The position numbers were made by a program, and so were the translations under genes. Below, in pieces: positions 1 to 64,000 of a DNA stretch of 64,000 nucleotides. The stretch is from Altibacter lentus (GTDB lineage Bacteria > Bacteroidota > Bacteroidia > Flavobacteriales > Flavobacteriaceae), in the NCBI RefSeq assembly GCF_000746845.1, contig NZ_KN050846.1, positions 2,620,963 through 2,684,962 on the forward strand. Reading direction: 5' to 3'. The stretch's first letter is position 1. Every line of letters begins with the position of its first letter. The notes beneath the pieces are model-generated. The model saw only the letters and a program-made list of their open reading frames with translations, was not told the DNA's origin and did no database searches.

Positions 1-577
1 TTTTTGGTCTGTGAAATTCATCTATTAAAACATCACCTATTCTTCCAACAGATATTGCTACGAGTATTTGAGTTATCCAATCAGGATGCGCTGGGCATCC
101 AGGGATATTTATAACAGGTAAGCCTCCTTTTGAAACGTAGTCGTGACCTAAGAAGCCTCCTTTATTTTTCTTATGAAATTGTAAACCAGTTGATTCACTA
201 GGGTTTGGCGCTACAGCGGGAATTCCTCCCCAAGTTGCACAATCTCCAATTGCAACTACATAGCCTGCAACCTTTGATAATTCTTTAATCCAATCCATCA
301 TTGGTCTATCGGCAAAATAATTCATTGTCCCAGTATTATTAGGACCTTTTATTAAGGAACCTTCATATACCAGAATATCCATTTGAACTTTTCCTGCTAA
401 GATATCTTTTAAAAGATCTTGTACTTGATCTCCAATTTGTAATCCTGTAGTTGGATGCCAAAGAATATTAAGCCCGAAATCTGTAATAAGTTCTACCACA
501 GTTGGTTCTTCAGCGTTCAAAAAGGACATTGTGTTTCCACTACATGCACCTCCTTGTAACCATAAAACGTTTGCCAT
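1..577 (-). CDS. hupS: Uptake [NiFe]-hydrogenase small subunit, group 2a-like, N-terminal 192 residues (cut by window edge)
   Basis: The small subunit carries the iron-sulfur clusters that pass electrons from the NiFe site of the large subunit to the respiratory chain. The reading frame is open from the ATG at 577 to the window edge. The N-terminus has the motif GGACSGNT (Cys12), then GDCATWGG (Cys113) and GCPAHP (Cys161), all in positions expected for proximal and medial cluster ligands. There is no Tat signal peptide, and the direct start MANVLWLQGGACSGNT is typical of cyanobacterial HupS and other group 2a enzymes, which are not exported. A large-subunit gene would be expected further left, outside the window. 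The gene lies on the ICE side of the attachment site. Group assignment is from memory of the family, not a search. Confidence 0.88.
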   Translation of the reverse strand, partial: MANVLWLQGGACSGNTMSFLNAEEPTVVELITDFGLNILWHPTTGLQIGDQVQDLLKDILAGKVQMDILVYEGSLIKGPNNTGTMNYFADRPMMDWIKELSKVAGYVVAIGDCATWGGIPAVAPNPSESTGLQFHKKNKGGFLGHDYVSKGGLPVINIPGCPAHPDWITQILVAISVGRIGDVLIDEFHRPK

Positions 578-1635
578 AAAATGTTGGGTTTTGATTAGAT
601 TAAGATTCGAAAATAACAAAAATATTTCTATTTTCAAAATTCGAATAATCAATTTGATAAATTAATTGCCAATATTTTATAAAAAAAAAATATATAACGG
701 TAATAATTTCAAAAAACTAAATTTTTGGCAATTTATTAGAGAAGTTAGAATAGCTCCAAAAGCCCTAAAAATTAAATATCAGGTATTTTACACATAAATC
801 GGTAAACTCTGAATAGTTCTATAAAATGGTCGTTTTATGCGACTATAGTAAACGAAAATAGGAGGTAAAGAAACTAAAGTCTCATTTTCCGTCTTTTTTA
901 GTAGTATTGTTAATTGACCTTTTATGAGACAAAGTATAGTGGTTCTTAACTCTTTAATCAGCACATTCCCCAGCATTTCGCGAAAAGCTACATTCCGGAA
1001 AAAGAGCTTCACTACATAAGTCTTGGACACAATCCCCAATTTCAGCTTTCCATTCCGTTAACCCTTCCCGCTACGCTGGAACGGGACACTTCATTCCTGA
1101 GCCAAAATCGTGAATCAAGTCCGCTTTTCATTGGAAAGTCATCACTTCGATTTTCTTAACAGTATTTTCGGCGCGGTCTTCTTGAGCCCTTACTCGAAAA
1201 TCCTTAAAAACCGAACCGCTGCCTTACACATTTTAAGGGGTTTATAATGGATAGAGCCTTCAATGTTTTTCGGGTCGTCGAAAAACAGGCACGACATAAC
1301 CAATTCTAAATTAAACACAGCTGCTTATATCGCTTAACTGCCGGTACGCTCAAACTCAACTGCGTTTAAAAGAATTGCTAATGCCCTTATGGAACTTGTC
1401 AAGACTATACAAGTTTTAGTGAAAAATAAGGTTTCTACTTCCTTGAAATTCCAAGGAATTTACTACGTCGCAAACACACCTGATTTTATCCCAAAAAGTC
1501 TGGACAAAACCCACTCTATCCATTGTGCGGTGCACAGAAGAAAAGAACAAACACCCCTTAAAATTTAATTCAGTTTAAATCAAATAGGGGAAATATAAAC
1601 CAGTCTGTAACAAAGCAGGCACAAATCTTTTTATT
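578..1635. other. Intergenic region between hydrogenase gene and ssb
   Basis: About 1.06 kb with no convincing gene. It should hold the divergent promoters of the hydrogenase gene and of ssb. A 59-codon frame starts at ATG 1389 and stops at 1568 (plus strand), and an 83-codon frame lies at 788-1039 (minus); neither has a recognisable domain, and both are left unannotated. I searched both strands by eye for a second copy of the tRNA-Met 3' half and found only a 10-base match at 1065-1074, so the left end of the ICE is probably not here. Confidence 0.5.
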
Positions 1636-1980
1636 ATGAGTACTATTAAAAATCACGTACAGTTAATTGGAAACGTTGGACAAGAGCCAACCATTACGAA
1701 CCTTGAAAGCGGAAAGAAAGTAGCCCGTTTTTCATTAGCAACAAATGAGTATTACAAGGACAAAGAAGGCAACAAGCAAACGGACACGAATTGGCATACC
1801 GTAGTAGCTTGGGGCAAAACTGCCGAAATTGTAGAGAAGTATGTTGTTAAAGGCAAAGAAGTTGGAATATCGGGAAAGCTTAAAACCCGAAGTTATACAA
1901 ATGATGATAACGAACAACGCTATGTTACGGAAGTTGTAGCCGATGAAATTCTATTACTTGGAAGCAAAGACGACAAGTAA
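1636..1980 (+). CDS. ssb: Single-stranded DNA-binding protein of the ICE
   Basis: A 114-residue OB-fold protein that coats single-stranded DNA, here probably the strand transferred in conjugation. The N-terminus (residues 5-30: HVQLIGNVGQEP, then KKVARFSLATNE) and the core WHTVVAWGKTAEIVEKYVVKG are classic SSB. It is shorter than chromosomal SSB (about 150-180 residues) and lacks the flexible acidic DDDxPF-type tail, as is common for mobile-element copies. It is the first gene of a plus-strand block leading to the mobilisation genes. A hairpin with a T-run follows the stop codon (about 1995-2032). Confidence 0.93.
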   Translation: MSTIKNHVQLIGNVGQEPTITNLESGKKVARFSLATNEYYKDKEGNKQTDTNWHTVVAWGKTAEIVEKYVVKGKEVGISGKLKTRSYTNDDNEQRYVTEVVADEILLLGSKDDK

Positions 1981-2058
1981 ATCTTAAAATGAAAGAGGGC
2001 GTAACAGTCGAAAGATGCGCCCTCTTTTTCATTATTCACACTTTAAATAAAATGTACA

Positions 2059-2439
2059 ATGAAAGCACAAGTTAACGAAATTAAGGAAGGATTGCAACAT
2101 TTTCACGGAACGGAAATGTTCTATCAAATCCCATTATTAAGAACACGTTTTACAGACGGACTAAAATATCTTGCCAATATAGCAGATTGTTTTTGGTTAA
2201 TCACGGACACTTCCGTAATTGCAAAAAGTCTGATGAGCCGAAGTGAATTTATTACCATTGACTTCAAAAGATTGCCCGAAGAAAAACAAGATTATTCTGG
2301 TTATGAAGCTGAAATAATTTACAGCGATGGCAATGATAATATTCTAGAAAAACACGGCTATCGGGTTACCGATTTTCCACTTGATGAACTGCGGTTGTTT
2401 TTTGTAAATGGCACGCTGATGTTGCCAAGCGAATACTAA
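2059..2439 (+). CDS. DUF6876-like hypothetical protein
   Basis: A 126-residue soluble protein without signal peptide or membrane segment. It resembles a small family seen next to ssb and antirestriction-type genes in Bacteroidetes mobile elements (named DUF6876 in annotations I remember; not searched). It begins 79 bases after ssb and is followed 11 bases later by another small gene, so it is probably in one transcript with ssb. Trp and acidic residues are frequent (CFWLITDTSV; PSEY at the end). No catalytic motif is visible. A role in establishment of the element is possible but inferred only from position. Confidence 0.6.
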   Translation: MKAQVNEIKEGLQHFHGTEMFYQIPLLRTRFTDGLKYLANIADCFWLITDTSVIAKSLMSRSEFITIDFKRLPEEKQDYSGYEAEIIYSDGNDNILEKHGYRVTDFPLDELRLFFVNGTLMLPSEY

Positions 2440-2450
2440 ATTTTGAAGCT

Positions 2451-2648
2451 ATGATGTATATTAAATTTCAAGATTTGAGTATGGAAAAACAAGAGGAACT
2501 TTTTCAGGTTTCTAGAGAACACGTCATATATCTTTTTGGAGAATCTATTCAGAAATATGTTGACGAAACTGGAGCAGATTATGATAAATTGATAGACGAA
2601 GAAATGATTAAAAATCTATACACTTACAACTTCGTTTTTAATATCTAA
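2451..2648 (+). CDS. Small acidic hypothetical protein
   Basis: A 65-residue protein rich in Glu and Asp, starting 11 bases after the DUF6876-like gene. Two adjacent ATG codons (2451, 2454) could start it. No domain is recognised. A hairpin made from an AGTTTTTAAG/CTCTAAAGTTTAGGGG-type region with a T-run after 2655 may end the transcript. It is kept as a gene because of tight spacing and matching codon use; function unknown. Confidence 0.5.
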   Translation: MMYIKFQDLSMEKQEELFQVSREHVIYLFGESIQKYVDETGADYDKLIDEEMIKNLYTYNFVFNI

Positions 2649-3079
2649 TTTCCTAAAGTTAGTTTTTAAGCACCTCTAAAGTTTAGGGGTGTTTTTGTAT
2701 GCAATTTATATCAAGTCAATAAAAAAACGTATCTTTATATCGCTGGAAATACAGCACACAAATTAAAGTAAGGTTATCCACTTTTCGACTTTCGCCGATA
2801 ACCGTACACATCGAAATATAACATATCGGAAAATTATTTTCCTAAAATGGCAATCGGTTTTTTAACCAGATTGGATGGATTTTTGTCACGCTTGCGCGTG
2901 ACGAAAAGGAATAGCAAGAGGGTAACACGCTGCGCGATGTTTCGGATTCCTTTTCGTTTTCAAATAGCTGATTATCAGCGACTTGAATATATTTTAATTT
3001 CCTGACAATCAACGATTTGCGACAAACGGGCTGGAAACGCCCATTTTTAGGGAAAATTTTGCGACAAATCGGCGAAATT
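2649..3079. other. Intergenic region upstream of mobilisation genes
   Basis: About 430 bases without a gene between the ssb block and the mobilisation block. It contains nested inverted repeats at 2885-2956, annotated separately as an oriT candidate, and an A/T-rich stretch at 2700-2760 that could hold a promoter. Confidence 0.5.
2885..2956. other. Candidate origin of transfer (oriT) with two inverted repeats
   Basis: A 7-bp inverted repeat (GTCACGC at 2885-2891, GCGTGAC at 2896-2902) is followed at once by a perfect 11-bp inverted repeat (CGAAAAGGAAT at 2902-2912, ATTCCTTTTCG at 2946-2956). The site lies directly upstream of the mobilisation accessory protein and relaxase, where oriT of Bacteroidetes mobile elements is usually found. 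The nick site cannot be read from the sequence. Confidence 0.4.
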
Positions 3080-3460
3080 ATGGACTCATTTATCGGAATC
3101 AGATTTAAAAAGGAAACTGCAAAGCGTTTCCAAACTTTCTCACGTACTTACTTCAAATCGCATACCGAGGCAATGGCAACGATGCTCGATTTTTTCTTTT
3201 ACAATGAAATCTCACCAAAGGAAAAACTAGGTCCGACAGGGCGAACTATTGAAGCCAAACTTTTAAAAAGAATCAATGCGGTAATTGCCATAATGCGAGA
3301 CGTAGAAAAGACACAAACGAAACCTACGGTGGCGATGATTCAATCACTTTTTGAAACCGAAGAACCAACTAAAAAACCGCTAATCGTAGAAAAGAAATAT
3401 GCTGAAGAAAAGAAGGAAGTCCGTTTTCGCGAAAAGCAAAACTCAAGCAATCAACTATAA
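3080..3460 (+). CDS. BfmA/BtgA-type mobilisation accessory protein
   Basis: A 126-residue protein that probably binds oriT and helps the relaxase. It starts MDSFIGIRFKKETAKRF and has a region (residues 10-45) like a ribbon-helix-helix or helical DNA-binding fold, as in BfmA/BtgA proteins of Bacteroides elements. The frame is open upstream to a TTG at 3017, but the ATG at 3080 fits the family start better. The stop is 11 bases from the relaxase start, so the two are cotranscribed. The C-terminal third is very basic and acidic (KKYAEEKKEVRFREK). Confidence 0.7.
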   Translation: MDSFIGIRFKKETAKRFQTFSRTYFKSHTEAMATMLDFFFYNEISPKEKLGPTGRTIEAKLLKRINAVIAIMRDVEKTQTKPTVAMIQSLFETEEPTKKPLIVEKKYAEEKKEVRFREKQNSSNQL

Positions 3461-3471
3461 CTTTTTGAACT

Positions 3472-4503
3472 ATGTATATCACAATCACAGCTCAAAAGTT
3501 AGGCGGTAATTATTCCCAAAGTTCAGCAGATTTTGTAGGCTATTTAGAGAAAGAAAATGAAGGTTTAGAAACGCGAGATATGGAACACTTTTTTAATCAA
3601 TATGGCGATGAAATTTCCGCAGAGGAAGTGGTAAAAGAAATTGATGGAAACACAGCAAAATTGAAAAAGAAAGAACCTAAATTTTATTCCATTACGGTCA
3701 GCCCATCGAAGTATGAATTGAAGCGATTACAGAACAATCGGGAAGATTTAAAAACCTACACCAAAGATATAATGAAAGATTATGTCACATCATTCAATCG
3801 GGAAATAAACGGACGACCCATAACAATAGATGACATTAAATATTATGCTAAAATTGAACAGCAACGAACCTTTAAGGGAACAGATTTTCAGATAAAAGAA
3901 AACCAACCTTTCGCTACAAAAATATTGCAGCTAAAAACGGACATCCGAAATATTGAAGCAGGAAGAGCTGAAGGAAATATTAAAAAAATGAAAAGAGAAA
4001 TTACTAAATTAGAAGGACAAGCACCACACCAACTAAACAGAAAACGGATAGTCCAAGGAATGGCAAAAGATGGAAACCAAAGTCACATTCATATTATCGT
4101 GAGCAGAAAAGATGCTTCAAATTCAATCAGTCTTTCCCCAGGAAGTAAACACAAAGCTTCGGAAGTTGAAATGCACGGTAAAAATGTAAAACGAGGTTTT
4201 GATAGAGACAAATTTTTCGAGAAAGCAGAAAAGACTTTTGACAAGACATTTGGCTACAAACGTAACTTTGCAGAAACCTATAAAGCACGAAAAGATTTTG
4301 TCAAGAATCCCAACTTATATTTTGCTGCCTTAATGAAATTACCAGCTAATGAAAAAGCGTTGGCATTTAAAATGATTACAAAAACAGGATTGCCAATCAT
4401 TCCAAGTATTCCAGTAAGTCAGGCACAAATTGCACTTCGAGTTTTCAAAAGATTAAGACGTGGCGCAGAAGTGGCCATAAAATCAAGTTCCATCGGAATA
4501 TGA
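3472..4503 (+). CDS. mobB: Relaxase/mobilisation protein (MobB, DUF5712-like)
   Basis: A 343-residue protein expected to nick oriT and carry the single strand to the recipient. The metal-binding motif of relaxases is visible as QSHIHIIVSR at about residues 202-211 (two His spaced HxH), preceded by a region with a conserved Tyr and the string SITVSPSKYEL. It matches the DUF5712/MobB type found with BfmA and MobC in Flavobacteriia elements. Its last codon overlaps the coupling-protein start (ATGA-type overlap at 4500-4503), showing translational coupling. The catalytic Tyr is not certain from sequence alone. Confidence 0.75.
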   Translation: MYITITAQKLGGNYSQSSADFVGYLEKENEGLETRDMEHFFNQYGDEISAEEVVKEIDGNTAKLKKKEPKFYSITVSPSKYELKRLQNNREDLKTYTKDIMKDYVTSFNREINGRPITIDDIKYYAKIEQQRTFKGTDFQIKENQPFATKILQLKTDIRNIEAGRAEGNIKKMKREITKLEGQAPHQLNRKRIVQGMAKDGNQSHIHIIVSRKDASNSISLSPGSKHKASEVEMHGKNVKRGFDRDKFFEKAEKTFDKTFGYKRNFAETYKARKDFVKNPNLYFAALMKLPANEKALAFKMITKTGLPIIPSIPVSQAQIALRVFKRLRRGAEVAIKSSSIGI

Positions 4504-6089
4504 TGAATATGCAAATAGATAATCTCATAACGATACTTTCAATTATTGGTTTAGCCAGTACTGTTTTCTATGCGTTTTTTCGGGTAAGTAGATATGCGTT
4601 TCTTTTGAATTTTATATTGCTTTCAATTTTTGTGTTCTATATTTCTGAGGGAAACGAATTAGTATCGCTATTACTCTATTTGGTTTGTCCTCTACTATTA
4701 ATTAATACAGGACTATATGTATTTCTGCATAAAACTGAAAATGTACAAAACGGAAATACCAAGTACCAAGTCAATTTTGCTACAAACAAAGGGAACTTCA
4801 AATTAGATAATATTAAACGTGGAGCATCCGTCATAGGTTCTGCGGGAAGTGGTAAGACAGAAAGTGTGGTTTATGGATTTCTAAAACATTTTCAGAAAGA
4901 GAGCTTTTGCGGAATTATTCACGATTACAAAGATTTTGAACTAACCGAAATGGCATATCCACTTTTCAAGGATAGTAATATTCCGTTTAAGGTTATTTCC
5001 TTCGATAAAATTATACATCGCGTAAATCCTATTGCGCCACGCTATTTAGAGAACGAGGAAAGCGTAAACGAGGTGTCTCGAGTTTTAATTGAAAACCTTT
5101 TGGAACAAAGGGAATCGGGAACTACAGGAACGACAAAATTCTTTAACGATGCAGCTGAAGGTTTGATTGGTGGATTGATTTGGAAATTAAAAACCGACTA
5201 CCCTAAATATTGTACACTACCGCATTTGATAGCGATTTACCAACACCTCGATACAGATAGCCTAATTCAATTTTTGGAAACCAACACCACATCAAGAGCG
5301 ATGGCAGATGCATTTATCAGCGGTAAGGATTCTGAAAGGCAGACCGCAGGTGTTAAAAGTACGTTGGCAAATGCGTTGAAACGAATTAGCACACAACGGA
5401 TTTTTATGGCTTTATCAGCAGATGAAGTGCCGCTTAATATAAATGATTCTAAAAACCCTTGTGTTATTTCGATTGTTAATAATCCAAAATTTGAGACTTC
5501 GTATTCGCCTGTAATCGCAACAATTATTCATACAATTACAAAACAAATGAGTGTTCGGAATTCTAAACCGTCGTTCTTGCTGATGGAAGAAGCACCGACC
5601 ATTCGTTTGTTGAATATGCATCGTATTCCAGCTACATTGAGAAGCTATAATATCTCTACAATTTACGTGATGCAGGATAAAATTCAAAACGATATGATGT
5701 ATGGCGATAAAGCGAGCAAAGCTATTTTAAGCAATCTTTCCTACCAGTTTTTCGGAAAGGTAAATGACCCGGACACCGCAAAATATTACGAACGCTTTTT
5801 TGAAATCATTAAAGACCCAACCAAGAGTATCAGTCGGGGACATAACCTCGATTTTGACACAAGAGTTACTACAGGCGAAAAAGAAATCCCAAAGATTCGG
5901 GCGGACGTATTTTTCAGATTGAAACAGGGCGAGTTTATCACGTATGCTGATGGTAGAGATAAGAAGGTGCAGTTTAAGTTAGCAGATATTCAAAGGGAAC
6001 TTCCTAATGAAACTAATCCGTTTTCTAAAGCTGATTTAGAAGCTAATTTTGAACGGGTTTATGATGAGGCGCGGTCTATATTTAAGTAA
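4500..6089 (+). CDS. mobC: Type IV coupling protein (MobC/TraG-type ATPase)
   Basis: A 529-residue VirD4/TraG-like ATPase that links the relaxosome to the conjugation pore. Residues 8-85 contain two to three hydrophobic segments (membrane anchor). The Walker A motif GSAGSGKTES is at about residues 111-120. LLMEEAPTIRLL at about 360 is the Walker B region, followed by the family's YNISTIYVMQDKIQ stretch. Length is typical. It overlaps the relaxase by four bases and closes the mobilisation operon. A 113-base gap with palindromes separates it from the defence cluster. Confidence 0.88.
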   Translation: MMNMQIDNLITILSIIGLASTVFYAFFRVSRYAFLLNFILLSIFVFYISEGNELVSLLLYLVCPLLLINTGLYVFLHKTENVQNGNTKYQVNFATNKGNFKLDNIKRGASVIGSAGSGKTESVVYGFLKHFQKESFCGIIHDYKDFELTEMAYPLFKDSNIPFKVISFDKIIHRVNPIAPRYLENEESVNEVSRVLIENLLEQRESGTTGTTKFFNDAAEGLIGGLIWKLKTDYPKYCTLPHLIAIYQHLDTDSLIQFLETNTTSRAMADAFISGKDSERQTAGVKSTLANALKRISTQRIFMALSADEVPLNINDSKNPCVISIVNNPKFETSYSPVIATIIHTITKQMSVRNSKPSFLLMEEAPTIRLLNMHRIPATLRSYNISTIYVMQDKIQNDMMYGDKASKAILSNLSYQFFGKVNDPDTAKYYERFFEIIKDPTKSISRGHNLDFDTRVTTGEKEIPKIRADVFFRLKQGEFITYADGRDKKVQFKLADIQRELPNETNPFSKADLEANFERVYDEARSIFK

Positions 6090-6138
6090 AACAATTCGCG
6101 CCTTGCCAATTATATATTATTCATATGATAATTTTAAT

Positions 6139-6185
6139 ACTCATTTAGTGAGTATATTGAAAATGTTCTTTACTTTAGTGAACTG
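6139..6185. promoter_or_regulatory. Candidate operator of the XRE regulator
   Basis: ACTCATTTAGTGAGT (6139-6153) has 5-bp inverted arms around TTTAG, and a second TTTAGTGA lies at 6174-6181 inside a GTTC...GAAC palindrome. The paired TTTAGTGA sites just before a small XRE gene look like the C-boxes that controller proteins of restriction systems bind. Confidence 0.35.
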
Positions 6186-6202
6186 AATTAAAAAAATTCA
6201 AA

Positions 6203-6403
6203 ATGAACCGAATAAAAGAGGTTTTGGAACAGAAAGGAATAAAACAAATCTGGTTGGCAGAACAATTGGGAAAGAGTTACAATATGGTGCACTCTTATGC
6301 TCAAAACAAAAGACAACCGAGTTTAGAAGACCTGTACAAAATTGCAGAAATTTTAAATGTGCAAGTCAAAGAATTACTAATTGAAAGAACGACCAATAAA
6401 TGA
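6203..6403 (+). CDS. XRE-family HTH regulator (restriction controller-like)
   Basis: A 66-residue Cro/C1-type helix-turn-helix protein (IKQIWLAEQLGKSYNMVHSYAQNKRQPSLEDLYKIAEIL is the HTH core, residues 14-52). Its stop overlaps the start of the type III methyltransferase gene by four bases (6400-6403), so it belongs to that operon and probably times expression of methylation and restriction, as controller proteins do. Paired TTTAGTGA motifs upstream are candidate binding sites. Confidence 0.82.
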   Translation: MNRIKEVLEQKGIKQIWLAEQLGKSYNMVHSYAQNKRQPSLEDLYKIAEILNVQVKELLIERTTNK

Positions 6404-8436
6404 AACTATACGAAGCATTAGAAAAACAACTCAAAACCGAAAACAATTTTGTTTCCGACAATGGAGAATTAAAAAAATGGGTTGTAATCAGTAAAGCACA
6501 GAATTTTGATGTTGGACTTTTAGAATTATTGCTTGATAATAAAGAATTGAAAGAAAAATTCTTTTTGGATATAAAAGGAACTTTAGTTTTTGACCAAAAC
6601 TTGTTTATCCAATTTTTAGAACAAAAAAATTATTCAAACGATAGTTACACGAAATACAGAATAAAAGTAGGTCTTACAATAGATGGTAAATTCCTAAAAC
6701 AAAGAAACGAAGTTTCTTTAGTTTGGCCATTCAAGGATTGTATCTTGGAAGGTGGTCAAAGTAAAGAGGAAGATAAGCGAGAAGAAATCTTTTTTAATGA
6801 AATTCTAGCTCAAGATGAAATCACACAATTACTAGAACCAAAAATTTTAACTAACGCTAAAACCTTCAATGAAGAAGGCGAACATACTTTCAAAAGTTTT
6901 ACGAGAAATGCTGAACTAAATAAAAAAAGAGAACTTCCAGAAAACACGATTACTGACAACCTCATAATTAAAGGCAATAATTTATTAGCTCTAAATACAA
7001 TAGAGCAAGAATTTTCTGAAAGAATAAAGCTTATTTACATTGACCCACCTTACAATACTGGAAGTGATTCATTTAAATATAATGACTCTTTTACTCATTC
7101 TAGTTGGCTTACGTTTATGTACAATCGATTTAAGTCCGCAAAAAAACTGTTACATAAATCGGGTGTGATTTTTGTTCAAATCAATGACCATAATAAAACC
7201 AACCTAAAAATAATGATGGATGAAATTTTTGGTGTTGAAAATTTCATAAACCTTATTTCTGTTAGAACAAAATCACCATCTGGCTTTAAAACTGTGAATT
7301 TAGGACTATTTGAAACCGCAGAATATATATTAATGTATGGAGTTTCAAAAAATGATTTTAATTATAATTTACAATATGTGGATTCTGGATATGATACAAA
7401 TTATACAGGCTACATTACCAATATAAAAGAACAGCCAGAAAAATGGATTATAGATGATATTAGAAAAATCATTTGTCGTGAAGAAGGAATTGACCCAGAC
7501 ACAACACATCATCCATATAGTAAAGTTCAAAAGAAAATAGGAGAAGGCGTATACATTCAAAAATTAAGTGATTTCGCATTAAAAAATTCAAATTCCGTTT
7601 TTCGTCTTACTGCTATTGGAGACGATGCTGGAAAAGATACTCTTGATATAAAAAAGAAGTCCAAAAAAAATAATGAAAAAGTATTTGAGGTTAAGAGAGA
7701 AAATAATGATTCTCGATTTTTATTAAACGGTCAAGAAATTGCTTTTTATTCGAAAAAAATTAAAAATATTGATGGTGTAGAAACACCTACTACTCTACTA
7801 ACAAATATATGGACTGATATTGCTTATGAAGGAATTGCGTCAGAAGGTGGAGTTACCTTAAAAAAAGGGAAAAAACCCGAAAAATTATTGAGAAGAATTA
7901 TCGAAATGTCAACCAATGAAAATGATATAGTTTTAGATTATCATTTAGGAAGCGGAACGACAGCTGGAGTTGCTCATAAATTAGGAAGACAGTATGTTGG
8001 AATTGAACAACTCGATTATGGCAAAAATGACAGCACAATCAGACTACAAAATGTTATTAATGGAGACCAATCAGGTATTTCAAAAGCTATTAATTGGAAA
8101 AGCGGAGGTTCATATACATATTTCGAGCTTAAAAAATATAATCAAAAATTCATAGAACAAATTGAAGAAGCAAAAGACAATAAAACCTTATTGCAGATTT
8201 GGGAACAAATGAAAGCTAAATCATTCCTCAATTACAATTTAGATATTCAGAAACAAGAAGAACATATTGATGAACTTAAAGAATTAGATTTAAAACAACA
8301 AAAAGAACATTTAATAGAGTTATTGGATAAAAATCAATTGTATGTAAACTTATCTTCAATTGATGATAAAGATTTTCAAGTTGATAAAAATGAGAGAACA
8401 GTAACCAAAGATTTTTACCAAATTAAAAAGGATTAA
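6400..8436 (+). CDS. mod: Type III restriction-modification methyltransferase (Mod)
   Basis: A 678-residue DNA N6-adenine methyltransferase that also gives the complex its sequence specificity. The catalytic motif DPPYNTGSD is at about residues 216-224 and the AdoMet-binding motif LGSGTTAG follows far downstream (about 517-524), the motif order of beta-class Mod proteins. The central region between the two is the target-recognition part. It is translationally coupled to the XRE gene before it, and the Res gene begins two bases after its stop. Base composition is very AT-rich compared with the mobilisation genes, which suggests the R-M unit was acquired as a block. Confidence 0.92.
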   Translation: MKLYEALEKQLKTENNFVSDNGELKKWVVISKAQNFDVGLLELLLDNKELKEKFFLDIKGTLVFDQNLFIQFLEQKNYSNDSYTKYRIKVGLTIDGKFLKQRNEVSLVWPFKDCILEGGQSKEEDKREEIFFNEILAQDEITQLLEPKILTNAKTFNEEGEHTFKSFTRNAELNKKRELPENTITDNLIIKGNNLLALNTIEQEFSERIKLIYIDPPYNTGSDSFKYNDSFTHSSWLTFMYNRFKSAKKLLHKSGVIFVQINDHNKTNLKIMMDEIFGVENFINLISVRTKSPSGFKTVNLGLFETAEYILMYGVSKNDFNYNLQYVDSGYDTNYTGYITNIKEQPEKWIIDDIRKIICREEGIDPDTTHHPYSKVQKKIGEGVYIQKLSDFALKNSNSVFRLTAIGDDAGKDTLDIKKKSKKNNEKVFEVKRENNDSRFLLNGQEIAFYSKKIKNIDGVETPTTLLTNIWTDIAYEGIASEGGVTLKKGKKPEKLLRRIIEMSTNENDIVLDYHLGSGTTAGVAHKLGRQYVGIEQLDYGKNDSTIRLQNVINGDQSGISKAINWKSGGSYTYFELKKYNQKFIEQIEEAKDNKTLLQIWEQMKAKSFLNYNLDIQKQEEHIDELKELDLKQQKEHLIELLDKNQLYVNLSSIDDKDFQVDKNERTVTKDFYQIKKD

Positions 8437-8438
8437 AT

Positions 8439-11006
8439 ATGGCATTTCTATATAACATATTCGATAATCCCTTTGCACGTAAGGCACTTGAACAAGTGAA
8501 TGTTCCAAATTATATCACAGATAATTTAAAATATTCTATTAGACCATATCAAGAAGAATCCTTTAGAAGATACATCTATTCTGACATTGAGGATTTTGAT
8601 GGTAAGCCTAACAAACCTTATCACCTTCTTTACAATATGGCAACAGGTAGTGGGAAAACATTAGTTATGGCTGGACTTATTCTATACCTATATGAAAAAG
8701 GTTATCGAAATTTCCTCTTCTTTGTAAATTCTAATAATATCATTAATAAAACAAAAGATAACTTCTTAAATCCTCAATCGTCTAAATATTTATTTGCGAA
8801 TAAAATAGTAGTTAATAGTAAAGAGGTTTTTGTAAAAGAGGTTCAAAATTTTGACGAAGCTGACAACCAAAACATTAATATAAATTTTGTTTCAATTCAA
8901 AAGTTAACATCTGGTTTATTTACTAATGTCAAAGAAAACGGAATAAGCTTTGAAGATTTCGAAAACAGAAAAACAGTTCTTATTTCAGATGAAGCACATC
9001 ATAATAATGCAGAAGTTTGGGGAGAAATAGTAGACAGAATTCATAAAACAAATTTTGAAAATATCCTTTTAGAATTTACAGCTACTTTAGATTATGATAG
9101 TCAAGCCATAGTTGAAAAATATCAAGACAAGGTCATTCATAAATACGACCTTGCACAGTTTAGAATTGATAAATACTCTAAAGAAATTAATTTAATAAGG
9201 TCTTTATATGATGAACGTGAACGAATAATCCAAGCATTGATATTGAACTTATATCGTCAAGAATTAGCAAATTCAAAAGGAATTAACTTAAAACCAGTAA
9301 TTCTATTTAAAGCGAAAAAGACAATTAAAGAATCGGAGCAAAACAAAGTCAATTTTCATAAATTGATTGAGGGTTTTTCGGTTTCAATGGTTAAGAACAT
9401 TCAAGAAACTTCAACTGTTCAAATCATTCAAAAAGCATTTTCATTTTTTGAATCCCAGAATATAACATTAAATGAAATTTCTAAAAGAATAAAATCAAAC
9501 TTCAAAGAAGAAAATTGTTTAAGTGCTAATGAATCAAATTCTAAAGACAAAAAAAGCTTATTAGAAGGCAAAAAAAGTGATGAATTATTAAATACTTTAG
9601 AAAATGTAAACAATCCAATTAGAGCTGTTTTTGCAGTTCAAAAACTAAATGAAGGTTGGGATGTTTTAAATCTATTTGATATAGTTCGATTATATGAAGG
9701 TCAGAATACTGGTGGTTCAAATACTAAAATTGGGAAAACAACACTTTCGGAAGCTCAATTGATTGGTAGAGGTGCTAGGTATTTTCCTTTTACACTAGAG
9801 GAAGGACAAGATAAATATAAACGAAAGTATGATGATGACACTACAAATGATTTAAAGGCATTAGAAGAATTGTATTATCATACTAAAGAAGATAATCGAT
9901 ACATTTCTGAATTGAAAAAAGCTTTAGTAGAATCTGGAATTTATGAAGACGATGACAAACTGGAAACTAAACAACTAACTTTAAAGTTAGGATTTAAAGA
10001 AACAGATTTCTACAAAACAGGAAAAGTAATATTTAATAAGAAAGTACCAAAGAGCTATAACAATGTAAAATCTTTCTCTGATTTAGGTGTTTCAAAACGA
10101 AATTTCGCTTTCACTCTATCATCTGGTATTGGAGTAATGTCAATTGCTTTCGAAAAAGAAGAAAAAGAGAGTAAAACTGAAAAAATAGAGCAAAAAGACA
10201 TCGCAATTTCTGCAATTCCAAAACACATAACAAGATATGCTCTTGCTCAAAATCCGTTTTATTATTTTTCAAATATTATAAGGTATTTTCCTAAAACTGA
10301 ATCTCTATCTAATTTAATTGAAAACCCAAATTATTTAGGTGGTTTAGAAATTACCTTTAACGGCTCAAAAAAAAGACTATCAAAGATTTCTAATCGTGAT
10401 TACTTGTTAGCAGTTCAAGGTTTATTACAAACTATTGAATCTGAAATTAAATCAAATCTTACGGAATATGAAGGCTCTGAATATTTCAACAAATATGTAC
10501 ACGAAGTATTTAAAGACAAAGAAATAAAAGTTTATAAAGATAGTGAACGAGCAGATGGTCAAGAAGGCTTGGTTGCTAATGAACCTTGGTATGTTTACAA
10601 TGCAAATTATGGAACTAGTGAAGAAAAAGAGTTTGTGAAAATGTTCGCTAGACGTTTCGAAAATTTAGAAAAATCCTTTGAAAATATTTACTTGATTCGT
10701 AATGAAAGAGAAATCAAAATCATTGATAAAATGGGCAGAGCTTTTGAGCCAGATTTCGTTCTATTTTGTAAACAAAAAGCAGGGAATGAATTGACTTATC
10801 AAGTATTCATTGAGCCGAAAGGAAACCATTTGAAAGCTCACGATAAATGGAAAGAAGACTTCTTAAAAGAGATTAGAGAAGATAAAACGACAATAGAAAT
10901 TGACTCTGATAAATATTTGATAACAGGCGTTCCATTTTATAATAACGAAAATGAAAATGAATTTAAGGAAACATTGGAAAATACATTAAATGAAGCCAAT
11001 GCATAA
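8439..11006 (+). CDS. res: Type III restriction enzyme, helicase/nuclease subunit (Res)
   Basis: An 855-residue superfamily 2 ATPase with a nuclease domain. Walker A MATGSGKT is at about residues 66-73 and the DEAH box SDEAHHN at about 182. The C-terminal part has a PD-(D/E)xK-like site: FEPDFVLF at about 768 and VFIEPKGNH at about 789. Together with Mod it cuts DNA after translocation or sliding between inversely oriented unmethylated sites. The gene is slightly shorter than classic EcoP15I Res (about 970 residues). It ends the XRE-mod-res operon; the next gene starts 177 bases later with its own likely promoter. Confidence 0.92.
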   Translation: MAFLYNIFDNPFARKALEQVNVPNYITDNLKYSIRPYQEESFRRYIYSDIEDFDGKPNKPYHLLYNMATGSGKTLVMAGLILYLYEKGYRNFLFFVNSNNIINKTKDNFLNPQSSKYLFANKIVVNSKEVFVKEVQNFDEADNQNININFVSIQKLTSGLFTNVKENGISFEDFENRKTVLISDEAHHNNAEVWGEIVDRIHKTNFENILLEFTATLDYDSQAIVEKYQDKVIHKYDLAQFRIDKYSKEINLIRSLYDERERIIQALILNLYRQELANSKGINLKPVILFKAKKTIKESEQNKVNFHKLIEGFSVSMVKNIQETSTVQIIQKAFSFFESQNITLNEISKRIKSNFKEENCLSANESNSKDKKSLLEGKKSDELLNTLENVNNPIRAVFAVQKLNEGWDVLNLFDIVRLYEGQNTGGSNTKIGKTTLSEAQLIGRGARYFPFTLEEGQDKYKRKYDDDTTNDLKALEELYYHTKEDNRYISELKKALVESGIYEDDDKLETKQLTLKLGFKETDFYKTGKVIFNKKVPKSYNNVKSFSDLGVSKRNFAFTLSSGIGVMSIAFEKEEKESKTEKIEQKDIAISAIPKHITRYALAQNPFYYFSNIIRYFPKTESLSNLIENPNYLGGLEITFNGSKKRLSKISNRDYLLAVQGLLQTIESEIKSNLTEYEGSEYFNKYVHEVFKDKEIKVYKDSERADGQEGLVANEPWYVYNANYGTSEEKEFVKMFARRFENLEKSFENIYLIRNEREIKIIDKMGRAFEPDFVLFCKQKAGNELTYQVFIEPKGNHLKAHDKWKEDFLKEIREDKTTIEIDSDKYLITGVPFYNNENENEFKETLENTLNEANA

Positions 11007-11182
11007 TGTCCAGGTAAGTTTCAAATTGAAGAAGTCATCGCACTTTATCTAAATGTTTAACTTGTCTCATTAGTTATAATAATAATTAAAAAACTTGTTA
11101 GTGATTAGCTAAAAGGGTAATCCTTGTGTTTGCATATGAAGCTAATAAAATACTCTTGACGGTAATTTAAAAATAGTAAGAA

Positions 11183-13195
11183 TTGAAGAAAATAGACCTA
11201 CACATTCACACCGTACAATCTATCAGCGATAGGAATTTCATTTTCCATTTAGAATCTTTAAAGGAATATGTAAACAAACTTGAAATTGATTGTATTGCCA
11301 TTACCAATCACAACTTGTTCGATAAAACTCAGTTCGAACAAATTTGCCAAGCGCTCAATATAAAAATTTTCCCAGGGATAGAAATTGATTTAGAAGGTGG
11401 TCATTTACTTTTAATTTCAGAAAATGAAAATCTTGATGATTTCGCGCAAAAATGTCAAAAAGTCCAAAAACTCATTCCAACAAAAGATGATTCGATTAGC
11501 TACGAACAACTAACAGAAGTTTTTCTGAACTTAAAAGATTATCTGTTAATCCCACATTATGATAAAAAACCAAATATCAAACCTGAGACTTTAAAAAAAT
11601 TAGGGAATAATATTTTTGCAGGCGAAGTAACAAGTTTAAGAAAGTTCAAAACCTGCATTAAAGAAGCCGATAAATTAACACCAGTAATATTTAGTGATTG
11701 TCGGTTCGTCGAAAATATGACATTATATCCAACCAAACAAACTTTCATTGATGTTGAAGAAAACACACTTAATGCTATTAAAGGTTGCTTATATGACAAA
11801 GCAAAAGTTTTTCTTTCTAAAGATGACGGAAACGACTTTTTTCAAGCAACCGATGATGGGATAATCTTATCAACAGGATTGAATGTTATCGTTGGCGGAC
11901 GTTCTTCAGGGAAAACATATACACTTGATAAAATCTGTCAGAACTTTGATAATGTCAAATATTTACGACAGTTTTCTCTGCTTCAAAATGATAAAGAAAA
12001 CTTCAAAAAATTAGTTACTACAAGACATAGTTTAATAACCGAAAACTATTTGAAGGAGTTTAAAGATGTTGTATTAGATGTAAATGATATCGACTTAAAA
12101 TCCAATGAAGTTTCCCTCGAAAAATATTTGAGTTCTTTAAAGAAGTATGCTACTGAAAGTGATAGTTTAGACACGTTTTCCAAATGTAAATTATACAACG
12201 AAACAAAGTTTACATTGGACAGCTTAAATAACATTAAAAAATTGATTTCTGCAACTGAAACTTTGATAGAAGCCAATGAATATAAAACAATCGTCAACAA
12301 GCATATTAGCGATGAAATTTTGAAAAGCTTAATTGTTGACTTAATTGAAAAGCATAATGAGCTTTACCAAACTAACTTAAAAAAGGAATGGACAAATAGT
12401 CTAATTGAGACCATAAAAGAAAATTTGAGATTTCGCTCAACCACTACATCAATTGAAGAGGTTGATTTCTTACAAATTCAATTAGAGAAAATCAAAGTCC
12501 AGAAATTTAGGAATTTAGTAAAGAAAGTCCAAACCGAAAAGATAATAGACAGTAAGGAAATAAGGGGCTTTAAAGTCTTAGCAAAAACAAAAAAATATAC
12601 TGGAGCAAGTCAATTAAAAAATAAAAGCAAAAGTAAATTAAGCTTTAGCGAGGCTTTCAACAATTATGATAATCCCTATGAGTTTTTAATTTCATTACAA
12701 AACATCGGAATTGAGGAAACTGAATATTATAAATACTTCGTGGCGATAGATTATAGAACTTTAAACAAACACGGTTACGAGGTTTCTGGTGGGGAGCGTT
12801 CTGAATTTAACCTGCTACACGAAATTAGTGATGCTTTAAAGCACGATTTGCTATTAATTGACGAACCTGAATCGTCATTTGATAATATTTTTCTTAAAAA
12901 TGAAGTAAATGAGCTAATCAAACAAATTTCAACAGAAATTCCAGTAATTGTGGTAACACATAACAGTACGATAGGCGCGTCAATTAATCCGAATCATTTA
13001 GTTTTTACTCAAAAATTAGTCGATTCTGGTAATGTGGAATATAAGGTGTTTTTCGGACATCCGACAAGTAAGACATTGAAAAGTGTTGATGGAAAAATAA
13101 TAAAAAATTTAGAGGTACTTCTAAACTGTCTCGAAGCAGGAGCGGAAGCATATAATCAAAGAAATACTGTAAGCTATGAAATACTTAAAGATTGA
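11183..13195 (+). CDS. PHP-domain / ABC-type ATPase fusion, candidate defence effector
   Basis: A 670-residue protein with an N-terminal PHP phosphoesterase/nuclease domain (DLHIHT at residues 4-9, ITNHN at about 40, PGIEID about 68, PHYDKK about 126) fused to an SMC/OLD-like ATPase. Walker A GGRSSGKT is at about 236-243, the signature VSGGERS at about 531-537, Walker B LLLIDEP at about 555-561, and an H-loop VVTHNS near 590. A coiled insert (about 300-480) separates the ATPase halves. The start is TTG at 11183, chosen because the PHP motif begins at once; no ATG lies nearby. Such PHP-ATPases sit in defence islands, where the ATPase is thought to sense invasion and the PHP domain to act on nucleic acid or nucleotides (inference). 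Confidence 0.8.
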   Translation: MKKIDLHIHTVQSISDRNFIFHLESLKEYVNKLEIDCIAITNHNLFDKTQFEQICQALNIKIFPGIEIDLEGGHLLLISENENLDDFAQKCQKVQKLIPTKDDSISYEQLTEVFLNLKDYLLIPHYDKKPNIKPETLKKLGNNIFAGEVTSLRKFKTCIKEADKLTPVIFSDCRFVENMTLYPTKQTFIDVEENTLNAIKGCLYDKAKVFLSKDDGNDFFQATDDGIILSTGLNVIVGGRSSGKTYTLDKICQNFDNVKYLRQFSLLQNDKENFKKLVTTRHSLITENYLKEFKDVVLDVNDIDLKSNEVSLEKYLSSLKKYATESDSLDTFSKCKLYNETKFTLDSLNNIKKLISATETLIEANEYKTIVNKHISDEILKSLIVDLIEKHNELYQTNLKKEWTNSLIETIKENLRFRSTTTSIEEVDFLQIQLEKIKVQKFRNLVKKVQTEKIIDSKEIRGFKVLAKTKKYTGASQLKNKSKSKLSFSEAFNNYDNPYEFLISLQNIGIEETEYYKYFVAIDYRTLNKHGYEVSGGERSEFNLLHEISDALKHDLLLIDEPESSFDNIFLKNEVNELIKQISTEIPVIVVTHNSTIGASINPNHLVFTQKLVDSGNVEYKVFFGHPTSKTLKSVDGKIIKNLEVLLNCLEAGAEAYNQRNTVSYEILKD

Positions 13196-13472
13196 AGATA
13201 ACAAGGCATTTTTTAGAAAGGATAAGACACAACCTGAAAATTGGAACGAAATTGATAAAATAGAAAAAGAGGATTTGATGAAGCTTTTAGATTTTGCGAC
13301 AGAAGATGATTTTGAAATGGATGTTTATGACGAAGATGTTTTAGCCAATAAAGCACATCAAATAATTTATAAAAGCATTTACGAGAAGCTAAACATATTT
13401 CTGACTAACAAGGACAGATTTAAAGACCAAACCGAAAATGTTTACAAGGAAGCATTAGAAAAGTACCAATAA
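13176..13472 (+). CDS. Small acidic partner of the PHP-ATPase
   Basis: A 98-residue acidic protein (FATEDDFEMDVYDEDV in the middle) with no known domain. Its start overlaps the end of the PHP-ATPase gene by 20 bases and its stop is two bases from the AlbA_2 gene, so all three are one transcript. The overlap points to a functional partner, for example an inhibitor or adaptor of the ATPase; this is inference. Confidence 0.7.
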   Translation: MKYLKIEDNKAFFRKDKTQPENWNEIDKIEKEDLMKLLDFATEDDFEMDVYDEDVLANKAHQIIYKSIYEKLNIFLTNKDRFKDQTENVYKEALEKYQ

Positions 13473-13474
13473 AA

Positions 13475-14845
13475 ATGACCGAAACAAACCGCATAGAATA
13501 TAAACGAGAATTGTCCGATGGACTCGAAAAAGAGGTCATTGCTTTCTTGAACTACCGTGAAGGTGGCATTATTCATATCGGCATCGATAAGGATGGAAAT
13601 ACTTACGGATTGGCAGATGCTGATGGCGACCAGTTAAAGATTAAGGATAGGTTAAAAAACAACATCCGCCCTTCCGCCCTTGGTCTGTTTGATATTGTGA
13701 GTGAGGAAAGGGACGGCAAGAACATTCTGAAAATCATAGTGGCCAGCGGTCCAGAAAAACCATATCATCTTAAAAAATACGGGATGAGCGAAAAGGGTTG
13801 TTTTATTCGCTTGGGTTCAGCGGCTGAACCGATGCCCCAAAAAATGATAGATGAGCTGTTTGCTAAACGTACCCGAAATTCCATCAGCAAGATTAAAGCA
13901 GGACGGCAGGATTTAGGCTTCGGACAGCTAAAAATTTACTACGAAGAATCTGGGTACACCCTTGGTAAAGCTTTTGCAAAGAACTTGGAACTACTTACGG
14001 AAGATGGTGCTTTTAATTATGCCGGCTATCTTTTGGCAGACAAAAATAACACTTCAATTAAAGTCGCCAAATATTCAGGCATAACCAGAACAGACTTAAT
14101 AGAAAGCAACGAATATGGTCACGAATGTTTAGTTAAGGCTACTAAACAAGTGATAGATAAAATTGCGGTCGAGAACAGAACAACCACAAAAATCACATCA
14201 AAAGAAAGACAACAAGCCAACCTTTGGCATCCCATCGCCTTGCGAGAAGCCATCATTAATGCGTTTGTGCATAATGACTATACCAATGAGATTACCCCAA
14301 AGTTTGAGATTTTTACCGATAGAATCGAAATCACATCAGCTGGTGGTCTTCCGGAAGGATTGAGCAAGCAAGAATTTTTTGAAGGCTTTTCAGTTCCACG
14401 AAATAAGGAACTGATGCGAATTTTTAAAGATTTAGAACTGGTTGAACAATTAGGTTCTGGCATCCCTCGTATTTTAGAACACTATGGAAAAGAGAGTTTT
14501 AGTTTTTCCGATAACTTTCTTAGAATGACTTTTATTGCTAAAGAAGTTGCTGATGAATCTACTATTAGAGAAGATCGTCAAAAAGGTGGTGTAACAGGTG
14601 GTGCAATGGGTGGTGTAACAGGTGGTGCAATAGATGCTATAGATATACTTACTAAAAGACAAAAAGAAGTACTTAAACTAATTGCAACCAATACTACTAT
14701 TACTTATACTGAAATAGCTGAAGCTTTAGGCATCAATGAATCCCCTGTGGGCAAACATATAAATGCGCTCAAAACCAAAGGGTTTATAAAACGCCACGGT
14801 GGCACACAAGGTTATTGGGAAATTAATCTCGAAAAAAATCAGTAA
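13475..14845 (+). CDS. AlbA_2 (Schlafen-like)/HATPase/wHTH protein
   Basis: A 456-residue protein with an N-terminal AlbA_2 (Schlafen AlbA) domain (IEYKRELSDGLEKEVIAFLNYREGG at the start, then GCFIRLGS near 110), a GHKL-type ATPase region (LREAIINAFVHNDY at about 255, TSAGGLPEG about 288, LGSGIPRIL about 328) and a C-terminal winged helix (about 390-450). Such proteins are annotated as RecG-like helicases or ATP-binding regulators; several occur in defence clusters. Between ATPase and winged helix is a Gly-rich linker made of two 24-bp repeats (14585-14632). It is the third gene of the PHP-ATPase operon (two-base gap). Confidence 0.85.
   Translation: MTETNRIEYKRELSDGLEKEVIAFLNYREGGIIHIGIDKDGNTYGLADADGDQLKIKDRLKNNIRPSALGLFDIVSEERDGKNILKIIVASGPEKPYHLKKYGMSEKGCFIRLGSAAEPMPQKMIDELFAKRTRNSISKIKAGRQDLGFGQLKIYYEESGYTLGKAFAKNLELLTEDGAFNYAGYLLADKNNTSIKVAKYSGITRTDLIESNEYGHECLVKATKQVIDKIAVENRTTTKITSKERQQANLWHPIALREAIINAFVHNDYTNEITPKFEIFTDRIEITSAGGLPEGLSKQEFFEGFSVPRNKELMRIFKDLELVEQLGSGIPRILEHYGKESFSFSDNFLRMTFIAKEVADESTIREDRQKGGVTGGAMGGVTGGAIDAIDILTKRQKEVLKLIATNTTITYTEIAEALGINESPVGKHINALKTKGFIKRHGGTQGYWEINLEKNQ
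14585..14632 (+). repeat. In-frame 24-bp tandem repeat (2 copies) in the AlbA_2 gene
   Basis: Two copies, 14585-14608 and 14609-14632, differ only at the last base and encode GGVTGGAM and GGVTGGAI. Each is itself a near-duplication of GGTGGT-type 12-mers. Repeat-number change by slippage would alter linker length without a frameshift. Confidence 0.9.
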
Positions 14846-14853
14846 GTATCCTT

Positions 14854-15225
14854 TTAAAAAGGCGATTTATCCTTTGAGCCTCTCGCATCCGCCAACCATT
14901 TGCCATTTTGCTTAACCAGTTTAAAAAGACCCGGTGTCTTATCATAGGCTGTAGTATATTTTACCCAAGCCACGTCACCCATTATCGTATCCTGCAAAAC
15001 TGTAAAGTTTGAATCATCCTTTACCGTCGCATTGAACATATTTATAGTATTCATATAATTAGAATATGCCTGTGGTGTTGAGTTGGCTTTTAAAGCTTCC
15101 TCATCTTTTTCATAAAAGCTTTCGATGACGATTTGGGCTGTGGCACTTGGTCCCGAAATTTTAGTATCAGAATCGGCACAAGAAAGGAACAGCAGTACGA
15201 GCGAGAAAACGACAATTTTTTTCAT
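14854..15225 (-). CDS. Small lipoprotein at the end of the tra operon
   Basis: A 123-residue precursor with a lipoprotein signal (lipobox LLFLSC, Cys16) followed by an NTF2/DUF4878-like sequence (KISGPSATAQIVIESFYEKDEEALK, later WVKYTTAYDKTPGLFKLVKQNGKWLAD). DUF4878 and related lumazine-binding-like folds are common in Bacteroidetes lipoproteins. It begins seven bases after traN and is probably the last gene of the tra operon, possibly an exclusion or pore accessory protein (inference). It converges with the AlbA_2 gene across eight bases. Confidence 0.72.
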   Translation of the reverse strand: MKKIVVFSLVLLFLSCADSDTKISGPSATAQIVIESFYEKDEEALKANSTPQAYSNYMNTINMFNATVKDDSNFTVLQDTIMGDVAWVKYTTAYDKTPGLFKLVKQNGKWLADARGSKDKSPF

Positions 15226-15232
15226 AATATTC

Positions 15233-16090
15233 TTAATTTGGGTTATTGATATATCTATGTGATATTTTCAGTTCAATGTTTCGTTCGCCATCCTTTTCAT
15301 TCAATTCTAAAATCGCCCTACGGTCATTAGATAATGAAAATTTGGGCAATACATAAACGAAGCGCACAGTTTCACTTTCTGCAATTTTTGAAGGCAGATT
15401 GTGTTTGTACGTTGGTTCTTGATACAGGCGTTGCAACGATTTTCTTTTCCCTTTTTGTCTTGTTTCAATCGAAAGGTTTAAGAAATTCAAATCGTAATCC
15501 AAAGTAGAATTATTCTCAATCTGGATAACGAAGTAGAGTTCTTCCTTATCAAAAACTATATTCTCAACACTCAAAATAATGCCTTCGTTTCGCTTCTTGA
15601 TTCGACCAATATGCTGATTTCTATTAAGAAGATAAGAACAGAATTTTTGGTAATAATACGTTCTGTTATCTATATTATCTTTAACAATTACAGTCTGAAT
15701 AGAATCAATTACTAATGGTTTTTCATTTCCAATACTATTTGATAAAGGAATGAAGTAATTGAGCTTAGACAGTTGCTTTTTATACCTTACAATATACGAA
15801 AAAATTGAACCATTTCTATTGACTACCAGTAGATTACTTTCTTTTCCAGGCTTTGCCTGAAGTAATCCAAAGTATTGTTCTTTCTCACGATTGTAGGTAA
15901 AAACAAAATTATCCGAACCAGTTATACCCTGACGTATAGGTTCTGGGAAAAATAGCGCAACATTTTTAGTGTCGTTTGCATAAATAGTGTCGAGGACTGT
16001 GTTTGTTTGCGTTGTAGCTTGTGCCCAGCACAATCGAGGTGCGATAGCGGACATAATTATAAGAGCTGAAATAATGATATGCTTTTTCAT
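15233..16090 (-). CDS. traN: Conjugative transposon protein TraN (DUF4138)
   Basis: A 285-residue exported protein (signal peptide residues 1-24, ending CWAQA) of the TraN family, a beta-rich outer-membrane-associated part of the Bacteroides-type conjugation pore, analogous to VirB9. It has the family regions DTIYANDTKNVALFFP near the start and FVYVLPKFSLSNDRRAILELNEKDG near the end. It follows traM by 31 bases in the order found in Bacteroidetes ICEs. Confidence 0.85.
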   Translation of the reverse strand: MKKHIIISALIIMSAIAPRLCWAQATTQTNTVLDTIYANDTKNVALFFPEPIRQGITGSDNFVFTYNREKEQYFGLLQAKPGKESNLLVVNRNGSIFSYIVRYKKQLSKLNYFIPLSNSIGNEKPLVIDSIQTVIVKDNIDNRTYYYQKFCSYLLNRNQHIGRIKKRNEGIILSVENIVFDKEELYFVIQIENNSTLDYDLNFLNLSIETRQKGKRKSLQRLYQEPTYKHNLPSKIAESETVRFVYVLPKFSLSNDRRAILELNEKDGERNIELKISHRYINNPN

Positions 16091-16121
16091 AAGAGTGCGT
16101 TTTTAAATGCCCATTATGGGC

Positions 16122-17051
16122 TCATAATTTTGGTTTTAGAATTAATCTGTAATTATTTAGTACGGTTACTTTTATGTTTCGATTGTTACGCCTAAACACC
16201 TTTGTAATTCCGCCTACTTGTGGAACGGTAGGAATATTGATATCGCTAACAATATCGTCTATAACTTCGGTGGTAGCTTCTGCTCGAAAATTGTTTTGTA
16301 CATAGATGCCCTCACTACCATCCGATAAATCGAAGGCTTTGAGTTTGGTGGGATGATGCTTTATATTTTCAATTTCAATTAAAGCCCGATTGGGCTGAAA
16401 GCTTATAAATCCAAAAACTGGTGTGTTCTTTGGCATCAATTTGTTATTGATTGTTGCAGCTTTGGTAAGACGCATTCGCAATCTGGTATTTGCTTTCACA
16501 ATTTGGTCGCCATCGACAACCACATAAATGGTTTCATCTGTATTGCCAATAATCGAAACTTCGTTTGGTTTCGGCGAAGCAGCAAAGAACAGTTGATGTT
16601 CCAAGCCCAATTCTTTAGCTTCTATTTTTTGTTCTCTTTTGATATCGGCTGAGTCAATTTGCTGTGCAGTATTTTGAGTGATTTTCTTTTGCCCAAAGCT
16701 TTGGTATCGCTTTTCGGAATATTGAATTTTGCCAGCCTGGTAAATACTATCTACGATACGTTTCTTTTCCTGTTCTGGTAAATCAGGATTATAAAGACCA
16801 GTTGAATCCAAAAATTTTTCATCGTAGATACTTGGTGCATTATTTTCACGCACTTCTTTTAAATCATTGATAGCATCTAGTTTAGAATCATACTCTTTTT
16901 GGTTTTCATCTAAATCTGGCACTAAAGTCTGTTCAAGATTTTCATTTTCACTTTTATCATCGCCCATAACCATCATAGAATAGGAAATTAGGAATATGAA
17001 AATCACGACCAATACCGCTGCAAATACTATTTTATTCTTTTCTACTTTCAT
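16122..17051 (-). CDS. traM: Conjugative transposon protein TraM
   Basis: A 309-residue inner-membrane-anchored protein (one hydrophobic helix, residues 8-28) with a long charged, coiled linker (30-150) and a C-terminal beta domain containing RLTKAATINNKLMPKNTPVFGF. This is the VirB10-like component that bridges the two membranes. It lies between traK and traN, as in other Bacteroidetes conjugative transposons. It is shorter than Bacteroides TraM (about 400-450 residues). Confidence 0.85.
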   Translation of the reverse strand: MKVEKNKIVFAAVLVVIFIFLISYSMMVMGDDKSENENLEQTLVPDLDENQKEYDSKLDAINDLKEVRENNAPSIYDEKFLDSTGLYNPDLPEQEKKRIVDSIYQAGKIQYSEKRYQSFGQKKITQNTAQQIDSADIKREQKIEAKELGLEHQLFFAASPKPNEVSIIGNTDETIYVVVDGDQIVKANTRLRMRLTKAATINNKLMPKNTPVFGFISFQPNRALIEIENIKHHPTKLKAFDLSDGSEGIYVQNNFRAEATTEVIDDIVSDINIPTVPQVGGITKVFRRNNRNIKVTVLNNYRLILKPKL

Positions 17052-17082
17052 AATCGTGGTTTTTTAATTGCCGATTATCGGC

Positions 17083-17703
17083 TCAATTTTCATCGTTTAA
17101 TTTTTTTAAGGTGTTCTCGAAATAGTTTGTAATCAATAATCCGTGTGGATTGTTTGGAAAATTTCTATCAACTGATATTAAGTTTCCACTAGAAATAAGT
17201 TCGTAGGTGTCTATTATTGAACCACGATTGATTTCAAAAATGGTAACGGTTCTAAAGACATACGTTCCGTTTTGTTCTTCGATTTGTGAGTTTGTGCTCA
17301 GCACCTTCTGAACGAGCGAGTATTGAAGTAATCTGTTATAGACACCATCAGCCTTTTTCTGGCGATATAAATTGTCTACAGAACTATTCCCTAGCCAAAG
17401 TGCCTTTTCAAGATTCCGTTCGTAATTACTCGCATCGATGTTATAGAAGTAGTTATGAAATAGGTCTAAATGTGCCAAAGCTTCAACCTTAAAATTCTCT
17501 TTTTGGGTAACGAGTTTCAGCGGAATAATACTGCCATCAGTATTAATAGCAAAAGCGCTATTGAGTGCTTTTTGATTTGTGCTGAATGCCATCCAAAGTG
17601 AAAAGATGCTAGATAGCATTGCAAAAATGACAACTGCCAGAACGATAAATCGGTTCAGTTTTAAGACGGCATAGATGTTTTTATAAGGTGTTTTCATTTT
17701 CAT
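17083..17703 (-). CDS. traK: Conjugative transposon protein TraK
   Basis: A 206-residue protein with one N-terminal membrane helix (residues 17-37) and a periplasmic domain, the VirB8-like scaffold of the conjugation apparatus. The family features TPYKNIYAVLKLNRFIVLAV at the start and FHNYFYN in the middle are present. The gap to traJ is five bases. Confidence 0.87.
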   Translation of the reverse strand: MKMKTPYKNIYAVLKLNRFIVLAVVIFAMLSSIFSLWMAFSTNQKALNSAFAINTDGSIIPLKLVTQKENFKVEALAHLDLFHNYFYNIDASNYERNLEKALWLGNSSVDNLYRQKKADGVYNRLLQYSLVQKVLSTNSQIEEQNGTYVFRTVTIFEINRGSIIDTYELISSGNLISVDRNFPNNPHGLLITNYFENTLKKLNDEN

Positions 17704-17708
17704 TGGAA

Positions 17709-18551
17709 TTAACTGGTAAACAATCTGAGCGTGAACGATGTGGCGCGTTTGTATAATTTGAATTTTAGGAAGACAATAAAAAATACCGACCCTAACTGAA
17801 CCACAGGTGCAAAAAAGCCCTGGCCAACATCTGTACCAAAAAGGTTAGTCCAGAAATTAGTGTTGATTTCAGTATAGAGCGCATTTACAAATACATTGAC
17901 CAAAAAGAAGGCAGGCACCAACATATACACCGCAGCATATAACTTAAAAAACGTGTAGGCAAGCGAACGAAATTTTTCAAAAACCGCTAGACTAATTACC
18001 AAAGGAAAAAAGGCTTGCATTATACCCAATAAGAAGTAGCGTTCCGCAAGGAATAGTGGGTAGATGAACAAATCCAAAATCCAAAGAAAAAGGCTAACGA
18101 TAAATGCAAATATTTTGAATCCGTAGAGTGGTGTTACCAATGCTTCATATAAGAGCGTCATAGCAGCTTGCGCTACCTCGATGATACTTACATCTTCTTC
18201 AATAGGAATATCTTGCATCTGCAACGGTAATAAAGCAGGTGCTGTACCACGATATTGCGCTTCTATCGAAACCAAGATACTATCGAAAAAGCCTAATACT
18301 TGTGTCGAGAATATGACTAGAACAACAATTGCAAAATTCTTCATCAATTCCCCAGGACTCAATCCCCAAGTATAGCCATCCTTATCTGCAACACCTTCAT
18401 TATACTTTTTAAGGATATTAATTAAAAAGAACAGAACAGCAAGCGTTTTCATTCCGGCAATAGTGTATTGCGAGAAGCTGCTGTTCTGTATGGTTTGAAA
18501 CACCGCATCGATGTATTCCAGTCCAATCCCTAAAAGTATGGTTGCGGTCAT
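17709..18551 (-). CDS. traJ: Conjugative transposon protein TraJ (polytopic membrane protein)
   Basis: A 280-residue protein with about six hydrophobic segments (about 35-47, 78-95, 135-160, 170-195, 200-225, 250-265). It is the VirB6-like inner-membrane channel component. It is shorter than Bacteroides TraJ (about 330 residues) and starts MTATILLGIGLEYIDAVFQ. Two bases separate it from the gene upstream. Confidence 0.8.
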   Translation of the reverse strand: MTATILLGIGLEYIDAVFQTIQNSSFSQYTIAGMKTLAVLFFLINILKKYNEGVADKDGYTWGLSPGELMKNFAIVVLVIFSTQVLGFFDSILVSIEAQYRGTAPALLPLQMQDIPIEEDVSIIEVAQAAMTLLYEALVTPLYGFKIFAFIVSLFLWILDLFIYPLFLAERYFLLGIMQAFFPLVISLAVFEKFRSLAYTFFKLYAAVYMLVPAFFLVNVFVNALYTEINTNFWTNLFGTDVGQGFFAPVVQLGSVFFIVFLKFKLYKRATSFTLRLFTS

Positions 18552-18553
18552 TT

Positions 18554-19123
18554 TTAATATTCCGTTTCTCTGTTATTTACTTTATCCTGCATTTTTCTGA
18601 AGGAAATAATATCCTTGTAGCGTTTCGTTTTTGTCTGAATATTGGAAACCATTTCTTTCGATTCCAATTCTTTTTCTTTTAAAACTTCCGCACGTTCAGC
18701 ATCGGTCATTTTTAGATTATCGCTAGATAGTATTTCGCCCATAAAGTCAACGGCGTCCAATGAGTTTTGAACTATCGCATCAAAGGATTGTGCAACCCGA
18801 GTAACTTCCTCTGGTTTGATGTAAGGCGAGTTCAGGATGTCTTGTAAATCATTCTGCATTACATTGATAAGGCGCTGATTGTTTTGTGCTATTTCTTGAA
18901 CCGCTCTAAGTTGTTGTACCACACTTGATACTTTCTCGATGCTCTCTTTTGCATCTTTTAAAAATTTTACAGACTTAATCATTTGAGCTGTCTGTTTACC
19001 AGATTCTACAAGTTGTTTTATCAAACTGACAAAATTGGTATTGTCATAAGTTGGCATTCCCTGGGCTTTAATATTTAAGCTAAACAGTAATGCGATTGCG
19101 AGTACTAAGATTTTTGTTTTCAT
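18554..19123 (-). CDS. TraI-like secreted coiled-coil protein (DUF4141-type)
   Basis: A 189-residue precursor with a signal peptide (residues 1-20, ending NIKAQ) and an almost wholly helical mature part (residues 30-185), like the VirB5-type pilus/pore assembly proteins called TraI (DUF4141) in Bacteroides elements. It sits between traG and traJ, where that protein is expected. Identification rests on position, length and fold pattern. Confidence 0.68.
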   Translation of the reverse strand: MKTKILVLAIALLFSLNIKAQGMPTYDNTNFVSLIKQLVESGKQTAQMIKSVKFLKDAKESIEKVSSVVQQLRAVQEIAQNNQRLINVMQNDLQDILNSPYIKPEEVTRVAQSFDAIVQNSLDAVDFMGEILSSDNLKMTDAERAEVLKEKELESKEMVSNIQTKTKRYKDIISFRKMQDKVNNRETEY

Positions 19124-19134
19124 TGTTTTTATAT

Positions 19135-21531
19135 TTAAGATGTGAATTGAATTATTGCTTTTTCCATATCGTTATGCTCATTGTAGAGCTTCATTATTTC
19201 TTCATTTTCTTGCCCATCAGTCAAGTAAGCTGCATAGACTTCCTTTGGAACTTCAAGACGGAAAATGTTACTTTCCTTTCCTATCTTGATAAACATTTCT
19301 GTGTACTTCCGTGGTCCAGAAAGGTTGTTTTTAATGGACTTTAATTGGTTCAAATCGTGGCTAGAAAGATTTAGCCTTTTGACTAATTCGTCATAGCCTT
19401 TTTCATTGTTTAGGCTATAAATGACTTGTGTATTTTCTAATATGCTTGCGGATGTTGAATTATTCGGTAGCTGATTAATTGATTGTAGAATAATCCCAAT
19501 AGCACCATTTTGTTTACGAATAGCTTGGTAGTAGAATTCCACACTTTCCAGTACGTTGTCAAACTTTAACTGTTTGGCAAACTCATCAAATAGGATGATA
19601 CCTTTTTCAGCTCTATTCTTCCAAATGGTTCTTTGGATAGCTGACTTAATCAACTTCAACATTACGGACAAGATTTCCTTGTTATCCTTTACTTCATCCA
19701 GTTCAAAAACAATCAATCGTTTGTCCTCAATCTTATAGGTCTGGTCTTCGCTTACCTCAAACAAGAAGCTGTATAGACCATCGCCGACATATTCGGACAT
19801 TACGTGCAAAAAGCTTGTGACGTTGAAGTAGTCGGGATGGATTTTTAGAATGTTTAGAAGGTCTCTTTGGTTTATTTCTATAAAGCTGTAAAAACCATCC
19901 AATGAGTGATTTTCCGGTGTACTATCGTAATAATGTTTCAGTATTTTCTTGACAGAAACAGATTGTGCCTTGGTCACTTTTAAATCTGAAGCGAACAGTT
20001 CAAACAGGAAAACGGACAAGTCTTCCAACCGTTCCGGTGTCAAATCTTTTACATCGCTGATGTAAAAAGGATTGATACCTAAGTTCTTTCCGCTTTCATA
20101 TCTGAGTACGGTATATTTCTCAGGATATAGTTTTGCGAATTTGGTGTAAGAACCACCCAAGTCGATGATGACCAGACGGACACCACTTTCAAAATATTGA
20201 CGTAAAATATTATTGGCCAAAAACGATTTCCCTTCGCCTGTTGGTGCGAAAATGGCGAAGTTTCGTGCTTTTATACGTTTCTTGCGTTCGTCCCAAACAT
20301 CTTTTAGAACAGGTACATTATGTTCTCTATCATTGAAAATGATTCCGGTAGCATCTGAGTTGTAATTCGTATTGTTGATAAACAGGCATAAAGCGTGCTT
20401 TAAATCTGTCACATATAAATCGTTATTTGAAAAGTTGGATGAAAAACAGCAGTAACTATTAAGGATGTAGTTCTTCCGTTCTTCGCCTCTTGGATAGTAT
20501 GGAATAATGTCCAGTTCTTTAAACTCAGTTTTAATTTTTGAACCGATTCGGCTTAAATTTTCAGGGTTCTTATCCCAATACACAATGTTTAGATGACCAC
20601 GGATTATTCGTGCATTATCATCGGCATTAATCTGGTCGAGAATGTGTTGAATTTTGCCTAGTACGACTTTGTTCTGAGAGCCGAAATTGGAACTTTTGTT
20701 CAGTTCTTCAACTTTCTTATCAAGCAGCTTGCGCCACTTCTGTTTGTCATCCAAATACAAGATTTGATTGACTATGTGATTCTCATTAAGCGTAAGCCCT
20801 AAGCCATCAATAAACCCTTGATGAAACACAAAATCGTCAGATGTGAATTTCTCATTGGTCTTGCTACTCTGTACACTTTCGCCAAAGCACAGTTCGCTAT
20901 TGACAGCCAGGGCATCAAAATGGTTTTCGCCAATATTGACGCTTTTTTTATCTAGTATGATATCAGTATCAAACCCATCATTGAAGCCATTGAAATAGCC
21001 ATTTGTGAGTTGCTGTATCTCTTTCGCTTTAAGCGAAACGAAGGTCATCTTTCGGCTATTGTTTATAAAGGATATAGAATCGCTTACTGAACCGATGAAG
21101 CTCTTAACGCTATCATCCAATTGTTGAACAATTCCTTTGGAAACTTTACGAAAAGGGTTGACATATTTTGAATTATTCAACGCTTTGTTCTTAGTGAGCG
21201 TAAAGAACAAAAAGCAACGATGTTCCATATAATCACGCCCTTTGAAGTGGTCGTGGGTCGCTTTTTCTAAAAAGGTTGTATTCGGAAGCTTTTCTGAAGT
21301 GTATGTTTTCTTTAGGTAGATATCCTGTTTTTGAACCACCGTACCAATGGGCAATGATTTTAAAGCCTGAAACCAAGCACCGTGTATGTCCTCGAAGTCT
21401 TTTTCAGATAGTGAATAGATTTCTGGTAGCGTTCCTTCATAGCATAGGACGACATTGCCATTATTGGCAAATATGATATTGTCTTGAATATCCGTAATAG
21501 GGTTATATGCTGAAAGATTAATCTTGTTCAT
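19135..21531 (-). CDS. traG: Conjugation ATPase TraG (VirB4-like)
   Basis: A 798-residue ATPase that powers assembly of the conjugation channel. Walker A APTGEGKSFLANN is at about residues 427-439 and Walker B ILFDEFAKQL at about 646-655; LQSINQLP near 690 is a conserved sensor-like stretch. The N-terminal 300 residues are the VirB4 membrane-facing domain. Length fits the family. The start overlaps the DUF4133 gene by 14 bases, showing translational coupling. It is one of the best markers of the element. Confidence 0.92.
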   Translation of the reverse strand: MNKINLSAYNPITDIQDNIIFANNGNVVLCYEGTLPEIYSLSEKDFEDIHGAWFQALKSLPIGTVVQKQDIYLKKTYTSEKLPNTTFLEKATHDHFKGRDYMEHRCFLFFTLTKNKALNNSKYVNPFRKVSKGIVQQLDDSVKSFIGSVSDSISFINNSRKMTFVSLKAKEIQQLTNGYFNGFNDGFDTDIILDKKSVNIGENHFDALAVNSELCFGESVQSSKTNEKFTSDDFVFHQGFIDGLGLTLNENHIVNQILYLDDKQKWRKLLDKKVEELNKSSNFGSQNKVVLGKIQHILDQINADDNARIIRGHLNIVYWDKNPENLSRIGSKIKTEFKELDIIPYYPRGEERKNYILNSYCCFSSNFSNNDLYVTDLKHALCLFINNTNYNSDATGIIFNDREHNVPVLKDVWDERKKRIKARNFAIFAPTGEGKSFLANNILRQYFESGVRLVIIDLGGSYTKFAKLYPEKYTVLRYESGKNLGINPFYISDVKDLTPERLEDLSVFLFELFASDLKVTKAQSVSVKKILKHYYDSTPENHSLDGFYSFIEINQRDLLNILKIHPDYFNVTSFLHVMSEYVGDGLYSFLFEVSEDQTYKIEDKRLIVFELDEVKDNKEILSVMLKLIKSAIQRTIWKNRAEKGIILFDEFAKQLKFDNVLESVEFYYQAIRKQNGAIGIILQSINQLPNNSTSASILENTQVIYSLNNEKGYDELVKRLNLSSHDLNQLKSIKNNLSGPRKYTEMFIKIGKESNIFRLEVPKEVYAAYLTDGQENEEIMKLYNEHNDMEKAIIQFTS

Positions 21532-21802
21532 AATCGAATCCAGAATTTCTTTTGTTATTTATTATTTTAGGGAAGGCTTTAGCTGTTTGAAACAGTTGTG
21601 GATTATTAGCCATCCTTGTAAGAGCGATGTATAAGGCTGCATTAAAAACCATAACACCTATTATCATTAAGAAGCTGAATGAAAAAATGATGATTAATAA
21701 CGAAGCAAGAATCGCAACCATCATTAATGCAAACAAGGAAATAGGCAGCCCAAAAATGACCGCCCGCTTCCTGATGTTTTTATAGACCTCAAACTTCTTC
21801 AT
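21518..21802 (-). CDS. traF: TraF-like membrane protein (DUF4133)
   Basis: A 94-residue protein with two transmembrane helices (about 17-38 and 42-62), the VirB3-like partner of the TraG ATPase. It starts MKKFEVYKNIRKRAVIFGLP, typical of DUF4133. It overlaps traG by 14 bases and lies two bases from traE. Confidence 0.85.
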   Translation of the reverse strand: MKKFEVYKNIRKRAVIFGLPISLFALMMVAILASLLIIIFSFSFLMIIGVMVFNAALYIALTRMANNPQLFQTAKAFPKIINNKRNSGFDYEQD

Positions 21803-21804
21803 AG

Positions 21805-22092
21805 TTACACTACGATTCCGATTAAGTATGTGAAGATGCCGACTACTGCGCCAGCAATTAAAACAAATACTAGTACTCTAGTAATTCCTTTTTTAAGGTC
21901 TGCATTTTCCCCAAAGAAATGTCCTGCGTTAAACAGGAAGCCAACTAGGAAGATGACACCTAATAAAATTGGAAAAATAGTTCTGATAGTGTCGCCAACA
22001 TCATTAACTGAATCTTCAATACCACCAATTTGAGCAAAAAGCGAAGTGGATAAGAGTGAAAGAAATGATGCTAAATAGAGTGATTTTTTCAT
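21805..22092 (-). CDS. traE: TraE (DUF4134), VirB2/pilin-like membrane protein
   Basis: A 95-residue protein with a cleavable signal (residues 1-20, ending SLFAQ) and two membrane helices (about 38-58 and 72-94). This is the first gene of the tra operon, as in Bacteroides elements, and probably a pilin-like subunit. The operon promoter must lie in the 189-base divergent gap to the amidase gene, which holds an inverted repeat at 22155-22177. Confidence 0.87.
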   Translation of the reverse strand: MKKSLYLASFLSLLSTSLFAQIGGIEDSVNDVGDTIRTIFPILLGVIFLVGFLFNAGHFFGENADLKKGITRVLVFVLIAGAVVGIFTYLIGIVV

Positions 22093-22154
22093 AATAAAAT
22101 TGTTTAGATTTTTATGTTGTTCTCGTTAGTAGAAATTTACATATATTTGAACAT

Positions 22155-22177
22155 AAATTACTGTAAATCAGTAATTT
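22155..22177. promoter_or_regulatory. Inverted repeat in the tra/amidase divergent promoter region
   Basis: Perfect 9-bp arms AAATTACTG (22155-22163) and CAGTAATTT (22169-22177) with a 5-base spacer lie between traE and the amidase gene. A TATATTTG box (matching Bacteroidetes TAnnTTTG) sits at 22143-22150 on the plus strand. The repeat is a candidate operator for control of transfer. Confidence 0.45.
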
Positions 22178-22281
22178 GTGAATAAAATATTATTTGATTC
22201 TATTTGAATTCGGTTGTTGTTATTTAGCATCAAATCCTATGGGTTTTTAAAGGGAAGTTGTTGATAACCTGAAAATTAAAA

Positions 22282-22911
22282 ATGAAAAAAGTGCTCAAGA
22301 ACGTCAGTTTTGTCTTTTTGCTTCTAAAAATGTGCATCGTTTTTGGACAAGAAATGAGTGCTCAAAAAAGAATAATTATAGACGTTGGACACGGTGGAAA
22401 AGATTCTGGAGCAATAGGTGTAAATGGCATCCAAGAAAAGGATGTTGTACTCAATATTGCAAGTGCGATTTTGAAGCTAAATAACGAATTAGAAAATCCT
22501 CTGGATATCTATTTGACACGATATAGCGATACACTTATTTCTCTATCGGATAGAGCAAAATTGGCTAAAGCCCTGAATGCGGATTTATTTGTTTCGCTGC
22601 ATTGTAATCATTCTGATAATCGGAATGCGAGAGGGATAGAAGTTTATGTTTCAAACAGGCAGACAGAATACACCAAAGAATCTATCTGGTTTGCTTATCA
22701 ATTACAAGAAATACTGAATAAGAAACTGAGTTTCGATATTAGAGGTGTGAAGTTTGCCAATTTTCAGGTGTTGCGAGAAACAGTTGGTTTTTGTCCTTCC
22801 GTGCTTTTGGAATTGGGTTTCTTATCTAATAAAGATGAAGGTACTTATATTTCAAATGCTACCAATATTCAATTCGCTGCCAACGCTATTTTACTATCAA
22901 TCCAAAACTAA
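22282..22911 (+). CDS. N-acetylmuramoyl-L-alanine amidase (Amidase_3)
   Basis: A 209-residue zinc amidase that cleaves the peptide from MurNAc in peptidoglycan; here probably opens the wall for the conjugation pore. It has a signal peptide (residues 1-22, ending VFGQ), zinc ligands in DVGHGGKDSGA (His about 37), QEKD (Glu about 51) and SLHCNH (His about 112), and the catalytic Glu in LLELGFLSN near the C-terminus. It faces away from the tra operon. Similar amidases accompany many conjugation clusters. Confidence 0.9.
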   Translation: MKKVLKNVSFVFLLLKMCIVFGQEMSAQKRIIIDVGHGGKDSGAIGVNGIQEKDVVLNIASAILKLNNELENPLDIYLTRYSDTLISLSDRAKLAKALNADLFVSLHCNHSDNRNARGIEVYVSNRQTEYTKESIWFAYQLQEILNKKLSFDIRGVKFANFQVLRETVGFCPSVLLELGFLSNKDEGTYISNATNIQFAANAILLSIQN

Positions 22912-22918
22912 TATTATT

Positions 22919-23017
22919 ATGAAAGACATATTTTTAGAGTTAACCGAAAGTTTAAAAGCGATTATAGTGCAATTTATTTCAGAAGTGATTTTGTTATATA
23001 AATCATTTCGAGGTTGA
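22919..23017 (+). CDS. Very small hydrophobic protein
   Basis: A 32-codon frame that begins seven bases after the amidase stop (ATG 22919, stop 23015-23017). The product has a central hydrophobic helix (LKAIIVQFISEVILLY). Tight spacing suggests it is expressed with the amidase, perhaps as a holin-like helper; too short to be sure. Confidence 0.35.
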   Translation: MKDIFLELTESLKAIIVQFISEVILLYKSFRG

Positions 23018-23018
23018 A

Positions 23019-24074
23019 TTACATTCTTTCATCAAGCATTATTGATTTATACCAGTAAAAGAAAGCCTCTGGATTATTCTTTTTAAGCTTGTTGAGCTTA
23101 TTGTATTTAGGGTTTTCAATCAACCAGTCTTTTACCTCTAATGGGTTATCAAACCTTTCAATCTTATTATTGATTTGGGATTTGATTAGTTCAGACAAGT
23201 ATGCCACTTTTGAAGATGCTATGATGGCTTCTTCAATATTGAATTTCTCAATGGTAAAGTTTGTAAAATTACTGATACCTGTTTGAAGATGTTTAAAATC
23301 TTCAGATTTAGTGTCGCGAGTTGAAAGCACAAAACAAGCTTCTTGCGTATCGTTTAGTACTTGCTCTGCGGTTATATCTAATTTTCTAAAGGAAAGCTCT
23401 TCTTTAACCACTTTTGCATAGCTGGTTCGTACCACCGTCAAATCAGAAATATTTTCCATTAAAAAAGCGACATCGAATAACTGTTTGATAATCTCTACAG
23501 GTCTTCCTTTGCTATATAGAATTCCTGTTGTTTTTGGGGCAAAGGCGGTTAGTTTATCGCCTAAAATAGCGTCAAAAGTTGGCATCATTACTTGTATAAT
23601 TTCGCCCTCTGTCTGAATCCAATCGTGAGCTATTGGGATTTCTGTGAGTTCAGGATATGGATTTGGGGTATAAAGAACATCCAATAAAATCGGCTCAATG
23701 CTTCCATCCACGTTGCTTTTATAATATGTTTTAAAATGTCCCACAGGGGCATCAGGTGTATGTTTTCTATTGTTGTCATCTTCCCAATGTGTGAAAACAG
23801 TTTTACTACACATAGTATCTAATATGGGGTCTATATCGCTTTGAATTTGTTCGGTTATGATATCAATGTCAATGGAAAATCGCTTTGGCTTTTTTGTTGC
23901 TAACAACAAAGCGGTTCCACCTTTGAAAATAAATTCTAGACCGTTTATCTTTAATTGTTCCAATAGTATCAAGGCATAAATAACCTTCTCTATAAGTTTT
24001 GGATCATACTTTCTGCCAAGTTTTTGCTTGACCTCAAAAATCCATTCTGGATGATATGTACTTTCTTTAATCAT
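23019..24074 (-). CDS. AbiEii/AbiGii-type nucleotidyltransferase toxin
   Basis: A 351-residue protein of the nucleotidyltransferase toxin family (AbiEii, MenA relatives), which modifies tRNA or nucleotides to stop growth during phage infection or loss of the element. The core motif FIFKGGTALLLA (about residues 45-56) followed by RFSIDIDI (about 62-69; the DxD metal ligands) is clear. It is the second gene of a pair with the HTH antitoxin upstream and stabilises the ICE or gives abortive infection (inference from the family). Confidence 0.87.
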   Translation of the reverse strand: MIKESTYHPEWIFEVKQKLGRKYDPKLIEKVIYALILLEQLKINGLEFIFKGGTALLLATKKPKRFSIDIDIITEQIQSDIDPILDTMCSKTVFTHWEDDNNRKHTPDAPVGHFKTYYKSNVDGSIEPILLDVLYTPNPYPELTEIPIAHDWIQTEGEIIQVMMPTFDAILGDKLTAFAPKTTGILYSKGRPVEIIKQLFDVAFLMENISDLTVVRTSYAKVVKEELSFRKLDITAEQVLNDTQEACFVLSTRDTKSEDFKHLQTGISNFTNFTIEKFNIEEAIIASSKVAYLSELIKSQINNKIERFDNPLEVKDWLIENPKYNKLNKLKKNNPEAFFYWYKSIMLDERM

Positions 24075-24085
24075 ATATATTAAGT

Positions 24086-24113
24086 TTTGGCAAAATATTA
24101 ATTTTTTGCCAAA
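24086..24113. promoter_or_regulatory. Palindrome between antitoxin and toxin (second operator candidate)
   Basis: TTTGGCAAAA (24086-24095) and TTTTGCCAAA (24104-24113) form a perfect inverted repeat with an 8-base spacer. It overlaps the last codons of the antitoxin gene and shares its TTTGGCAAA core with the larger palindrome upstream of that gene. Confidence 0.6.
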
Positions 24114-24826
24114 GTTAAATTTATTCTATGTTCTACTTCTTTTTCCTTATTTCGTCTTTGGGCATAACGTTTCATTTTACCTTGATTGATTTCAAACTTG
24201 CTAAAAGCCGACTCGTATATAAAATCTAATTCCCCTTGTTGCGCACCATACAAGTTGGTATCGATAATCATATCCACTAAAAGTTTTTCTAGTGATGGTA
24301 TTATAGTATTTTTTGTTTCGATTATAGGTGCTTCCGAAACCAAATGTTTTATAATAATTACATCATCACTATTATGAATGTAAAGCTCAAAAGTTTCTGC
24401 ATCGGGTTCTAAAAAAACTTGTTTTCCTTTGTCCTTTAATTTGTAAAATACGGATTGGGCTACATCTTTTTCCAGTTCAACAATGGTGTAAAATTTAAAT
24501 GGCTGGTGTCGCATTAAATCGTTTAGCCAAATAGTGTTCCAAATACAAAAGTCTATGAAGGGATAGTCCTTTTTGATTTTATTGAACAGTCGCTTTAATT
24601 TACTATTGATAACCGGACAAAATTCATTATTTCCCTGCAACGCATAAATACCTCTAGTGGGATTTTTTAATACCCCTTCTTTTTTTAGTTTCGACAAATA
24701 GACGTTAATCGAGCTTTCTTTCAGATTTGGAAAATCTTTGCGAATGCAATCAACTAAATCTTTTTTAGAAATAGTTTGATTCCCTTGAAAATAGGATGGT
24801 ATTTTTTTTTCTATTGTATAATTCAA
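24098..24826 (-). CDS. AbiEi-like antitoxin (DUF6577-type)
   Basis: A 242-residue protein with an N-terminal winged helix (residues 18-62: ISKKDLVDCIRKDF, then SINVYLSKLKKEGVLKNPTRGIYAL) and a C-terminal domain with LLVDMIIDTNLYGAQQGELDFIYESAF. This is the layout of type IV AbiEi antitoxins, which repress their own operon by binding inverted repeats. A perfect 16-bp inverted repeat stands right before the start (24840-24881). It precedes the AbiEii toxin by 23 bases. Confidence 0.75.
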   Translation of the reverse strand: MNYTIEKKIPSYFQGNQTISKKDLVDCIRKDFPNLKESSINVYLSKLKKEGVLKNPTRGIYALQGNNEFCPVINSKLKRLFNKIKKDYPFIDFCIWNTIWLNDLMRHQPFKFYTIVELEKDVAQSVFYKLKDKGKQVFLEPDAETFELYIHNSDDVIIIKHLVSEAPIIETKNTIIPSLEKLLVDMIIDTNLYGAQQGELDFIYESAFSKFEINQGKMKRYAQRRNKEKEVEHRINLTLAKN

Positions 24827-24839
24827 AGTAATTACATTT

Positions 24840-24881
24840 ATTAAACTTTGGCAAAATACAATAAATTTGCCAAAGTTTAAT
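24840..24881. promoter_or_regulatory. Perfect 16-bp inverted repeat, operator candidate of the AbiE pair
   Basis: Arms ATTAAACTTTGGCAAA (24840-24855) and TTTGCCAAAGTTTAAT (24866-24881) are exact reverse complements with a 10-base A/T spacer. It lies between the IstB-like gene and the antitoxin start. It could act both as antitoxin operator and as a terminator for the following gene. Confidence 0.7.
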
Positions 24882-25543
24882 TATTTTCTTTTGTCCCCAG
24901 CACCTTTATCAAAAGCAATCAAGTTAAACAGTTCTCGCATTCGGCTACGAACCCGATTACCATAGTGTTCTTCCAGTTCTTCAGCATTGAGGTTGGTGGT
25001 AGCGTGTGTTTTAATTTTATGTTTGGTCTGAATGTATAGTTCATATCTAGATAAGATGACTTCGCCCATTACGTTCAAATCTTTGCCATAGAACCTTCCA
25101 GCAGGTTCAATACCTAAATCATCAAAGCAATAAAATCTGGTATTTCCATAGTCTTCAATGGTTTTAAAACCGAGGTGGTTAAAACTGAAAGCCACGTTCC
25201 TGCAAGGAATCATTTCGTAAGGCCTTTGCATTGGTACGATATGTCGAAGTAGTTTCATCAATGTAGTCTTTCCACATCCTACAGGTCCAGAAAGTAAAAT
25301 GCCTTTGTCGATATCAATTCCGTTCTTTTCACAATTTTCTTTGTCCTTGATGAAATAATGGCAGAGTTTACGAATGATAACCGTGTCCTCGTCATAGATT
25401 CTAAATTGTTGACCAAATAATTTCGATCCCTTTGCATTTAGATAAATTAGGATTTTGTCAAAATCGTAAAGAACGCTTTTGCCATCAAACTTTCCGAGCG
25501 AGTATTCCACGCCACCTTCGGTAATTTTAGAGGGGTTGTCCAT
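24881..25543 (-). CDS. IstB/DnaC-like ATPase
   Basis: A 220-residue AAA+ ATPase (from ATG 25543; the frame continues to 25618). Walker A GPVGCGKTT is near residue 85 and Walker B FYCFDDLGIEP near 137, followed by HATTNLNAEEL (sensor 1) and the box RVRSRMRELFN near the end. This is the DnaC/IstB helicase-loader type and probably helps replication of the excised circle. Its start overlaps the end of the initiator-like gene by 17 bases. Confidence 0.8.
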   Translation of the reverse strand: MDNPSKITEGGVEYSLGKFDGKSVLYDFDKILIYLNAKGSKLFGQQFRIYDEDTVIIRKLCHYFIKDKENCEKNGIDIDKGILLSGPVGCGKTTLMKLLRHIVPMQRPYEMIPCRNVAFSFNHLGFKTIEDYGNTRFYCFDDLGIEPAGRFYGKDLNVMGEVILSRYELYIQTKHKIKTHATTNLNAEELEEHYGNRVRSRMRELFNLIAFDKGAGDKRK

Positions 25544-26279
25544 AATCTTTATTTTTAGTGGTTCGCAAGTTGTCCTTGATTTGGGACGCTTGTTTTTTGT
25601 TTGGTTTGTTTTCTTCATCGAAAAGCTCGGTTCTATCCATCCAGTTCAAAGCTAAGGCTCGCCAATCTCGAATTTCTTTTCCATCGCTAGTTTGCCAATT
25701 TCGAGTTTCATAATGCTCGAAGAATTTTTTTCCTTCATCAGCATTAAAACTTTTTTCAATAAAAAAATCAATAACGGCCTGCCAGCCCTTTGGTTGTTTT
25801 ATATTGTTTACTTGTTTGGTATTGTTTATAGTAGATACCAATGCTTGTCCACTCACGGGACGGTGCGAGTCCACAACTTGTCCAGATATGGGATAGTGCT
25901 GTCCCGCTATCGGTACACCATTGGGACGGTACTGTTCCGCAACCTGTTCTAATATGGGACTGTACCGTCCCATATCAGGTTCATCACTTGTACCAATAAT
26001 GGACATCTTGATTTTACTACCCTTGTAAGGATTGTTTGAAGGGTAGTATGACAGGTAGCCCCAAGAATCTAGGTTGGTAACACACCTGTGATAAGTGGAT
26101 TTTGAACCTATTTTTGATGCGAGCATCAAATCTCTACGATTAACATAGAATTCATTTGCAAAGCGGCTGCTGTTCCATTCTTGGAACAAGGCCATATACA
26201 AACTGATATGGGTAGGGTTTAGGCGGTCATCAAAATAGAACTTTTCAAAAGCCGCGTTTAGTAGCTTTATATAGTTCAT
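25527..26279 (-). CDS. Replication initiator-like/winged-helix protein of the ICE
   Basis: A 250-residue protein starting MNYIKLLNAAFEKFYFDDRLNPTHISLY, with an N-terminal winged-helix-like region (residues 15-90) that includes YVNRRDLMLASKIGSKSTYHRCVTNL. A Gly/Pro-rich linker (about 105-150) carries repeated YSPIL/YRPNG/YPISG-like strings. It resembles DnaD-like or RepA-like proteins paired with IstB-like ATPases in Bacteroidetes ICEs, so a role in replication of the excised form is likely. Specific family uncertain. Confidence 0.65.
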   Translation of the reverse strand: MNYIKLLNAAFEKFYFDDRLNPTHISLYMALFQEWNSSRFANEFYVNRRDLMLASKIGSKSTYHRCVTNLDSWGYLSYYPSNNPYKGSKIKMSIIGTSDEPDMGRYSPILEQVAEQYRPNGVPIAGQHYPISGQVVDSHRPVSGQALVSTINNTKQVNNIKQPKGWQAVIDFFIEKSFNADEGKKFFEHYETRNWQTSDGKEIRDWRALALNWMDRTELFDEENKPNKKQASQIKDNLRTTKNKDYGQPL

Positions 26280-26282
26280 CGC

Positions 26283-26567
26283 TTAATGATTTAAACCGTG
26301 ATGTACACGGTTAGCTGTCATTACATTTTGTATTTCTTCGGTATCATAATAAATGATTCCGCCAACTTTAGTATAGGGTAACGTTCCATTGATACGAAGA
26401 TTTTGAAGTGTTCCAGGACTTACTTGCAGTAAGTCCATAACCTCAGAAGACTTAAGATATTTTTTAAGTTTTCCATTTCCCTGTTTGGATAAGAGATTTT
26501 TGATGTCATCGAGCAATTCCATTTTGAATTCTCTAAGGTCGTCTGAAGTAATAATAGTTGCTGGCAT
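26283..26567 (-). CDS. Excisionase-family HTH protein
   Basis: A 94-residue MerR/Xis-type helix-turn-helix protein (KYLKSSEVMDLLQVSPGTLQNLRINGTLPYTKVGGIIYYDTEEI, residues 39-83). Bacteroidetes ICEs carry such proteins near the integrase as excision factors or as activators. It is the first gene of the three-gene block with the initiator-like and IstB-like proteins (three-base gap). Two palindromes lie upstream. Confidence 0.82.
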   Translation of the reverse strand: MPATIITSDDLREFKMELLDDIKNLLSKQGNGKLKKYLKSSEVMDLLQVSPGTLQNLRINGTLPYTKVGGIIYYDTEEIQNVMTANRVHHGLNH

Positions 26568-26886
26568 AATAAAACGATTTTAAAGAAAGGGACTATTGAT
26601 TTACAATTAATTTGATAGCCCCTGACTTGATTTGACTTTCGTTCTACAAATTTGAATAGGTTTATTGGATTTTATTCCCCAGTTCGACCGTAGTACGGTC
26701 AAAATTTAACATCTTGAGATTTGCTTTGTTTTGATAGTTTTTGAGGGTGTTTTTGCAAACCTACACCTTCAAATCATATTAAATTTTATAAAAAATAGAT
26801 ACATAAGTTAATTACCGTAGGTCAACCGTAGTACGGTCTTTTTTTAACAGTTTGAGTATAAGGAATCGAATAGAGAAATAATGGCT
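26568..26886. promoter_or_regulatory. Regulatory region with two copies of a GTAGTAC palindrome
   Basis: A 319-base gap without a gene. GACCGTAGTACGGTC (26686-26700) is a perfect 15-bp palindrome, and ACCGTAGTACGGT recurs at 26825-26837; each is followed by TTTAACA and TTGAG, so the repeat is about 35 bases long and spaced 139 bases. A third partial copy ACCGTAG is at 26813-26819. The direct repeats are candidate binding sites for RteC, the excisionase-like protein or an initiator. Confidence 0.6.
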
Positions 26887-27723
26887 TTATTCTTCACTTT
26901 TATCCATTTCTATGAGTAGTGATGTAGAGAGTTCGTCAAGAAAAAGCGTTCGACTATTCTTCCTGCTTTTGATGTCGTGATAGGTTTTGTAGATGTCTTT
27001 TGGTTCAAGATCAAATAGCTGTTGCAATTTTCTGGAAATTTGCATTATGCTTTGGTTATCTTGTTTTCCCAATCCTTTTGCACAGAGTGCATATAAAAGT
27101 TCAACGTATTCTGTATTTGAAAATGGCCAATGTATTTTTTCAATCGGTTTAATGGATTTAAGTTTACCATTTAAACCGTTGCGAATTTTAAATTTTTTCT
27201 CATCTAAATAAGTTGCTAGCGAATCATAGGCTCTGTATTTACCAAGAAGCATATCTCTTGGTGTACAAAATTCAGGGTCTTGGAAATAGAATTTAGATGT
27301 AGCTATAATGTAAGACCCCAAATATTCTCGTGTATAATATTCTTTATCAAAATGAGTATGTTTTGAATCAGCATATTGCGTGAAGTCCAAATTGTAGCTA
27401 AAGAAACGATTGACTTTCTGCATCTTTCTTCTAATAAATTTGCGTTGTGATTCTTTGTCTGTTTTGGGGAATTGAATTTCAAAGGAACGAATTTCAGAAA
27501 AATAGATAAGATGTCTTAATGGGATTTGTTTTGTGTGCTTAAAAAAATAAATCTCATCCGAGATAGAGGCGAAACCTTTGTTAATAATTTCCTTTTTAAA
27601 TTGACCTAAAAGTTTCGTGCAGACTATTATAGAATGCTTTGAGCGTTGCATAATTGTCTCTGAATTTTCTTCAATTTCTAATAATTGTTTTTCTAGATTT
27701 TGCGCGAGTAAATGTAATTTCAT
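26887..27723 (-). CDS. rteC: RteC-family regulator of element excision/transfer
   Basis: A 278-residue protein of the RteC family, which in CTnDOT activates the excision genes. Family stretches are FKKEIINKGFASISDEIYFFKHTKQIPLRHLIYFSEI (residues 44-80) and FDKEYYTREYLGSYIIATSKFYFQDPEFCTPRDMLLGKYRAYDSLATYL (about 124-172). The histidine kinase/response regulator RteA/RteB pair is not in the window. It lies between the excisionase-like gene and the integrase, the usual site. Confidence 0.85.
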   Translation of the reverse strand: MKLHLLAQNLEKQLLEIEENSETIMQRSKHSIIVCTKLLGQFKKEIINKGFASISDEIYFFKHTKQIPLRHLIYFSEIRSFEIQFPKTDKESQRKFIRRKMQKVNRFFSYNLDFTQYADSKHTHFDKEYYTREYLGSYIIATSKFYFQDPEFCTPRDMLLGKYRAYDSLATYLDEKKFKIRNGLNGKLKSIKPIEKIHWPFSNTEYVELLYALCAKGLGKQDNQSIMQISRKLQQLFDLEPKDIYKTYHDIKSRKNSRTLFLDELSTSLLIEMDKSEE

Positions 27724-27911
27724 ACCATACCTAATTACAGAGTTAGTAACTGTTAATAGTAGGGTCGATATTAGATAAGGTAATTACAAAGAATTATGTA
27801 GTTGACGTTCTATAGACAGTTTTTTACTGGAAAGCTGCAAAAATTATGCCTTTCTTAAAATTTCTTAAAAGTTGGTGCTTGCGAAGTGTTCTGTAAATGG
27901 TAAAACTCAGA

Positions 27912-29246
27912 TTAAAAACTAATTACACTATCCAAAGCATCATCAGCATCTCTATGAATAAAGTTTGCTTGATAGTTTAAAGTAGTTTTTAAGTCGCTAT
28001 GTCTGTAAAGCTTCTGTAACATTAATGGGTGGATTTTATCCCCTGCAATATTTCCAAAAGTGTGACGCGCAATATGATTAGATAAGCTTTTGTCAATATC
28101 ACATTGGGCAGCGATTCTAATTAAATATTTATTGAAGAGTTTAGTGGCATTTCTAGTCTTAGTAAAAAAATCTTCATCATCATTTGGCCGGACTTCATTT
28201 AAAAAAGGAAAGATATATCCACCATTATTTTTTCTGTTCATTTTGTAAAAATCTAGAATAGCTTTCGCTTTTTCGGGAACTTTAAGGCTTAAAGGCTTCT
28301 CGTTCTTATTCATAACGTAATACAGCCTATCATCCTTAAAATCAGACCATTTTAATTTTACAACATCTGAAATACGAATACCAGCAAAATAAAAGGAAAT
28401 CAACCATACATTATGCGTATGCCAAATCGAAGAATAAGGCTCTAATTTCAATGATTCAATTTTTTCGACCTCTTCGATAGTTAGACCTATCTTATTACTA
28501 GTTCCTAATCTGATTTTTTCTTTGTCACCAGCAAAAGGGTAATACTTTGCAGAAACCACACCATCTTTAATGGCAACATTGAATAGTGTTCTGATAAAAA
28601 TTAATTGATTTGAAATTGTTCTAGTTTTCTGATTTAGATAAGCGGAACAAAAGGTTTTATAGCGTTCTAGAAAAGCCTGATTAATATCTTGAAACTTCAA
28701 ATCTTTTTTCTTTTGAAAATGTTCAATTCCATCAATAAAGGAATATTCCGACTTTCTAGCCTTACCAACTCTATCTCTTCTTCGTTTTCCAATACCTTCG
28801 ATAACATCTTTTTTAGTTAAGGAAGTTTTGAGATTTAAAAACTCTTCAATGTTGTATAAAATAGAAAGCTCTGATTTGGCTACTGAAAAAACTTTACGGT
28901 CATATTTTGTTTTTATCCGTTGAGCAGCAACTGCAAAAAAAGATTTAGAGCCGCCTGGACCTTTCAGTTTTTGTTTGACCTGTTTTGGAGTAATATTTTC
29001 ATCTTGGTTATTTAAATAAACATCGTTGGCTTCTGTTAATTTTTTAAGTAAAAAATTATTTAGAATTTTATAATTTGGATGACTTCTTTTTGCTTGTCCA
29101 GCAACTTTATCCCAATCCTTTGCAAGAACGTATTGACCAAGCCACTTATAATTAGTCTTATAATTTGCACTTATTCTTATGGCCAATGGAATTGTACCAT
29201 CCTTTTTAATCATATTTTTACGAAGAACAATTTTTATATTAGCCAT
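27912..29246 (-). CDS. int: Tyrosine integrase of the ICE
   Basis: A 444-residue site-specific recombinase with an N-terminal arm-binding domain (residues 1-60), a SAM-like core-binding domain (about 105-225) and a catalytic domain. Catalytic residues: Arg in AGIRISDVVKL (about 287), HxxR in NHIARHTFGN (about 395-398), His in YRHSDLKTT (about 417) and Tyr in LNYQANF (about 424). It points away from the attachment site 160 bases to the right and mediates integration into the tRNA-Met 3' end. It is not an integron IntI: it has the arm-binding domain of Bacteroidetes ICE integrases and lacks an obvious IntI patch. Confidence 0.93.
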   Translation of the reverse strand: MANIKIVLRKNMIKKDGTIPLAIRISANYKTNYKWLGQYVLAKDWDKVAGQAKRSHPNYKILNNFLLKKLTEANDVYLNNQDENITPKQVKQKLKGPGGSKSFFAVAAQRIKTKYDRKVFSVAKSELSILYNIEEFLNLKTSLTKKDVIEGIGKRRRDRVGKARKSEYSFIDGIEHFQKKKDLKFQDINQAFLERYKTFCSAYLNQKTRTISNQLIFIRTLFNVAIKDGVVSAKYYPFAGDKEKIRLGTSNKIGLTIEEVEKIESLKLEPYSSIWHTHNVWLISFYFAGIRISDVVKLKWSDFKDDRLYYVMNKNEKPLSLKVPEKAKAILDFYKMNRKNNGGYIFPFLNEVRPNDDEDFFTKTRNATKLFNKYLIRIAAQCDIDKSLSNHIARHTFGNIAGDKIHPLMLQKLYRHSDLKTTLNYQANFIHRDADDALDSVISF

Positions 29247-29406
29247 AACTTACTTTTTGCAATGATAAAGATACAAAAACTAGTACAGAATAAGTACAGA
29301 ATAATTTGGTATCGGATGCCTATAATTGATGATAAATTTTATTAAAATTATGTAAATCATTGATTTTAAGTAGTTTTAAGTATTGTTAGTTGCTGTACGG
29401 ACTAAG

Positions 29407-29451
29407 CTCATAACCCGAAGGTCACTGGTTCGAGTCCAGTTCCCGCTACTA
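29407..29451 (+). other. 3' half of tRNA-Met(CAT): ICE attachment site (attR side)
   Basis: From the anticodon loop CTCATAA through the T-arm ACTGGTTCGAGTCCAGT to TTCCCGC and CTA, this is the 3' half of a CAT-anticodon tRNA. The base stretch before it does not complete the anticodon stem (CTAAG facing CCCGA), so the 5' half is missing. It is therefore the crossover copy left at one end of the integrated ICE; the intact tRNA is expected at the other end, left of the window. A tRNA-type terminator follows directly. Confidence 0.85.
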
Positions 29452-29457
29452 AGAAAG

Positions 29458-29485
29458 CCTCTTGAGAGATCAAGAGGTTTTTTTT
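29458..29485 (+). terminator. Rho-independent terminator of the tRNA-Met locus
   Basis: CCTCTTGA (29458-29465), loop GAGA, TCAAGAGG (29470-29477), then eight T. It shows that DNA to the right of 29451 is the original chromosome downstream of the tRNA. Confidence 0.88.
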
Positions 29486-30002
29486 GTGCCATGAAACCGG
29501 CGCTTGCGCTTACTTTCATGAGTTGGTACTATTGTCATTCCGTATGTAATGAGGAATCTTTTTTCTCTTCTTTTTTCCATTTATGAGATTGAATCAACTT
29601 TCTTTTGCTGGTCCAAAAGAAAGTTGCAAAGAAAAGGACCTTCTATTTTTTTCCTATGCATTTTGAAATGCTTCCGCATTCCAAACCAACGTAAAAACTC
29701 GGCGTTCGCTATCGCTCTCTGAATCTCCGAGCTTTTTCCGTTTATGCTGATGAAAAGGATGTCTTACGATTAATAATTACGGTGTCACTTCGAGTGATGC
29801 CCTGAAAGGGCATTGTATCGAGAAGGGGTGTGAGAACAGCTCACGCTTCATCACTGACTGTTCACTGCTCACCTACCCATGTCATTCCGAACGCAGTGAG
29901 GAATCTCGTGATACCATTTCGTGCATTTAAAATAGTAACAGCCTAGCTCCTAACTCCTCACTATTGCCAATTTCTGTATCTTCACCCAAACAACTGTATG
30001 AG
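29486..30002. repeat. Repeat-rich intergenic DNA right of the ICE
   Basis: No gene seen. Contains GTCATTCCGTATGTAATGAGG-type repeats (29535; again 29881), a perfect 13-bp inverted repeat CAACTTTCTTTTG/CAAAAGAAAGTTG (29595-29626) followed by a conserved tail with CTCCGAGCTTTTTCCG (to about 29760), and one copy of the 67-bp hairpin repeat (29782-29848). The same families recur at 30.3-30.7, 32.1 and 63.1-64.0 kb. Confidence 0.75.
29782..29848. repeat. 67-bp dispersed hairpin repeat, copy 1
   Basis: Starts GTGTCACTTCGAGTG and ends CAGCTCACGCTT. Inner arms ATGCCCT/GGGCAT with a GAAA loop are nested in CACTTCGA/TCGAGAAG arms. Copies 2 and 3 at 32121-32187 and 63625-63691 differ at a few positions only. 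Confidence 0.9.
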
Positions 30003-30284
30003 ATGGCTGATCTAAAATCCATAGTAAGATCCCTGCTTGATATTATAAAAGTGCTATTTGAGCAGTCGCGCGACAGCGCTACGCCCAGAACCTGGCACCA
30101 GCACGTAGTACCGTATAAAGACGGCTGGGCGGTACGACGGGAAGGTAATAAGCGCATCACGTCCAAACACCGCAAGCAAAGTACGGCTGTTAATAAAGCG
30201 AAAAGCATCGCGAAGAAACGAAAGTCTGATGTGATCATCCACCGGGAGGATGGGACGATTCGGGATAGGATTGGGTATGATTGA
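30003..30284 (+). CDS. DUF2188-domain protein
   Basis: A 93-residue protein whose C-terminal half (residues 28-93) is a DUF2188 domain: WHQHVVPYKDGWAVRREGNKR, then KAKSIAKKRKSDVIIHREDG and a final RDRIGYD. The family is small, basic and widespread in bacteria, function unknown. The ATG at 30003 is chosen; the frame is open upstream to a TTG at 29964. It stands alone between repeats. Confidence 0.82.
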   Translation: MADLKSIVRSLLDIIKVLFEQSRDSATPRTWHQHVVPYKDGWAVRREGNKRITSKHRKQSTAVNKAKSIAKKRKSDVIIHREDGTIRDRIGYD

Positions 30285-30680
30285 TACATCCTTTGCTTCG
30301 CTCTTAATGACATGGAGGGTGTTATTGCGAATGCAATAAGGAATCTTTTTTCTCTTCTTTTTCCCATTACTTCGGAATGTTGGTGTAAATAAAATTTTCT
30401 TTTTATTTATTTTCTTTTTTTGCTCCTCCAAAAAAAGAACGAAAAAAAGGAGGCTTCGTATATTTTTTTTTGATTCAACTTTCTTTTGCTGGTCCAAAAG
30501 AAAGTTGCAAAGAAAAGGACCCTTTCTCCGTTTCCTAGGAATTTTCCAGCAAGCTGAAAACCACCTCGCCAACTCCGCGTCGTTGCTTGTAGCAACTCCT
30601 GGATCTCGGAGCTTGGCTTCGGTTATTCTTGATGAAACGGAGCCCTGCCCTCATGTTCTGTTCACAGCTAACTTGAACTT
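30285..30680. repeat. Dispersed repeat block (copy 1 of a ~250-290 bp family)
   Basis: No gene. From about 30358 to 30645 the sequence (TTTTCCCATTAC..., TTGGTGTAAAT, an inverted GCTCCTCC/GGAGG pair around an A/T core, the 13-bp CAACTTTCTTTTG hairpin at 30476-30507, then AACTCCGCGTC and CTCCTGGATCTCGGAGCT) matches 63118-63365 in the same order. The hairpins suggest a non-coding mobile or folding element. Confidence 0.7.
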
Positions 30681-30702
30681 CCCTAATTAATGTTGACCGT
30701 TT

Positions 30703-31539
30703 TTAGTTAATTAATTCATTGTTAAATATAGTCATCAGTTTTCTTTCTTGAGGCCTCAAGAAAGAAAACTGAGTTATGAACTTCTCAGGACTCATTCTGT
30801 CGTTGTTGTTATGCAATCTTTTACTGTTATAGTTCTGTACCGCTTTTGCCACCATTCTTTTTAATTGAACAATATCCTTTGGCTTCCAATAATCCAGGTA
30901 TTCCTCCTTTATGGTTCTGTTGATGCGTTCTGCATAAGCATTGTCTTGCGCCGAGAGTGCCATACTTATTTTACTGCCATGCCCTTTTAGAAGCGCTACG
31001 TACTCTTTATAGGTATATTGACTTCCTCTGTCGCTGTGGTGAATCAAAGGTGGGGAATTATCCTTAAGTGCCATCTTTAATGCTTCCACGTTTGCTTTGG
31101 CTCTCATATTATCAGAGATTTTATATCCCACAATCTTCTTTGTATAGACATCTATTATAAACACTCCATAATAATGTCTGTTTCCAATTGGAATGTAGGT
31201 AATATCAGACTGCCACACCATCGATGGACGGTCAACCTCCATTCCTTTTATCAGGTTGGGGTAATAGATCTTTGAAGCGATTGTTGTTCTTTTATAATTG
31301 TTTTTCCGCTTCAATCGATACCCCAGTTCCATCATTAGCTCTATAAACCGATCCCGTCCTATAAAGTCAGGGTTAAGGGTATAGTACATTTTCTCCACCC
31401 CACAACCCGGGTGATCTTCTCTAAGATCATCAGCTTCAAGGATCAACTGATTGACTTTAGTATCAAAGGCCATTTGCCTTACTTGATACTGCGCAACTGC
31501 TTGTTTACTCAGCCCTGCTTCTTTATAGAGATTGTTCAT
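30703..31539 (-). CDS. IS3-family transposase OrfB (DDE)
   Basis: A 278-residue integrase-core transposase. DDE residues are visible: WQSDITYIP (Asp about 113), HHSDRGSQY (Asp about 173) and NAYAERINRTIKEEYL (Glu about 209). The N-terminal HTH_21 region is present, and length fits an intact OrfB. It starts eight bases after the orfA stop, so it may be made by its own start or by frameshift from orfA. Confidence 0.92.
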   Translation of the reverse strand: MNNLYKEAGLSKQAVAQYQVRQMAFDTKVNQLILEADDLREDHPGCGVEKMYYTLNPDFIGRDRFIELMMELGYRLKRKNNYKRTTIASKIYYPNLIKGMEVDRPSMVWQSDITYIPIGNRHYYGVFIIDVYTKKIVGYKISDNMRAKANVEALKMALKDNSPPLIHHSDRGSQYTYKEYVALLKGHGSKISMALSAQDNAYAERINRTIKEEYLDYWKPKDIVQLKRMVAKAVQNYNSKRLHNNNDRMSPEKFITQFSFLRPQERKLMTIFNNELIN

Positions 31540-31547
31540 AGAAAAAC

Positions 31548-31955
31548 TTACTTTTTGTTTGTTTTCTTTGAACCAGTTGACTGTGGGGTGCCGAAGTTTT
31601 TTTTGATATCGATGTCCAATTCTTCTTTGGCGATCTCCATCATCTTCTCCAAATAATCAATCTTGATTTGCTTACGGCCAACGGCACGCTCCAACTCTTT
31701 TACTCGAGCCTCTAATTCTTTCATTTTTTTGTTGCTGCTGTCCTTCATCTCTACAATTCTGGTTCCCTGTTGGTTAAAGGTAGAGAATTTATAGATCCAA
31801 CGGTAGATTATCTGACCTCTTACCCCGTGGAGCTTCTCTAGCTGCAAAACGCTAAACCTGCCGCTCTCGAAATCTGCCACTATTTTTCTTTTGAACTCTT
31901 CAGAGTATTTTCGCTGCTTGCGCAACTCTCGCACATTTGCTTTCATAGTTACCAC
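31548..31955 (-). CDS. IS3-family transposase OrfA (HTH)
   Basis: A 135-residue protein with an HTH_Tnp_1 domain (KYSEEFKRKIVADFESGRFSVLQL, residues 17-40; then IIYRWIYKF) and a leucine-zipper coiled coil (about 70-115). It binds the inverted repeats and regulates transposition. Start at ATG 31955 or 31946. Confidence 0.9.
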   Translation of the reverse strand: MVTMKANVRELRKQRKYSEEFKRKIVADFESGRFSVLQLEKLHGVRGQIIYRWIYKFSTFNQQGTRIVEMKDSSNKKMKELEARVKELERAVGRKQIKIDYLEKMMEIAKEELDIDIKKNFGTPQSTGSKKTNKK

Positions 31956-32031
31956 TGTTTTAAGTGGTCAACCTATATCAGGGACGTACAACTGTTCACC
32001 GCTCACTACTAACCCCTAATTCCTATCTATT

Positions 32032-32091
32032 CACTAATCACTAATCACTAATCACTAATCACTAATCACTAATCACTAATCACTAATCACT
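32032..32091. repeat. 7-bp tandem repeat CACTAAT, about 8.5 copies
   Basis: Sixty bases of uninterrupted CACTAAT units. Degenerate versions (CACTAATCAC, TTCACCAATCAC) occur at about 63,585-63,620 next to another copy of the 67-bp repeat. A non-coding simple repeat prone to slippage. Confidence 0.95.
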
Positions 32092-32120
32092 ATTAAGTCC
32101 TAGCTATTCACTATTAGCAT

Positions 32121-32187
32121 GTGTCACTTCGAGTGATGCCCTGAAAGGGCATTGTATCGAGAAGTGGTGTGAGAACAGCTCACGCTT
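32121..32187. repeat. 67-bp dispersed hairpin repeat, copy 2
   Basis: Nearly identical to copies at 29782 and 63625. It lies between the IS3 element and the TIGR02594-like gene. Confidence 0.9.
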
Positions 32188-32271
32188 GACACCTAAGCAC
32201 AGCCTATCAAGCAGTGCTTTTGAACCGATAAAAGAAAGTTGAATAGTAACCATTTTAAAAAAACAATCATT

Positions 32272-32970
32272 ATGAAAACATATCGTGTAACAACCCATGC
32301 CCTGAATGTACGCGCGAAGCCCGCTTTGGCGGGAAGGATCCGCGGCGTATTGACCATAGGTACCACCGTCACCGCCCTGGGGGAATCTGAGGACCGAAAA
32401 TGGCTGCAACTGCAGTATACCAAAAACGGCAACACCCATACGGGATGGAGCTCGCTGCGCTACCTGCAAGCGGTCGAAGGGGACAACCTCCTGCTAGTCA
32501 CCGATCCGCCCTGGTTGCGTACAGCGGTAGGAGAACTGGGCGTACGGGAAGCCGCCGGAGCGGCCGATCATCCCCGGGTGCTGCAGTACCTGCAAAGCTG
32601 CGAACGCTTGCCGGCGGCCTTGCGGGCCAGTGATGCCACGCCCTGGTGCTCGGCTTTTGTCAACTGGTGTATGGAGCAGGTGGGGATCGAAGGGACCAAC
32701 TCTGCCTGGGCCCGGGACTGGTTGCATTGGGGAAAGCGAACGACCACGCCCAAGCGCGGCGATGTGGTGGTCTTCCGGCGGGGCAAAGGCGGTCATGTGG
32801 GCTTCTACTGGAGCACTACGGCCACGGCTATACAGGTATTGGGCGGGAACCAAAAGGACGCAGTGTCCATTGATGCCTACGCTGCAAAAAACCTCTTAGG
32901 TTACCGTCGCTTTCCCGGTACATGGCGGTTTTGCTCCTGTTGCGGACAGTCACAACCCAATGTGCCCTAG
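32272..32970 (+). CDS. SH3b + TIGR02594-type (CHAP/NlpC-like) protein
   Basis: A 232-residue protein with an N-terminal SH3b domain (residues 3-70: YRVTTHALNVRAKP... WLQLQYTKNG) and a C-terminal papain-like amidase region of the TIGR02594 type: TPWCSAFVNWCMEQ (Cys nucleophile about 127), then GDVVVFRRG and GGHVGFYW (His about 177), VLGGNQ and LGYRRFPGTW. These are probable peptidoglycan peptidases or phage-type lysins. The gene is distinctly GC-richer (about 60%) than its neighbours. ATG 32272 is preferred to the upstream TTG. No signal peptide. A strong terminator follows. Confidence 0.82.
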   Translation: MKTYRVTTHALNVRAKPALAGRIRGVLTIGTTVTALGESEDRKWLQLQYTKNGNTHTGWSSLRYLQAVEGDNLLLVTDPPWLRTAVGELGVREAAGAADHPRVLQYLQSCERLPAALRASDATPWCSAFVNWCMEQVGIEGTNSAWARDWLHWGKRTTTPKRGDVVVFRRGKGGHVGFYWSTTATAIQVLGGNQKDAVSIDAYAAKNLLGYRRFPGTWRFCSCCGQSQPNVP

Positions 32971-33006
32971 TGCGTCGTGCCCTCTGGGACTACTTGGGTA
33001 ATAAAG

Positions 33007-33030
33007 GGGGCCGGAAACGGCCCCTTTTTT
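33007..33030 (+). terminator. Rho-independent terminator after the TIGR02594-type gene
   Basis: GGGGCCG (33007-33013), GAAA loop, CGGCCCC (33018-33024), then six T. GGAAAC/GGCC-type hairpins of the same kind recur in spacers at about 50045 and 52745. Confidence 0.9.
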
Positions 33031-33056
33031 AATTTTTTATTAGGGGAGGTTGGGAC

Positions 33057-33275
33057 GGGTTTGTATAACGTTTGTGGCGGATTGGCGGCTTAGATTCGGC
33101 TGGCCGACAAAACGCGGTAGCGTTTGGGGGCAGTCACGCCACCGGCGTGACGTGAGAAACAGCAGGGCTGGCGCCGCCACTACGTTTTTATCCGAAAGAC
33201 TAATTTACGATTAATTGTAGGAATTGCAACTCACTTAACCATCAGACCGCTTTGCTATATGCATTGTTAGGTAAC
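33057..33275 (-). repeat. attC-like spacer after cassette 1 (end of the array)
   Basis: Read on the minus strand it starts with the box GTTACCTAAC (33275-33266) right after the stop of cassette gene 1, has a strong hairpin GTCACGCC/GGCGTGAC (33132-33151), and ends with CGCCACAAACGTTATACAAAC (33084-33064). The first box is the exact complement of the box in front of the same gene. Confidence 0.6.
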
Positions 33276-33276
33276 G

Positions 33277-34056
33277 TTATTTTATTAAACTATTAAGTTT
33301 AATTCTTAATTCAGATACTTTGTTATGTATTTCATCATCTTTTAATTCACTGGTCAATTTCAAAGCCTTTTTAAGAATTTCAATATGATCCTTAAGATTT
33401 TTAATCTCTCTTTGAGATTCAATTTTATCCAGACATTCTTTGGCACGGTTTAAATTAGTGATACAAGTTCCGTAGTATGATTCTTTTGATGAATTATCAT
33501 CCGCTTTGAATTTATATTTTTCGCCAAAAGTTCCATGTGCTCTTGCTGCGAAAATATAAAAGCGAAAAGCATTTGGATAATCTTTCTCACGATAAAAGTT
33601 TCTTGCAATGGAGGTGTTTAAATTACCTTTAGCTGCAATTAAGGTGTTTTTTGTTTTGGAAAGTTTTCTTTTGTATTTTTTTATTTTCTTTTCGTGCTTT
33701 AGCATTTTCTCTTCCATTGACTCTTTAATGCGATTAACTTCGTATTTGAAAATACTGAATGAAATTAATGCAAATAGCGCTAAAATTCCAGATACAATTA
33801 GCGCGAATCTCGTTGATTGATCGGATAGTGCTGAAGAATAGTAGTCTTCTTTAACTTGAAAGAATAAAAGTTCCTTCGTTAGAGAATCTTGTTTTAATTT
33901 TTTTTGAGATAAATCCTTTCTTAGTTCGTTGTTCAGAGAAATAATACTGTCTAATTTTGTCTCTATAGAATTGATTTTATCAACGGAATCGCCGTTTTGG
34001 CTAAATGATAATTGAATTGATAAAACTAAAATTATAATAAAACTTATTTTATTCAT
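33277..34056 (-). CDS. Cassette gene 1: exported/membrane coiled-coil protein
   Basis: A 259-residue protein with a signal peptide (residues 1-22, ending LSFSQ), a coiled coil (25-65), a membrane helix (about 88-108) and a long Lys/Glu-rich helical region; ARNFYREKDYPNAFRFYIFAARAHG near 165 looks TPR-like. No enzyme motif. The true start is the ATG at 34056, 15 bases after the attC-like box (34072-34082); the frame is open to 34221 through the spacer, but that part is spacer sequence. A single-gene cassette. Confidence 0.72.
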   Translation of the reverse strand: MNKISFIIILVLSIQLSFSQNGDSVDKINSIETKLDSIISLNNELRKDLSQKKLKQDSLTKELLFFQVKEDYYSSALSDQSTRFALIVSGILALFALISFSIFKYEVNRIKESMEEKMLKHEKKIKKYKRKLSKTKNTLIAAKGNLNTSIARNFYREKDYPNAFRFYIFAARAHGTFGEKYKFKADDNSSKESYYGTCITNLNRAKECLDKIESQREIKNLKDHIEILKKALKLTSELKDDEIHNKVSELRIKLNSLIK

Positions 34057-34071
34057 TTTTCGAGTAATAAT

Positions 34072-34326
34072 GTTACCTAACGAGTTTGTATAATGCTTGT
34101 GGCGGACTGGCGGCTGAGTCGACAGTGGACGAGCCTTGCGGCTTTTCCATTGGTCAAGCCAAAGCCAATTGGCAAGGCGAGCGCGGGAGCGGGTTTGAAC
34201 CCGCGTGCGAATCAGCAGCACTGGCGCCGCAAGTTTTTATTTTTCAGAAATCAATTTACAACAATTTGTACGAAAATTATTAAGCTTAAGCACTAACCAC
34301 CATTAGCATTATATGTTGTTGGCAAC
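34072..34326 (-). repeat. attC-like spacer between cassettes 2 and 1
   Basis: Minus strand: box GTTGGCAAC complement (34326-34318) after gene 2, hairpins in the middle (GGTTTGAACCCGC region 34189-34205; TTGGCTTTGGC/GCCAATTGGC), and CGTTAGGTAAC (34082-34072) before gene 1. The end CGCCACAAGCATTATACAAAC matches the spacer after gene 1. Confidence 0.6.
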
Positions 34327-34336
34327 AGTACTTGTG

Positions 34337-35260
34337 TCAATATTTATAACAAGTTAAGCAGATTTGTTCTCCTATATCATTATTTTGATAAAGAACATTT
34401 CCTTTACACTTCTCATTTTCACAATCTTTTCTAATCACATTGAAATCAGCATTACAATTAATACAGTGAATAATTTTAGATGATGGTTTGTTTGGCGTTA
34501 AAAAAGCCCATTTACTTTCCAAATCTCCATATTCGGCATCAATTGTGTCTTTACAAATTGCACAGAAGTATCTTCGTCCAATGACATCAACTGAATGATG
34601 CTTATTAAGTTTTTTTCTACCAATCATAAATTCGGCAAAATCGAGGAATTCATATGTCAAGGCATCTTCGTAATCCCAATCATAATAACCAAATAAAGGA
34701 TTTTTAAAATTAAAATTTGATAATTGATGAAACCAAACATCTTTACCAAAAAAATATGTGAATACTTTCAATATATCATCTAAAAGTTCATTAGGTGTTA
34801 GTGATATTTTTGATACTCCGTGAATTGCTTTATTTCTGTTCTGTCTTATTTTTTCAATAAAATTTATTAATTCAGAATTAATTTGAATTTCAGTTTCTAC
34901 TGCACAAAATGTTGATAATAATGCTTCTCCGGAGATAGTGTAAAGACTATCAAAATCTTTGTCAGCTTTTGAAGGTAATGTAGGCCAATCTGCACGATTT
35001 TTTTCAATTAGCAATAGTGGAGAAACTTTACTAATTGAAAATTTCATATAAGTTTCTACAGCTTGATGTAATAAGATAATTGAGGTTCGGATTGTACCGT
35101 CATTGTGATTCCAAATTTCAGTCCAATTTACCTCTTCTTTTACAGTTTCGTCGTATTCTTGATAATCTTGATAGACCCGAAATAGTAAATTGAATGCCTG
35201 AGTCAAACATTGAAATGTGACTTCTTCAAAATCTTCTGCTGTTGGTAGGTTTGTTATCAA
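34337..35260 (-). CDS. Cassette gene 2: HEPN-motif protein with C-terminal zinc fingers
   Basis: About 307 residues from a TTG at 35260; the frame also opens at ATG 35308, but its first 15 codons run through the attC-like box, so either start is possible. A helical region holds RNKAIH (about residue 150), the Rx4-6H motif of HEPN ribonucleases. The C-terminus has Cys pairs FCAICK, HCINCN, CENEKCKG and ICLTCY, two zinc-ribbon-like modules. HEPN plus zinc finger suggests an RNA-targeting toxin or defence protein (inference). Flanking boxes GTTGCCAAC/GTTGGCAAC are exact complements. Confidence 0.65.
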   Translation of the reverse strand: MITNLPTAEDFEEVTFQCLTQAFNLLFRVYQDYQEYDETVKEEVNWTEIWNHNDGTIRTSIILLHQAVETYMKFSISKVSPLLLIEKNRADWPTLPSKADKDFDSLYTISGEALLSTFCAVETEIQINSELINFIEKIRQNRNKAIHGVSKISLTPNELLDDILKVFTYFFGKDVWFHQLSNFNFKNPLFGYYDWDYEDALTYEFLDFAEFMIGRKKLNKHHSVDVIGRRYFCAICKDTIDAEYGDLESKWAFLTPNKPSSKIIHCINCNADFNVIRKDCENEKCKGNVLYQNNDIGEQICLTCYKY

Positions 35261-35272
35261 TGTTCTTGTATT

Positions 35273-35572
35273 GTTGCCAACACCTGCTATCCTATAATAA
35301 GTTAACATTTAAATAGGTCATGACGAGTTAGCGCGCATGATGTTATAAAGGGGGAGAACTCAAATATAGAAAATAATTGGATAGGGGTGGCCGGTGGGGT
35401 GTAAAAATAAGCCGGGGGTGAAGGGGATTGGAAAAGGATCTTTTAGTTAGAACATAACTTTACAGGTACCCACCAAACTTAAAATCCGTGAGACACTAGC
35501 GAAGCGAACTGACGTAAGCAATTTTAACAAGTAGGCTTGTACCAAGCACTTAATTTTATACGGTGTTGTACA
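35273..35572 (-). repeat. attC-like spacer with promoter block R1
   Basis: Minus strand: TGTACAAC (35572-35565) after gene 3, then a long stem, the conserved block (35387-35355) containing TATATTTG, ATAACATCATGCGCGCTAAC, and GTTGGCAAC (35281-35273) before gene 2. Confidence 0.6.
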
Positions 35573-35579
35573 TAGTGCT

Positions 35580-36191
35580 TTATATATATTCTTTCTTTTT
35601 CAAATATTCCATTAGACTTTCAAGTTCTATAAAACACTTCGTTGTTAATTCATTCATTTTTTCAGTTTCCTTTTTGATTTTTTCACGAGTATGAACATCT
35701 GGATTATCCTTAAAAGGAATCAACCAATCTCCACTACCATAAACTCTTATAGAACTGTAATCTGTAAAATCATCAAGTTTTGATAGAAAGTTGTTTATTA
35801 AATTATTGAGCTTTTCACTTGATGTTTTATATCCAATCAGTTTCGCTTTTTCTTGAAACTCAATTATTCTATGAATATCCTCACGATGATAACCATTCCA
35901 AGCATCTTGTCTTACAATATCTTCGTGAAATTTATCGATATTCAGCGTTTCTATTAATTCCCGAACGATTTTTTTATCTGACTTTTTTGGTATCTCTCTT
36001 AATCTTTCTAATTTTCTCTTAAAAATTATTACTTCGTAAAGTAGAATTCCAATTAATATTGTCATTGAGGCAATTATTGAATATTCCCAATTAGCAAATA
36101 TGATTGGCAGTTCGACATAGTTGGTCAAATAGGTAAGAATTATTGGAATGATAAATACACTTAAATACCATTTGTCTAAAATCTTTTTCAT
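35580..36191 (-). CDS. Cassette gene 3: two-helix membrane protein
   Basis: A 203-residue protein with two membrane helices (about 11-31 and 37-56) and a cytoplasmic helical part containing RQDAWNGYHREDIHRIIEF and a charged C-terminus (LESLMEYLKKKEYI). No known domain. It starts six bases after the stop of the HNH gene, so both form one two-gene cassette. Confidence 0.72.
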   Translation of the reverse strand: MKKILDKWYLSVFIIPIILTYLTNYVELPIIFANWEYSIIASMTILIGILLYEVIIFKRKLERLREIPKKSDKKIVRELIETLNIDKFHEDIVRQDAWNGYHREDIHRIIEFQEKAKLIGYKTSSEKLNNLINNFLSKLDDFTDYSSIRVYGSGDWLIPFKDNPDVHTREKIKKETEKMNELTTKCFIELESLMEYLKKKEYI

Positions 36192-36197
36192 TGTACT

Positions 36198-36920
36198 TTA
36201 CTCCAATTTTACATTTAAATATTTTTCCATGTCCAATCCATAGTTTTCAATATTCTTTCCCTCTGGAATACTGATTCCAATAACCTTATGAGTTTTGTAA
36301 AAGTCCATAATCACAAAGAATTGCTTTTCAATATCGCAATAATAATATTTGTAGTCGAAAACCTCTTTATTTTTGCAGTTTCCGTTAACCCAGTTTTCCG
36401 AGTATTTTTTTTCAATCTCGAAGTAATAAAAATGCGCATTTGCCGATAAACTTAAATCATTAAATCCGTTCCAAAAATGATGTGTATTTCCTGAAAAATG
36501 TTTTTTGTAAATATTAAAATAAAGTCCACGAATTATTTTTTCAAAATAGATATGCGAGTGTGTTGAGTTCACTCGAATGTATCCTCCACCTTCTGGCTTT
36601 TCCAAAATATTATTCACAATATCAATTCCAAGTCCTTTGCTTTCCTCTCTTTGAATTCCTTTTAAAATCTTTTCATTAAAAAGTTTTCTTGCAACTCCTG
36701 ATGTATGAGAAAGCATTATTAAATTTATTCTCATTCGCTCATCGATTTTTGACAAGTCTTGATTATGTTTTTTACAAGCAGTTACTTTTATTAATTCGTT
36801 TCGATGTCCTTTAGGAAATAAATTTTGCGGTGGAACGTGTTCAAAACTTACTGCTTGTTTTCCACACCAATAGCATTTATCTTCAGGTTTTATTTTTGAA
36901 TTAACGTTCATTTCTCGCAT
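36198..36920 (-). CDS. Cassette gene 4: HNH-type nuclease-like protein
   Basis: A 240-residue protein with CYWCGKQAVSFEHVPPQNLFPKG near the start and CKKHNQDLSKID next, the zinc-binding, His-containing pattern of HNH/His-Me nucleases (His in FEHVPP as candidate catalytic residue). The rest is unassigned. ATG 36920 lies directly after the box GTTGTGCA; the frame is open upstream into the spacer. Paired with a two-helix membrane protein, it resembles membrane-plus-nuclease effector pairs. Confidence 0.7.
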   Translation of the reverse strand: MREMNVNSKIKPEDKCYWCGKQAVSFEHVPPQNLFPKGHRNELIKVTACKKHNQDLSKIDERMRINLIMLSHTSGVARKLFNEKILKGIQREESKGLGIDIVNNILEKPEGGGYIRVNSTHSHIYFEKIIRGLYFNIYKKHFSGNTHHFWNGFNDLSLSANAHFYYFEIEKKYSENWVNGNCKNKEVFDYKYYYCDIEKQFFVIMDFYKTHKVIGISIPEGKNIENYGLDMEKYLNVKLE

Positions 36921-36922
36921 TA

Positions 36923-37071
36923 TGCACAACGTGTTTGTGTATGATTTCGTTGCGTGTTTCAGCAATTAATTTAGCAAATAAATCACAGATAGAACGTCCG
37001 CGAGTCCCGATAGCTATCGGGATTCGTAAATAGGCGAGAACAAGCAATTACTTATAGCCATTGTTGGCAAT
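36923..37071 (-). repeat. attC-like spacer between cassette 5 and the HNH cassette
   Basis: Minus strand: ATTGCCAAC (37071-37063), AATGGCTATAAGTAATTGC, a core palindrome CCCGATAGCTATCGGG (37009-37024), CACGCAACGAAATCATACAC, CAAACAC, and GTTGTGCA (36930-36923). This compact, 149-bp form shows the two-arm structure most clearly. Confidence 0.68.
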
Positions 37072-37073
37072 AG

Positions 37074-38684
37074 TTAGTTCTTTATTATTCTAATTATTCG
37101 TTGATTTTCTAAACTTGTTAAATTCAAAAAATATACGCTAGACTGCAAATTATTGATATTGATTTTACCGTTATTTAAACTGCCCCTTGAAACTTCTTTA
37201 CCGTTTATATCAAAAATTCTATAATTTATAAAATCACTTGAGACACCCTTAACATTCAAAATATCAGAAGTTGGGTTAGGGTACACACTTACAACATCCA
37301 ACATTGTCTCTGAAACACTCAATGGAGAAGCAGTGTATTTCCAAAGTTCTCGCCCAGTATCGTTATAATTGGCACTAAAATATAAGGAGCCATTGAATAC
37401 TTGTAGCCGCTCGGCAAAATTACGATCTAATGGGTTCGTGTTTGTGGCATTACCGGGTACAACCTTAACGGTGCCTACTGATGTGCCATCTGTCATCCAT
37501 AATTCATCGCCATTCGTACCATCTTCTGCAACAAAATACAGTTTGCCATTATATTCCGTTTTACCAAAGTTGGGCCTGCTATTGTTAGTAGGATGAATGT
37601 TTTTTACCATCTGCGTACCCGATATAGTTCCATCTGTAACCCAAAGCTCAAAACCATTTGAACCATCATTTGCACTAAAGTATAGTTTATTGTTATAGAC
37701 GGTAAAACCGTTAGGACTGGAATGTCCGTTAGGATTAATATCCTTTAGCATAATGGTGCCAACTTCAGTGCCGTCCGTTACCCAAAGTTCCCATCCATCT
37801 GTACCTGTAAGAGCTTCAAAATACAGTTTACCGTTGTATTCAGTAAAACCATAAGGAAGACCACCATCACCGCCTGGATTTATACTTTTAAGCATTTGGG
37901 TTCCGGCAAATGTGCCATCTGTTACCCAAAGTTCGCCGCCATTTGTTTCATCTGTTGCATTAAAATATAGGAGCCCATTATAGACCGTCATTGATAAAGG
38001 ACTTCCATTTCCAGTTGGATTGATGTCTTTTAGCATTTGCGTGCCTGCTGTAGTCCCGTCTGTAAACCAAAGTTCGTAACCATTAGTTCCATCGTTTGCA
38101 CTAAAATAAAGTTTACCATTATAGCTTGTAAAATCATCAGGGTTACTGAATCCAGTGGGATTAATGTCCTTAACCATTTGCGTACCTACAGTGGTTCCAT
38201 CGGTAACCCATAGTTCTCTGCCATTAGTACCGTCTGTGGCTTCAAAATAAAGTTTTCCGTTGTATTCTGTAAATTCATTTGGGTCGCTATTGCCAGAGGG
38301 ATTAATATCCTTTATCATCACTGTGCCTGAAGGTGTGCCATCTGTTACCCATAATTCTGCTCCATTAACTCCATTACTTGCAGCGAAATAGGCATTGCCG
38401 TTGAATTCTGTAAGCCAGCGCGGATTTGCATCGCCCGTCATATTGATTTCCGTGAGCATTTGGGTGCCCGCTATGGTGCCATTGGTAACCCATAATTCTC
38501 TGCCGTTTGTTCCATTATCAGCTCTGAAATACAAGTTATCATTATAGATTCTTAAACCATCGTTAGGGTCGCTATCCCCATTGGGGTTGATATCGAAAAC
38601 ATCAAAGCTTTGCGATGCTGTTGAAAAAACAGCAAAGAGAGTTAGTGTTAGTGTAAAAATCGGAGAAAGTATTTTTTGTTGCAT
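37074..38684 (-). CDS. Cassette gene 5: secreted ELWVTDGT-repeat protein with type IX sorting domain
   Basis: A 536-residue exported protein: signal peptide (1-24), nine to ten repeats of about 46 residues each built as YNGKLYFxAxDGTNGxELW, VTDGTxxGTQMxKDINP (residues 25-430), and a C-terminal type IX secretion sorting domain (VYPNPTSDILNVKG at about 465, ending RIIRIIKN). Such hyperrepeat proteins form beta-propeller-like surface proteins. Unlike other cassettes it has a 120-base leader between its box and the ATG. The flanking boxes GTTGGCAAT/ATTGCCAAC are exact complements. Confidence 0.87.
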   Translation of the reverse strand: MQQKILSPIFTLTLTLFAVFSTASQSFDVFDINPNGDSDPNDGLRIYNDNLYFRADNGTNGRELWVTNGTIAGTQMLTEINMTGDANPRWLTEFNGNAYFAASNGVNGAELWVTDGTPSGTVMIKDINPSGNSDPNEFTEYNGKLYFEATDGTNGRELWVTDGTTVGTQMVKDINPTGFSNPDDFTSYNGKLYFSANDGTNGYELWFTDGTTAGTQMLKDINPTGNGSPLSMTVYNGLLYFNATDETNGGELWVTDGTFAGTQMLKSINPGGDGGLPYGFTEYNGKLYFEALTGTDGWELWVTDGTEVGTIMLKDINPNGHSSPNGFTVYNNKLYFSANDGSNGFELWVTDGTISGTQMVKNIHPTNNSRPNFGKTEYNGKLYFVAEDGTNGDELWMTDGTSVGTVKVVPGNATNTNPLDRNFAERLQVFNGSLYFSANYNDTGRELWKYTASPLSVSETMLDVVSVYPNPTSDILNVKGVSSDFINYRIFDINGKEVSRGSLNNGKININNLQSSVYFLNLTSLENQRIIRIIKN

Positions 38685-38806
38685 TGCCTTAATTTTAATT
38701 TATTTCCTATACATCGGAAATTTTCGGAAACGTCATCAAGAGTTTGGGGAATTTAGGTTCTTTACTCAAAAGAGTATTTAATTGTACCAAAAGGGGGGTC
38801 ATACTT

Positions 38807-38874
38807 ATTGCCAACGGTTTTGTATATGAACGTAGCGGTTTTAGGATAACTTTTGTTTAGTGATATCGTGACTT
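38807..38874 (-). repeat. Short attC-like spacer between genes 6 and 5
   Basis: Minus strand it ends CATATACAAAACC + GTTGGCAAT (38815-38807). The box expected after gene 6 was not recognised. The stretch 38685-38806 is the leader of gene 5. Confidence 0.45.
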
Positions 38875-39657
38875 TTAGAGAACCTGAGTACCACTTTTCA
38901 TAGGCTGCGGTGGTGTGTGCCGTTTATTTCTTTGTTTATATTTCCTTTTAGTTCTGATATATCTATATCTTAAATCGTCATAAAATAGGCTCGTTACTAA
39001 AATTACTGCTCCTAAAATAAGCGTGTTTAATTTCAAGTCAAGTCTTGAGTAAAGAAATCCGCCGATTATTCCGCCAAGAAAAAAGAAGCAAATTATATAA
39101 ATCCGCAGTTTTATAGTTGCTTTAAGTTTAACTCTATGTGGATGAGATTCAGGGAAAAAAAGTTGTGATAATTCAATTCCTAAATCTGTGAACAATCCTG
39201 TAAGATGTGTTGTTCTTACAATCGCATTTGAAATCTTTGTAACAAAAGAATTTTGAAGTCCCATAGCGAAGAGCAGCGAACAAACAATTAAGTCAGGATA
39301 TTTTATTCCTCCAGTATTGCTTATGATAGAAATTGATACTAAAATTAGGCATTCAATTATTGTTGGGATAACAAAAACATTAAGTTTTCTATTTTCTTTG
39401 AATTTTTCAATTAAGAAACTTGACAAAAAAGAACCAAAGAGAAAGGAGAAGATATAAAGAAAATAAACTGTTCCTTTCCATACCTCAAAACTGGCAACAT
39501 CGCTAATAAAAAGAGCAAAATGCCCAGTTACGTTTGTTGTCAATTGTTTAAAAGCTAAAAAACCCGTAACATTCACAATTCCAGCAACAAAGGACAAAAT
39601 AGTGGCAATTCGCAGATTGTGTTTTAATGTTCTGCTTTTACCCTGATGTCTAAACAT
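38875..39657 (-). CDS. Cassette gene 6: DUF1275 (YoaK-like) membrane protein
   Basis: A 260-residue protein with about six membrane helices and the family start RIATILSFVAGIVNVTGFLAFKQLTTNVTGHFALFISDVA; LLFAMGLQNSFVTKISNAIVRTTHLTGLFTDLG in the middle is the DUF1275 signature. The family is of unknown function (a permease-like fold). Starts about 30 bases after box GTTATGTTC. Confidence 0.88.
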   Translation of the reverse strand: MFRHQGKSRTLKHNLRIATILSFVAGIVNVTGFLAFKQLTTNVTGHFALFISDVASFEVWKGTVYFLYIFSFLFGSFLSSFLIEKFKENRKLNVFVIPTIIECLILVSISIISNTGGIKYPDLIVCSLLFAMGLQNSFVTKISNAIVRTTHLTGLFTDLGIELSQLFFPESHPHRVKLKATIKLRIYIICFFFLGGIIGGFLYSRLDLKLNTLILGAVILVTSLFYDDLRYRYIRTKRKYKQRNKRHTPPQPMKSGTQVL

Positions 39658-39689
39658 TTTATTTCCATTTAATTCGGTTTTTCAAAATT

Positions 39690-39915
39690 GAACATAACAC
39701 CTGCTATCCTTTACGTAGATTAGGCTTTTCGTACACCATACCCCGCTATCGCGCAGCATGTTATAAAAGGGAGAACTCAAATATAAAGAATAATCGGGTA
39801 GAGGTGGCAGGTGGGGTGTAAAAATGAGGCTAGGGGAGGAAGGGGAGCTTATAATGGTCTCTGCGAAGCCAGGTGTGTGCGAATGAGCCGGCCCATTAAC
39901 ACCGCAGTTATAGTA
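39690..39915 (-). repeat. attC-like spacer with promoter block R2
   Basis: Minus strand: conserved block (39805-39771) with TATATTTG-like TTTATATTTG, then TTATAACATGCTGCGCGATAGC, and GGATAGCAGGTGTTATGTTC (39709-39690) before gene 6. The arms TATAACATGCTG and, inverted, CATAACACCTGC can pair. Confidence 0.6.
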
Positions 39916-40443
39916 CTATACTCTGGGTTTATAACGAAAGGGTACATTAGATCCCGATCCGCTGCACTTGAAACATCTGCCGTTCTCTACATGTTTGTAT
40001 TCTTTTAAATATCCTTTCCCATCGCATCTATTGCACGAACCAAATTCTATAATATTCAGCATGTCCTGGTTCCAAACCGGAATTTTATGATTGTCGTGTA
40101 TTTCCTGATGACATTCTCTGCAGACAGTTATTAACGCGATGTCATCATATTCCCAGGGGAAATTATTTAAAATATAATACTTGTGGTGAACTTCGAGGCG
40201 GATAGGTTGGTTAGATCGAATAAGACTTTCATTTTCCTTAGATTCAGTCGTATTCAGTTCAAAATACATCACTTTACCCCCGGACCACATTTTAAACGTT
40301 TTCTTTCTGTTACAGTTGGAACATTTAAATTCATCCCGATGAAATATTTCTTGTCTTTTATTTTTCCATTCCTGGCAAGCGAGCAAATCATTATACGTGA
40401 TTTCTTCATTTGGCTTGATCGTTTCAAGATCTTTCAAGTTCAT
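39916..40443 (-). CDS. Cassette gene 7: HNH endonuclease
   Basis: A 175-residue nuclease-like protein. FKCSNCNRKKTF, LEVHHKYYILNNFPWEYDD and ALITVCRECHQEIHD give the CxxC...HH...CxxCHxxxH layout of HNH endonucleases. The C-terminus has NRCDGKGYL and RCFKCSGSG, a DnaJ-like CxxCxGxG zinc pair. ATG 40443 follows the attC-like box; the frame is open upstream to a GTG at 40488. Confidence 0.87.
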   Translation of the reverse strand: MNLKDLETIKPNEEITYNDLLACQEWKNKRQEIFHRDEFKCSNCNRKKTFKMWSGGKVMYFELNTTESKENESLIRSNQPIRLEVHHKYYILNNFPWEYDDIALITVCRECHQEIHDNHKIPVWNQDMLNIIEFGSCNRCDGKGYLKEYKHVENGRCFKCSGSGSNVPFRYKPRV

Positions 40444-40449
40444 TAGGGG

Positions 40450-40547
40450 TATTTTTATATGTAAACCAACACTTGCTACAATGCCCACAGTTTGCGTTTA
40501 AGTACGCCATACCCGGGCTATTGGGCCACTATACAATGCTGTTGCAA
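40450..40547 (-). repeat. attC-like spacer between genes 8 and 7
   Basis: Minus strand: TTGCAACAGCATTGTATAG, a central CCCGGGTATGGCGTAC, then TGTAGCAAGTGTTGG before gene 7. The two arms CAACAGCATTGTA and CCAACACTTGCTACAATG (inverted) are related, as expected for attC arms with bulges. Confidence 0.55.
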
Positions 40548-41210
40548 TTACATTGCCTGAGTGGTTTCCAGAAAGCGTTTTATAATCTCTGAGATATCAT
40601 CGCCTTTTAGTTCTTTGTTCTCAATTAGTTTGACCAATTCAGGATCTTCCTTGAAGTGAAGCTCGGCATCTTTCTTTATCCCGCCCAATTGTTTGGTCAT
40701 ATAGTAGAGCTTAGCATCTGTTTTATCGCCTTTGCTCATATAATATGAAAACGTTGGAATGTCCTTTCCCTGTACATAGCTTGACACGAAATCAATGGTC
40801 CCTGATCTCTTGTTCACTTTGTATTGACTCATGACATAAAAAGAGACAAAATTATTACTTGCATGCGTTAGGAGTAAATACCTTTTCTTTGAGACTTTAT
40901 CTTTTGTTACCGACCCTATGGGAAGGTTGTCAAAATAAAAGTGGTTACCATTTTCCGAGATCACTTTTATCCTGGCGATTTCTTTTCGATCAACCGATTC
41001 TGCAGAGGATCCTTTGGTCTCCTTATAACTTATTTTTTTTTCTGCGGCGATAGCGGGCACTTGAATATAGCCGGTTTTTATGCGACCATCAAGCATTACA
41101 ATTTCACCTTCCCAAAAAGGATTGGTGTTCACATTGAATTGCGCTTGCGCATTGTTTGAAAACAGAAGGAAGAGAAACGTTATTCCTAAGGCAGTAATGG
41201 TATTTTTCAT
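40548..41210 (-). CDS. Cassette gene 8: exported protein of unknown function
   Basis: A 220-residue precursor with a signal peptide (1-23, ending NNAQA) and a beta-rich region (GEIVMLDGRIKTGYIQVPAI; ARIKVISENGNHFYFDNLPIG) common to many exported Bacteroidetes proteins. No domain recognised. The box before it is GTTAGGC (41266-41260), a perfect GTTRRRY match. Confidence 0.72.
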   Translation of the reverse strand: MKNTITALGITFLFLLFSNNAQAQFNVNTNPFWEGEIVMLDGRIKTGYIQVPAIAAEKKISYKETKGSSAESVDRKEIARIKVISENGNHFYFDNLPIGSVTKDKVSKKRYLLLTHASNNFVSFYVMSQYKVNKRSGTIDFVSSYVQGKDIPTFSYYMSKGDKTDAKLYYMTKQLGGIKKDAELHFKEDPELVKLIENKELKGDDISEIIKRFLETTQAM

Positions 41211-41382
41211 TTACATCTACTATTTGATTTCAATATATACTTATTCTTTTAAACAGGAAGCCTAACACCGCATCAATTTTAAAAAATGGCTGTCCACCTT
41301 TGAATTTTACATGGTAGAAAGAGGAAAGGAACGTTGGTTTACCCGTTGGTCTATTTGTGTAATACGTGGTAGAGCTTTTAAT
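41211..41382 (-). repeat. attC-like spacer between genes 9 and 8
   Basis: The only recognised part is the box GTTAGGC with preceding TGCGGT (41272-41260). The 5' arm after gene 9 was not identified; the rest is plain spacer. Confidence 0.4.
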
Positions 41383-41775
41383 TTAAGTAGTAATAGTAAA
41401 TATCGATCCTTCTTTGATATACCCGAGCTTTTTATAATATTCATCGACATCTGACAATACAAAAATCTTATGATCAGGAAAATCGGTTGCTATACGCTCC
41501 ATCAGTTTTTTTCCGATCTCATTTCCTCTGTATTTCTTGTGAACCAGTAAATCCACAATCCAAATATACATGTCAGTATCGTTGATCGAACGTAAGTAAC
41601 CACATAAAACGCCATCACAATAGGCTACATATGTTATGGATCCTTCTAATGACTTTTGGTACGTTGTTCTGCGTTTTTTGATATAATCCTCCCATGCTTC
41701 ACCTTCAAGCTCAATAAGCGCAGCAAGCCCTTTATAATCTGAAGCCGCGTTATATTTTTTTATTGTTAACGTCAT
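41383..41775 (-). CDS. Cassette gene 9: GNAT acetyltransferase
   Basis: A 130-residue N-acetyltransferase. VDLLVHKKYRGNEIGKKLMERI (about 72-93) is the GNAT motif A, with the acetyl-CoA loop RGNEIG. EYYKKLGYIKEGSIF near the end is the usual last strand. Substrate unknown; compare small-molecule or antibiotic acetyltransferases common in integron cassettes. Confidence 0.9.
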   Translation of the reverse strand: MTLTIKKYNAASDYKGLAALIELEGEAWEDYIKKRRTTYQKSLEGSITYVAYCDGVLCGYLRSINDTDMYIWIVDLLVHKKYRGNEIGKKLMERIATDFPDHKIFVLSDVDEYYKKLGYIKEGSIFTITT

Positions 41776-41800
41776 TTGTTATTTTAAAAAATGAAGCACC

Positions 41801-42032
41801 ACACTAACGCTACTGTATCATTTTATGACTATAGCCTGTTCCGTACAGCTTGCGATCCTTATTTTGCAGGAGGGGAGAACTCAAATATAGAAAATAATTG
41901 GATAGGGGAGGTTGGGAAAATTCTCGTTTATGAAATTAGCGGTCTTGTGAGTTGCCTTCCGTTTCATGATATGGTTCCCTTTGGAGAAGCGGACTATGCC
42001 TTTTTTATAGGATGCGTTGTTATGGTGCGATT
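41801..42032 (-). repeat. attC-like spacer with promoter block R3 and a 96-bp shared tail
   Basis: Minus strand: GCACCATAAC (42031-42022), the shared tail (42021-41926, nearly identical to 43744-43650), block R3 with TATATTTG (41908-41873), and GCGTTAGTGT (41810-41801) before gene 9. Confidence 0.55.
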
Positions 42033-42455
42033 TTATTTATAAAATTCGCTTTCATGCACCTTCAATGTGGTCAATTCAACTGTATGTCCATCTATATCTC
42101 TTGTGTATATGGAATCAAAGTAATGATGGTCTTGGATACTAAATTCCAAACCCAGTTCGCTATATCTTTTTTTAGCTTTTTCAAAATTTTCCTTTGTCAC
42201 ATTAAAGGCAAAATGATCAATTTTGACATTTCTTGAAGTTGGTTCAAGTTTGGGATCAGTGGTATTAGCAGGAAACAATGCGATTCCTGATCTTCCGGAA
42301 AGTAAAAAGACCGGGAAGTCCCCCCATTTAGGTACGCTATAACGTTTTAGGCCCAATACTTTTTCATACCATGCTGCGGAAGCTTCCATATCGGCAACGC
42401 GAATGGCTACGTGGTCTAAAAATTCAATTTCTATATGATGTTCTTTATCTGTCAT
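42033..42455 (-). CDS. Cassette gene 10: VOC/glyoxalase-family protein
   Basis: A 140-residue vicinal-oxygen-chelate fold protein. FLDHVAIRVADMEASAAWYEKVLGL at the N-terminus and KIDHFAFNVT, then YDSIYTRDIDGHTVELT, give two beta-alpha-beta-beta-beta modules with metal-ligand candidates His (DHVAI), His (DHFAF) and Glu (VELT). Could be a fosfomycin/bleomycin-type resistance protein or glyoxalase; not decidable. Confidence 0.88.
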   Translation of the reverse strand: MTDKEHHIEIEFLDHVAIRVADMEASAAWYEKVLGLKRYSVPKWGDFPVFLLSGRSGIALFPANTTDPKLEPTSRNVKIDHFAFNVTKENFEKAKKRYSELGLEFSIQDHHYFDSIYTRDIDGHTVELTTLKVHESEFYK

Positions 42456-42541
42456 TTCTCAAAGCACACACCACAGTCTTGTATCTAAAAAGCAGCGATT
42501 AAATCGCAATTTTTCATGGGAGGCGTTGTTATGGGCCGTTG
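42456..42541 (-). repeat. Short attC-like spacer between genes 11 and 10
   Basis: Minus strand: CCCATAAC (42535-42528) after gene 11, CAACGCCTCCCATG, an AT-rich hairpin GCGATTTAATCGC (42493-42505), then ACAAGACTGTGGTGTG. The first box complements the one before gene 11 (GTTATGG). Confidence 0.6.
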
Positions 42542-43504
42542 TTATTCACTTTTATGTTTTTTAATCTCCTTTTCGCTTAGTTTAAGAAATCTTGCAGCAT
42601 TGTTATAGAAAATATCTTCTTTTTGATCAAGGGTGAGGAAATCAGCGTTATTAACGGATTCAATACCTATGCTAATAACCTGAGGCCACACCATTTGGTC
42701 GCTTCCGAACATTATCCGATCCCCGAAGCCTGCCGTGATGAGAACTTTAAGATAAGTATGGAACTCCTCCTGAGGCAAGATCCAGTTAATAACCGCAACA
42801 TCAACATACAGGTTAGGGTGGGCATACATCAAGGCTTTAACATCCTCCAGATAGGGCCAGCCTCCATGCATAATGTAGAGTCTCAAATGAGGGTATTTCA
42901 CCAGTACATCTTCCAGTTGCAAGGGTCCGGCGTTGTAAGTACGCATACCTCCAAGCATTTCGGGCAAGACATGTATGCCGTAATTTGGACCTCCCGGAAA
43001 CACATGAAAGCCAACAGGAATTTCCAATTCCTGCGCCAACTCAAAGTATGGCATTTGCGAGGGATCATTCGCCAATATTTTACCGTAGAAGGGCGCCATC
43101 TCACCAATAACACCCAGCTTTCCTTCATTGTACTGCGCTCTTAACGCATCTATTGGCTTATTTTTACCACCGATTATAATTAGGTCTGAACGCTCATTAT
43201 CATACCAAAGCTCACCGTCTGCCACCATCGCTTTAACAATATTATGCTCCTTAAACTTCTCCAGTGTTTTTTCTTTCTGCTCAGTGAACGAAGCGACCCC
43301 TTTAAAAGTTTCCCCACGTAATGTGGGTGGGTGTGTCATGCCGAAAAAAGGGCTACCCTTTTCAAATGCATGAATGTGCATGTCAATAATAGGGCCCGTA
43401 TATTGCTCAGTCGCGTGTTCTTCCGGGTTGCCCTGATTCTTTGTTTCGGAGCATCCATATACTAAAACTAAAATGCATACATACTTAAACAGTTGATTTT
43501 TCAT
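42542..43504 (-). CDS. Cassette gene 11: amidohydrolase-family lipoprotein
   Basis: A 320-residue precursor with a lipobox (LVYGC) and a TIM-barrel amidohydrolase_2 domain: IDMHIHAFE (metal ligands), GFHVFPGGPNYG, LYIMHGGWPYLEDV, IMFGSDQMVWPQ. It is close to cassette gene 21 (51715-52593). Hydrolase or decarboxylase of an unknown substrate on the cell surface or periplasmic side. ATG 43504 is used; the frame also opens at GTG 43528 inside the spacer. Boxes CCATAAC/GTTATGG flank it. Confidence 0.86.
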   Translation of the reverse strand: MKNQLFKYVCILVLVYGCSETKNQGNPEEHATEQYTGPIIDMHIHAFEKGSPFFGMTHPPTLRGETFKGVASFTEQKEKTLEKFKEHNIVKAMVADGELWYDNERSDLIIIGGKNKPIDALRAQYNEGKLGVIGEMAPFYGKILANDPSQMPYFELAQELEIPVGFHVFPGGPNYGIHVLPEMLGGMRTYNAGPLQLEDVLVKYPHLRLYIMHGGWPYLEDVKALMYAHPNLYVDVAVINWILPQEEFHTYLKVLITAGFGDRIMFGSDQMVWPQVISIGIESVNNADFLTLDQKEDIFYNNAARFLKLSEKEIKKHKSE

Positions 43505-43519
43505 AGTCCTTGTAATTGT

Positions 43520-43751
43520 CCATAACACTTGCTAAAATTAGAATAGTATGTTACTTCGGTACGCCATATCCGGCTATCGCACAACATGTTAGAAAGGGGA
43601 GAACTCAAATATAGAAAATAAATGGATAGGGGTGGCCGGGAAAAATGTAGTTTATGAAATTGCGGTCTTGTGAGTTACCTTCCGTTTCATGATATGGTTC
43701 CCTTTGGAGAAGCGGACTAAGGCTTTTTTATAGGATGCGTTGTTGGTGATA
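43520..43751 (-). repeat. attC-like spacer with promoter block R4
   Basis: Minus strand: TATCACCAAC (43751-43742) after gene 12, the shared 95-bp tail (43744-43650), R4 with TATATTTG (43636-43600), CTAACATGTTGTGCGATAGCC, and GCAAGTGTTATGG (43532-43520) before gene 11. Confidence 0.65.
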
Positions 43752-43778
43752 TGTTAATAATATCGAATAATGTTATAA

Positions 43779-44606
43779 TCAAAAATCACGAAAATGACTT
43801 TTCCCTTTAAGCGCCTTTTCATATTCAACCTTACTTAAGATATTTTCATCTAGAATCATTTCTACTTTACATACTGAATCAATAAAATCATTCATTAATT
43901 TTTCATCATTCCTAACCTTATTGTTGAGATAATTATAGTCTACATTAATGCAAATAGCTCCAACTAAGCCCACGTTTTCTTTATAGATTGGAATTGTGGT
44001 ACACTTAAATTTTCTGGATCCGATATTTAGTTCATAATTAAGTTTGTCTTCCTTGTTTGAATCTCTTCTTTTTAAGTCCATTACAAGATTAGTAGCCGGT
44101 GCTTCTATATTTCTACCGGTAACATTATTTTTCAGAATATATAAGGCCTTAGACGGATTACTAAGATTATGCAATAAAATTTCGATTCCGCATTCAGGGA
44201 AACTGTCACCAATAAGCCGAACGATTCGCTTGTAATTTTTCAAATATTTAGTTGAATCGTCTAATACTTTATCGCCATTATATAACTTATATAGTTTTTT
44301 ATAATTTCCTAAATTTGGAGCTTTTAATACCTGCCGCACATTATTTTGCTCTCCAATTAATATCAACTGTTTACCTGCTTGAAAGTCTCTTTTTTTAATT
44401 AAAGCAGAAACCGCCTGAGTGAATAAATCAAAATCAAATTGAAGCATTTTTTTCTCATCTAAAGTAAAAGGGTAAAAAGAATAATTTTCAAGGGGACTTC
44501 CTTGATTCCTTTTTCTTTCCTTGTATCTTCCATACAGAAAACCGACCCCAACAAATACGGATGAAGCAATCAGTCCGTAAATAATATTTAATATTCCTTC
44601 GATCAT
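43779..44606 (-). CDS. Cassette gene 12: membrane-anchored YheO-like PAS protein
   Basis: A 275-residue protein with an N-terminal membrane helix (residues 6-26) and a YheO-type PAS domain (PAS_6): CGIEILLHNLSNPSKALYI at about 145, VTGRNIEAPATNLVMDL about 165-180, then IGSRKFKCTTIPIYKENVGLVGAICINVD. YheO domains usually sense small molecules in DNA-binding proteins; here it is membrane-anchored, and no HTH is seen. Boxes TATCACCAAC/GTTGGTGATA are a perfect 10-bp complement. Confidence 0.74.
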   Translation of the reverse strand: MIEGILNIIYGLIASSVFVGVGFLYGRYKERKRNQGSPLENYSFYPFTLDEKKMLQFDFDLFTQAVSALIKKRDFQAGKQLILIGEQNNVRQVLKAPNLGNYKKLYKLYNGDKVLDDSTKYLKNYKRIVRLIGDSFPECGIEILLHNLSNPSKALYILKNNVTGRNIEAPATNLVMDLKRRDSNKEDKLNYELNIGSRKFKCTTIPIYKENVGLVGAICINVDYNYLNNKVRNDEKLMNDFIDSVCKVEMILDENILSKVEYEKALKGKSHFRDF

Positions 44607-44664
44607 AATTTCTAAATATTTCAGAAAAATCAGTTACATATGATACGATTTGCATTTTAATAAT

Positions 44665-44944
44665 TATCACCAACACCTGCACTTCTGTAAAAAAGTTCGG
44701 CTTTTAATTACACCAAACCCGGCTATGCATCCATATGTTAAAAAGGGGGGAACTCAAATATAGCGATTAAATACATAGGGGTGGCCGGTGGGGTGTAAAA
44801 ATGAGGCTAGGGGAGGAAGGGGATTTGAAAAGGGATATTTAGTAAGCTCTAAACCTTTCAAGTACACACTACACTTAATAGCCGAGGGACGCAATAGCTA
44901 TCGGCGTCGGGGAGTAGGCGAGTACGAAGCGCCTTTGTTGTATT
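44665..44944 (-). repeat. attC-like spacer with promoter block R5
   Basis: Minus strand: AATACAAC (44944-44937) after gene 13, a core palindrome CGACGCCGATAGCTATTGCGTC (44889-44910), R5 with TATATTTG (44780-44752), TTAACATATGGATGCATAGCCGGG, and GTTGGTGATA (44674-44665) before gene 12. Confidence 0.62.
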
Positions 44945-44950
44945 ATTGTT

Positions 44951-45496
44951 CTATTCGGCTTTCTTTCGATTTTTTAAGATCATTAAGGTAATACTATAGA
45001 GCAAGACGATCGCAAAGGGAATCGCAATAAACCTGTGTTCAGGCAAGAGGTACCAAAGCGTTAGCACTGTAATAATTCTGGTCAAGGCATGAAAAATCCC
45101 CACCCAATGTTTTATAATCCATGAAAATGGCAACCACATCAATCCGGTAAGGATGCCCACAGATAACGGAAGAGAGGAATAGTCTCCGAGGAAAAAGGGT
45201 ATGGCTATGGAATAGGCCAGAATCGCTTGTCCAGCGGTAAAGAGGAAAAGCGTGTCGAATTCGTTTTTCGGTTTCTTTTTATCGAGGAAATTCTCGCCTG
45301 TAAATTTTGAGAGAAAGAGTCCGAGATATACAATACTTCCCGTTCCGATAAAAATTGCCCAAACCGCAATAAAGTGGGAGAAAAAGATCCCGATGCATCC
45401 TATTACCGTCCAAATGATCAATCCGGCTAAGGGAGTTGCCAGAAATTTTTGATTGATAAATTCAATCCGCTGTTGTTCAAGATTTCTGTTGCCCAT
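44951..45496 (-). CDS. Cassette gene 13: small multi-pass membrane protein
   Basis: A 181-residue protein with five to six membrane helices (about 20-70, 87-107, 112-135, 145-175). A DUF7010-like identity is possible but unverified. It follows the SUMF1 gene by 74 bases without an attC-like spacer and may belong to the same multi-gene cassette. Confidence 0.65.
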   Translation of the reverse strand: MGNRNLEQQRIEFINQKFLATPLAGLIIWTVIGCIGIFFSHFIAVWAIFIGTGSIVYLGLFLSKFTGENFLDKKKPKNEFDTLFLFTAGQAILAYSIAIPFFLGDYSSLPLSVGILTGLMWLPFSWIIKHWVGIFHALTRIITVLTLWYLLPEHRFIAIPFAIVLLYSITLMILKNRKKAE

Positions 45497-45570
45497 GGTT
45501 TGCTATCTGTGTTTTTTATTTGATCGACCTCACTTTGGTTCAACGTATTTTATTCAAGCGAAAGAGGCTG

Positions 45571-46608
45571 CTACAGCTCATTAAAACTCTTTAGGTGTAC
45601 CATCATTGCGTCAATCTGTTTTCTGTTCTCCTTATCAAATGTAATACGAAACGCTTTTGCACTTTTTGTATTTGTGTTCTTACGGTCCTTAACGCCACAA
45701 CAAAACTCAATATACGCAGCATCGCGGGCTATTGAGACATTTTTATAAGCATCCTCCCAAGGCACAAATCGATCTTTATAGACAATACCTTCTTTTGTGA
45801 ATTCAATGGGCGGTTTGTTATTAAAAGCATTATTTAATAAGGTTTGTGCTTTCTCCAAAAACAGGTAGTGTTTCATGTCCTTGGCTTCCACCAATACTCT
45901 AAAACCTACCGTTTCACTCCTGTGGGACGTATTCAACTCTTTTTGAGACGTTACTTTCACCTGGGTGGAATCGTCCAGAAAACTGCCTCCGACAACCCGG
46001 GCAGTAGCTCCTTGACGCTGTTGTTGCGTCCACTCCCAGACATTACCACACATATTGTAGAGTCCTATCTCGTTAGGCTGAATACAACTAACGCATTTCG
46101 GTTTATTGTTTGTGTTGTCAGCATAATTTACAAAGGCATTGGGTGTTTTAGCTGCATAGCTATACTCGTTTGATTCATACACTCCGTTCCTGGCGGCGTG
46201 TTCCCATTCAATTTTGGTGGGTAACCGAAACTGCATACCATATACAGTGGATAACCAGTGACAATAATCAAGGGCATCAACATAGGTTACATTCACAACG
46301 GGTAATTTAAGATCATTAAAACCCCACTCCGGTTGTGGCGGCATCTGCCTGTTGGTGGTATCACAGAATCGTTTATACTCTTGTACACTCACTTCAAAGC
46401 TATATAGGTAGAACGGGGGGATCTCTTCGGAATACAATAACCTGGTTGTATTGGTATCTTCATCAAATACCGGCTGTTCATAAAAGCCTTGCTCCACATA
46501 CGAAAAATGTGCCGGGATATTCAGTTGTGCATGCACATGCACGCCAACACATAACAGCATATACATGGATGCCTTAGCTATTTTATTACTTCCTAAATAT
46601 CGATACAT
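45571..46608 (-). CDS. SUMF1-domain protein 1 (formylglycine-generating enzyme-like)
   Basis: A 345-residue exported protein (signal residues about 13-27, ending VHVHAQ). Its FGE-sulfatase (SUMF1) domain spans about 45-245: SFEVSVQEYKRFCD, LPVVNVTYVDALDYCHWLS, FRLPTKIEWEHAARNG, GLYNMCGNVWEWTQQ, VVGGSFLDD and VGFRVLVE. The catalytic Cys pair of true FGE is not obvious. A C-terminal 100-residue extension (ETVG onwards) is shared with its neighbour. Often such domains are structural scaffolds or peptidase-associated. It overlaps gene 2 of the pair. Confidence 0.84.
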   Translation of the reverse strand: MYRYLGSNKIAKASMYMLLCVGVHVHAQLNIPAHFSYVEQGFYEQPVFDEDTNTTRLLYSEEIPPFYLYSFEVSVQEYKRFCDTTNRQMPPQPEWGFNDLKLPVVNVTYVDALDYCHWLSTVYGMQFRLPTKIEWEHAARNGVYESNEYSYAAKTPNAFVNYADNTNNKPKCVSCIQPNEIGLYNMCGNVWEWTQQQRQGATARVVGGSFLDDSTQVKVTSQKELNTSHRSETVGFRVLVEAKDMKHYLFLEKAQTLLNNAFNNKPPIEFTKEGIVYKDRFVPWEDAYKNVSIARDAAYIEFCCGVKDRKNTNTKSAKAFRITFDKENRKQIDAMMVHLKSFNEL

Positions 46609-47527
46609 CTCGCTTATTTATTAATCGTTCCAGCTGTTGGGCAATGACGAGGTCGTTTTTATCAAAATCGAAGACCAGTGCTTTTTTTGAGATCATCTCT
46701 GCATCTTCACTAATGGCATCCATACAACAAAATGACAGATTAAATTCAGTTTCATTTAAGTGAACAATCGGAAGCTCGTCTTCTCCCCAAAACATTTCCA
46801 TGTCGTCAATATAAATACCATAGGGCTCGACTCTCATGTTCGTATATTCGGGAAATAACAGATGCAATAACTCCCTTACTTCTACCATAAAAAGATATTT
46901 TTTCATTTCGTTTTCTTCCAGTAAGAGCCTAAAACCCACATCGGATAGTTGCAAACCGGCGCTTATGGTGCTCGATCTATTCACGTTCAATTCGTTTGAT
47001 GGTTCTAAATAACTACCGCCACGGATATTATAGAACTCATCATCTTCTGAGGTCGAGGTCCATTCCCATACATTGCCGTTTAGTCCGTACACACCAAATT
47101 GGTTTGGCGCCATACAATCGACACATTGCGGGCTTTTTGAATCACCATTACTATTACGCTGTTGACTTCCGGCCGCCAGCGCCCATTGTGCTTCCGAAGG
47201 GATTTTGAAGGTGATCTGATAGTGGTCTGACAGCCAGTTGGCATAACTTTGCGCTTCGACATACGACACAGCTACCATGGGTAATGAATCATTTTCCCAA
47301 CCATACTCCGGAGGCTCCGGCATGGGTTGTCCTAATGCGTCCAGGTAAAATTTATAATCTGCCACACTCACTTCGTATTTCCCTATATAGAAACCAGAAG
47401 AAGGCATATCCTTTTCGCCTGTTATTGCTGCAAATTGTGAAGGCAGGTCTTCCTCTTGTGCAAACATCATAGAGCTTATACAGCTACCTAATAAGCACAA
47501 CGAAATCTTAAGTTTTGTATACATCAT
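46586..47527 (-). CDS. SUMF1-domain protein 2
   Basis: A 313-residue paralogue of the next gene, with a signal peptide (ending MMFAQ) and the SUMF1 motifs GKYEVSVADYKFYLD, LPMVAVSYVEAQSYANWLSDHY, FKIPSEAQWALAAGS, GVYGLNGNVWEWTS, IRGGSYLE and VGFRLLLE. It also has the C-terminal extension starting MKKYLFMVEVRELL. ATG 47527 is chosen, two bases after the zinc-ribbon gene; another ATG is at 47551. Its end overlaps SUMF1 gene 1 by 23 bases. Confidence 0.84.
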   Translation of the reverse strand: MMYTKLKISLCLLGSCISSMMFAQEEDLPSQFAAITGEKDMPSSGFYIGKYEVSVADYKFYLDALGQPMPEPPEYGWENDSLPMVAVSYVEAQSYANWLSDHYQITFKIPSEAQWALAAGSQQRNSNGDSKSPQCVDCMAPNQFGVYGLNGNVWEWTSTSEDDEFYNIRGGSYLEPSNELNVNRSSTISAGLQLSDVGFRLLLEENEMKKYLFMVEVRELLHLLFPEYTNMRVEPYGIYIDDMEMFWGEDELPIVHLNETEFNLSFCCMDAISEDAEMISKKALVFDFDKNDLVIAQQLERLINKRDVSIFRK

Positions 47528-47529
47528 TC

Positions 47530-48147
47530 TCATCCGTTTAAATTCTTGCATTCCATTTCTAACAGCCCTAATTTTTTTACAATTAAGTCGCGGTTTTTAG
47601 CAGACTTTACCCATTTCGGTAAATTAGCAATCATAGCATATTTATGTCTGCTATTATCATCTCTTAATGAAGACGACACATAGTCTCTTAAATATTTTAA
47701 GTGCTCTACATTGTACACCCATAACACGTTTTCCTTAATACTTATTCGCAACCACAAATCGAGTCCAAAATAGGGATCTATCGCACTATTTTGTTTGTAT
47801 TTATACCAGTGCAAAGCGTATTCCTTCTCTTTCTTACAGACCTCGCACCTAACGGCTATCTGTGCGACTCTATTTTTAGTAGGTTTTCTTGTATGTATAA
47901 GTGGGCTTCCACAAAAACCACAAGCTATATTGAGATGCCCCCGGTATTGTCCGTGCCAATTTTCGTTATGCTTATTGCGTAGACCACAATGTGCACATGT
48001 GAGTGTAGACTGATGTTGTTGAGGCTCCGGTATGATGTACTTTCCCAGTTTCGTTTCAATCCTGGCTGCCTTGTCGCAATTGGGGCAACGCACCCATATT
48101 AATGTGCTAAAATAAACCGTTGGGTAAGCAGGTTGCGTGAATCTCAT
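47530..48147 (-). CDS. Multi-zinc-ribbon protein
   Basis: A 205-residue cytosolic protein with four CxxC modules: VRCPNCDKAA, LTCAHCGLR, CGFCGSP and VRCEVCKKEK, so two zinc-ribbon-like units in the N-terminal 110 residues. The C-terminal half is helical (KYLRDYVSSSLRDD; KYAMIANLPKWVKSAKNRD). It resembles adaptor or immunity-like proteins of unknown role. Seven bases separate it from the gene upstream. Confidence 0.72.
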   Translation of the reverse strand: MRFTQPAYPTVYFSTLIWVRCPNCDKAARIETKLGKYIIPEPQQHQSTLTCAHCGLRNKHNENWHGQYRGHLNIACGFCGSPLIHTRKPTKNRVAQIAVRCEVCKKEKEYALHWYKYKQNSAIDPYFGLDLWLRISIKENVLWVYNVEHLKYLRDYVSSSLRDDNSRHKYAMIANLPKWVKSAKNRDLIVKKLGLLEMECKNLNG

Positions 48148-48154
48148 TCTATTT

Positions 48155-48685
48155 TCAGTTACATCTTGTAGTGCTGTATTTTTGTCTTTCTTCTGCGGTC
48201 AATTCTGCTTCTCGTTTTCCACCAAAACGGCGAATGGTTGATTCGTATCTTGCAAAATTTTCTTTCTCCAATTTCATTAAATTAGGATTTGAAGAATAGT
48301 ACTCTACCCAATCTAACAAAGTGCCTCTAGGCTTGCCGGGATTATCGATAATGCGGTTAAAAATAAACGTTAGTGTTTCAGGATCGTTCTTAATTTTAAT
48401 ATAATACCGCGCCAACGACATAATATCTGATCCTGCAGTAGAAATCGATGCTCTGTGTCTTATTAAATCGGCCTTGGTCACTTTATCACACTCAATACAA
48501 TTATAAACGTCGTAAAGGCTATGTCCAAACGCTTCAACTTTGGCCACTAGCCCCGAAAAATTACGATCATGAAACTCTTGACAAAATATTTGTTGTTCGT
48601 CTTTATCGGGCATTGCGGTTTCTTGCCCTTTTGCCATTTGGGGACACACTAAACACGCTAAAATAAGATACACCAAATGTTTCAT
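48155..48685 (-). CDS. Exported protein of unknown function
   Basis: A 176-residue precursor with a signal peptide (residues 1-21, ending KGQ) and a helical mature part with Cys residues CQEFHD and YNCIECD. No domain recognised. Six bases separate it from the MORN-like gene. Part of the five-gene SUMF1 operon. Confidence 0.7.
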   Translation of the reverse strand: MKHLVYLILACLVCPQMAKGQETAMPDKDEQQIFCQEFHDRNFSGLVAKVEAFGHSLYDVYNCIECDKVTKADLIRHRASISTAGSDIMSLARYYIKIKNDPETLTFIFNRIIDNPGKPRGTLLDWVEYYSSNPNLMKLEKENFARYESTIRRFGGKREAELTAEERQKYSTTRCN

Positions 48686-48691
48686 GTTTGT

Positions 48692-49843
48692 TTATTTTAT
48701 ACGCATTCCATTTTGAAATTCCAGCACTTCTACTAATTTACCGGCATCGTCATAGATGATCCAAGTGCCATTACCCTCTTTTAAGGTTCCTTTTTCGCGA
48801 GGGGTCCCGTCTTTATGAAATGACGATACTATTTCCCACCGCAGGCCGGAGATATCATCTTTAGTAAATCTATACACCGCAGATTCACTTATTTGTCCGT
48901 TATCATAATACCAGGTGGCTTTTCCGGCCCTTCTTCCTGCATAATATTGCGCTTCAAAGTTTTTATTTCCGGCATTATTGAACGTCATATAAACGCCATA
49001 GCCATCCTTTAAGGTTTGTGTGCCATCTTCCAAAAACTGGTCTTTGAACGTAATTCTCTTTCCATTTTTCCAAATCTCTACCAGTTTCGGGTTGCCATTT
49101 TCATAATAGTTGGTGCTGTGCCCATTTTTAACGCCATCAACCATATGCGTTTCTGACGTGGTTCTGCCATTTGAATCGTATTCAAACACAATATCTTTGC
49201 CAGGGTCGAAATACTTAATAAACAATGCGTTCAATGTGTTTTTAAACCAATCGGAATTCGTTGCCTTATCTGAAATCGGGATCCTAATTAGCTTTACATC
49301 CGTTTTTGGAACGCTGGCCAATGCCTGATCGAACGACTCGTTCAGCTTTGTTATACGGGCGCCTGATTCATTAAAATAGCGATAGGTATTTATCTTATTA
49401 TTCAGGTTGTTTTTATTGTGAATTTCACCTATGGTAAACGACTGAAGCGTTCCGCCATGCACATTTAAATAAAGCGTCGCCTCCCCTGTTCCATGTTGCA
49501 GTATATGATAGTCTAATGAACCATTTTTCAGCTTTAAATCAGCAACATTAAAAGTGTATTTGTTTATAGTTGACGCATGAGCTACGATCGCGTTTGACGG
49601 ATCTGCTCCGCCTATACTTTTTATTGCTTGCATATCCCCGTAATGACGAAGCAATACCTCTATACTACCCTCCTTAAATGAAATATTACAAGACTTTTGC
49701 GGGCCGGATGCATTATCGGCGTCCTGTGGAATAAAAGTACCGTACTCGTATAAAAGATCTTTTATCTGTTGCTCCATTTCAGGTTTGGTCTGTCCAAAGC
49801 CTACGAAACTAAAGAGTAAGGATACAACTACTATTATTTTCAT
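48692..49843 (-). CDS. MORN-repeat (YwqK-type) exported protein
   Basis: A 383-residue exported protein (signal peptide, residues 1-17, ending FGFGQ) with MORN_2/YwqK-like repeats in the C-terminal half: YYENGNPKLVEIWKNGKR, FEAQYYAGRRAGKATWYYDNGQ, GTLKEGNGTWIIYDDAGK. The family occurs as antitoxin-like or surface proteins. It is the first gene of the operon; the box ATTACAAC (49863-49856) before it nearly complements the one after gene 13 (AATACAAC). Confidence 0.76.
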   Translation of the reverse strand: MKIIVVVSLLFSFVGFGQTKPEMEQQIKDLLYEYGTFIPQDADNASGPQKSCNISFKEGSIEVLLRHYGDMQAIKSIGGADPSNAIVAHASTINKYTFNVADLKLKNGSLDYHILQHGTGEATLYLNVHGGTLQSFTIGEIHNKNNLNNKINTYRYFNESGARITKLNESFDQALASVPKTDVKLIRIPISDKATNSDWFKNTLNALFIKYFDPGKDIVFEYDSNGRTTSETHMVDGVKNGHSTNYYENGNPKLVEIWKNGKRITFKDQFLEDGTQTLKDGYGVYMTFNNAGNKNFEAQYYAGRRAGKATWYYDNGQISESAVYRFTKDDISGLRWEIVSSFHKDGTPREKGTLKEGNGTWIIYDDAGKLVEVLEFQNGMRIK

Positions 49844-49855
49844 CTTGGTTTATAT

Positions 49856-50068
49856 ATTACAACATCTGTTGCTTCAATTAATAGTACTTTTTTTGTTGTA
49901 TGGCAGCCGGCCGAACATACATCGTTTGGTACTTCGTCATGCCTTACCCGGCTATCTAACAAGCTGTTAAAAAGGAGTAAACTCAAATATAGACAATAAT
50001 TGGATAGGGGAGGTTGGTGGCCGGTAAATAATAAACCGGAGGTAATAAGGACCGGAAACGGGCCTTTG
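49856..50068 (-). repeat. attC-like spacer with promoter block R6
   Basis: Minus strand: hairpin GGCCCGTTTCCGG near 50055, R6 with TATATTTG (49992-49985), TTAACAGCTTGTTAGATAGCC, CATACAACAAA, and GTTGTAAT (49863-49856) before the SUMF1 operon. Confidence 0.55.
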
Positions 50069-50791
50069 TTATTCTTCCAGTGCCAATTCCAGCTCGTTTA
50101 CAATGGACTTTGCTTCCGTGGTAAAAGTTTCCAGCAGCGGAATGTAAATAGTATAGTTCAGTAAATAATAATTGGCTACCCTGTTGGTATAGTCGGGGTC
50201 GTTCAATGCGTATTCTATAAAGGAGTCACTGTTCTGTTGGGTGATAAAGGCTGCATACCAGGTATAATTTTCTTTCCAGTGATTGATATTGTTCTCAATA
50301 TCGTTTTCCCTTAGCGGATTATCAACGGTGAGCTCAACGAGCTGTTTTGTATAAAACTGAACGATCTTAACGGATAAGCTGTCGATACTCATTTTGGAGG
50401 TGCTCACATTGTTCAAGAGATTATACCCCCTTTTCTCGATGGAGAGATCCAAGGAGCCCACAATAAGAAATTTACATTCCCGGCACTGTTTATAATCTTC
50501 TCTTGTCATTTCACCCTTCAATATTTTTGTAAAATAGACCTCTTTTTCTCGCTTTGTTCGCAGGATGAGGTCGATATCTGCGATATCGTTCTTCAGGTCC
50601 TCCACGATAATTCTATTGATGTTGATCAGCACCTGATCCTGTAAGCGATCCTGATTCCAGTTATTGATCTGTAATGCGATCAAAATACCAATCACCACCA
50701 GGATTATCTCGCCTATGGCATACAGCAGGTATTTGCTGAATTTGTTTTCAGAAAGGAATCGGTGTCGGATCTTTCGAAAGAATTTGATCAT
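50069..50791 (-). CDS. DUF6090-family membrane protein B
   Basis: A 240-residue protein of the DUF6090 type: FFRKIRHRFLSENKFSKYLLYAIGEIILVVIGILIALQINNWNQ at the N-terminus gives one membrane helix (about 25-45); the rest is helical and probably periplasmic. DUF6090 proteins are abundant in Flavobacteriia and uncharacterised. It follows a paralogue by four bases. Confidence 0.85.
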   Translation of the reverse strand: MIKFFRKIRHRFLSENKFSKYLLYAIGEIILVVIGILIALQINNWNQDRLQDQVLININRIIVEDLKNDIADIDLILRTKREKEVYFTKILKGEMTREDYKQCRECKFLIVGSLDLSIEKRGYNLLNNVSTSKMSIDSLSVKIVQFYTKQLVELTVDNPLRENDIENNINHWKENYTWYAAFITQQNSDSFIEYALNDPDYTNRVANYYLLNYTIYIPLLETFTTEAKSIVNELELALEE

Positions 50792-50795
50792 CGTT

Positions 50796-51575
50796 TTAAT
50801 GGCTTAATTCACTTTCAATATCGGCTAAGAGAGCTTCGGCATTCCCTTTAGCAATTTGTAGGTGTCCTTTATTCGTATTCGTTTCCAGTACCCGTAAACT
50901 CACCGCATTTATAATCTCGAACTCTTTGTGCGGATCATCTAGAATCGCCTGAAACGCCGGGAGCAACTTTTCGGTTAAACGCTCTTTACTGACCTTTTCC
51001 GTAATAAAACCAAAATCTTCAAAATGTACTATAACGGAAGATTGTACGATTGGAAATATGCGATCGTAAAAAACAGCGGCCACATTGGAGCTTACATTCG
51101 ACTTAGTGTCTTCAGATAACTGATAGTAGCTTATAATTTTTAACCGCAGTGCTTTTTCCCGAATTAAATTAATTTGCCCTGTAGCACTAAGTTCGTTAAA
51201 GGTTGTTTGTGCTTCGGGATAATGCAAGGCATACATCATATAGCTTAGCTTGGTATTGATACTATCTATTGCCGTCAAGTTCCCTTTTGTGGTGAAGTCG
51301 GATATAATGGATTCTCCTTTGTCAATGATTACATCAAATATTTGAAGTCGGCCGTTTAAGGCAGCAATTTGATTTTCCAGATCATTTTTGATACCCATCA
51401 AATATTCATGCTCTTTATAGGAATTTATTCTGTTATTATTCCAGGTATTTATTTGCAGTGCGATCAATATTCCGACGACCACAAGGAAGATCTCTCCGAG
51501 CGCATATTTAATGTACTTCCCCGTTTTTCCTTCGGAAAGTATATTGCGTCTGATTCTTCGAAAGAATGGTATCAC
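50796..51575 (-). CDS. DUF6090-family membrane protein A
   Basis: A 259-residue DUF6090 protein with the same N-terminal signature (FFRRIRRNILSEGKTGKYIKYALGEIFLVVVGILIALQINTWN). It is a paralogue of the next gene downstream and is cotranscribed with it. The preceding spacer (51576-51714) contains a GGCCGGTGGGGTG fragment but no clear attC-like box. Confidence 0.85.
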   Translation of the reverse strand: MIPFFRRIRRNILSEGKTGKYIKYALGEIFLVVVGILIALQINTWNNNRINSYKEHEYLMGIKNDLENQIAALNGRLQIFDVIIDKGESIISDFTTKGNLTAIDSINTKLSYMMYALHYPEAQTTFNELSATGQINLIREKALRLKIISYYQLSEDTKSNVSSNVAAVFYDRIFPIVQSSVIVHFEDFGFITEKVSKERLTEKLLPAFQAILDDPHKEFEIINAVSLRVLETNTNKGHLQIAKGNAEALLADIESELSH

Positions 51576-51714
51576 AGGCGGTTAGTTTCTCTAAAGGTAT
51601 GATAATTAATTCAGTAGCCACTGAAATAATGACGTATACAGCTTTCAGCCGTAAACCACAATTTTACACTGCCTGAAGTACCTAGATATAAAAACCAGCC
51701 GGGCCGGTGGGGTG

Positions 51715-52593
51715 TTATTTCGGAAGTTTTAAGAAGGTTCGGGCATTCTCGTAGAGAATCATTCGTTTCTCTTTCTCACTTAAAAAATCCAGGGAATTGA
51801 TGAATTCTATGGATGTTGATATACTTTCCGGCCACACCATTTGATCTGTACCAAACATAATCCTATCCAGTGTTTTGGCCTTTTGTGCCAGTTTAAGAAG
51901 GCGCACCGCATAATCATTGAGCATGGGATCGACCCATAGCAGCACCCCCAGATCGACGTACAAATGTCGGTACATACTCAGCATCCGCACCGCATGTTCG
52001 AAGTATACTTCTCCGCCATGCATGAGATACACCTGTAATTTGGGATAGGTCACCAGCACATCTTCAATGAGATACGGATCGCCCAGGGCAATTCGGAAAT
52101 TAGGACAGCAGCCATAGGGAGTCATTGGCGGACCCCCTCCCGTGTGATACGCCACAGGGATGCCGTATTGTTCGCAAATCTTAAGGTAAGGCGCATATAT
52201 GGGATCGTTCAAGGTGCGTCCGAAATAGACCCCCGCCACTTCGCCAAATACTTTTATCTTCCCCTCTTTGATGAGCTGTTCGAAGGTATCGATGGGGAGC
52301 AGTTCTTCGCTATCCATATACCCGGGAATAAACCGCGCATCTGCCAGTACATATTTCTCGACGCTTTCCATACTGCCACTCACGACCGCATATTCAATTT
52401 GATGTTTATCCATTAAAGCAATGGTCCTTGCCAGATGTTCCTCGGCGTTCTTAGGCGAATCAATTCCGGTGGGATGTGTTCTTCCACCCCAGTAATCGGT
52501 ATCGGTGTAACTGTGCAGGTGTACATCAATGATCTGTGCCTTTACAGACAGCACCACCAAGAGCGCAATTAGCGTAAGGGTATGTTTTTTCAT
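51715..52593 (-). CDS. Cassette gene 21: amidohydrolase-family protein
   Basis: A 292-residue exported amidohydrolase_2 protein (signal peptide, residues 1-19, ending VKAQ) with IDVHLHSYTD, VAYHTGGGPPM, VYLMHGGEVYFE and IMFGTDQMVWPESI. It is a paralogue of cassette gene 11 without the lipobox. It is preceded by the box GTTGTGTTCG (52616-52607). The two paralogues within the array may represent related metal-dependent hydrolases. Confidence 0.87.
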   Translation of the reverse strand: MKKHTLTLIALLVVLSVKAQIIDVHLHSYTDTDYWGGRTHPTGIDSPKNAEEHLARTIALMDKHQIEYAVVSGSMESVEKYVLADARFIPGYMDSEELLPIDTFEQLIKEGKIKVFGEVAGVYFGRTLNDPIYAPYLKICEQYGIPVAYHTGGGPPMTPYGCCPNFRIALGDPYLIEDVLVTYPKLQVYLMHGGEVYFEHAVRMLSMYRHLYVDLGVLLWVDPMLNDYAVRLLKLAQKAKTLDRIMFGTDQMVWPESISTSIEFINSLDFLSEKEKRMILYENARTFLKLPK

Positions 52594-52606
52594 TTCTTTT
52601 GTTTTA

Positions 52607-52774
52607 CGAACACAACCCTTGAGCCGGGGGACCCTAAGGAAGGATCCTGTACCGGGTAACAGGGTATTGTGTGTTGTTTATAACGGGGGGAACTCAAATA
52701 TAGAAAATAATTGGATAGGGGGTGTTTTGGGTTTGGAAAATTGAGGGACCGGAAATGGTCTTTTTATTTTCAGT
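52607..52774 (-). repeat. Spacer with promoter block R7 between the R-M operon and the array
   Basis: Minus strand: the terminator-like GACCATTTCCGGTC (52759-52746) follows the R-M operon, then R7 with TATATTTG (52703-52696), GTTATAAACAACAC and GTTGTGTTCG (52616-52607). It is the first spacer of the array in the direction of transcription. Confidence 0.55.
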
Positions 52775-53674
52775 TTAATAAGTCCGTGGTTGTGTTCGTA
52801 ATACTCGAGTATAAAGTTGATTAATTTCCTTGGAGATTGACATAATTGTTTTTTCAAGGTTTTTCACGTACTTTTTGTTTGTGTAGATATGATCGTCAAT
52901 GGTACTACCTTCGGCAGCATATACCGTAATACGTTTTTTTCGTGTATCTACATACACTCTGAAATCAGGATAATAATCTACTTTGGGTTCTCTCATTTTT
53001 CCGAACACTTTTTCAAGTACTTCTTCCGGATAATTTGGTAAAATTACAACGCGGTATGATACTGCAACATCTATATTATCATAAAAATTTGTGCATGTTG
53101 GATTGTATCCTTCGCTGGTTTCTAATGGAATAAATTTCTTTGTGGTAAACATACGGGATAAAATATCACTCCGACTTTGCAGTTTTTCGAAACTTGTACT
53201 AAGAATCTCAAAATTCACCCCTTCTTCACGTACCTTCTTAGACGTTACAATCTCTGTGGAACCTGAAATGATCTGCCGAATCTCATTGATACAAAGTTCG
53301 CCATTATTGTTGTCCCAAACCTCTTTCTTAGGGAATACGAAACCTGCTTCCCTGTTGAATTGTTCCGAATATTCGTATAGGTTCATTGAACCTACAATGA
53401 TATCGTAATCGTTGAGATATATCTTTGAATGGAGGTTTGGATGGCTTAACAAAGTGAGGTGTTTTAATTTGCTTAGTTTTGATATTTCCGATTGCTTCAA
53501 ACAATCTTCACGACATACCATTAAAATTTCGACCCCTCTTTCATCTAGTTCTACTAAGTGCTCATAAACTTGGGCAGATGTCTTGACATAGGGTACAATT
53601 AAAACCAGTTCTTCTTGTGTTTCATTAAATAATTGTATTAGTCTACTAATAAAATACTCTTTGTTTAAAAACAT
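52775..53674 (-). CDS. PLD-type nuclease-like protein at the end of the type I R-M operon
   Basis: A 299-residue protein with a single phospholipase D-type active site, HSKIYLNDYDIIVGSMN (about residues 82-98, HxK(x)4D(x)5GS). PLD-family proteins with one HKD motif dimerise and may cut DNA; DISARM DrmC is one such protein. It follows HsdM by 27 bases and ends the operon. A C-terminal region (150-295) is of unknown fold. Role in the restriction system is inferred from location. Confidence 0.82.
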   Translation of the reverse strand: MFLNKEYFISRLIQLFNETQEELVLIVPYVKTSAQVYEHLVELDERGVEILMVCREDCLKQSEISKLSKLKHLTLLSHPNLHSKIYLNDYDIIVGSMNLYEYSEQFNREAGFVFPKKEVWDNNNGELCINEIRQIISGSTEIVTSKKVREEGVNFEILSTSFEKLQSRSDILSRMFTTKKFIPLETSEGYNPTCTNFYDNIDVAVSYRVVILPNYPEEVLEKVFGKMREPKVDYYPDFRVYVDTRKKRITVYAAEGSTIDDHIYTNKKYVKNLEKTIMSISKEINQLYTRVLRTQPRTY

Positions 53675-53701
53675 GTTATTGGGGTTTGTTATTTTTTAAC
53701 C

Positions 53702-55219
53702 TTATTCCTTAGACAGTGTGTCCATGATCTCACGAAAACTTTCCAAACCTGCTTCCATATTCTCAATGATTTCCTGTGCTAAGAAATCCGGATCGGGAAG
53801 ATTGTCTAAATCGGTGAGGCTTTTGTCCCGTAGCCAGAAAATATCGAGATTGGTTTTATCTCTAGCTAATATTTCTTCATAGCTGTATTTACGCCAACGG
53901 CCTTCCTCGTTTTCTTCACTCCAGGTTTCTTTACGCTTGTTTCTGTTTTTTGGGTTGTATAGTTCAATGAATTCCTTGAGGTCTTCCAACTGCATGGGTT
54001 TTTTCTTAAGCGTATGGTGTATATTGGTGCGGTAATCATAAAACCAAACATCTTTTGTCCAAGCTTCTTTGGAAGCTGGTTTGTTATCAAAAAAAAGAAC
54101 ATTTGCCTTTACACCTTGAGCATAGAATATGCCTGTTGGCAATCTTAAAACGGTATGTAATTCTGTAGTCTTTAAAAGCTCCTTGCGTACGGTCTCTCCT
54201 GCTCCCCCTTCAAAAAGTACATTGTCTGGCAAGACTACAGCTGCTTCCCCATGTATTTTAAGCAAGGATTTTATATGTTGTAAAAAATTTAGTTGTTTGT
54301 TGGAAGTACTTGCCCAAAAATCCTGACGATTGTAACTTAAATCCTGTTTTTCTTGTTCCCCAACTTCATTAGTACTGGTCATGCTGCTCTTTTTACCGAA
54401 AGGTGGATTTGCCAATACATAATCATAGCGTATGCCTTCATCAGAAATCAAGGCATCAACGGAAGAAATAAAAGACTCCCCATCTATCTCGCCTATGTTG
54501 TGCAGAAACATATTCATCAAACACATTCTACGGGTGTTTGCTACTATCTCATTACCGTGAAAAGTTTTGTTCTTTAAAAAATCCTTTTGCTCTTTGTCCA
54601 GCTTGTTATTGGCCACAATATGGTCATAGGCCGCCAAAAAGAAACCTCCTGTACCACAAGCAGGGTCTATTATGGTTTTTTTAGGTTCTGGGCGGACACA
54701 TTCCACCATTGCTCTGATAAGGGAACGGGGTGTGAAATATTGTCCTGCGCCACTTTTGGTGTCTTCGGCATTCTTTTCCAATAAACCTTCATAGATTTTT
54801 CCTTTTAAGTCTGCACCCATCATCGTCCATTCCTCTTTGTCAATCATATCTATGATTTTTAAAAGTTTGGCGGGATCTTGAATTTTGTTTTGGCTTTTGG
54901 TGAATATTTGTCCGAGCATGCCACTTTCTGTAGCAAGGGTACGTAGCATTTGAGTGTAAAAGGCTTCGAGTTCTGCACCACGTTTGGTGCTTAGGGTTTG
55001 CCAGTCACAAACCTCTGCTTCTTCTTGCTCTGTGCCTTCTATGTCTTTTAAACGCGGGAATACCAGCCCTTTATTATAGGGTGGTTTATTTAGCTCGTCT
55101 GCCATTTTTAGGAATAGCAGGTAGGTGATTTGTTCCAGATAGTCACCATAACCTACGCCGTCATCACGAAGTACGCTTGCAAAGTTCCAGACTTTTGATA
55201 TTATTGAGGATTCGGTCAT
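53702..55219 (-). CDS. hsdM: Type I restriction-modification methyltransferase subunit (HsdM)
   Basis: A 505-residue N6-adenine methyltransferase. The AdoMet motif DPACGTGGF is at about 187-195, the catalytic NPPF in LANPPFGKKSS at about 271-280, and the N-terminal helical HsdM_N (residues 5-130) is present. Length is normal. Stop of the upstream nuclease gene touches its start (no gap), so translation is coupled. Confidence 0.93.
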   Translation of the reverse strand: MTESSIISKVWNFASVLRDDGVGYGDYLEQITYLLFLKMADELNKPPYNKGLVFPRLKDIEGTEQEEAEVCDWQTLSTKRGAELEAFYTQMLRTLATESGMLGQIFTKSQNKIQDPAKLLKIIDMIDKEEWTMMGADLKGKIYEGLLEKNAEDTKSGAGQYFTPRSLIRAMVECVRPEPKKTIIDPACGTGGFFLAAYDHIVANNKLDKEQKDFLKNKTFHGNEIVANTRRMCLMNMFLHNIGEIDGESFISSVDALISDEGIRYDYVLANPPFGKKSSMTSTNEVGEQEKQDLSYNRQDFWASTSNKQLNFLQHIKSLLKIHGEAAVVLPDNVLFEGGAGETVRKELLKTTELHTVLRLPTGIFYAQGVKANVLFFDNKPASKEAWTKDVWFYDYRTNIHHTLKKKPMQLEDLKEFIELYNPKNRNKRKETWSEENEEGRWRKYSYEEILARDKTNLDIFWLRDKSLTDLDNLPDPDFLAQEIIENMEAGLESFREIMDTLSKE

Positions 55220-56662
55220 TTAGTTTTGTTTTTTAATATAAACAACATAGTTGGTTGGAACTAAAAACTGTGTTGCAGAAGGGTTGTAAATTATAAAAAA
55301 GTCACCTCTATTGTTTACTTCATCATAATTATATATTCTAAAAAGCTGATATGACTTTGAATTTTGTTCGGAAAAAGCCATCTCATTTCGTGATAAATAA
55401 AACGGTGTTTTTTCATTACCAGTGGTTGTTTTTACTTCAATATACAAGTCATTACCGTTGTCGTCAAATGAAAGAACATCATAACCTTTTCCATCTTTAA
55501 CTATTTTTACATTTTTAGCTTCATTAAACATGCCCTTTGCGGTTAATCGATTATATTCATAATCTTTTACTAGCTCCTCTCCGGCATCACCAAGTTCTTT
55601 AGCTTCAATACTCTTATTAAGAAAGTTGACATTAGTTTCATTAAAACTAGGATTATAATTTGGAGGAGATGTAAAACCACCTTTAGGAAATTCTCTGAGA
55701 GTTAATGAATTATTAAAAGCTTCTTCAACTGATATATCTTTCCAAACAATATTAATTAATTGATCATAATGTTGATTATTTTTTGAGATAAAATCTACTG
55801 TTTTATCAATTAATCTTGACCAATTATAATTTTCTAAAGAAGTAAAAAGTATTTCTTGCCATCTAATATCACTAGGTATGTATTTTTCACACAAAAGTTT
55901 TTGTTCTTCACTTAATTTGGATTTAGATTCTTGAAAATAATCTAGTTTATAAACCAAAACTTCTCTAAGTGCATCAACACCCACAGTAAAAAATATATCT
56001 TTATTCTTATCCCCAAACTTATAAATACGCGCCCACGTATAGGGCTTGAAGCCAGCTATTCGCTTTCCGTCGAGCCAATCAGGTTTTGACCAATATCTTC
56101 CATTTGAAGTTGTATATTCTAAAGTCTTATTGATTACTTCGTTAGACCAAAGTTGCGTTTTTAACCATACGGTCTCCATTAAAAATTCTTTGGCATTAAT
56201 GTGATCACTATCTTCTGGATTATATGGTTTATCAGCCCACTCTTTAAAGAACTCTAATTCAGCATTATTGAAAAATGGCATATCATATTTAGCATCATCA
56301 TTTAGCTCATAATGTTTAGAGTAATTAACTTCATTATTCCAATAATCTTTTGATTCATTAAAAGCAGCAAACCCATATTGACTATCATGAAGTTTTTTAG
56401 CATTTCCCACCCCTAATTCTTCACATAAGTTATAAAAACCAGGGCCATGGTCACTTTTATCTTTATAAATTGCCCCACTACTTATAAGTGGTCTTTTATT
56501 TAAATATTCATATTCAGAAACCGCGCCTAACTCTTTTGATAATTTTTTACGGTCACCCGCGTTAGAAAAATCTAAACCTAAAAAATTTCCAACATCACTA
56601 TAATTAACAGGGTATCCTGTTTTACAAACATCTATTAAATATTTTCTTAAATCTTGGTTCAT
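55220..56662 (-). CDS. DUF3883-type nuclease-like protein in the type I operon
   Basis: A 480-residue protein whose C-terminal part (about 370-450) has a PD-(D/E)xK-like pattern: GYDVLSFDDNGNDLYIEVKTTTG with Asp, Glu and Lys spaced as in Mrr/DUF3883 nucleases. N-terminal 350 residues are unassigned (perhaps a sensor). It sits between HsdS and HsdM, which is uncommon; standard type I operons lack it. It may be an extra effector, possibly cutting modified or foreign DNA (inference). Confidence 0.75.
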   Translation of the reverse strand: MNQDLRKYLIDVCKTGYPVNYSDVGNFLGLDFSNAGDRKKLSKELGAVSEYEYLNKRPLISSGAIYKDKSDHGPGFYNLCEELGVGNAKKLHDSQYGFAAFNESKDYWNNEVNYSKHYELNDDAKYDMPFFNNAELEFFKEWADKPYNPEDSDHINAKEFLMETVWLKTQLWSNEVINKTLEYTTSNGRYWSKPDWLDGKRIAGFKPYTWARIYKFGDKNKDIFFTVGVDALREVLVYKLDYFQESKSKLSEEQKLLCEKYIPSDIRWQEILFTSLENYNWSRLIDKTVDFISKNNQHYDQLINIVWKDISVEEAFNNSLTLREFPKGGFTSPPNYNPSFNETNVNFLNKSIEAKELGDAGEELVKDYEYNRLTAKGMFNEAKNVKIVKDGKGYDVLSFDDNGNDLYIEVKTTTGNEKTPFYLSRNEMAFSEQNSKSYQLFRIYNYDEVNNRGDFFIIYNPSATQFLVPTNYVVYIKKQN

Positions 56663-56665
56663 AGT

Positions 56666-58225
56666 TTATTTTTTTAATTTCTCTTTTTTTATCCGCTTCA
56701 ACAATTCCCCCGCAGGCTCCCAATCTTTTTCTTTTTTACAGGCTGCTATCTCTGCCTCGGTGAGCAACTCCCCGGCAAAGGCTTTTTTAAGGATGCTTTG
56801 CCTCAGGGCTTCCGATTTTTGTAGATTCTCTGCTATGGTTTCTTCTACCTTATCACAAACGGAAAGGCGGGATTCTATTTGTTGAACTATTTGGTGTTGT
56901 TCTTCTAATGATGGATAAGAAATCGGAGCTTGTCTAATGGTACCCATAGATAAAGACGGTTGCGCGACAGCCTTTACAGCAGACATCATTAAACTTTTTC
57001 CAAATTCAGATTGAAGAAATAGTTCCAAATATTTTGAATTTAAATCAAAATATGGTCTTGCCATTCCAATGTTAGGTCCAAGAAAATACCTGTGATTAAA
57101 AGGAACCATGGCCACATTTCCAGTTCCTGCACCCACAAATACAATTAATAGTTCTCCTCCAAAAATTTGAGAACGTGTAAGCATTTTAACGCTTTCTGAT
57201 TTAACTTTTGAAAAATCTGTTTTCTTAAAGCCATTTGCCCCAGCATTTTCAGCTTTTAAAACAGGTAAATCTCCATTTTCATCATATTTAACATAGTCTG
57301 TATATTCAAAGCCTGCTAACTTGGTAACAAAGCATAGCGATCCTATTTGAGTCCATATCCAATTAATAGGGATAGCCCATTTTCTTTCATTATGACCATT
57401 ATTTGGTGTATCTGGAACTGTTAGTGGTCTTGGTCTTTTTGGTTTTTTTCCATTTTCGCCTTCTTCTTTCCATTTCTTAAGCTCAAATTCCCATTCTTCA
57501 ATTTGCTTATTAAAAAATTCTTGTCTACCAATTTCAATTTGTTCCAACAATTCTTCAGCAGAAGGTAAATCGGTTTGTTTTTCTCGCCATTTCCTCGTCA
57601 ACTCTCCCTCAAACGCTTTTTTCAAAACCGCCTGCCTATAAACCTTTAGCTGCTCCTGGGCAGTCCTTAAATTGGCAATGCCGTTGTCCAGCTCGCTAAA
57701 GAGTTGTTCTATTTTGGCTACTATGGCGCGTTGTTCGGGGAGGGGTGGAAGAGGTAATGGAATTTGCTTTATAGTTTTTGAAGATAAGTGTTTTACAGTT
57801 ACAGCAGAGGTTTCTTCATTAATTGCGTCTAAATAGGGTTGTAAAGAGTTATAAAAAAACTCTTTATCATAATATTTAGATTTAAAAATAAGACGACAAA
57901 CACGTTGGTTTAACAGACCCAATTTTCCAGGCCATTTTGATGCTTTAAAGTCACCATCCATACCAATCAAGAAATCATTTTTCCTTACCAAAAATTCATT
58001 TTTATATTCTCCTGAATATAGATTTTCAGTTTCATCTCGATTAATATCCCTAATTCTTATTAACGGAAGTCCTTCAATACGATTAAATAATTCTGATGAA
58101 AAAGCATATCCATTTTGGACTTTTGCTAAATCTTCTATATAAACTCTTTTCCATTCTTTATTTATTCTCAATAAGACATGTTTATCATCTGCAACAATTT
58201 GATCTGGAGTTATTCCTAATGCCAT
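56666..58225 (-). CDS. hsdS: Type I restriction specificity subunit (HsdS)
   Basis: A 519-residue protein with two target-recognition domains and conserved coiled regions: PLPPLPEQRAIVAKIEQLF (about 173-191) ends TRD1, and PSLEEQHQIVQQIESRL (about 430) ends TRD2. The central coiled coil carries KAFEGELTRKWREK. Determines the bipartite DNA target of the complex. In operon with four-base gap to the nuclease gene. Confidence 0.92.
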   Translation of the reverse strand: MALGITPDQIVADDKHVLLRINKEWKRVYIEDLAKVQNGYAFSSELFNRIEGLPLIRIRDINRDETENLYSGEYKNEFLVRKNDFLIGMDGDFKASKWPGKLGLLNQRVCRLIFKSKYYDKEFFYNSLQPYLDAINEETSAVTVKHLSSKTIKQIPLPLPPLPEQRAIVAKIEQLFSELDNGIANLRTAQEQLKVYRQAVLKKAFEGELTRKWREKQTDLPSAEELLEQIEIGRQEFFNKQIEEWEFELKKWKEEGENGKKPKRPRPLTVPDTPNNGHNERKWAIPINWIWTQIGSLCFVTKLAGFEYTDYVKYDENGDLPVLKAENAGANGFKKTDFSKVKSESVKMLTRSQIFGGELLIVFVGAGTGNVAMVPFNHRYFLGPNIGMARPYFDLNSKYLELFLQSEFGKSLMMSAVKAVAQPSLSMGTIRQAPISYPSLEEQHQIVQQIESRLSVCDKVEETIAENLQKSEALRQSILKKAFAGELLTEAEIAACKKEKDWEPAGELLKRIKKEKLKK

Positions 58226-58242
58226 TAATATTTTTTTGTAAA

Positions 58243-58662
58243 TTATATCTCTTCCAACTTAGAAGAACGAGATGTTACTTTAAAGGAAAACGGACGTTTT
58301 TCCTTGGTTGCTTTTTTAATTATTTCGGGCCAATGTTTTACGAGCATGGATACCATATCCCAGTATTCAAAACCGTTTTTGGAAGGCGGTCTAAAATAAA
58401 CCATTCCTATATTGAACTTTTCACAAAGTTGACGTTGCTCCTTTATCCTATTAATGTTATAGTCTTGGGTGATTACACAATCTTTTCCACTAGAAAGTTT
58501 GGGAATCCAATCTTCGTCCTTGGCTCCTTCGCCAAACTCTTTTTTGATGGAACGAACTTCTATTGGTTCTTTAAGTTTGTGTCTAAAATTAAGAGGAGCT
58601 TGTAGGATATTAAACCCAGAAGCCAAAACAGGTGCAAGATTTTCATCAATATAAACAATCAT
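58243..58662 (-). CDS. PIN-like toxin (DUF5615/VapC45-type)
   Basis: A 139-residue PIN-like protein: MIVYIDENLAPVLA at the start (Asp in DEN), AKDEDWIPKLSSGKDCVITQDYNI (DEDW and TQD as acidic metal ligands) and a C-terminal basic tail. The DEN...DxDW...TxD layout matches DUF5615/VapC45-type RNases. Start overlaps the antitoxin stop by four bases (ATGA). A toxin embedded in an R-M operon can punish its loss. Confidence 0.78.
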   Translation of the reverse strand: MIVYIDENLAPVLASGFNILQAPLNFRHKLKEPIEVRSIKKEFGEGAKDEDWIPKLSSGKDCVITQDYNINRIKEQRQLCEKFNIGMVYFRPPSKNGFEYWDMVSMLVKHWPEIIKKATKEKRPFSFKVTSRSSKLEEI

Positions 58663-59330
58663 GCGGCAGTGCAATATTCAATGGCATCTTTTACCATTTG
58701 TTCCGGCACCTCGTAGATGTACGCTATAAATTCAATGGATTCTCCTGCCTTGTACATGCCATAAAAAGTTTCAGGATAAATATTGTGGTCTTTAAAAACT
58801 GGACTCCCAAATTTACGCGCAGGATCTACGACTATAGATTTTTCTTTACCTAATGGGTAAAAACGGGAAGCAAGATTATTGTCTCCAAAATCTAATTTAA
58901 CAAAGAACATTTGAATTATTTCTAAACTAAATTGCTTCATCCCATTCAATTCTATTGTACCCTGTTTGTGGTTTAAGAATATTCGTTTACCATCACTACG
59001 GATACCATCGAGCACTTCCTTAAGTGCAAAAGGAAATGGAGTTTTGTACCATTCAACCAATTCTGTGTGAGCTTTCATAACCTCCTTTGGCTTTACACCA
59101 GCTTCCGAAAAGCGCATCATAACATAAAATTCTACAAACGTGTGAAAACTTACCGCTCGTGTACCATCCATTTGCCAAGAATATTTCTCACCGTAATTCT
59201 TGCCTAGTTTGTCATCCCAATACTTATTCATCCATAAATAGATTTTTTGGTATGGCAAACGTAGTATTTGGGCAATCTCCGATGCCGTATAAATACCCAA
59301 TCCAATTTGTGGTTTATTTTCGAAATCCAT
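58659..59330 (-). CDS. DUF433/VapB45-like antitoxin
   Basis: A 223-residue protein with a MerR-like N-terminal helix-turn-helix (YTASEIAQILRLPYQKIYLWM, about residues 14-34) and a DUF433-type C-terminus (GSPVFKDHNIYPETFYGMYKAGESIEFIAYIYEVPEQMVKDAIEYC). DUF433 antitoxins pair with DUF5615 toxins. It lies between HsdR and the toxin. ATG 59330 is used; an in-frame TTG is at 59351. Confidence 0.78.
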   Translation of the reverse strand: MDFENKPQIGLGIYTASEIAQILRLPYQKIYLWMNKYWDDKLGKNYGEKYSWQMDGTRAVSFHTFVEFYVMMRFSEAGVKPKEVMKAHTELVEWYKTPFPFALKEVLDGIRSDGKRIFLNHKQGTIELNGMKQFSLEIIQMFFVKLDFGDNNLASRFYPLGKEKSIVVDPARKFGSPVFKDHNIYPETFYGMYKAGESIEFIAYIYEVPEQMVKDAIEYCTAA

Positions 59331-59423
59331 TATGTTTATAGCTGTCCTCAAATGTACGATTTAGGTTTCAAATAGTATGTTAAGTATTTATAAATGCTTA
59401 ATCATCTGACTTATAACTGATTA

Positions 59424-62234
59424 TTACGCAACCAATTCCGTATTCAATTCCTTAATAATGCTCTCCATTTCCTCCCCAAAGAGTTGCCACATTTTACCCC
59501 GACCCCCATGGGCATCAAAAGGGGTATAGTCCAAATCTTCCACTTCTATATGGAAACTACTCACAATATGATCCTTTAGCATCCTTAACCAATCCAACTG
59601 CTCCTGTGTAAAACGGTTGTGCTGTCCGGTATGCTGTTTAAAAATCCATTTGTTAAAGTTGTCGTCTATCTTTTTATCAAAAGCGGTTACGGTGTTGTCA
59701 ATCCCACAGGCTCGACGTATCAAGGAAACCAAAGCAGTGAGTTCGTTTTCCGGTTTTTGGCTTTTTACATCTTCCAAAGCAGCATAGGCATGCCATACAT
59801 AATCTGGTGCTAAAGTAGGTTTGTCCAATTTCAATTTTTCCAAAACGTCCTTTATCATTTTAAAGGTAATTTCCCTGCGGTTGTAGGGCTGGTTGTAGAA
59901 AATACTCAAAGCCTTTATTTCGTCTTTGTGAGTTTCCAAATATTCGGTAAAATCTTTTACCGTTTCCTTCGCTTTATCTACAGAGGTGGTGTCCCATTCG
60001 CTTTTGGTTACCGTATCAATATTGATATGGTCTATAATCTGTTCGTGTATTTTACGCACGTTGTCCAAATATTCGTTTAGTTCGCCATTAAAGGTAGTGC
60101 TTGCACTTTGGGAGAGTTTTGCCATGACTTCATTTCGGCTCCGCTCAATGACCTCCGGAGTTCTTTCTTCAATGGGAATATTTTCTACAATCTTATTGGT
60201 TTCTATTTCTATGGTATCAGGGTTAAAGGCATCCAGTAACTCCCTCGTCATTTGCTTTAGGTTCTTGCCACCGCTATACTCTAATACTTTTTCTTTTTCG
60301 TTTTCGGAAATCTGTTTTTCCAAACGTATCAAGCGGTTTGCAAGGGAAAGGAATAGATCTTCTTCTGCCACTCCCATCGTAACAGCACCCAATAAATCTT
60401 TTAGTGGCACACCTCTTTTACGTTCCAAAGGACGGCTATCTGTCTTTTTAGATTTTATGGCACCTACAGCATCCACAATTACAAAGTGCGTTTTGGAGTC
60501 TGCCGTGCGAGACACTAATTTTAAATCGTTGTTATTGATAGTCCTTGTACCCCGCCCTTTCATCTGTTCAAAATAGTTGATGCTTTTAACATCGCGCATA
60601 AAGAGCAATACTTCCAGCGGTTTTACATCGGTGCCCGTAGCTATCATATCTACCGTTACTGCAATGCGCGGGTAATAGGAATTACGGAAACGGTTGAGTA
60701 CAGATTTGGGGTCTTCTTCAATTTTATAGGTTACTTTTTTACAGAAATCGTTGCCTTCATTAAATTCTTCCCTAATTATTTTGATGATGTCGTCTGCGTG
60801 ACTATCGGTTTTTGCAAAGACTAATGTTTTAGGTACTTCGTATTCTCCGTTTTCGTCAAAACGGTTTGGGTAAATCTCTTTTCTAAGGGCATCTTTATAT
60901 GCCTTTATAATATTACGGATTTGGCTTGGGTTTACTACATCTTTATCGAGCTTGTTGGCAGTATAGGTATAATCTTCATCTAATTGCTCCCATCGTTTTC
61001 TACGAGTGAGTTTTTCACGTTTGTCCACATATTCCTTTGCCTTGAGCTCTCCCCCTTTTTTTGATATTTCGGTTTCGATGGTATAAACATCATAGGGTAC
61101 ATTTACGCCATCGGCAACCGATTCTTCATAGGTATATTCGCTAACCACGTTTTCATTAAAGAAACCAAATGTGCGCTTGTCTGGGGTTGCCGTTAAGCCA
61201 ATAAGAAAACCATCAAAATAGTCTAGTACTTGCTTCCAAAGGTTGTAAATGGAGCGGTGGCATTCGTCTATAATAATAAAGTCGAATTGTTCAATAGGCA
61301 CCCTTTCATTATATATTACCGGAAGGGGTTCTTTTTTATTTTCTTGTTCCTGCATCCACGAGGATTCGTTTGGGTTCTCCATTTCGGCACTTTCGTCCAA
61401 TTCCTCTCCTTTTAAGATGGAATACAAACGTTGAATGGTAGAAATGCAGACTTGGCTATCAGAAGCTATGTAACTGGAATTAAGTCGTTGTACGTTGTAG
61501 AGCTCAATAAACTTGCGATTGTCATCGTTAGGTTGAAACTTCATAAACTCCTGTTCAGCTTGCTCACCAAGGTTCTTTGTATCCACCAGAAACAGTATGC
61601 GTTTGGCATCTGCAAATTTTAGAAGTCTATATACAAAAGTGGCTGCGGTAAAGGTTTTTCCCGCTCCGGTTGCCATTTGTATTAGTGCTTTAGGACGGTT
61701 GTTTTTAAAGGACGTCTCTAAATTATTGATAGCTTTTATTTGGGCCGGACGCAGTCCGTCGTCATTTAAAGGTGGAAATTCTTTTAGACGTGCCCGTAAA
61801 CTTTTGTCTTTTTTAATCCATGCCGCCATAGTCTCGGGCCTATGAAAGCTAAATACATTTCTACCTCTTGGCTTCGGATCTCTGTAATCGGTAAAGCGAG
61901 TAATCGTTCCTGTACTTTCATATACAAAAGGTAAGGGGTCATTATTGAGGTATTTTAATTTTGCTTTTGCGTAATCTCCAGATTGTTCTTCTACCACGGT
62001 AAGACGATGACCTTCATCTTCTCTTTTCGCCTCAATAATACCAACAGGATTTCTGTCTACAAACAATACATAATCGGCAGGACCTACATCGGTTTGGTAT
62101 TCCCTTATAGCAACACCTTTATTGGCGGCAAGATTAATCTTGTCTTTGGATTGTAGTACCCATCCTGCCTTGATAAGCATTGCATCTATCTTATCACGTG
62201 CTATCTGCTCGGGAGTTTGGTTTGGTTTGGTCAT
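59424..62234 (-). CDS. hsdR: Type I restriction endonuclease subunit (HsdR)
   Basis: A 936-residue translocase-nuclease. An N-terminal PD-ExK nuclease region VGPADYVLFVDRNPVGIIEAKRE (about 49-71), Walker A QMATGAGKTF (about 185), DECH box IIIDECHRS (about 340), helicase motif VTVDMIATGTDVKPLEVLLFMRDV (about 545), and a C-terminal helical domain. EcoEI-type length. First gene of the seven-gene minus-strand operon; ATG 62234 is chosen because upstream codons (GTG 62276) precede the family start. Confidence 0.93.
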   Translation of the reverse strand: MTKPNQTPEQIARDKIDAMLIKAGWVLQSKDKINLAANKGVAIREYQTDVGPADYVLFVDRNPVGIIEAKREDEGHRLTVVEEQSGDYAKAKLKYLNNDPLPFVYESTGTITRFTDYRDPKPRGRNVFSFHRPETMAAWIKKDKSLRARLKEFPPLNDDGLRPAQIKAINNLETSFKNNRPKALIQMATGAGKTFTAATFVYRLLKFADAKRILFLVDTKNLGEQAEQEFMKFQPNDDNRKFIELYNVQRLNSSYIASDSQVCISTIQRLYSILKGEELDESAEMENPNESSWMQEQENKKEPLPVIYNERVPIEQFDFIIIDECHRSIYNLWKQVLDYFDGFLIGLTATPDKRTFGFFNENVVSEYTYEESVADGVNVPYDVYTIETEISKKGGELKAKEYVDKREKLTRRKRWEQLDEDYTYTANKLDKDVVNPSQIRNIIKAYKDALRKEIYPNRFDENGEYEVPKTLVFAKTDSHADDIIKIIREEFNEGNDFCKKVTYKIEEDPKSVLNRFRNSYYPRIAVTVDMIATGTDVKPLEVLLFMRDVKSINYFEQMKGRGTRTINNNDLKLVSRTADSKTHFVIVDAVGAIKSKKTDSRPLERKRGVPLKDLLGAVTMGVAEEDLFLSLANRLIRLEKQISENEKEKVLEYSGGKNLKQMTRELLDAFNPDTIEIETNKIVENIPIEERTPEVIERSRNEVMAKLSQSASTTFNGELNEYLDNVRKIHEQIIDHINIDTVTKSEWDTTSVDKAKETVKDFTEYLETHKDEIKALSIFYNQPYNRREITFKMIKDVLEKLKLDKPTLAPDYVWHAYAALEDVKSQKPENELTALVSLIRRACGIDNTVTAFDKKIDDNFNKWIFKQHTGQHNRFTQEQLDWLRMLKDHIVSSFHIEVEDLDYTPFDAHGGRGKMWQLFGEEMESIIKELNTELVA

Positions 62235-62430
62235 TAATTTCCTTCTATTCAATTCAAATATAAAACATTCCCTCACCTGCGCAAAGGAGGGGCAATCGAA
62301 TACAACAAATTAATTAGGGAGAGGTTAAATATAAGGAAAAATGCAAAGGAACGAACGATCAAATTTCAATTACATTATATTAATTTTAGTTTTCTAGAAC
62401 CTTGTTTAAGTCATAACATGACGGCTCCGC
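62235..62430. promoter_or_regulatory. Gap upstream of the type I R-M operon
   Basis: No gene. On the minus strand TTATATTTAACC (62336-62325) resembles a TAnnTTTG box and may be the operon promoter; no clear operator is visible. Confidence 0.35.
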
Positions 62431-63069
62431 TTATGTCTTCATTTCCAGCTCCAGATAGTCGGGGAGGAGATACAGCTCCAACGGCTCCCGTTTGGGGTTC
62501 AGCTCCTCAAAATATACGATTCCGATACGGCGGTGCAGTTCCAGTTCGCCCAGCAGCTCCATAAAGATATGATATATGTTTTCCTGTACTTGCCGGTAGC
62601 CTAGTCCCTTGACACTCTCATCAAATCCCTTAAAACAAATGATCAGGTCCAGCTTTCCGGAGGTGTCGCCTTCTTGCGGTTTTAACGGTAGCCAGTACAC
62701 GTCACTGGCCTTTATAGGCATCCCCGGGAAGTTGTACTCGTCATCCATACGGCGCTCACAGGCGTCGAGATCCAGGGTAGGCTGTACAAAGGCTATTATA
62801 TTCCAACGAGGGAGTGCAGGGGCCTGCGCCACGAGGTTCTGTACGTATAATATGCCTTCGGGTTTGCCGTCGCAGGTGAAGGTGAGTGTGGCTTTTCCCA
62901 GTTGCACCGGACCTGCCAGCTGAACACTTACACAGGGGTCGAAACCGCGGAGGTACGTTAACAGCTGCTCGAAGTGATAGGTCTTTTCCTCCAGGGGCAT
63001 TCGGTGGAGCCGGTAATAGGTTTCCTCGTTTTCCACGAACCAGTTCCAGAATTGTTGGAGTTGTAACAT
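62431..63069 (-). CDS. Conserved hypothetical protein (unknown family)
   Basis: A 212-residue cytosolic protein starting MLQLQQFWNWFVENEETYYRLH and including VSVQLAGPVQLGKATLTFTCDGKPEGILYV and LYLLPDYLELEMKT at the end. No domain recognised; the N-terminal string resembles proteins of unknown function found alone in Bacteroidetes genomes. GC is higher than neighbours (similar to the TIGR02594-type gene). The frame is open to 63192 through repeat DNA, but ATG 63069 is the likely start. Confidence 0.7.
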   Translation of the reverse strand: MLQLQQFWNWFVENEETYYRLHRMPLEEKTYHFEQLLTYLRGFDPCVSVQLAGPVQLGKATLTFTCDGKPEGILYVQNLVAQAPALPRWNIIAFVQPTLDLDACERRMDDEYNFPGMPIKASDVYWLPLKPQEGDTSGKLDLIICFKGFDESVKGLGYRQVQENIYHIFMELLGELELHRRIGIVYFEELNPKREPLELYLLPDYLELEMKT

Positions 63070-63117
63070 TGGTGGGGTGTTTTGTGTTTTAAAGATAGTT
63101 GATTTCTTTTTTTTATT

Positions 63118-63365
63118 CTTTTTCCCATTACCGAGGAATATTGGTGTAAATGAAATTTTCTTTTTATTTAATTTCTTTTTTTGCTTGTGCATTCCACTTA
63201 CCGCCTACGGCGGATCGTCGGATGCAAGAAAAGAACGAAAAAAAGGAGGCCTTTTACGAGGAATTTCCCGGCCTTTGATGCCGGGAACCGCCCCCAAAAC
63301 TCCGCGTCAGCCACCGGTGGTGGCCTCCTGGATCTCGAAGTTTTGTGTGCATATTCTTGCGTAAA
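63118..63365. repeat. Dispersed repeat, copy 2 (cf. 30358-30645)
   Basis: Same order of blocks as copy 1: CCCATTAC, TTGGTGTAAAT, TTTTCTTTTTATTTA, an A-rich AAAGAACGAAAAAAAGGAGG (63230-63249), then AACTCCGCGTC and CTCCTGGATCTCG (63328-63340). This copy has an extra piece (about 63187-63227) with a CCGCC/GGCGG hairpin between the two A/T parts. Confidence 0.7.
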
Positions 63366-63624
63366 AGGGTTGTCCTTCGTATTGAAATAATCGTTTTAGA
63401 AGAAGGTTTTAGGTTAGTAACAAAATAAGCCTGATGTATTAATTCGCAAGAACCTATTGCCCTTCACTACTCACCGTTCAATACTCACTATCTATAACGT
63501 ATCGTAGGAAGCAAGCGTCGAATGGGATGGACGTTTCCCTTCTTTCAAATTTATTCGCTACTAACTACTAAATATTACCCCATTCACCATTCACCAATCA
63601 CCATTCACTAATCACTACTAACAT

Positions 63625-63691
63625 GTGTCACTTCGAGTGCTGCCCTGAAAGGGCATTGTATCGAGAAGTGGTGTGAGAACAGCTCACGCTT
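63625..63691. repeat. 67-bp dispersed hairpin repeat, copy 3
   Basis: Same unit as 29782-29848 and 32121-32187, with GCTGCCCT in place of GATGCCCT in the inner arm. Confidence 0.9.
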
Positions 63692-63880
63692 TACCACTCA
63701 CTGCTCACCTACCAATGTCATTCCGAATGCAATGAGGAATCTCTTTGTGATTGAAAGGATTCTTCGCTTCGCTTGAATGACATGCAGATTGTCATTGCGA
63801 ATGCAATGAGGAATCTTTTTTTTTTCTTTTTCCCATTACCGTGGATGTGTTGTCTTTAGTATTGATTCTTTTTTTTAGTT

Positions 63881-63958
63881 CAACTTTCTTTTATTCATGC
63901 GTTTATATTTTTTTTATAGGAATTCATGAATGCTTCGCATTTGCTGGTCCAAAAGAAA
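63881..63958. repeat. Interrupted copy of the CAACTTTCTTTTG hairpin repeat
   Basis: The left arm CAACTTTCTTTT (63881-63892) and the right part GCTGGTCCAAAAGAAA (63943-63958) are separated by about 50 extra bases (63893-63942). In copies at 29595 and 30476 the two parts are contiguous. The extra piece begins ATTCATG and contains CATGAAT. Confidence 0.6.
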
Positions 63959-64000
63959 TAGTGCCTTTCTCTCGCTATGCTCGTCGGAGGCCGACTTGAT

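Follow-up and report, generated by a model that had tools for sequence, protein, structure and literature searches.

The window analysed here, a stretch of 64,000 nucleotides, covers positions 2620963-2684962 of contig 1 (3.14 Mb) of the Altibacter lentus genome, which is 3.16 Mb in size, 100% complete and 0.08% contaminated. The window opens inside a gene. The minus-strand reading frame over its first 577 nucleotides corresponds to residues 1-192 of the small subunit of a [NiFe]-hydrogenase, and the product of the whole gene, hupS, matches PF01058 and PF14720 above the Pfam gathering scores. The hupS start codon at 577 and the ssb start codon at 1636 are 1,058 bp apart, as in the initial annotation, which gave 1.06 kb. 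From hupS leftward, the operon continues outside the window with hupL, hupD, orf105, orf89, orf510, hypA, orf288, hypB, hypF, hypC, hypD, hypE and the gene of an NHL-repeat protein (PF01436), and a convergent gene for a NicO-like membrane protein follows; together, the operon and the NicO-like gene occupy genome positions 2607768-2621539, between attL and ssb (Table 1). The maturation genes score above the NCBIfam cutoffs of TIGR00143, TIGR00073, TIGR00072, TIGR02124, TIGR00075 and TIGR00074, and hypA matches below its own cutoff. The best NCBIfam match of the NicO-like protein is the nickel/cobalt efflux transporter family, far under the cutoff, and its Pfam match is DsbD_2; it may have a role in nickel transport.

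The initial annotation had called the uptake hydrogenase group 2a-like, and solved structures, to which this comparison is confined, support that description. HupL matches 7utd/7uus with 679 bits over about 510 residues, almost its whole length, against 216 bits for the next family, and the best match of HupS is 7uur/7utd ('Hydrogenase-2, small subunit') with 448 bits, the runner-up reaching 120 bits. Both subunits fall under every NCBIfam cutoff and above those of Pfam. We take 7utd/7uus to be the group 2a enzyme Huc of Mycobacterium smegmatis. HupL carries the cysteine motifs of the NiFe ligands, RICGICGGSH at residue 60 and SFDSCLVCTVH (C509, C512), and the second of these is identical in 7uus. 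The likeness to Huc extends to the operon, since an NHL-repeat protein and maturation genes accompany group 2a operons in the available text of PMC7784904. In contrast to Huc, none of the four unassigned proteins of the Altibacter operon (orf105, orf89, orf510 and orf288) has a Rieske (HucE) domain by Pfam, and the operon is carried by a conjugative element in a member of Flavobacteriaceae; the Rieske protein is a common neighbour of group 2a enzymes and not a defining part. Searches of orf89, orf105 and orf288 against solved structures gave nothing significant, and orf510 has no NCBIfam match. Group 2a enzymes oxidise H2 during growth, according to the same part of PMC7784904, and the A. lentus enzyme, whose hupL is single-copy in the genome, would likewise oxidise H2 for respiration.

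To the right of ssb, the window holds the genes of an integrative and conjugative element (ICE). Its coupling protein exceeds the gathering scores of three Pfam families and matches the MobC profile NF041326 far below the cutoff. The parts of the type IV secretion system identified are TraM, TraG and a DUF4138 protein that we take to be TraN; the remaining tra genes are presumptive, having been named by position, and the frame at 17709-18551 has no profile match. In its tyrosine integrase, RteC-family protein, MobB relaxase, coupling protein, TraG, TraM and DUF4138 protein, the element resembles the CTnDOT type. It differs in its site, tRNA-Met with a 46-bp repeat, and in its cargo, which consists of the hydrogenase, a type III restriction-modification system and an AbiEii-type gene, whereas the cargo of CTnDOT is antibiotic resistance.

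Table 1. Features of the hydrogenase-bearing element of Altibacter lentus and its surroundings.
Feature	Position	Strand	Basis or remark
attL	genome 2607306-2607351 (13.6 kb left of window)		exact 46-bp repeat
NicO-like membrane protein	genome 2607768-2608475	opposite to operon, convergent	profiles
Operon beyond hupS, with NicO-like gene	genome 2607768-2620559, outside window (operon runs to 2608464)		NCBIfam/Pfam profiles
hupS/hucS, 5' part, group 2a-like small subunit	window 1..577 (ATG at 577), on to genome 2620580	-	Pfam, PDB match
Hydrogenase cassette/ICE backbone junction	window 578..957		similarity limits
ICE backbone, conserved non-coding ssb leader	window 958..1635	+	similarity to other ICEs
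ssb	window 1636..1980 (ATG 1636)	+	PF00436
MobB-family relaxase	window 3472..4503	+	NF041495, 404 bits against a cutoff of 200; DUF5712
Type IV coupling protein (MobC-like)	window 4500..6089	+	PF02534, PF10412, PF12696 above gathering scores
Type III restriction-modification, modification and restriction subunits (ICE cargo)	window 6400..11006	+	PF12564, PF01555, PF04851
Conjugative transposon tra genes	window 15233..22092	-	three by profile, the rest presumptive, by position
DUF4138 protein	window 15233-16090	-	profile
TraM	window 16122-17051	-	Pfam, above gathering score; below NCBIfam cutoff
TraG/VirB4 ATPase	window 19135-21531	-	profile, above NCBIfam cutoff
AbiEii-type nucleotidyltransferase and DUF6577 protein (ICE cargo)	window 23019..24826	-	profile
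RteC-family protein	window 26887..27723	-	PF09357, 202 bits; no NCBIfam match
Tyrosine integrase	window 27912..29246	-	PF17293, PF13102, PF00589 above gathering scores
attR	window 29406..29451, beside integrase		exact 46-bp repeat: 44 bp of tRNA-Met 3' end plus 2 bp
Host flank, DUF2188 gene	window 29964..30284	+	homologue of the gene after tRNA-Met at the empty site of a congener

The initial annotation proposed that the hydrogenase sits on the ICE side of a tRNA-Met attachment site, with no second att copy between it and ssb, and suggested extending the sequence leftward. On extension, an intact tRNA-Met (CAT) was found at genome 2607276-2607349, beyond the operon, and ARAGORN detects no intact tRNA within the window. 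The 3' end of this gene is repeated about 160 bp from the integrase start codon, and the unit from repeat to repeat measures 43,062 bp and holds the entire hydrogenase operon. We searched for a 20-bp core of the tRNA-Met 3' end with up to 3 mismatches; its sole copy in the window is at 29427-29446, where chance predicts none, and in the 18 kb left of the window together with the first 2 kb of the window it occurs nowhere outside tRNA-Met itself. Since the core is absent from the interval even at 3 mismatches, no att copy separates the hydrogenase from ssb. The hydrogenase thus lies between attL and ssb, inside the ICE, and the proposal holds on each of these points.

The congeners agree with this placement. 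None of the three other genomes compared from the genus has a match to hupL, so the hydrogenase locus is not syntenic in ICE-free relatives, the comparison that the initial annotation had also put forward; all three have tRNA-Met. In one of them (G003, a single contig), a DUF748 gene, tRNA-Met and a DUF2188 gene follow one another, which brings both flanks of the ICE side by side, and the DUF2188 protein is 73% identical over 93 residues to that encoded just outside attR in the window. This is the empty site. In a second congener (G002, L106 6862-11134), the genes after tRNA-Met are unrelated to the ICE, and in the third the contig stops 265 bp past the tRNA start, its end resembling the sequence outside attR in UBA3611, a genome of another genus. 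A. lentus and G002 also have partial copies of tRNA-Met upstream of the gene, that of A. lentus being a 5' end; together with the different gene set after the tRNA in G002, they make tRNA-Met look like a repeatedly used integration site.

The border between cargo and ICE can be placed from both sides. The window's cassette resembles those of 19 other genomes up to a point at most 68 bp upstream of hupS, and similarity to the backbones of other ICEs begins at window 958 for an ICE of Flagellimonas meridianipacifica and at 988 for a second ICE in the A. lentus genome itself. The junction accordingly lies between about 645 and 958. In the F. meridianipacifica element (TraG 88% identical), ssb lies about 2.3 kb from a tRNA-Leu with no hydrogenase between the two; it is apparently the backbone without the cargo. 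The hydrogenase of F. meridianipacifica is 114 kb away from this ICE. The second ICE of A. lentus is 87% identical from window 988 onward, and no hydrogenase occurs in the 60 kb of it that were read.

The same ICE, again with the hydrogenase, is found in UBA3611, which belongs to the same family and to a different genus (g93, against g1 for A. lentus) and is represented by L033, by G060 and, judged by identical coordinates, by G329. There, too, the ICE occupies the tRNA-Met of its host, has a separate attR (50 bp, 98%) and carries the hydrogenase in the equivalent place. The hupL DNA of the two is 100.0% identical, against 76.8% for groEL (44.7% at third positions), and the DUF748 proteins beside the tRNA share 45%. 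In 1-kb windows the two ICEs form a mosaic. Identity is 99-100% across 9 kb that hold the restriction genes and their neighbours, 4 kb spanning hupS-hupL, and the NicO end; a few stretches are at 93-98%, and others, among them relaxase to ssb and most hyp genes, are at 67-87%. The hupS-hupL pair is wholly identical amid diverged neighbours; the N-terminal part of the integrase differs, and orf288 has no match in UBA3611. Such a mosaic is not what a single recent transfer of an unchanged element leaves. We read it as recombination between related hydrogenase-bearing ICEs, in which case the hydrogenase would have ridden the ICE lineage for some time.

Given the gene content, the att repeats, the empty site in a congener, the mosaic counterpart of the ICE in UBA3611 and the other vehicles described below, we are confident that the 43.1-kb element in the 3' end of tRNA-Met is a CTnDOT-like ICE whose cargo includes the entire operon of a group 2a (Huc-type) uptake [NiFe]-hydrogenase. 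As the cargo has attL on one side and the ssb end of the ICE on the other, recombination between the two 46-bp repeats would excise the hydrogenase and the conjugation genes together; the relaxase, the coupling protein and the Tra machinery would then carry the hydrogenase along with the ICE into a new host, and the recipient would gain H2 oxidation as a supplementary energy source. An accretion of two elements would give a similar picture: a hydrogenase element may already have been resident in tRNA-Met when the ICE integrated alongside, leaving the hydrogenase a mere neighbour. A stand-alone island of this kind is conceivable, as small integrase elements carry the cassette with no tra genes recognised beside it in three genomes (G079, G074 and G063), and the partial tRNA-Met upstream of the tRNA in A. 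lentus suggests that the site may have served more than once. However, an att copy between cassette and ssb is lacking even at 3 mismatches, and in UBA3611 the identical order of hydrogenase and ICE recurs between the outer att repeats. We consider accretion very unlikely.

The ICE is one of several carriers. A genome scan returned 73 hupL loci, mostly from Bacteroidota by title, of which 23 were followed to their genomes. We read the surroundings of the cassette in 24 genomes, namely 15 of the 23, that of the window, two further genomes with hupL and six from a survey of the family (one of which, G269, is apparently the L056 genome); the choice was non-random and favoured isolates and long contigs. 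A recombinase-bearing vehicle is present in 11 of the 24: the ICE described above in two, a Tn3-family transposon in two, an element at tRNA-Leu in one, at tRNA-Pro in one, at mnmE in three, and at tRNA-Met and tRNA-Asp, with ends unproven, in two. A further three (G260, G110 and G065) have a tRNA close to the cassette and no recombinase in view. In the other ten (G004, G014, G068, G069, G072, G159, G269, G441, G442 and G443) no vehicle was seen, which carries little weight: outside the named vehicles, the search for recombinases relied on visual inspection and on similarity to a small set, and some contigs are short. An integrase-like frame does lie 4.8 kb past the cassette in G072. G004 and G014, which belong to different genera, are similar in DNA sequence between -105 and about 13.6 kb and no further on either side, which would fit a clean insertion of the cassette. 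An mnmE homologue is also found near the cassette of G004.

The Tn3-family transposons that carry the cassette are those of Maribacter sp. PR1 and [Muricauda] okinawensis. The transposase of PR1 matches PF01526 with 447 bits and its resolvase PF00239 with 145 bits, and the okinawensis homologues are 82% and 90-92% identical to them. Terminal inverted repeats align over 57 and 38 bp, the outermost bases matching only partly, and the 5-bp flanks TTTGA and TATTA were read by eye as target duplications. In PR1, the transposon splits the gene of a 1,263-residue protein, presumably an efflux pump by resemblance, exactly at the ends of the unit (residues 1-334 end at 15099 and residues 332-1262 begin at -3224), and the gene is whole in Polaribacter marinus. 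A relaxase (44% identical to that of Allomuricauda sediminis) and coupling-protein-, TraG- and TraN-like matches lie 21-37 kb upstream on contig 17 of PR1, the distant TraG match (24% identity) being about 26 kb upstream of hupS, and an integrase lies 42 kb downstream of the Tn3-borne hydrogenase, with metal-efflux-like genes beside. Because conjugation genes stand on one side and an integrase on the other, the transposon may itself lie within a conjugative element of another kind, for which a search found neither a convincing att repeat nor the ends.

The remaining vehicles are integrase elements. Allomuricauda sediminis has an integrase and a MobA/VirD2-type relaxase, with a 31-bp repeat of a tRNA-Leu end on both sides. 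In A. profundi, the metagenome-assembled genome L035 and G163, elements at the 3' end of mnmE encode an integrase, a Toprim/zinc-finger protein and a relaxase, the domains having been tested in A. profundi and assigned by homology in the other two. These elements are of equal extent and are defined by their shared ends; no long repeat was found, and only A. profundi shows an 11-bp core. The mnmE gene is also the target of SGI1 of Salmonella. In A. nanhaiensis, an integrase element lies at tRNA-Pro, and 0.4 kb beyond the NicO-like gene there is a repeat of 14 bp; with only 14 bp, the repeat of G074 has a chance expectation of about 0.02. Integrases adjoin tRNA-Met in G073 and tRNA-Asp in G385, and searches for far att copies in G073, G385 and G260 found none.

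One ICE for all relatives was considered and rejected. A TraG match occurs in 10 of 20 hydrogenase genomes, and among the close matches only that of UBA3611 accompanies the hydrogenase, the others being at least 114 kb away or on other contigs.

Exchange of the cassette between genera appears to have been recent. In three host pairs, 4 to 19 kb of hydrogenase-bearing DNA is 99.7-100% identical, with groEL DNA at 76-78%. Besides UBA3611 and A. lentus, these are PR1 and okinawensis, which share 13 kb at 99.9-100% (groEL DNA 77.5%) inside Tn3 arms that are 70-88% identical and flanked by different 5-mers, and G163 and L035, which share 19.3 kb at 99.7% (99.7-100% in 1-kb windows; groEL DNA 76.3%) between flanks at 43-66% in a sliding alignment and 67-72% where BLAST aligns them. 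The cassette of PR1 also occurs, at 99.7% identity, in three more Muricauda records, whose contigs measure 18-21 kb and on which no Tn3 ends were found; these three are mutually 100% identical over 17-18 kb and may be close relatives. As hupL DNA is more similar than groEL DNA in 194 of 253 genome pairs, only the extreme pairs are used as evidence. Metagenome assembly or contamination might be thought to have produced such near-identity across genera, as UBA3611 and L035 are metagenome-assembled by title, UBA3611 has a 64-N gap about 0.2 kb outside attR, and identical and diverged blocks alternate between its ICE and that of A. lentus. Contamination would not, however, yield 13 kb of near-identity within two diverged Tn3 transposons with different flanking 5-mers in PR1 and okinawensis, whose titles are not marked as metagenome-assembled; moreover, the ICE of UBA3611 is on a 339-kb contig that also bears its groEL, and G163 is one contig. 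An artefact is hardly credible.

The HupSL data reject the clade that four Muricauda-like hosts form with GroEL (AU p 8e-7) as well as a grouping of the window's host with UBA3611 and L035 (p 0.002), and the GroEL data reject PR1 with okinawensis (p 2e-45) and L035 with A. profundi (p 6e-99), all of these being optimistic p-values because the groups were named after the trees had been seen. The GroEL data do not reject A. lentus and UBA3611 as a pair of hosts (p 0.059), so the case of UBA3611 rests on DNA identity and location and not on tree conflict. Vertical inheritance, that is, an old chromosomal locus of the genus lost in three congeners, could draw on the wide occurrence of relatives and on the ten contexts in which no vehicle was seen, but it is refuted for the window locus by the position between att repeats and the empty site, is opposed by the HupSL tests and by a G+C content of 33.6% in the ICE backbone and 36.1% in the cassette, well under the 44-45% of the host flank, and retains virtually no probability.

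A hupL match (E <= 1e-150) is present in only 14 of 397 sampled genomes of the family, that of the window included, and in 14 of 237 genera, one genome each. The initial annotation held that a mobile H2-oxidation locus would explain the patchiness of these enzymes across Bacteroidetes. Mobility is supported as the explanation; a single ICE is too narrow, as other genomes use different vehicles. We think it likely that the group 2a hydrogenase of Flavobacteriaceae is a nomadic cassette of about 13 kb, from the hupS promoter to the NicO-like gene, which is its own unit of exchange and is loaded onto ICEs, integrase elements (at tRNA-Leu, tRNA-Pro and mnmE) and Tn3 transposons, one of these seemingly inside another conjugative element, and swapped between vehicles. 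Swapping is indicated by the near-identical 13 kb within diverged Tn3 arms and by Muricauda contigs that have the cassette at 99.7% identity and show no Tn3 ends. If this is correct, H2 oxidation would be a circulating trait of the family and not a property of lineages, and could not be predicted from taxonomy in Flavobacteriaceae. A complete set of structural, maturation and putative metal transporter genes on seemingly self-transmissible or transposable elements would supply a mechanism for the scatter, and identical or related cassettes on quite different mobile elements would help to explain patchy H2 use.

Mobile hydrogenases have precedents. Sphingopyxis alaskensis has a plasmid-borne group 2a hydrogenase and consumes H2 to sub-atmospheric levels, and group 2a hydrogenases are expressed in seawater and are phylogenetically diverse and taxonomically widespread in marine genomes, as described in the available portion of PMC10305171, the main text of which, to the same extent, contains neither 'horizontal' nor 'mobile'. 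Plasmid-encoded proteins of Runella, Hymenobacter and S. alaskensis are 78%, 75% and 56% identical to HupL, respectively; these are similar genes on extrachromosomal replicons, but the replicons are plasmids and not integrating elements. Of 36 plasmid records matching HupL (E <= 1e-60), the 25 listed name no genus of Flavobacteriaceae. In Alteromonas, an island of hydrogenase and metal-resistance genes occurs on plasmids pAM1A3 and pGLAAG01 and on chromosomes of different marine species, so that a hydrogenase cluster is common to plasmid and chromosome; in contrast to the cassette, that island belongs to Gammaproteobacteria and is linked to metal resistance, and the accessible parts of PMC5217437 and PMC4781885 make no mention of carriage of a hydrogenase by an ICE, IME or Tn3. 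Among the matches listed in our literature search, which covered titles and the openings of abstracts and mostly open literature, none reports a group 2a hydrogenase on an ICE, IME or Tn3 in Flavobacteriaceae. The enzyme and the element classes are thus known and hydrogenase mobility has precedent, while the combination of several vehicles, seen repeatedly, is new as far as the literature was searched.

The end of the ICE that adjoins the cassette has features of its own. The non-coding ssb leader of about 680 bp (958-1635) is 77-88% identical between ICEs; a search of the window against Rfam gave no match, and this region could contain an oriT or a regulatory leader. In the second ICE of A. 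lentus (genome 2364-2405 kb), a piece of this leader, 42-125 bp long and within window 973-1130, is repeated in the same orientation between blocks of cargo, at 2369043, 2374631, 2382409/2382534 and 2385524. Cargo may have been captured repeatedly at the ssb end and left these copies behind.
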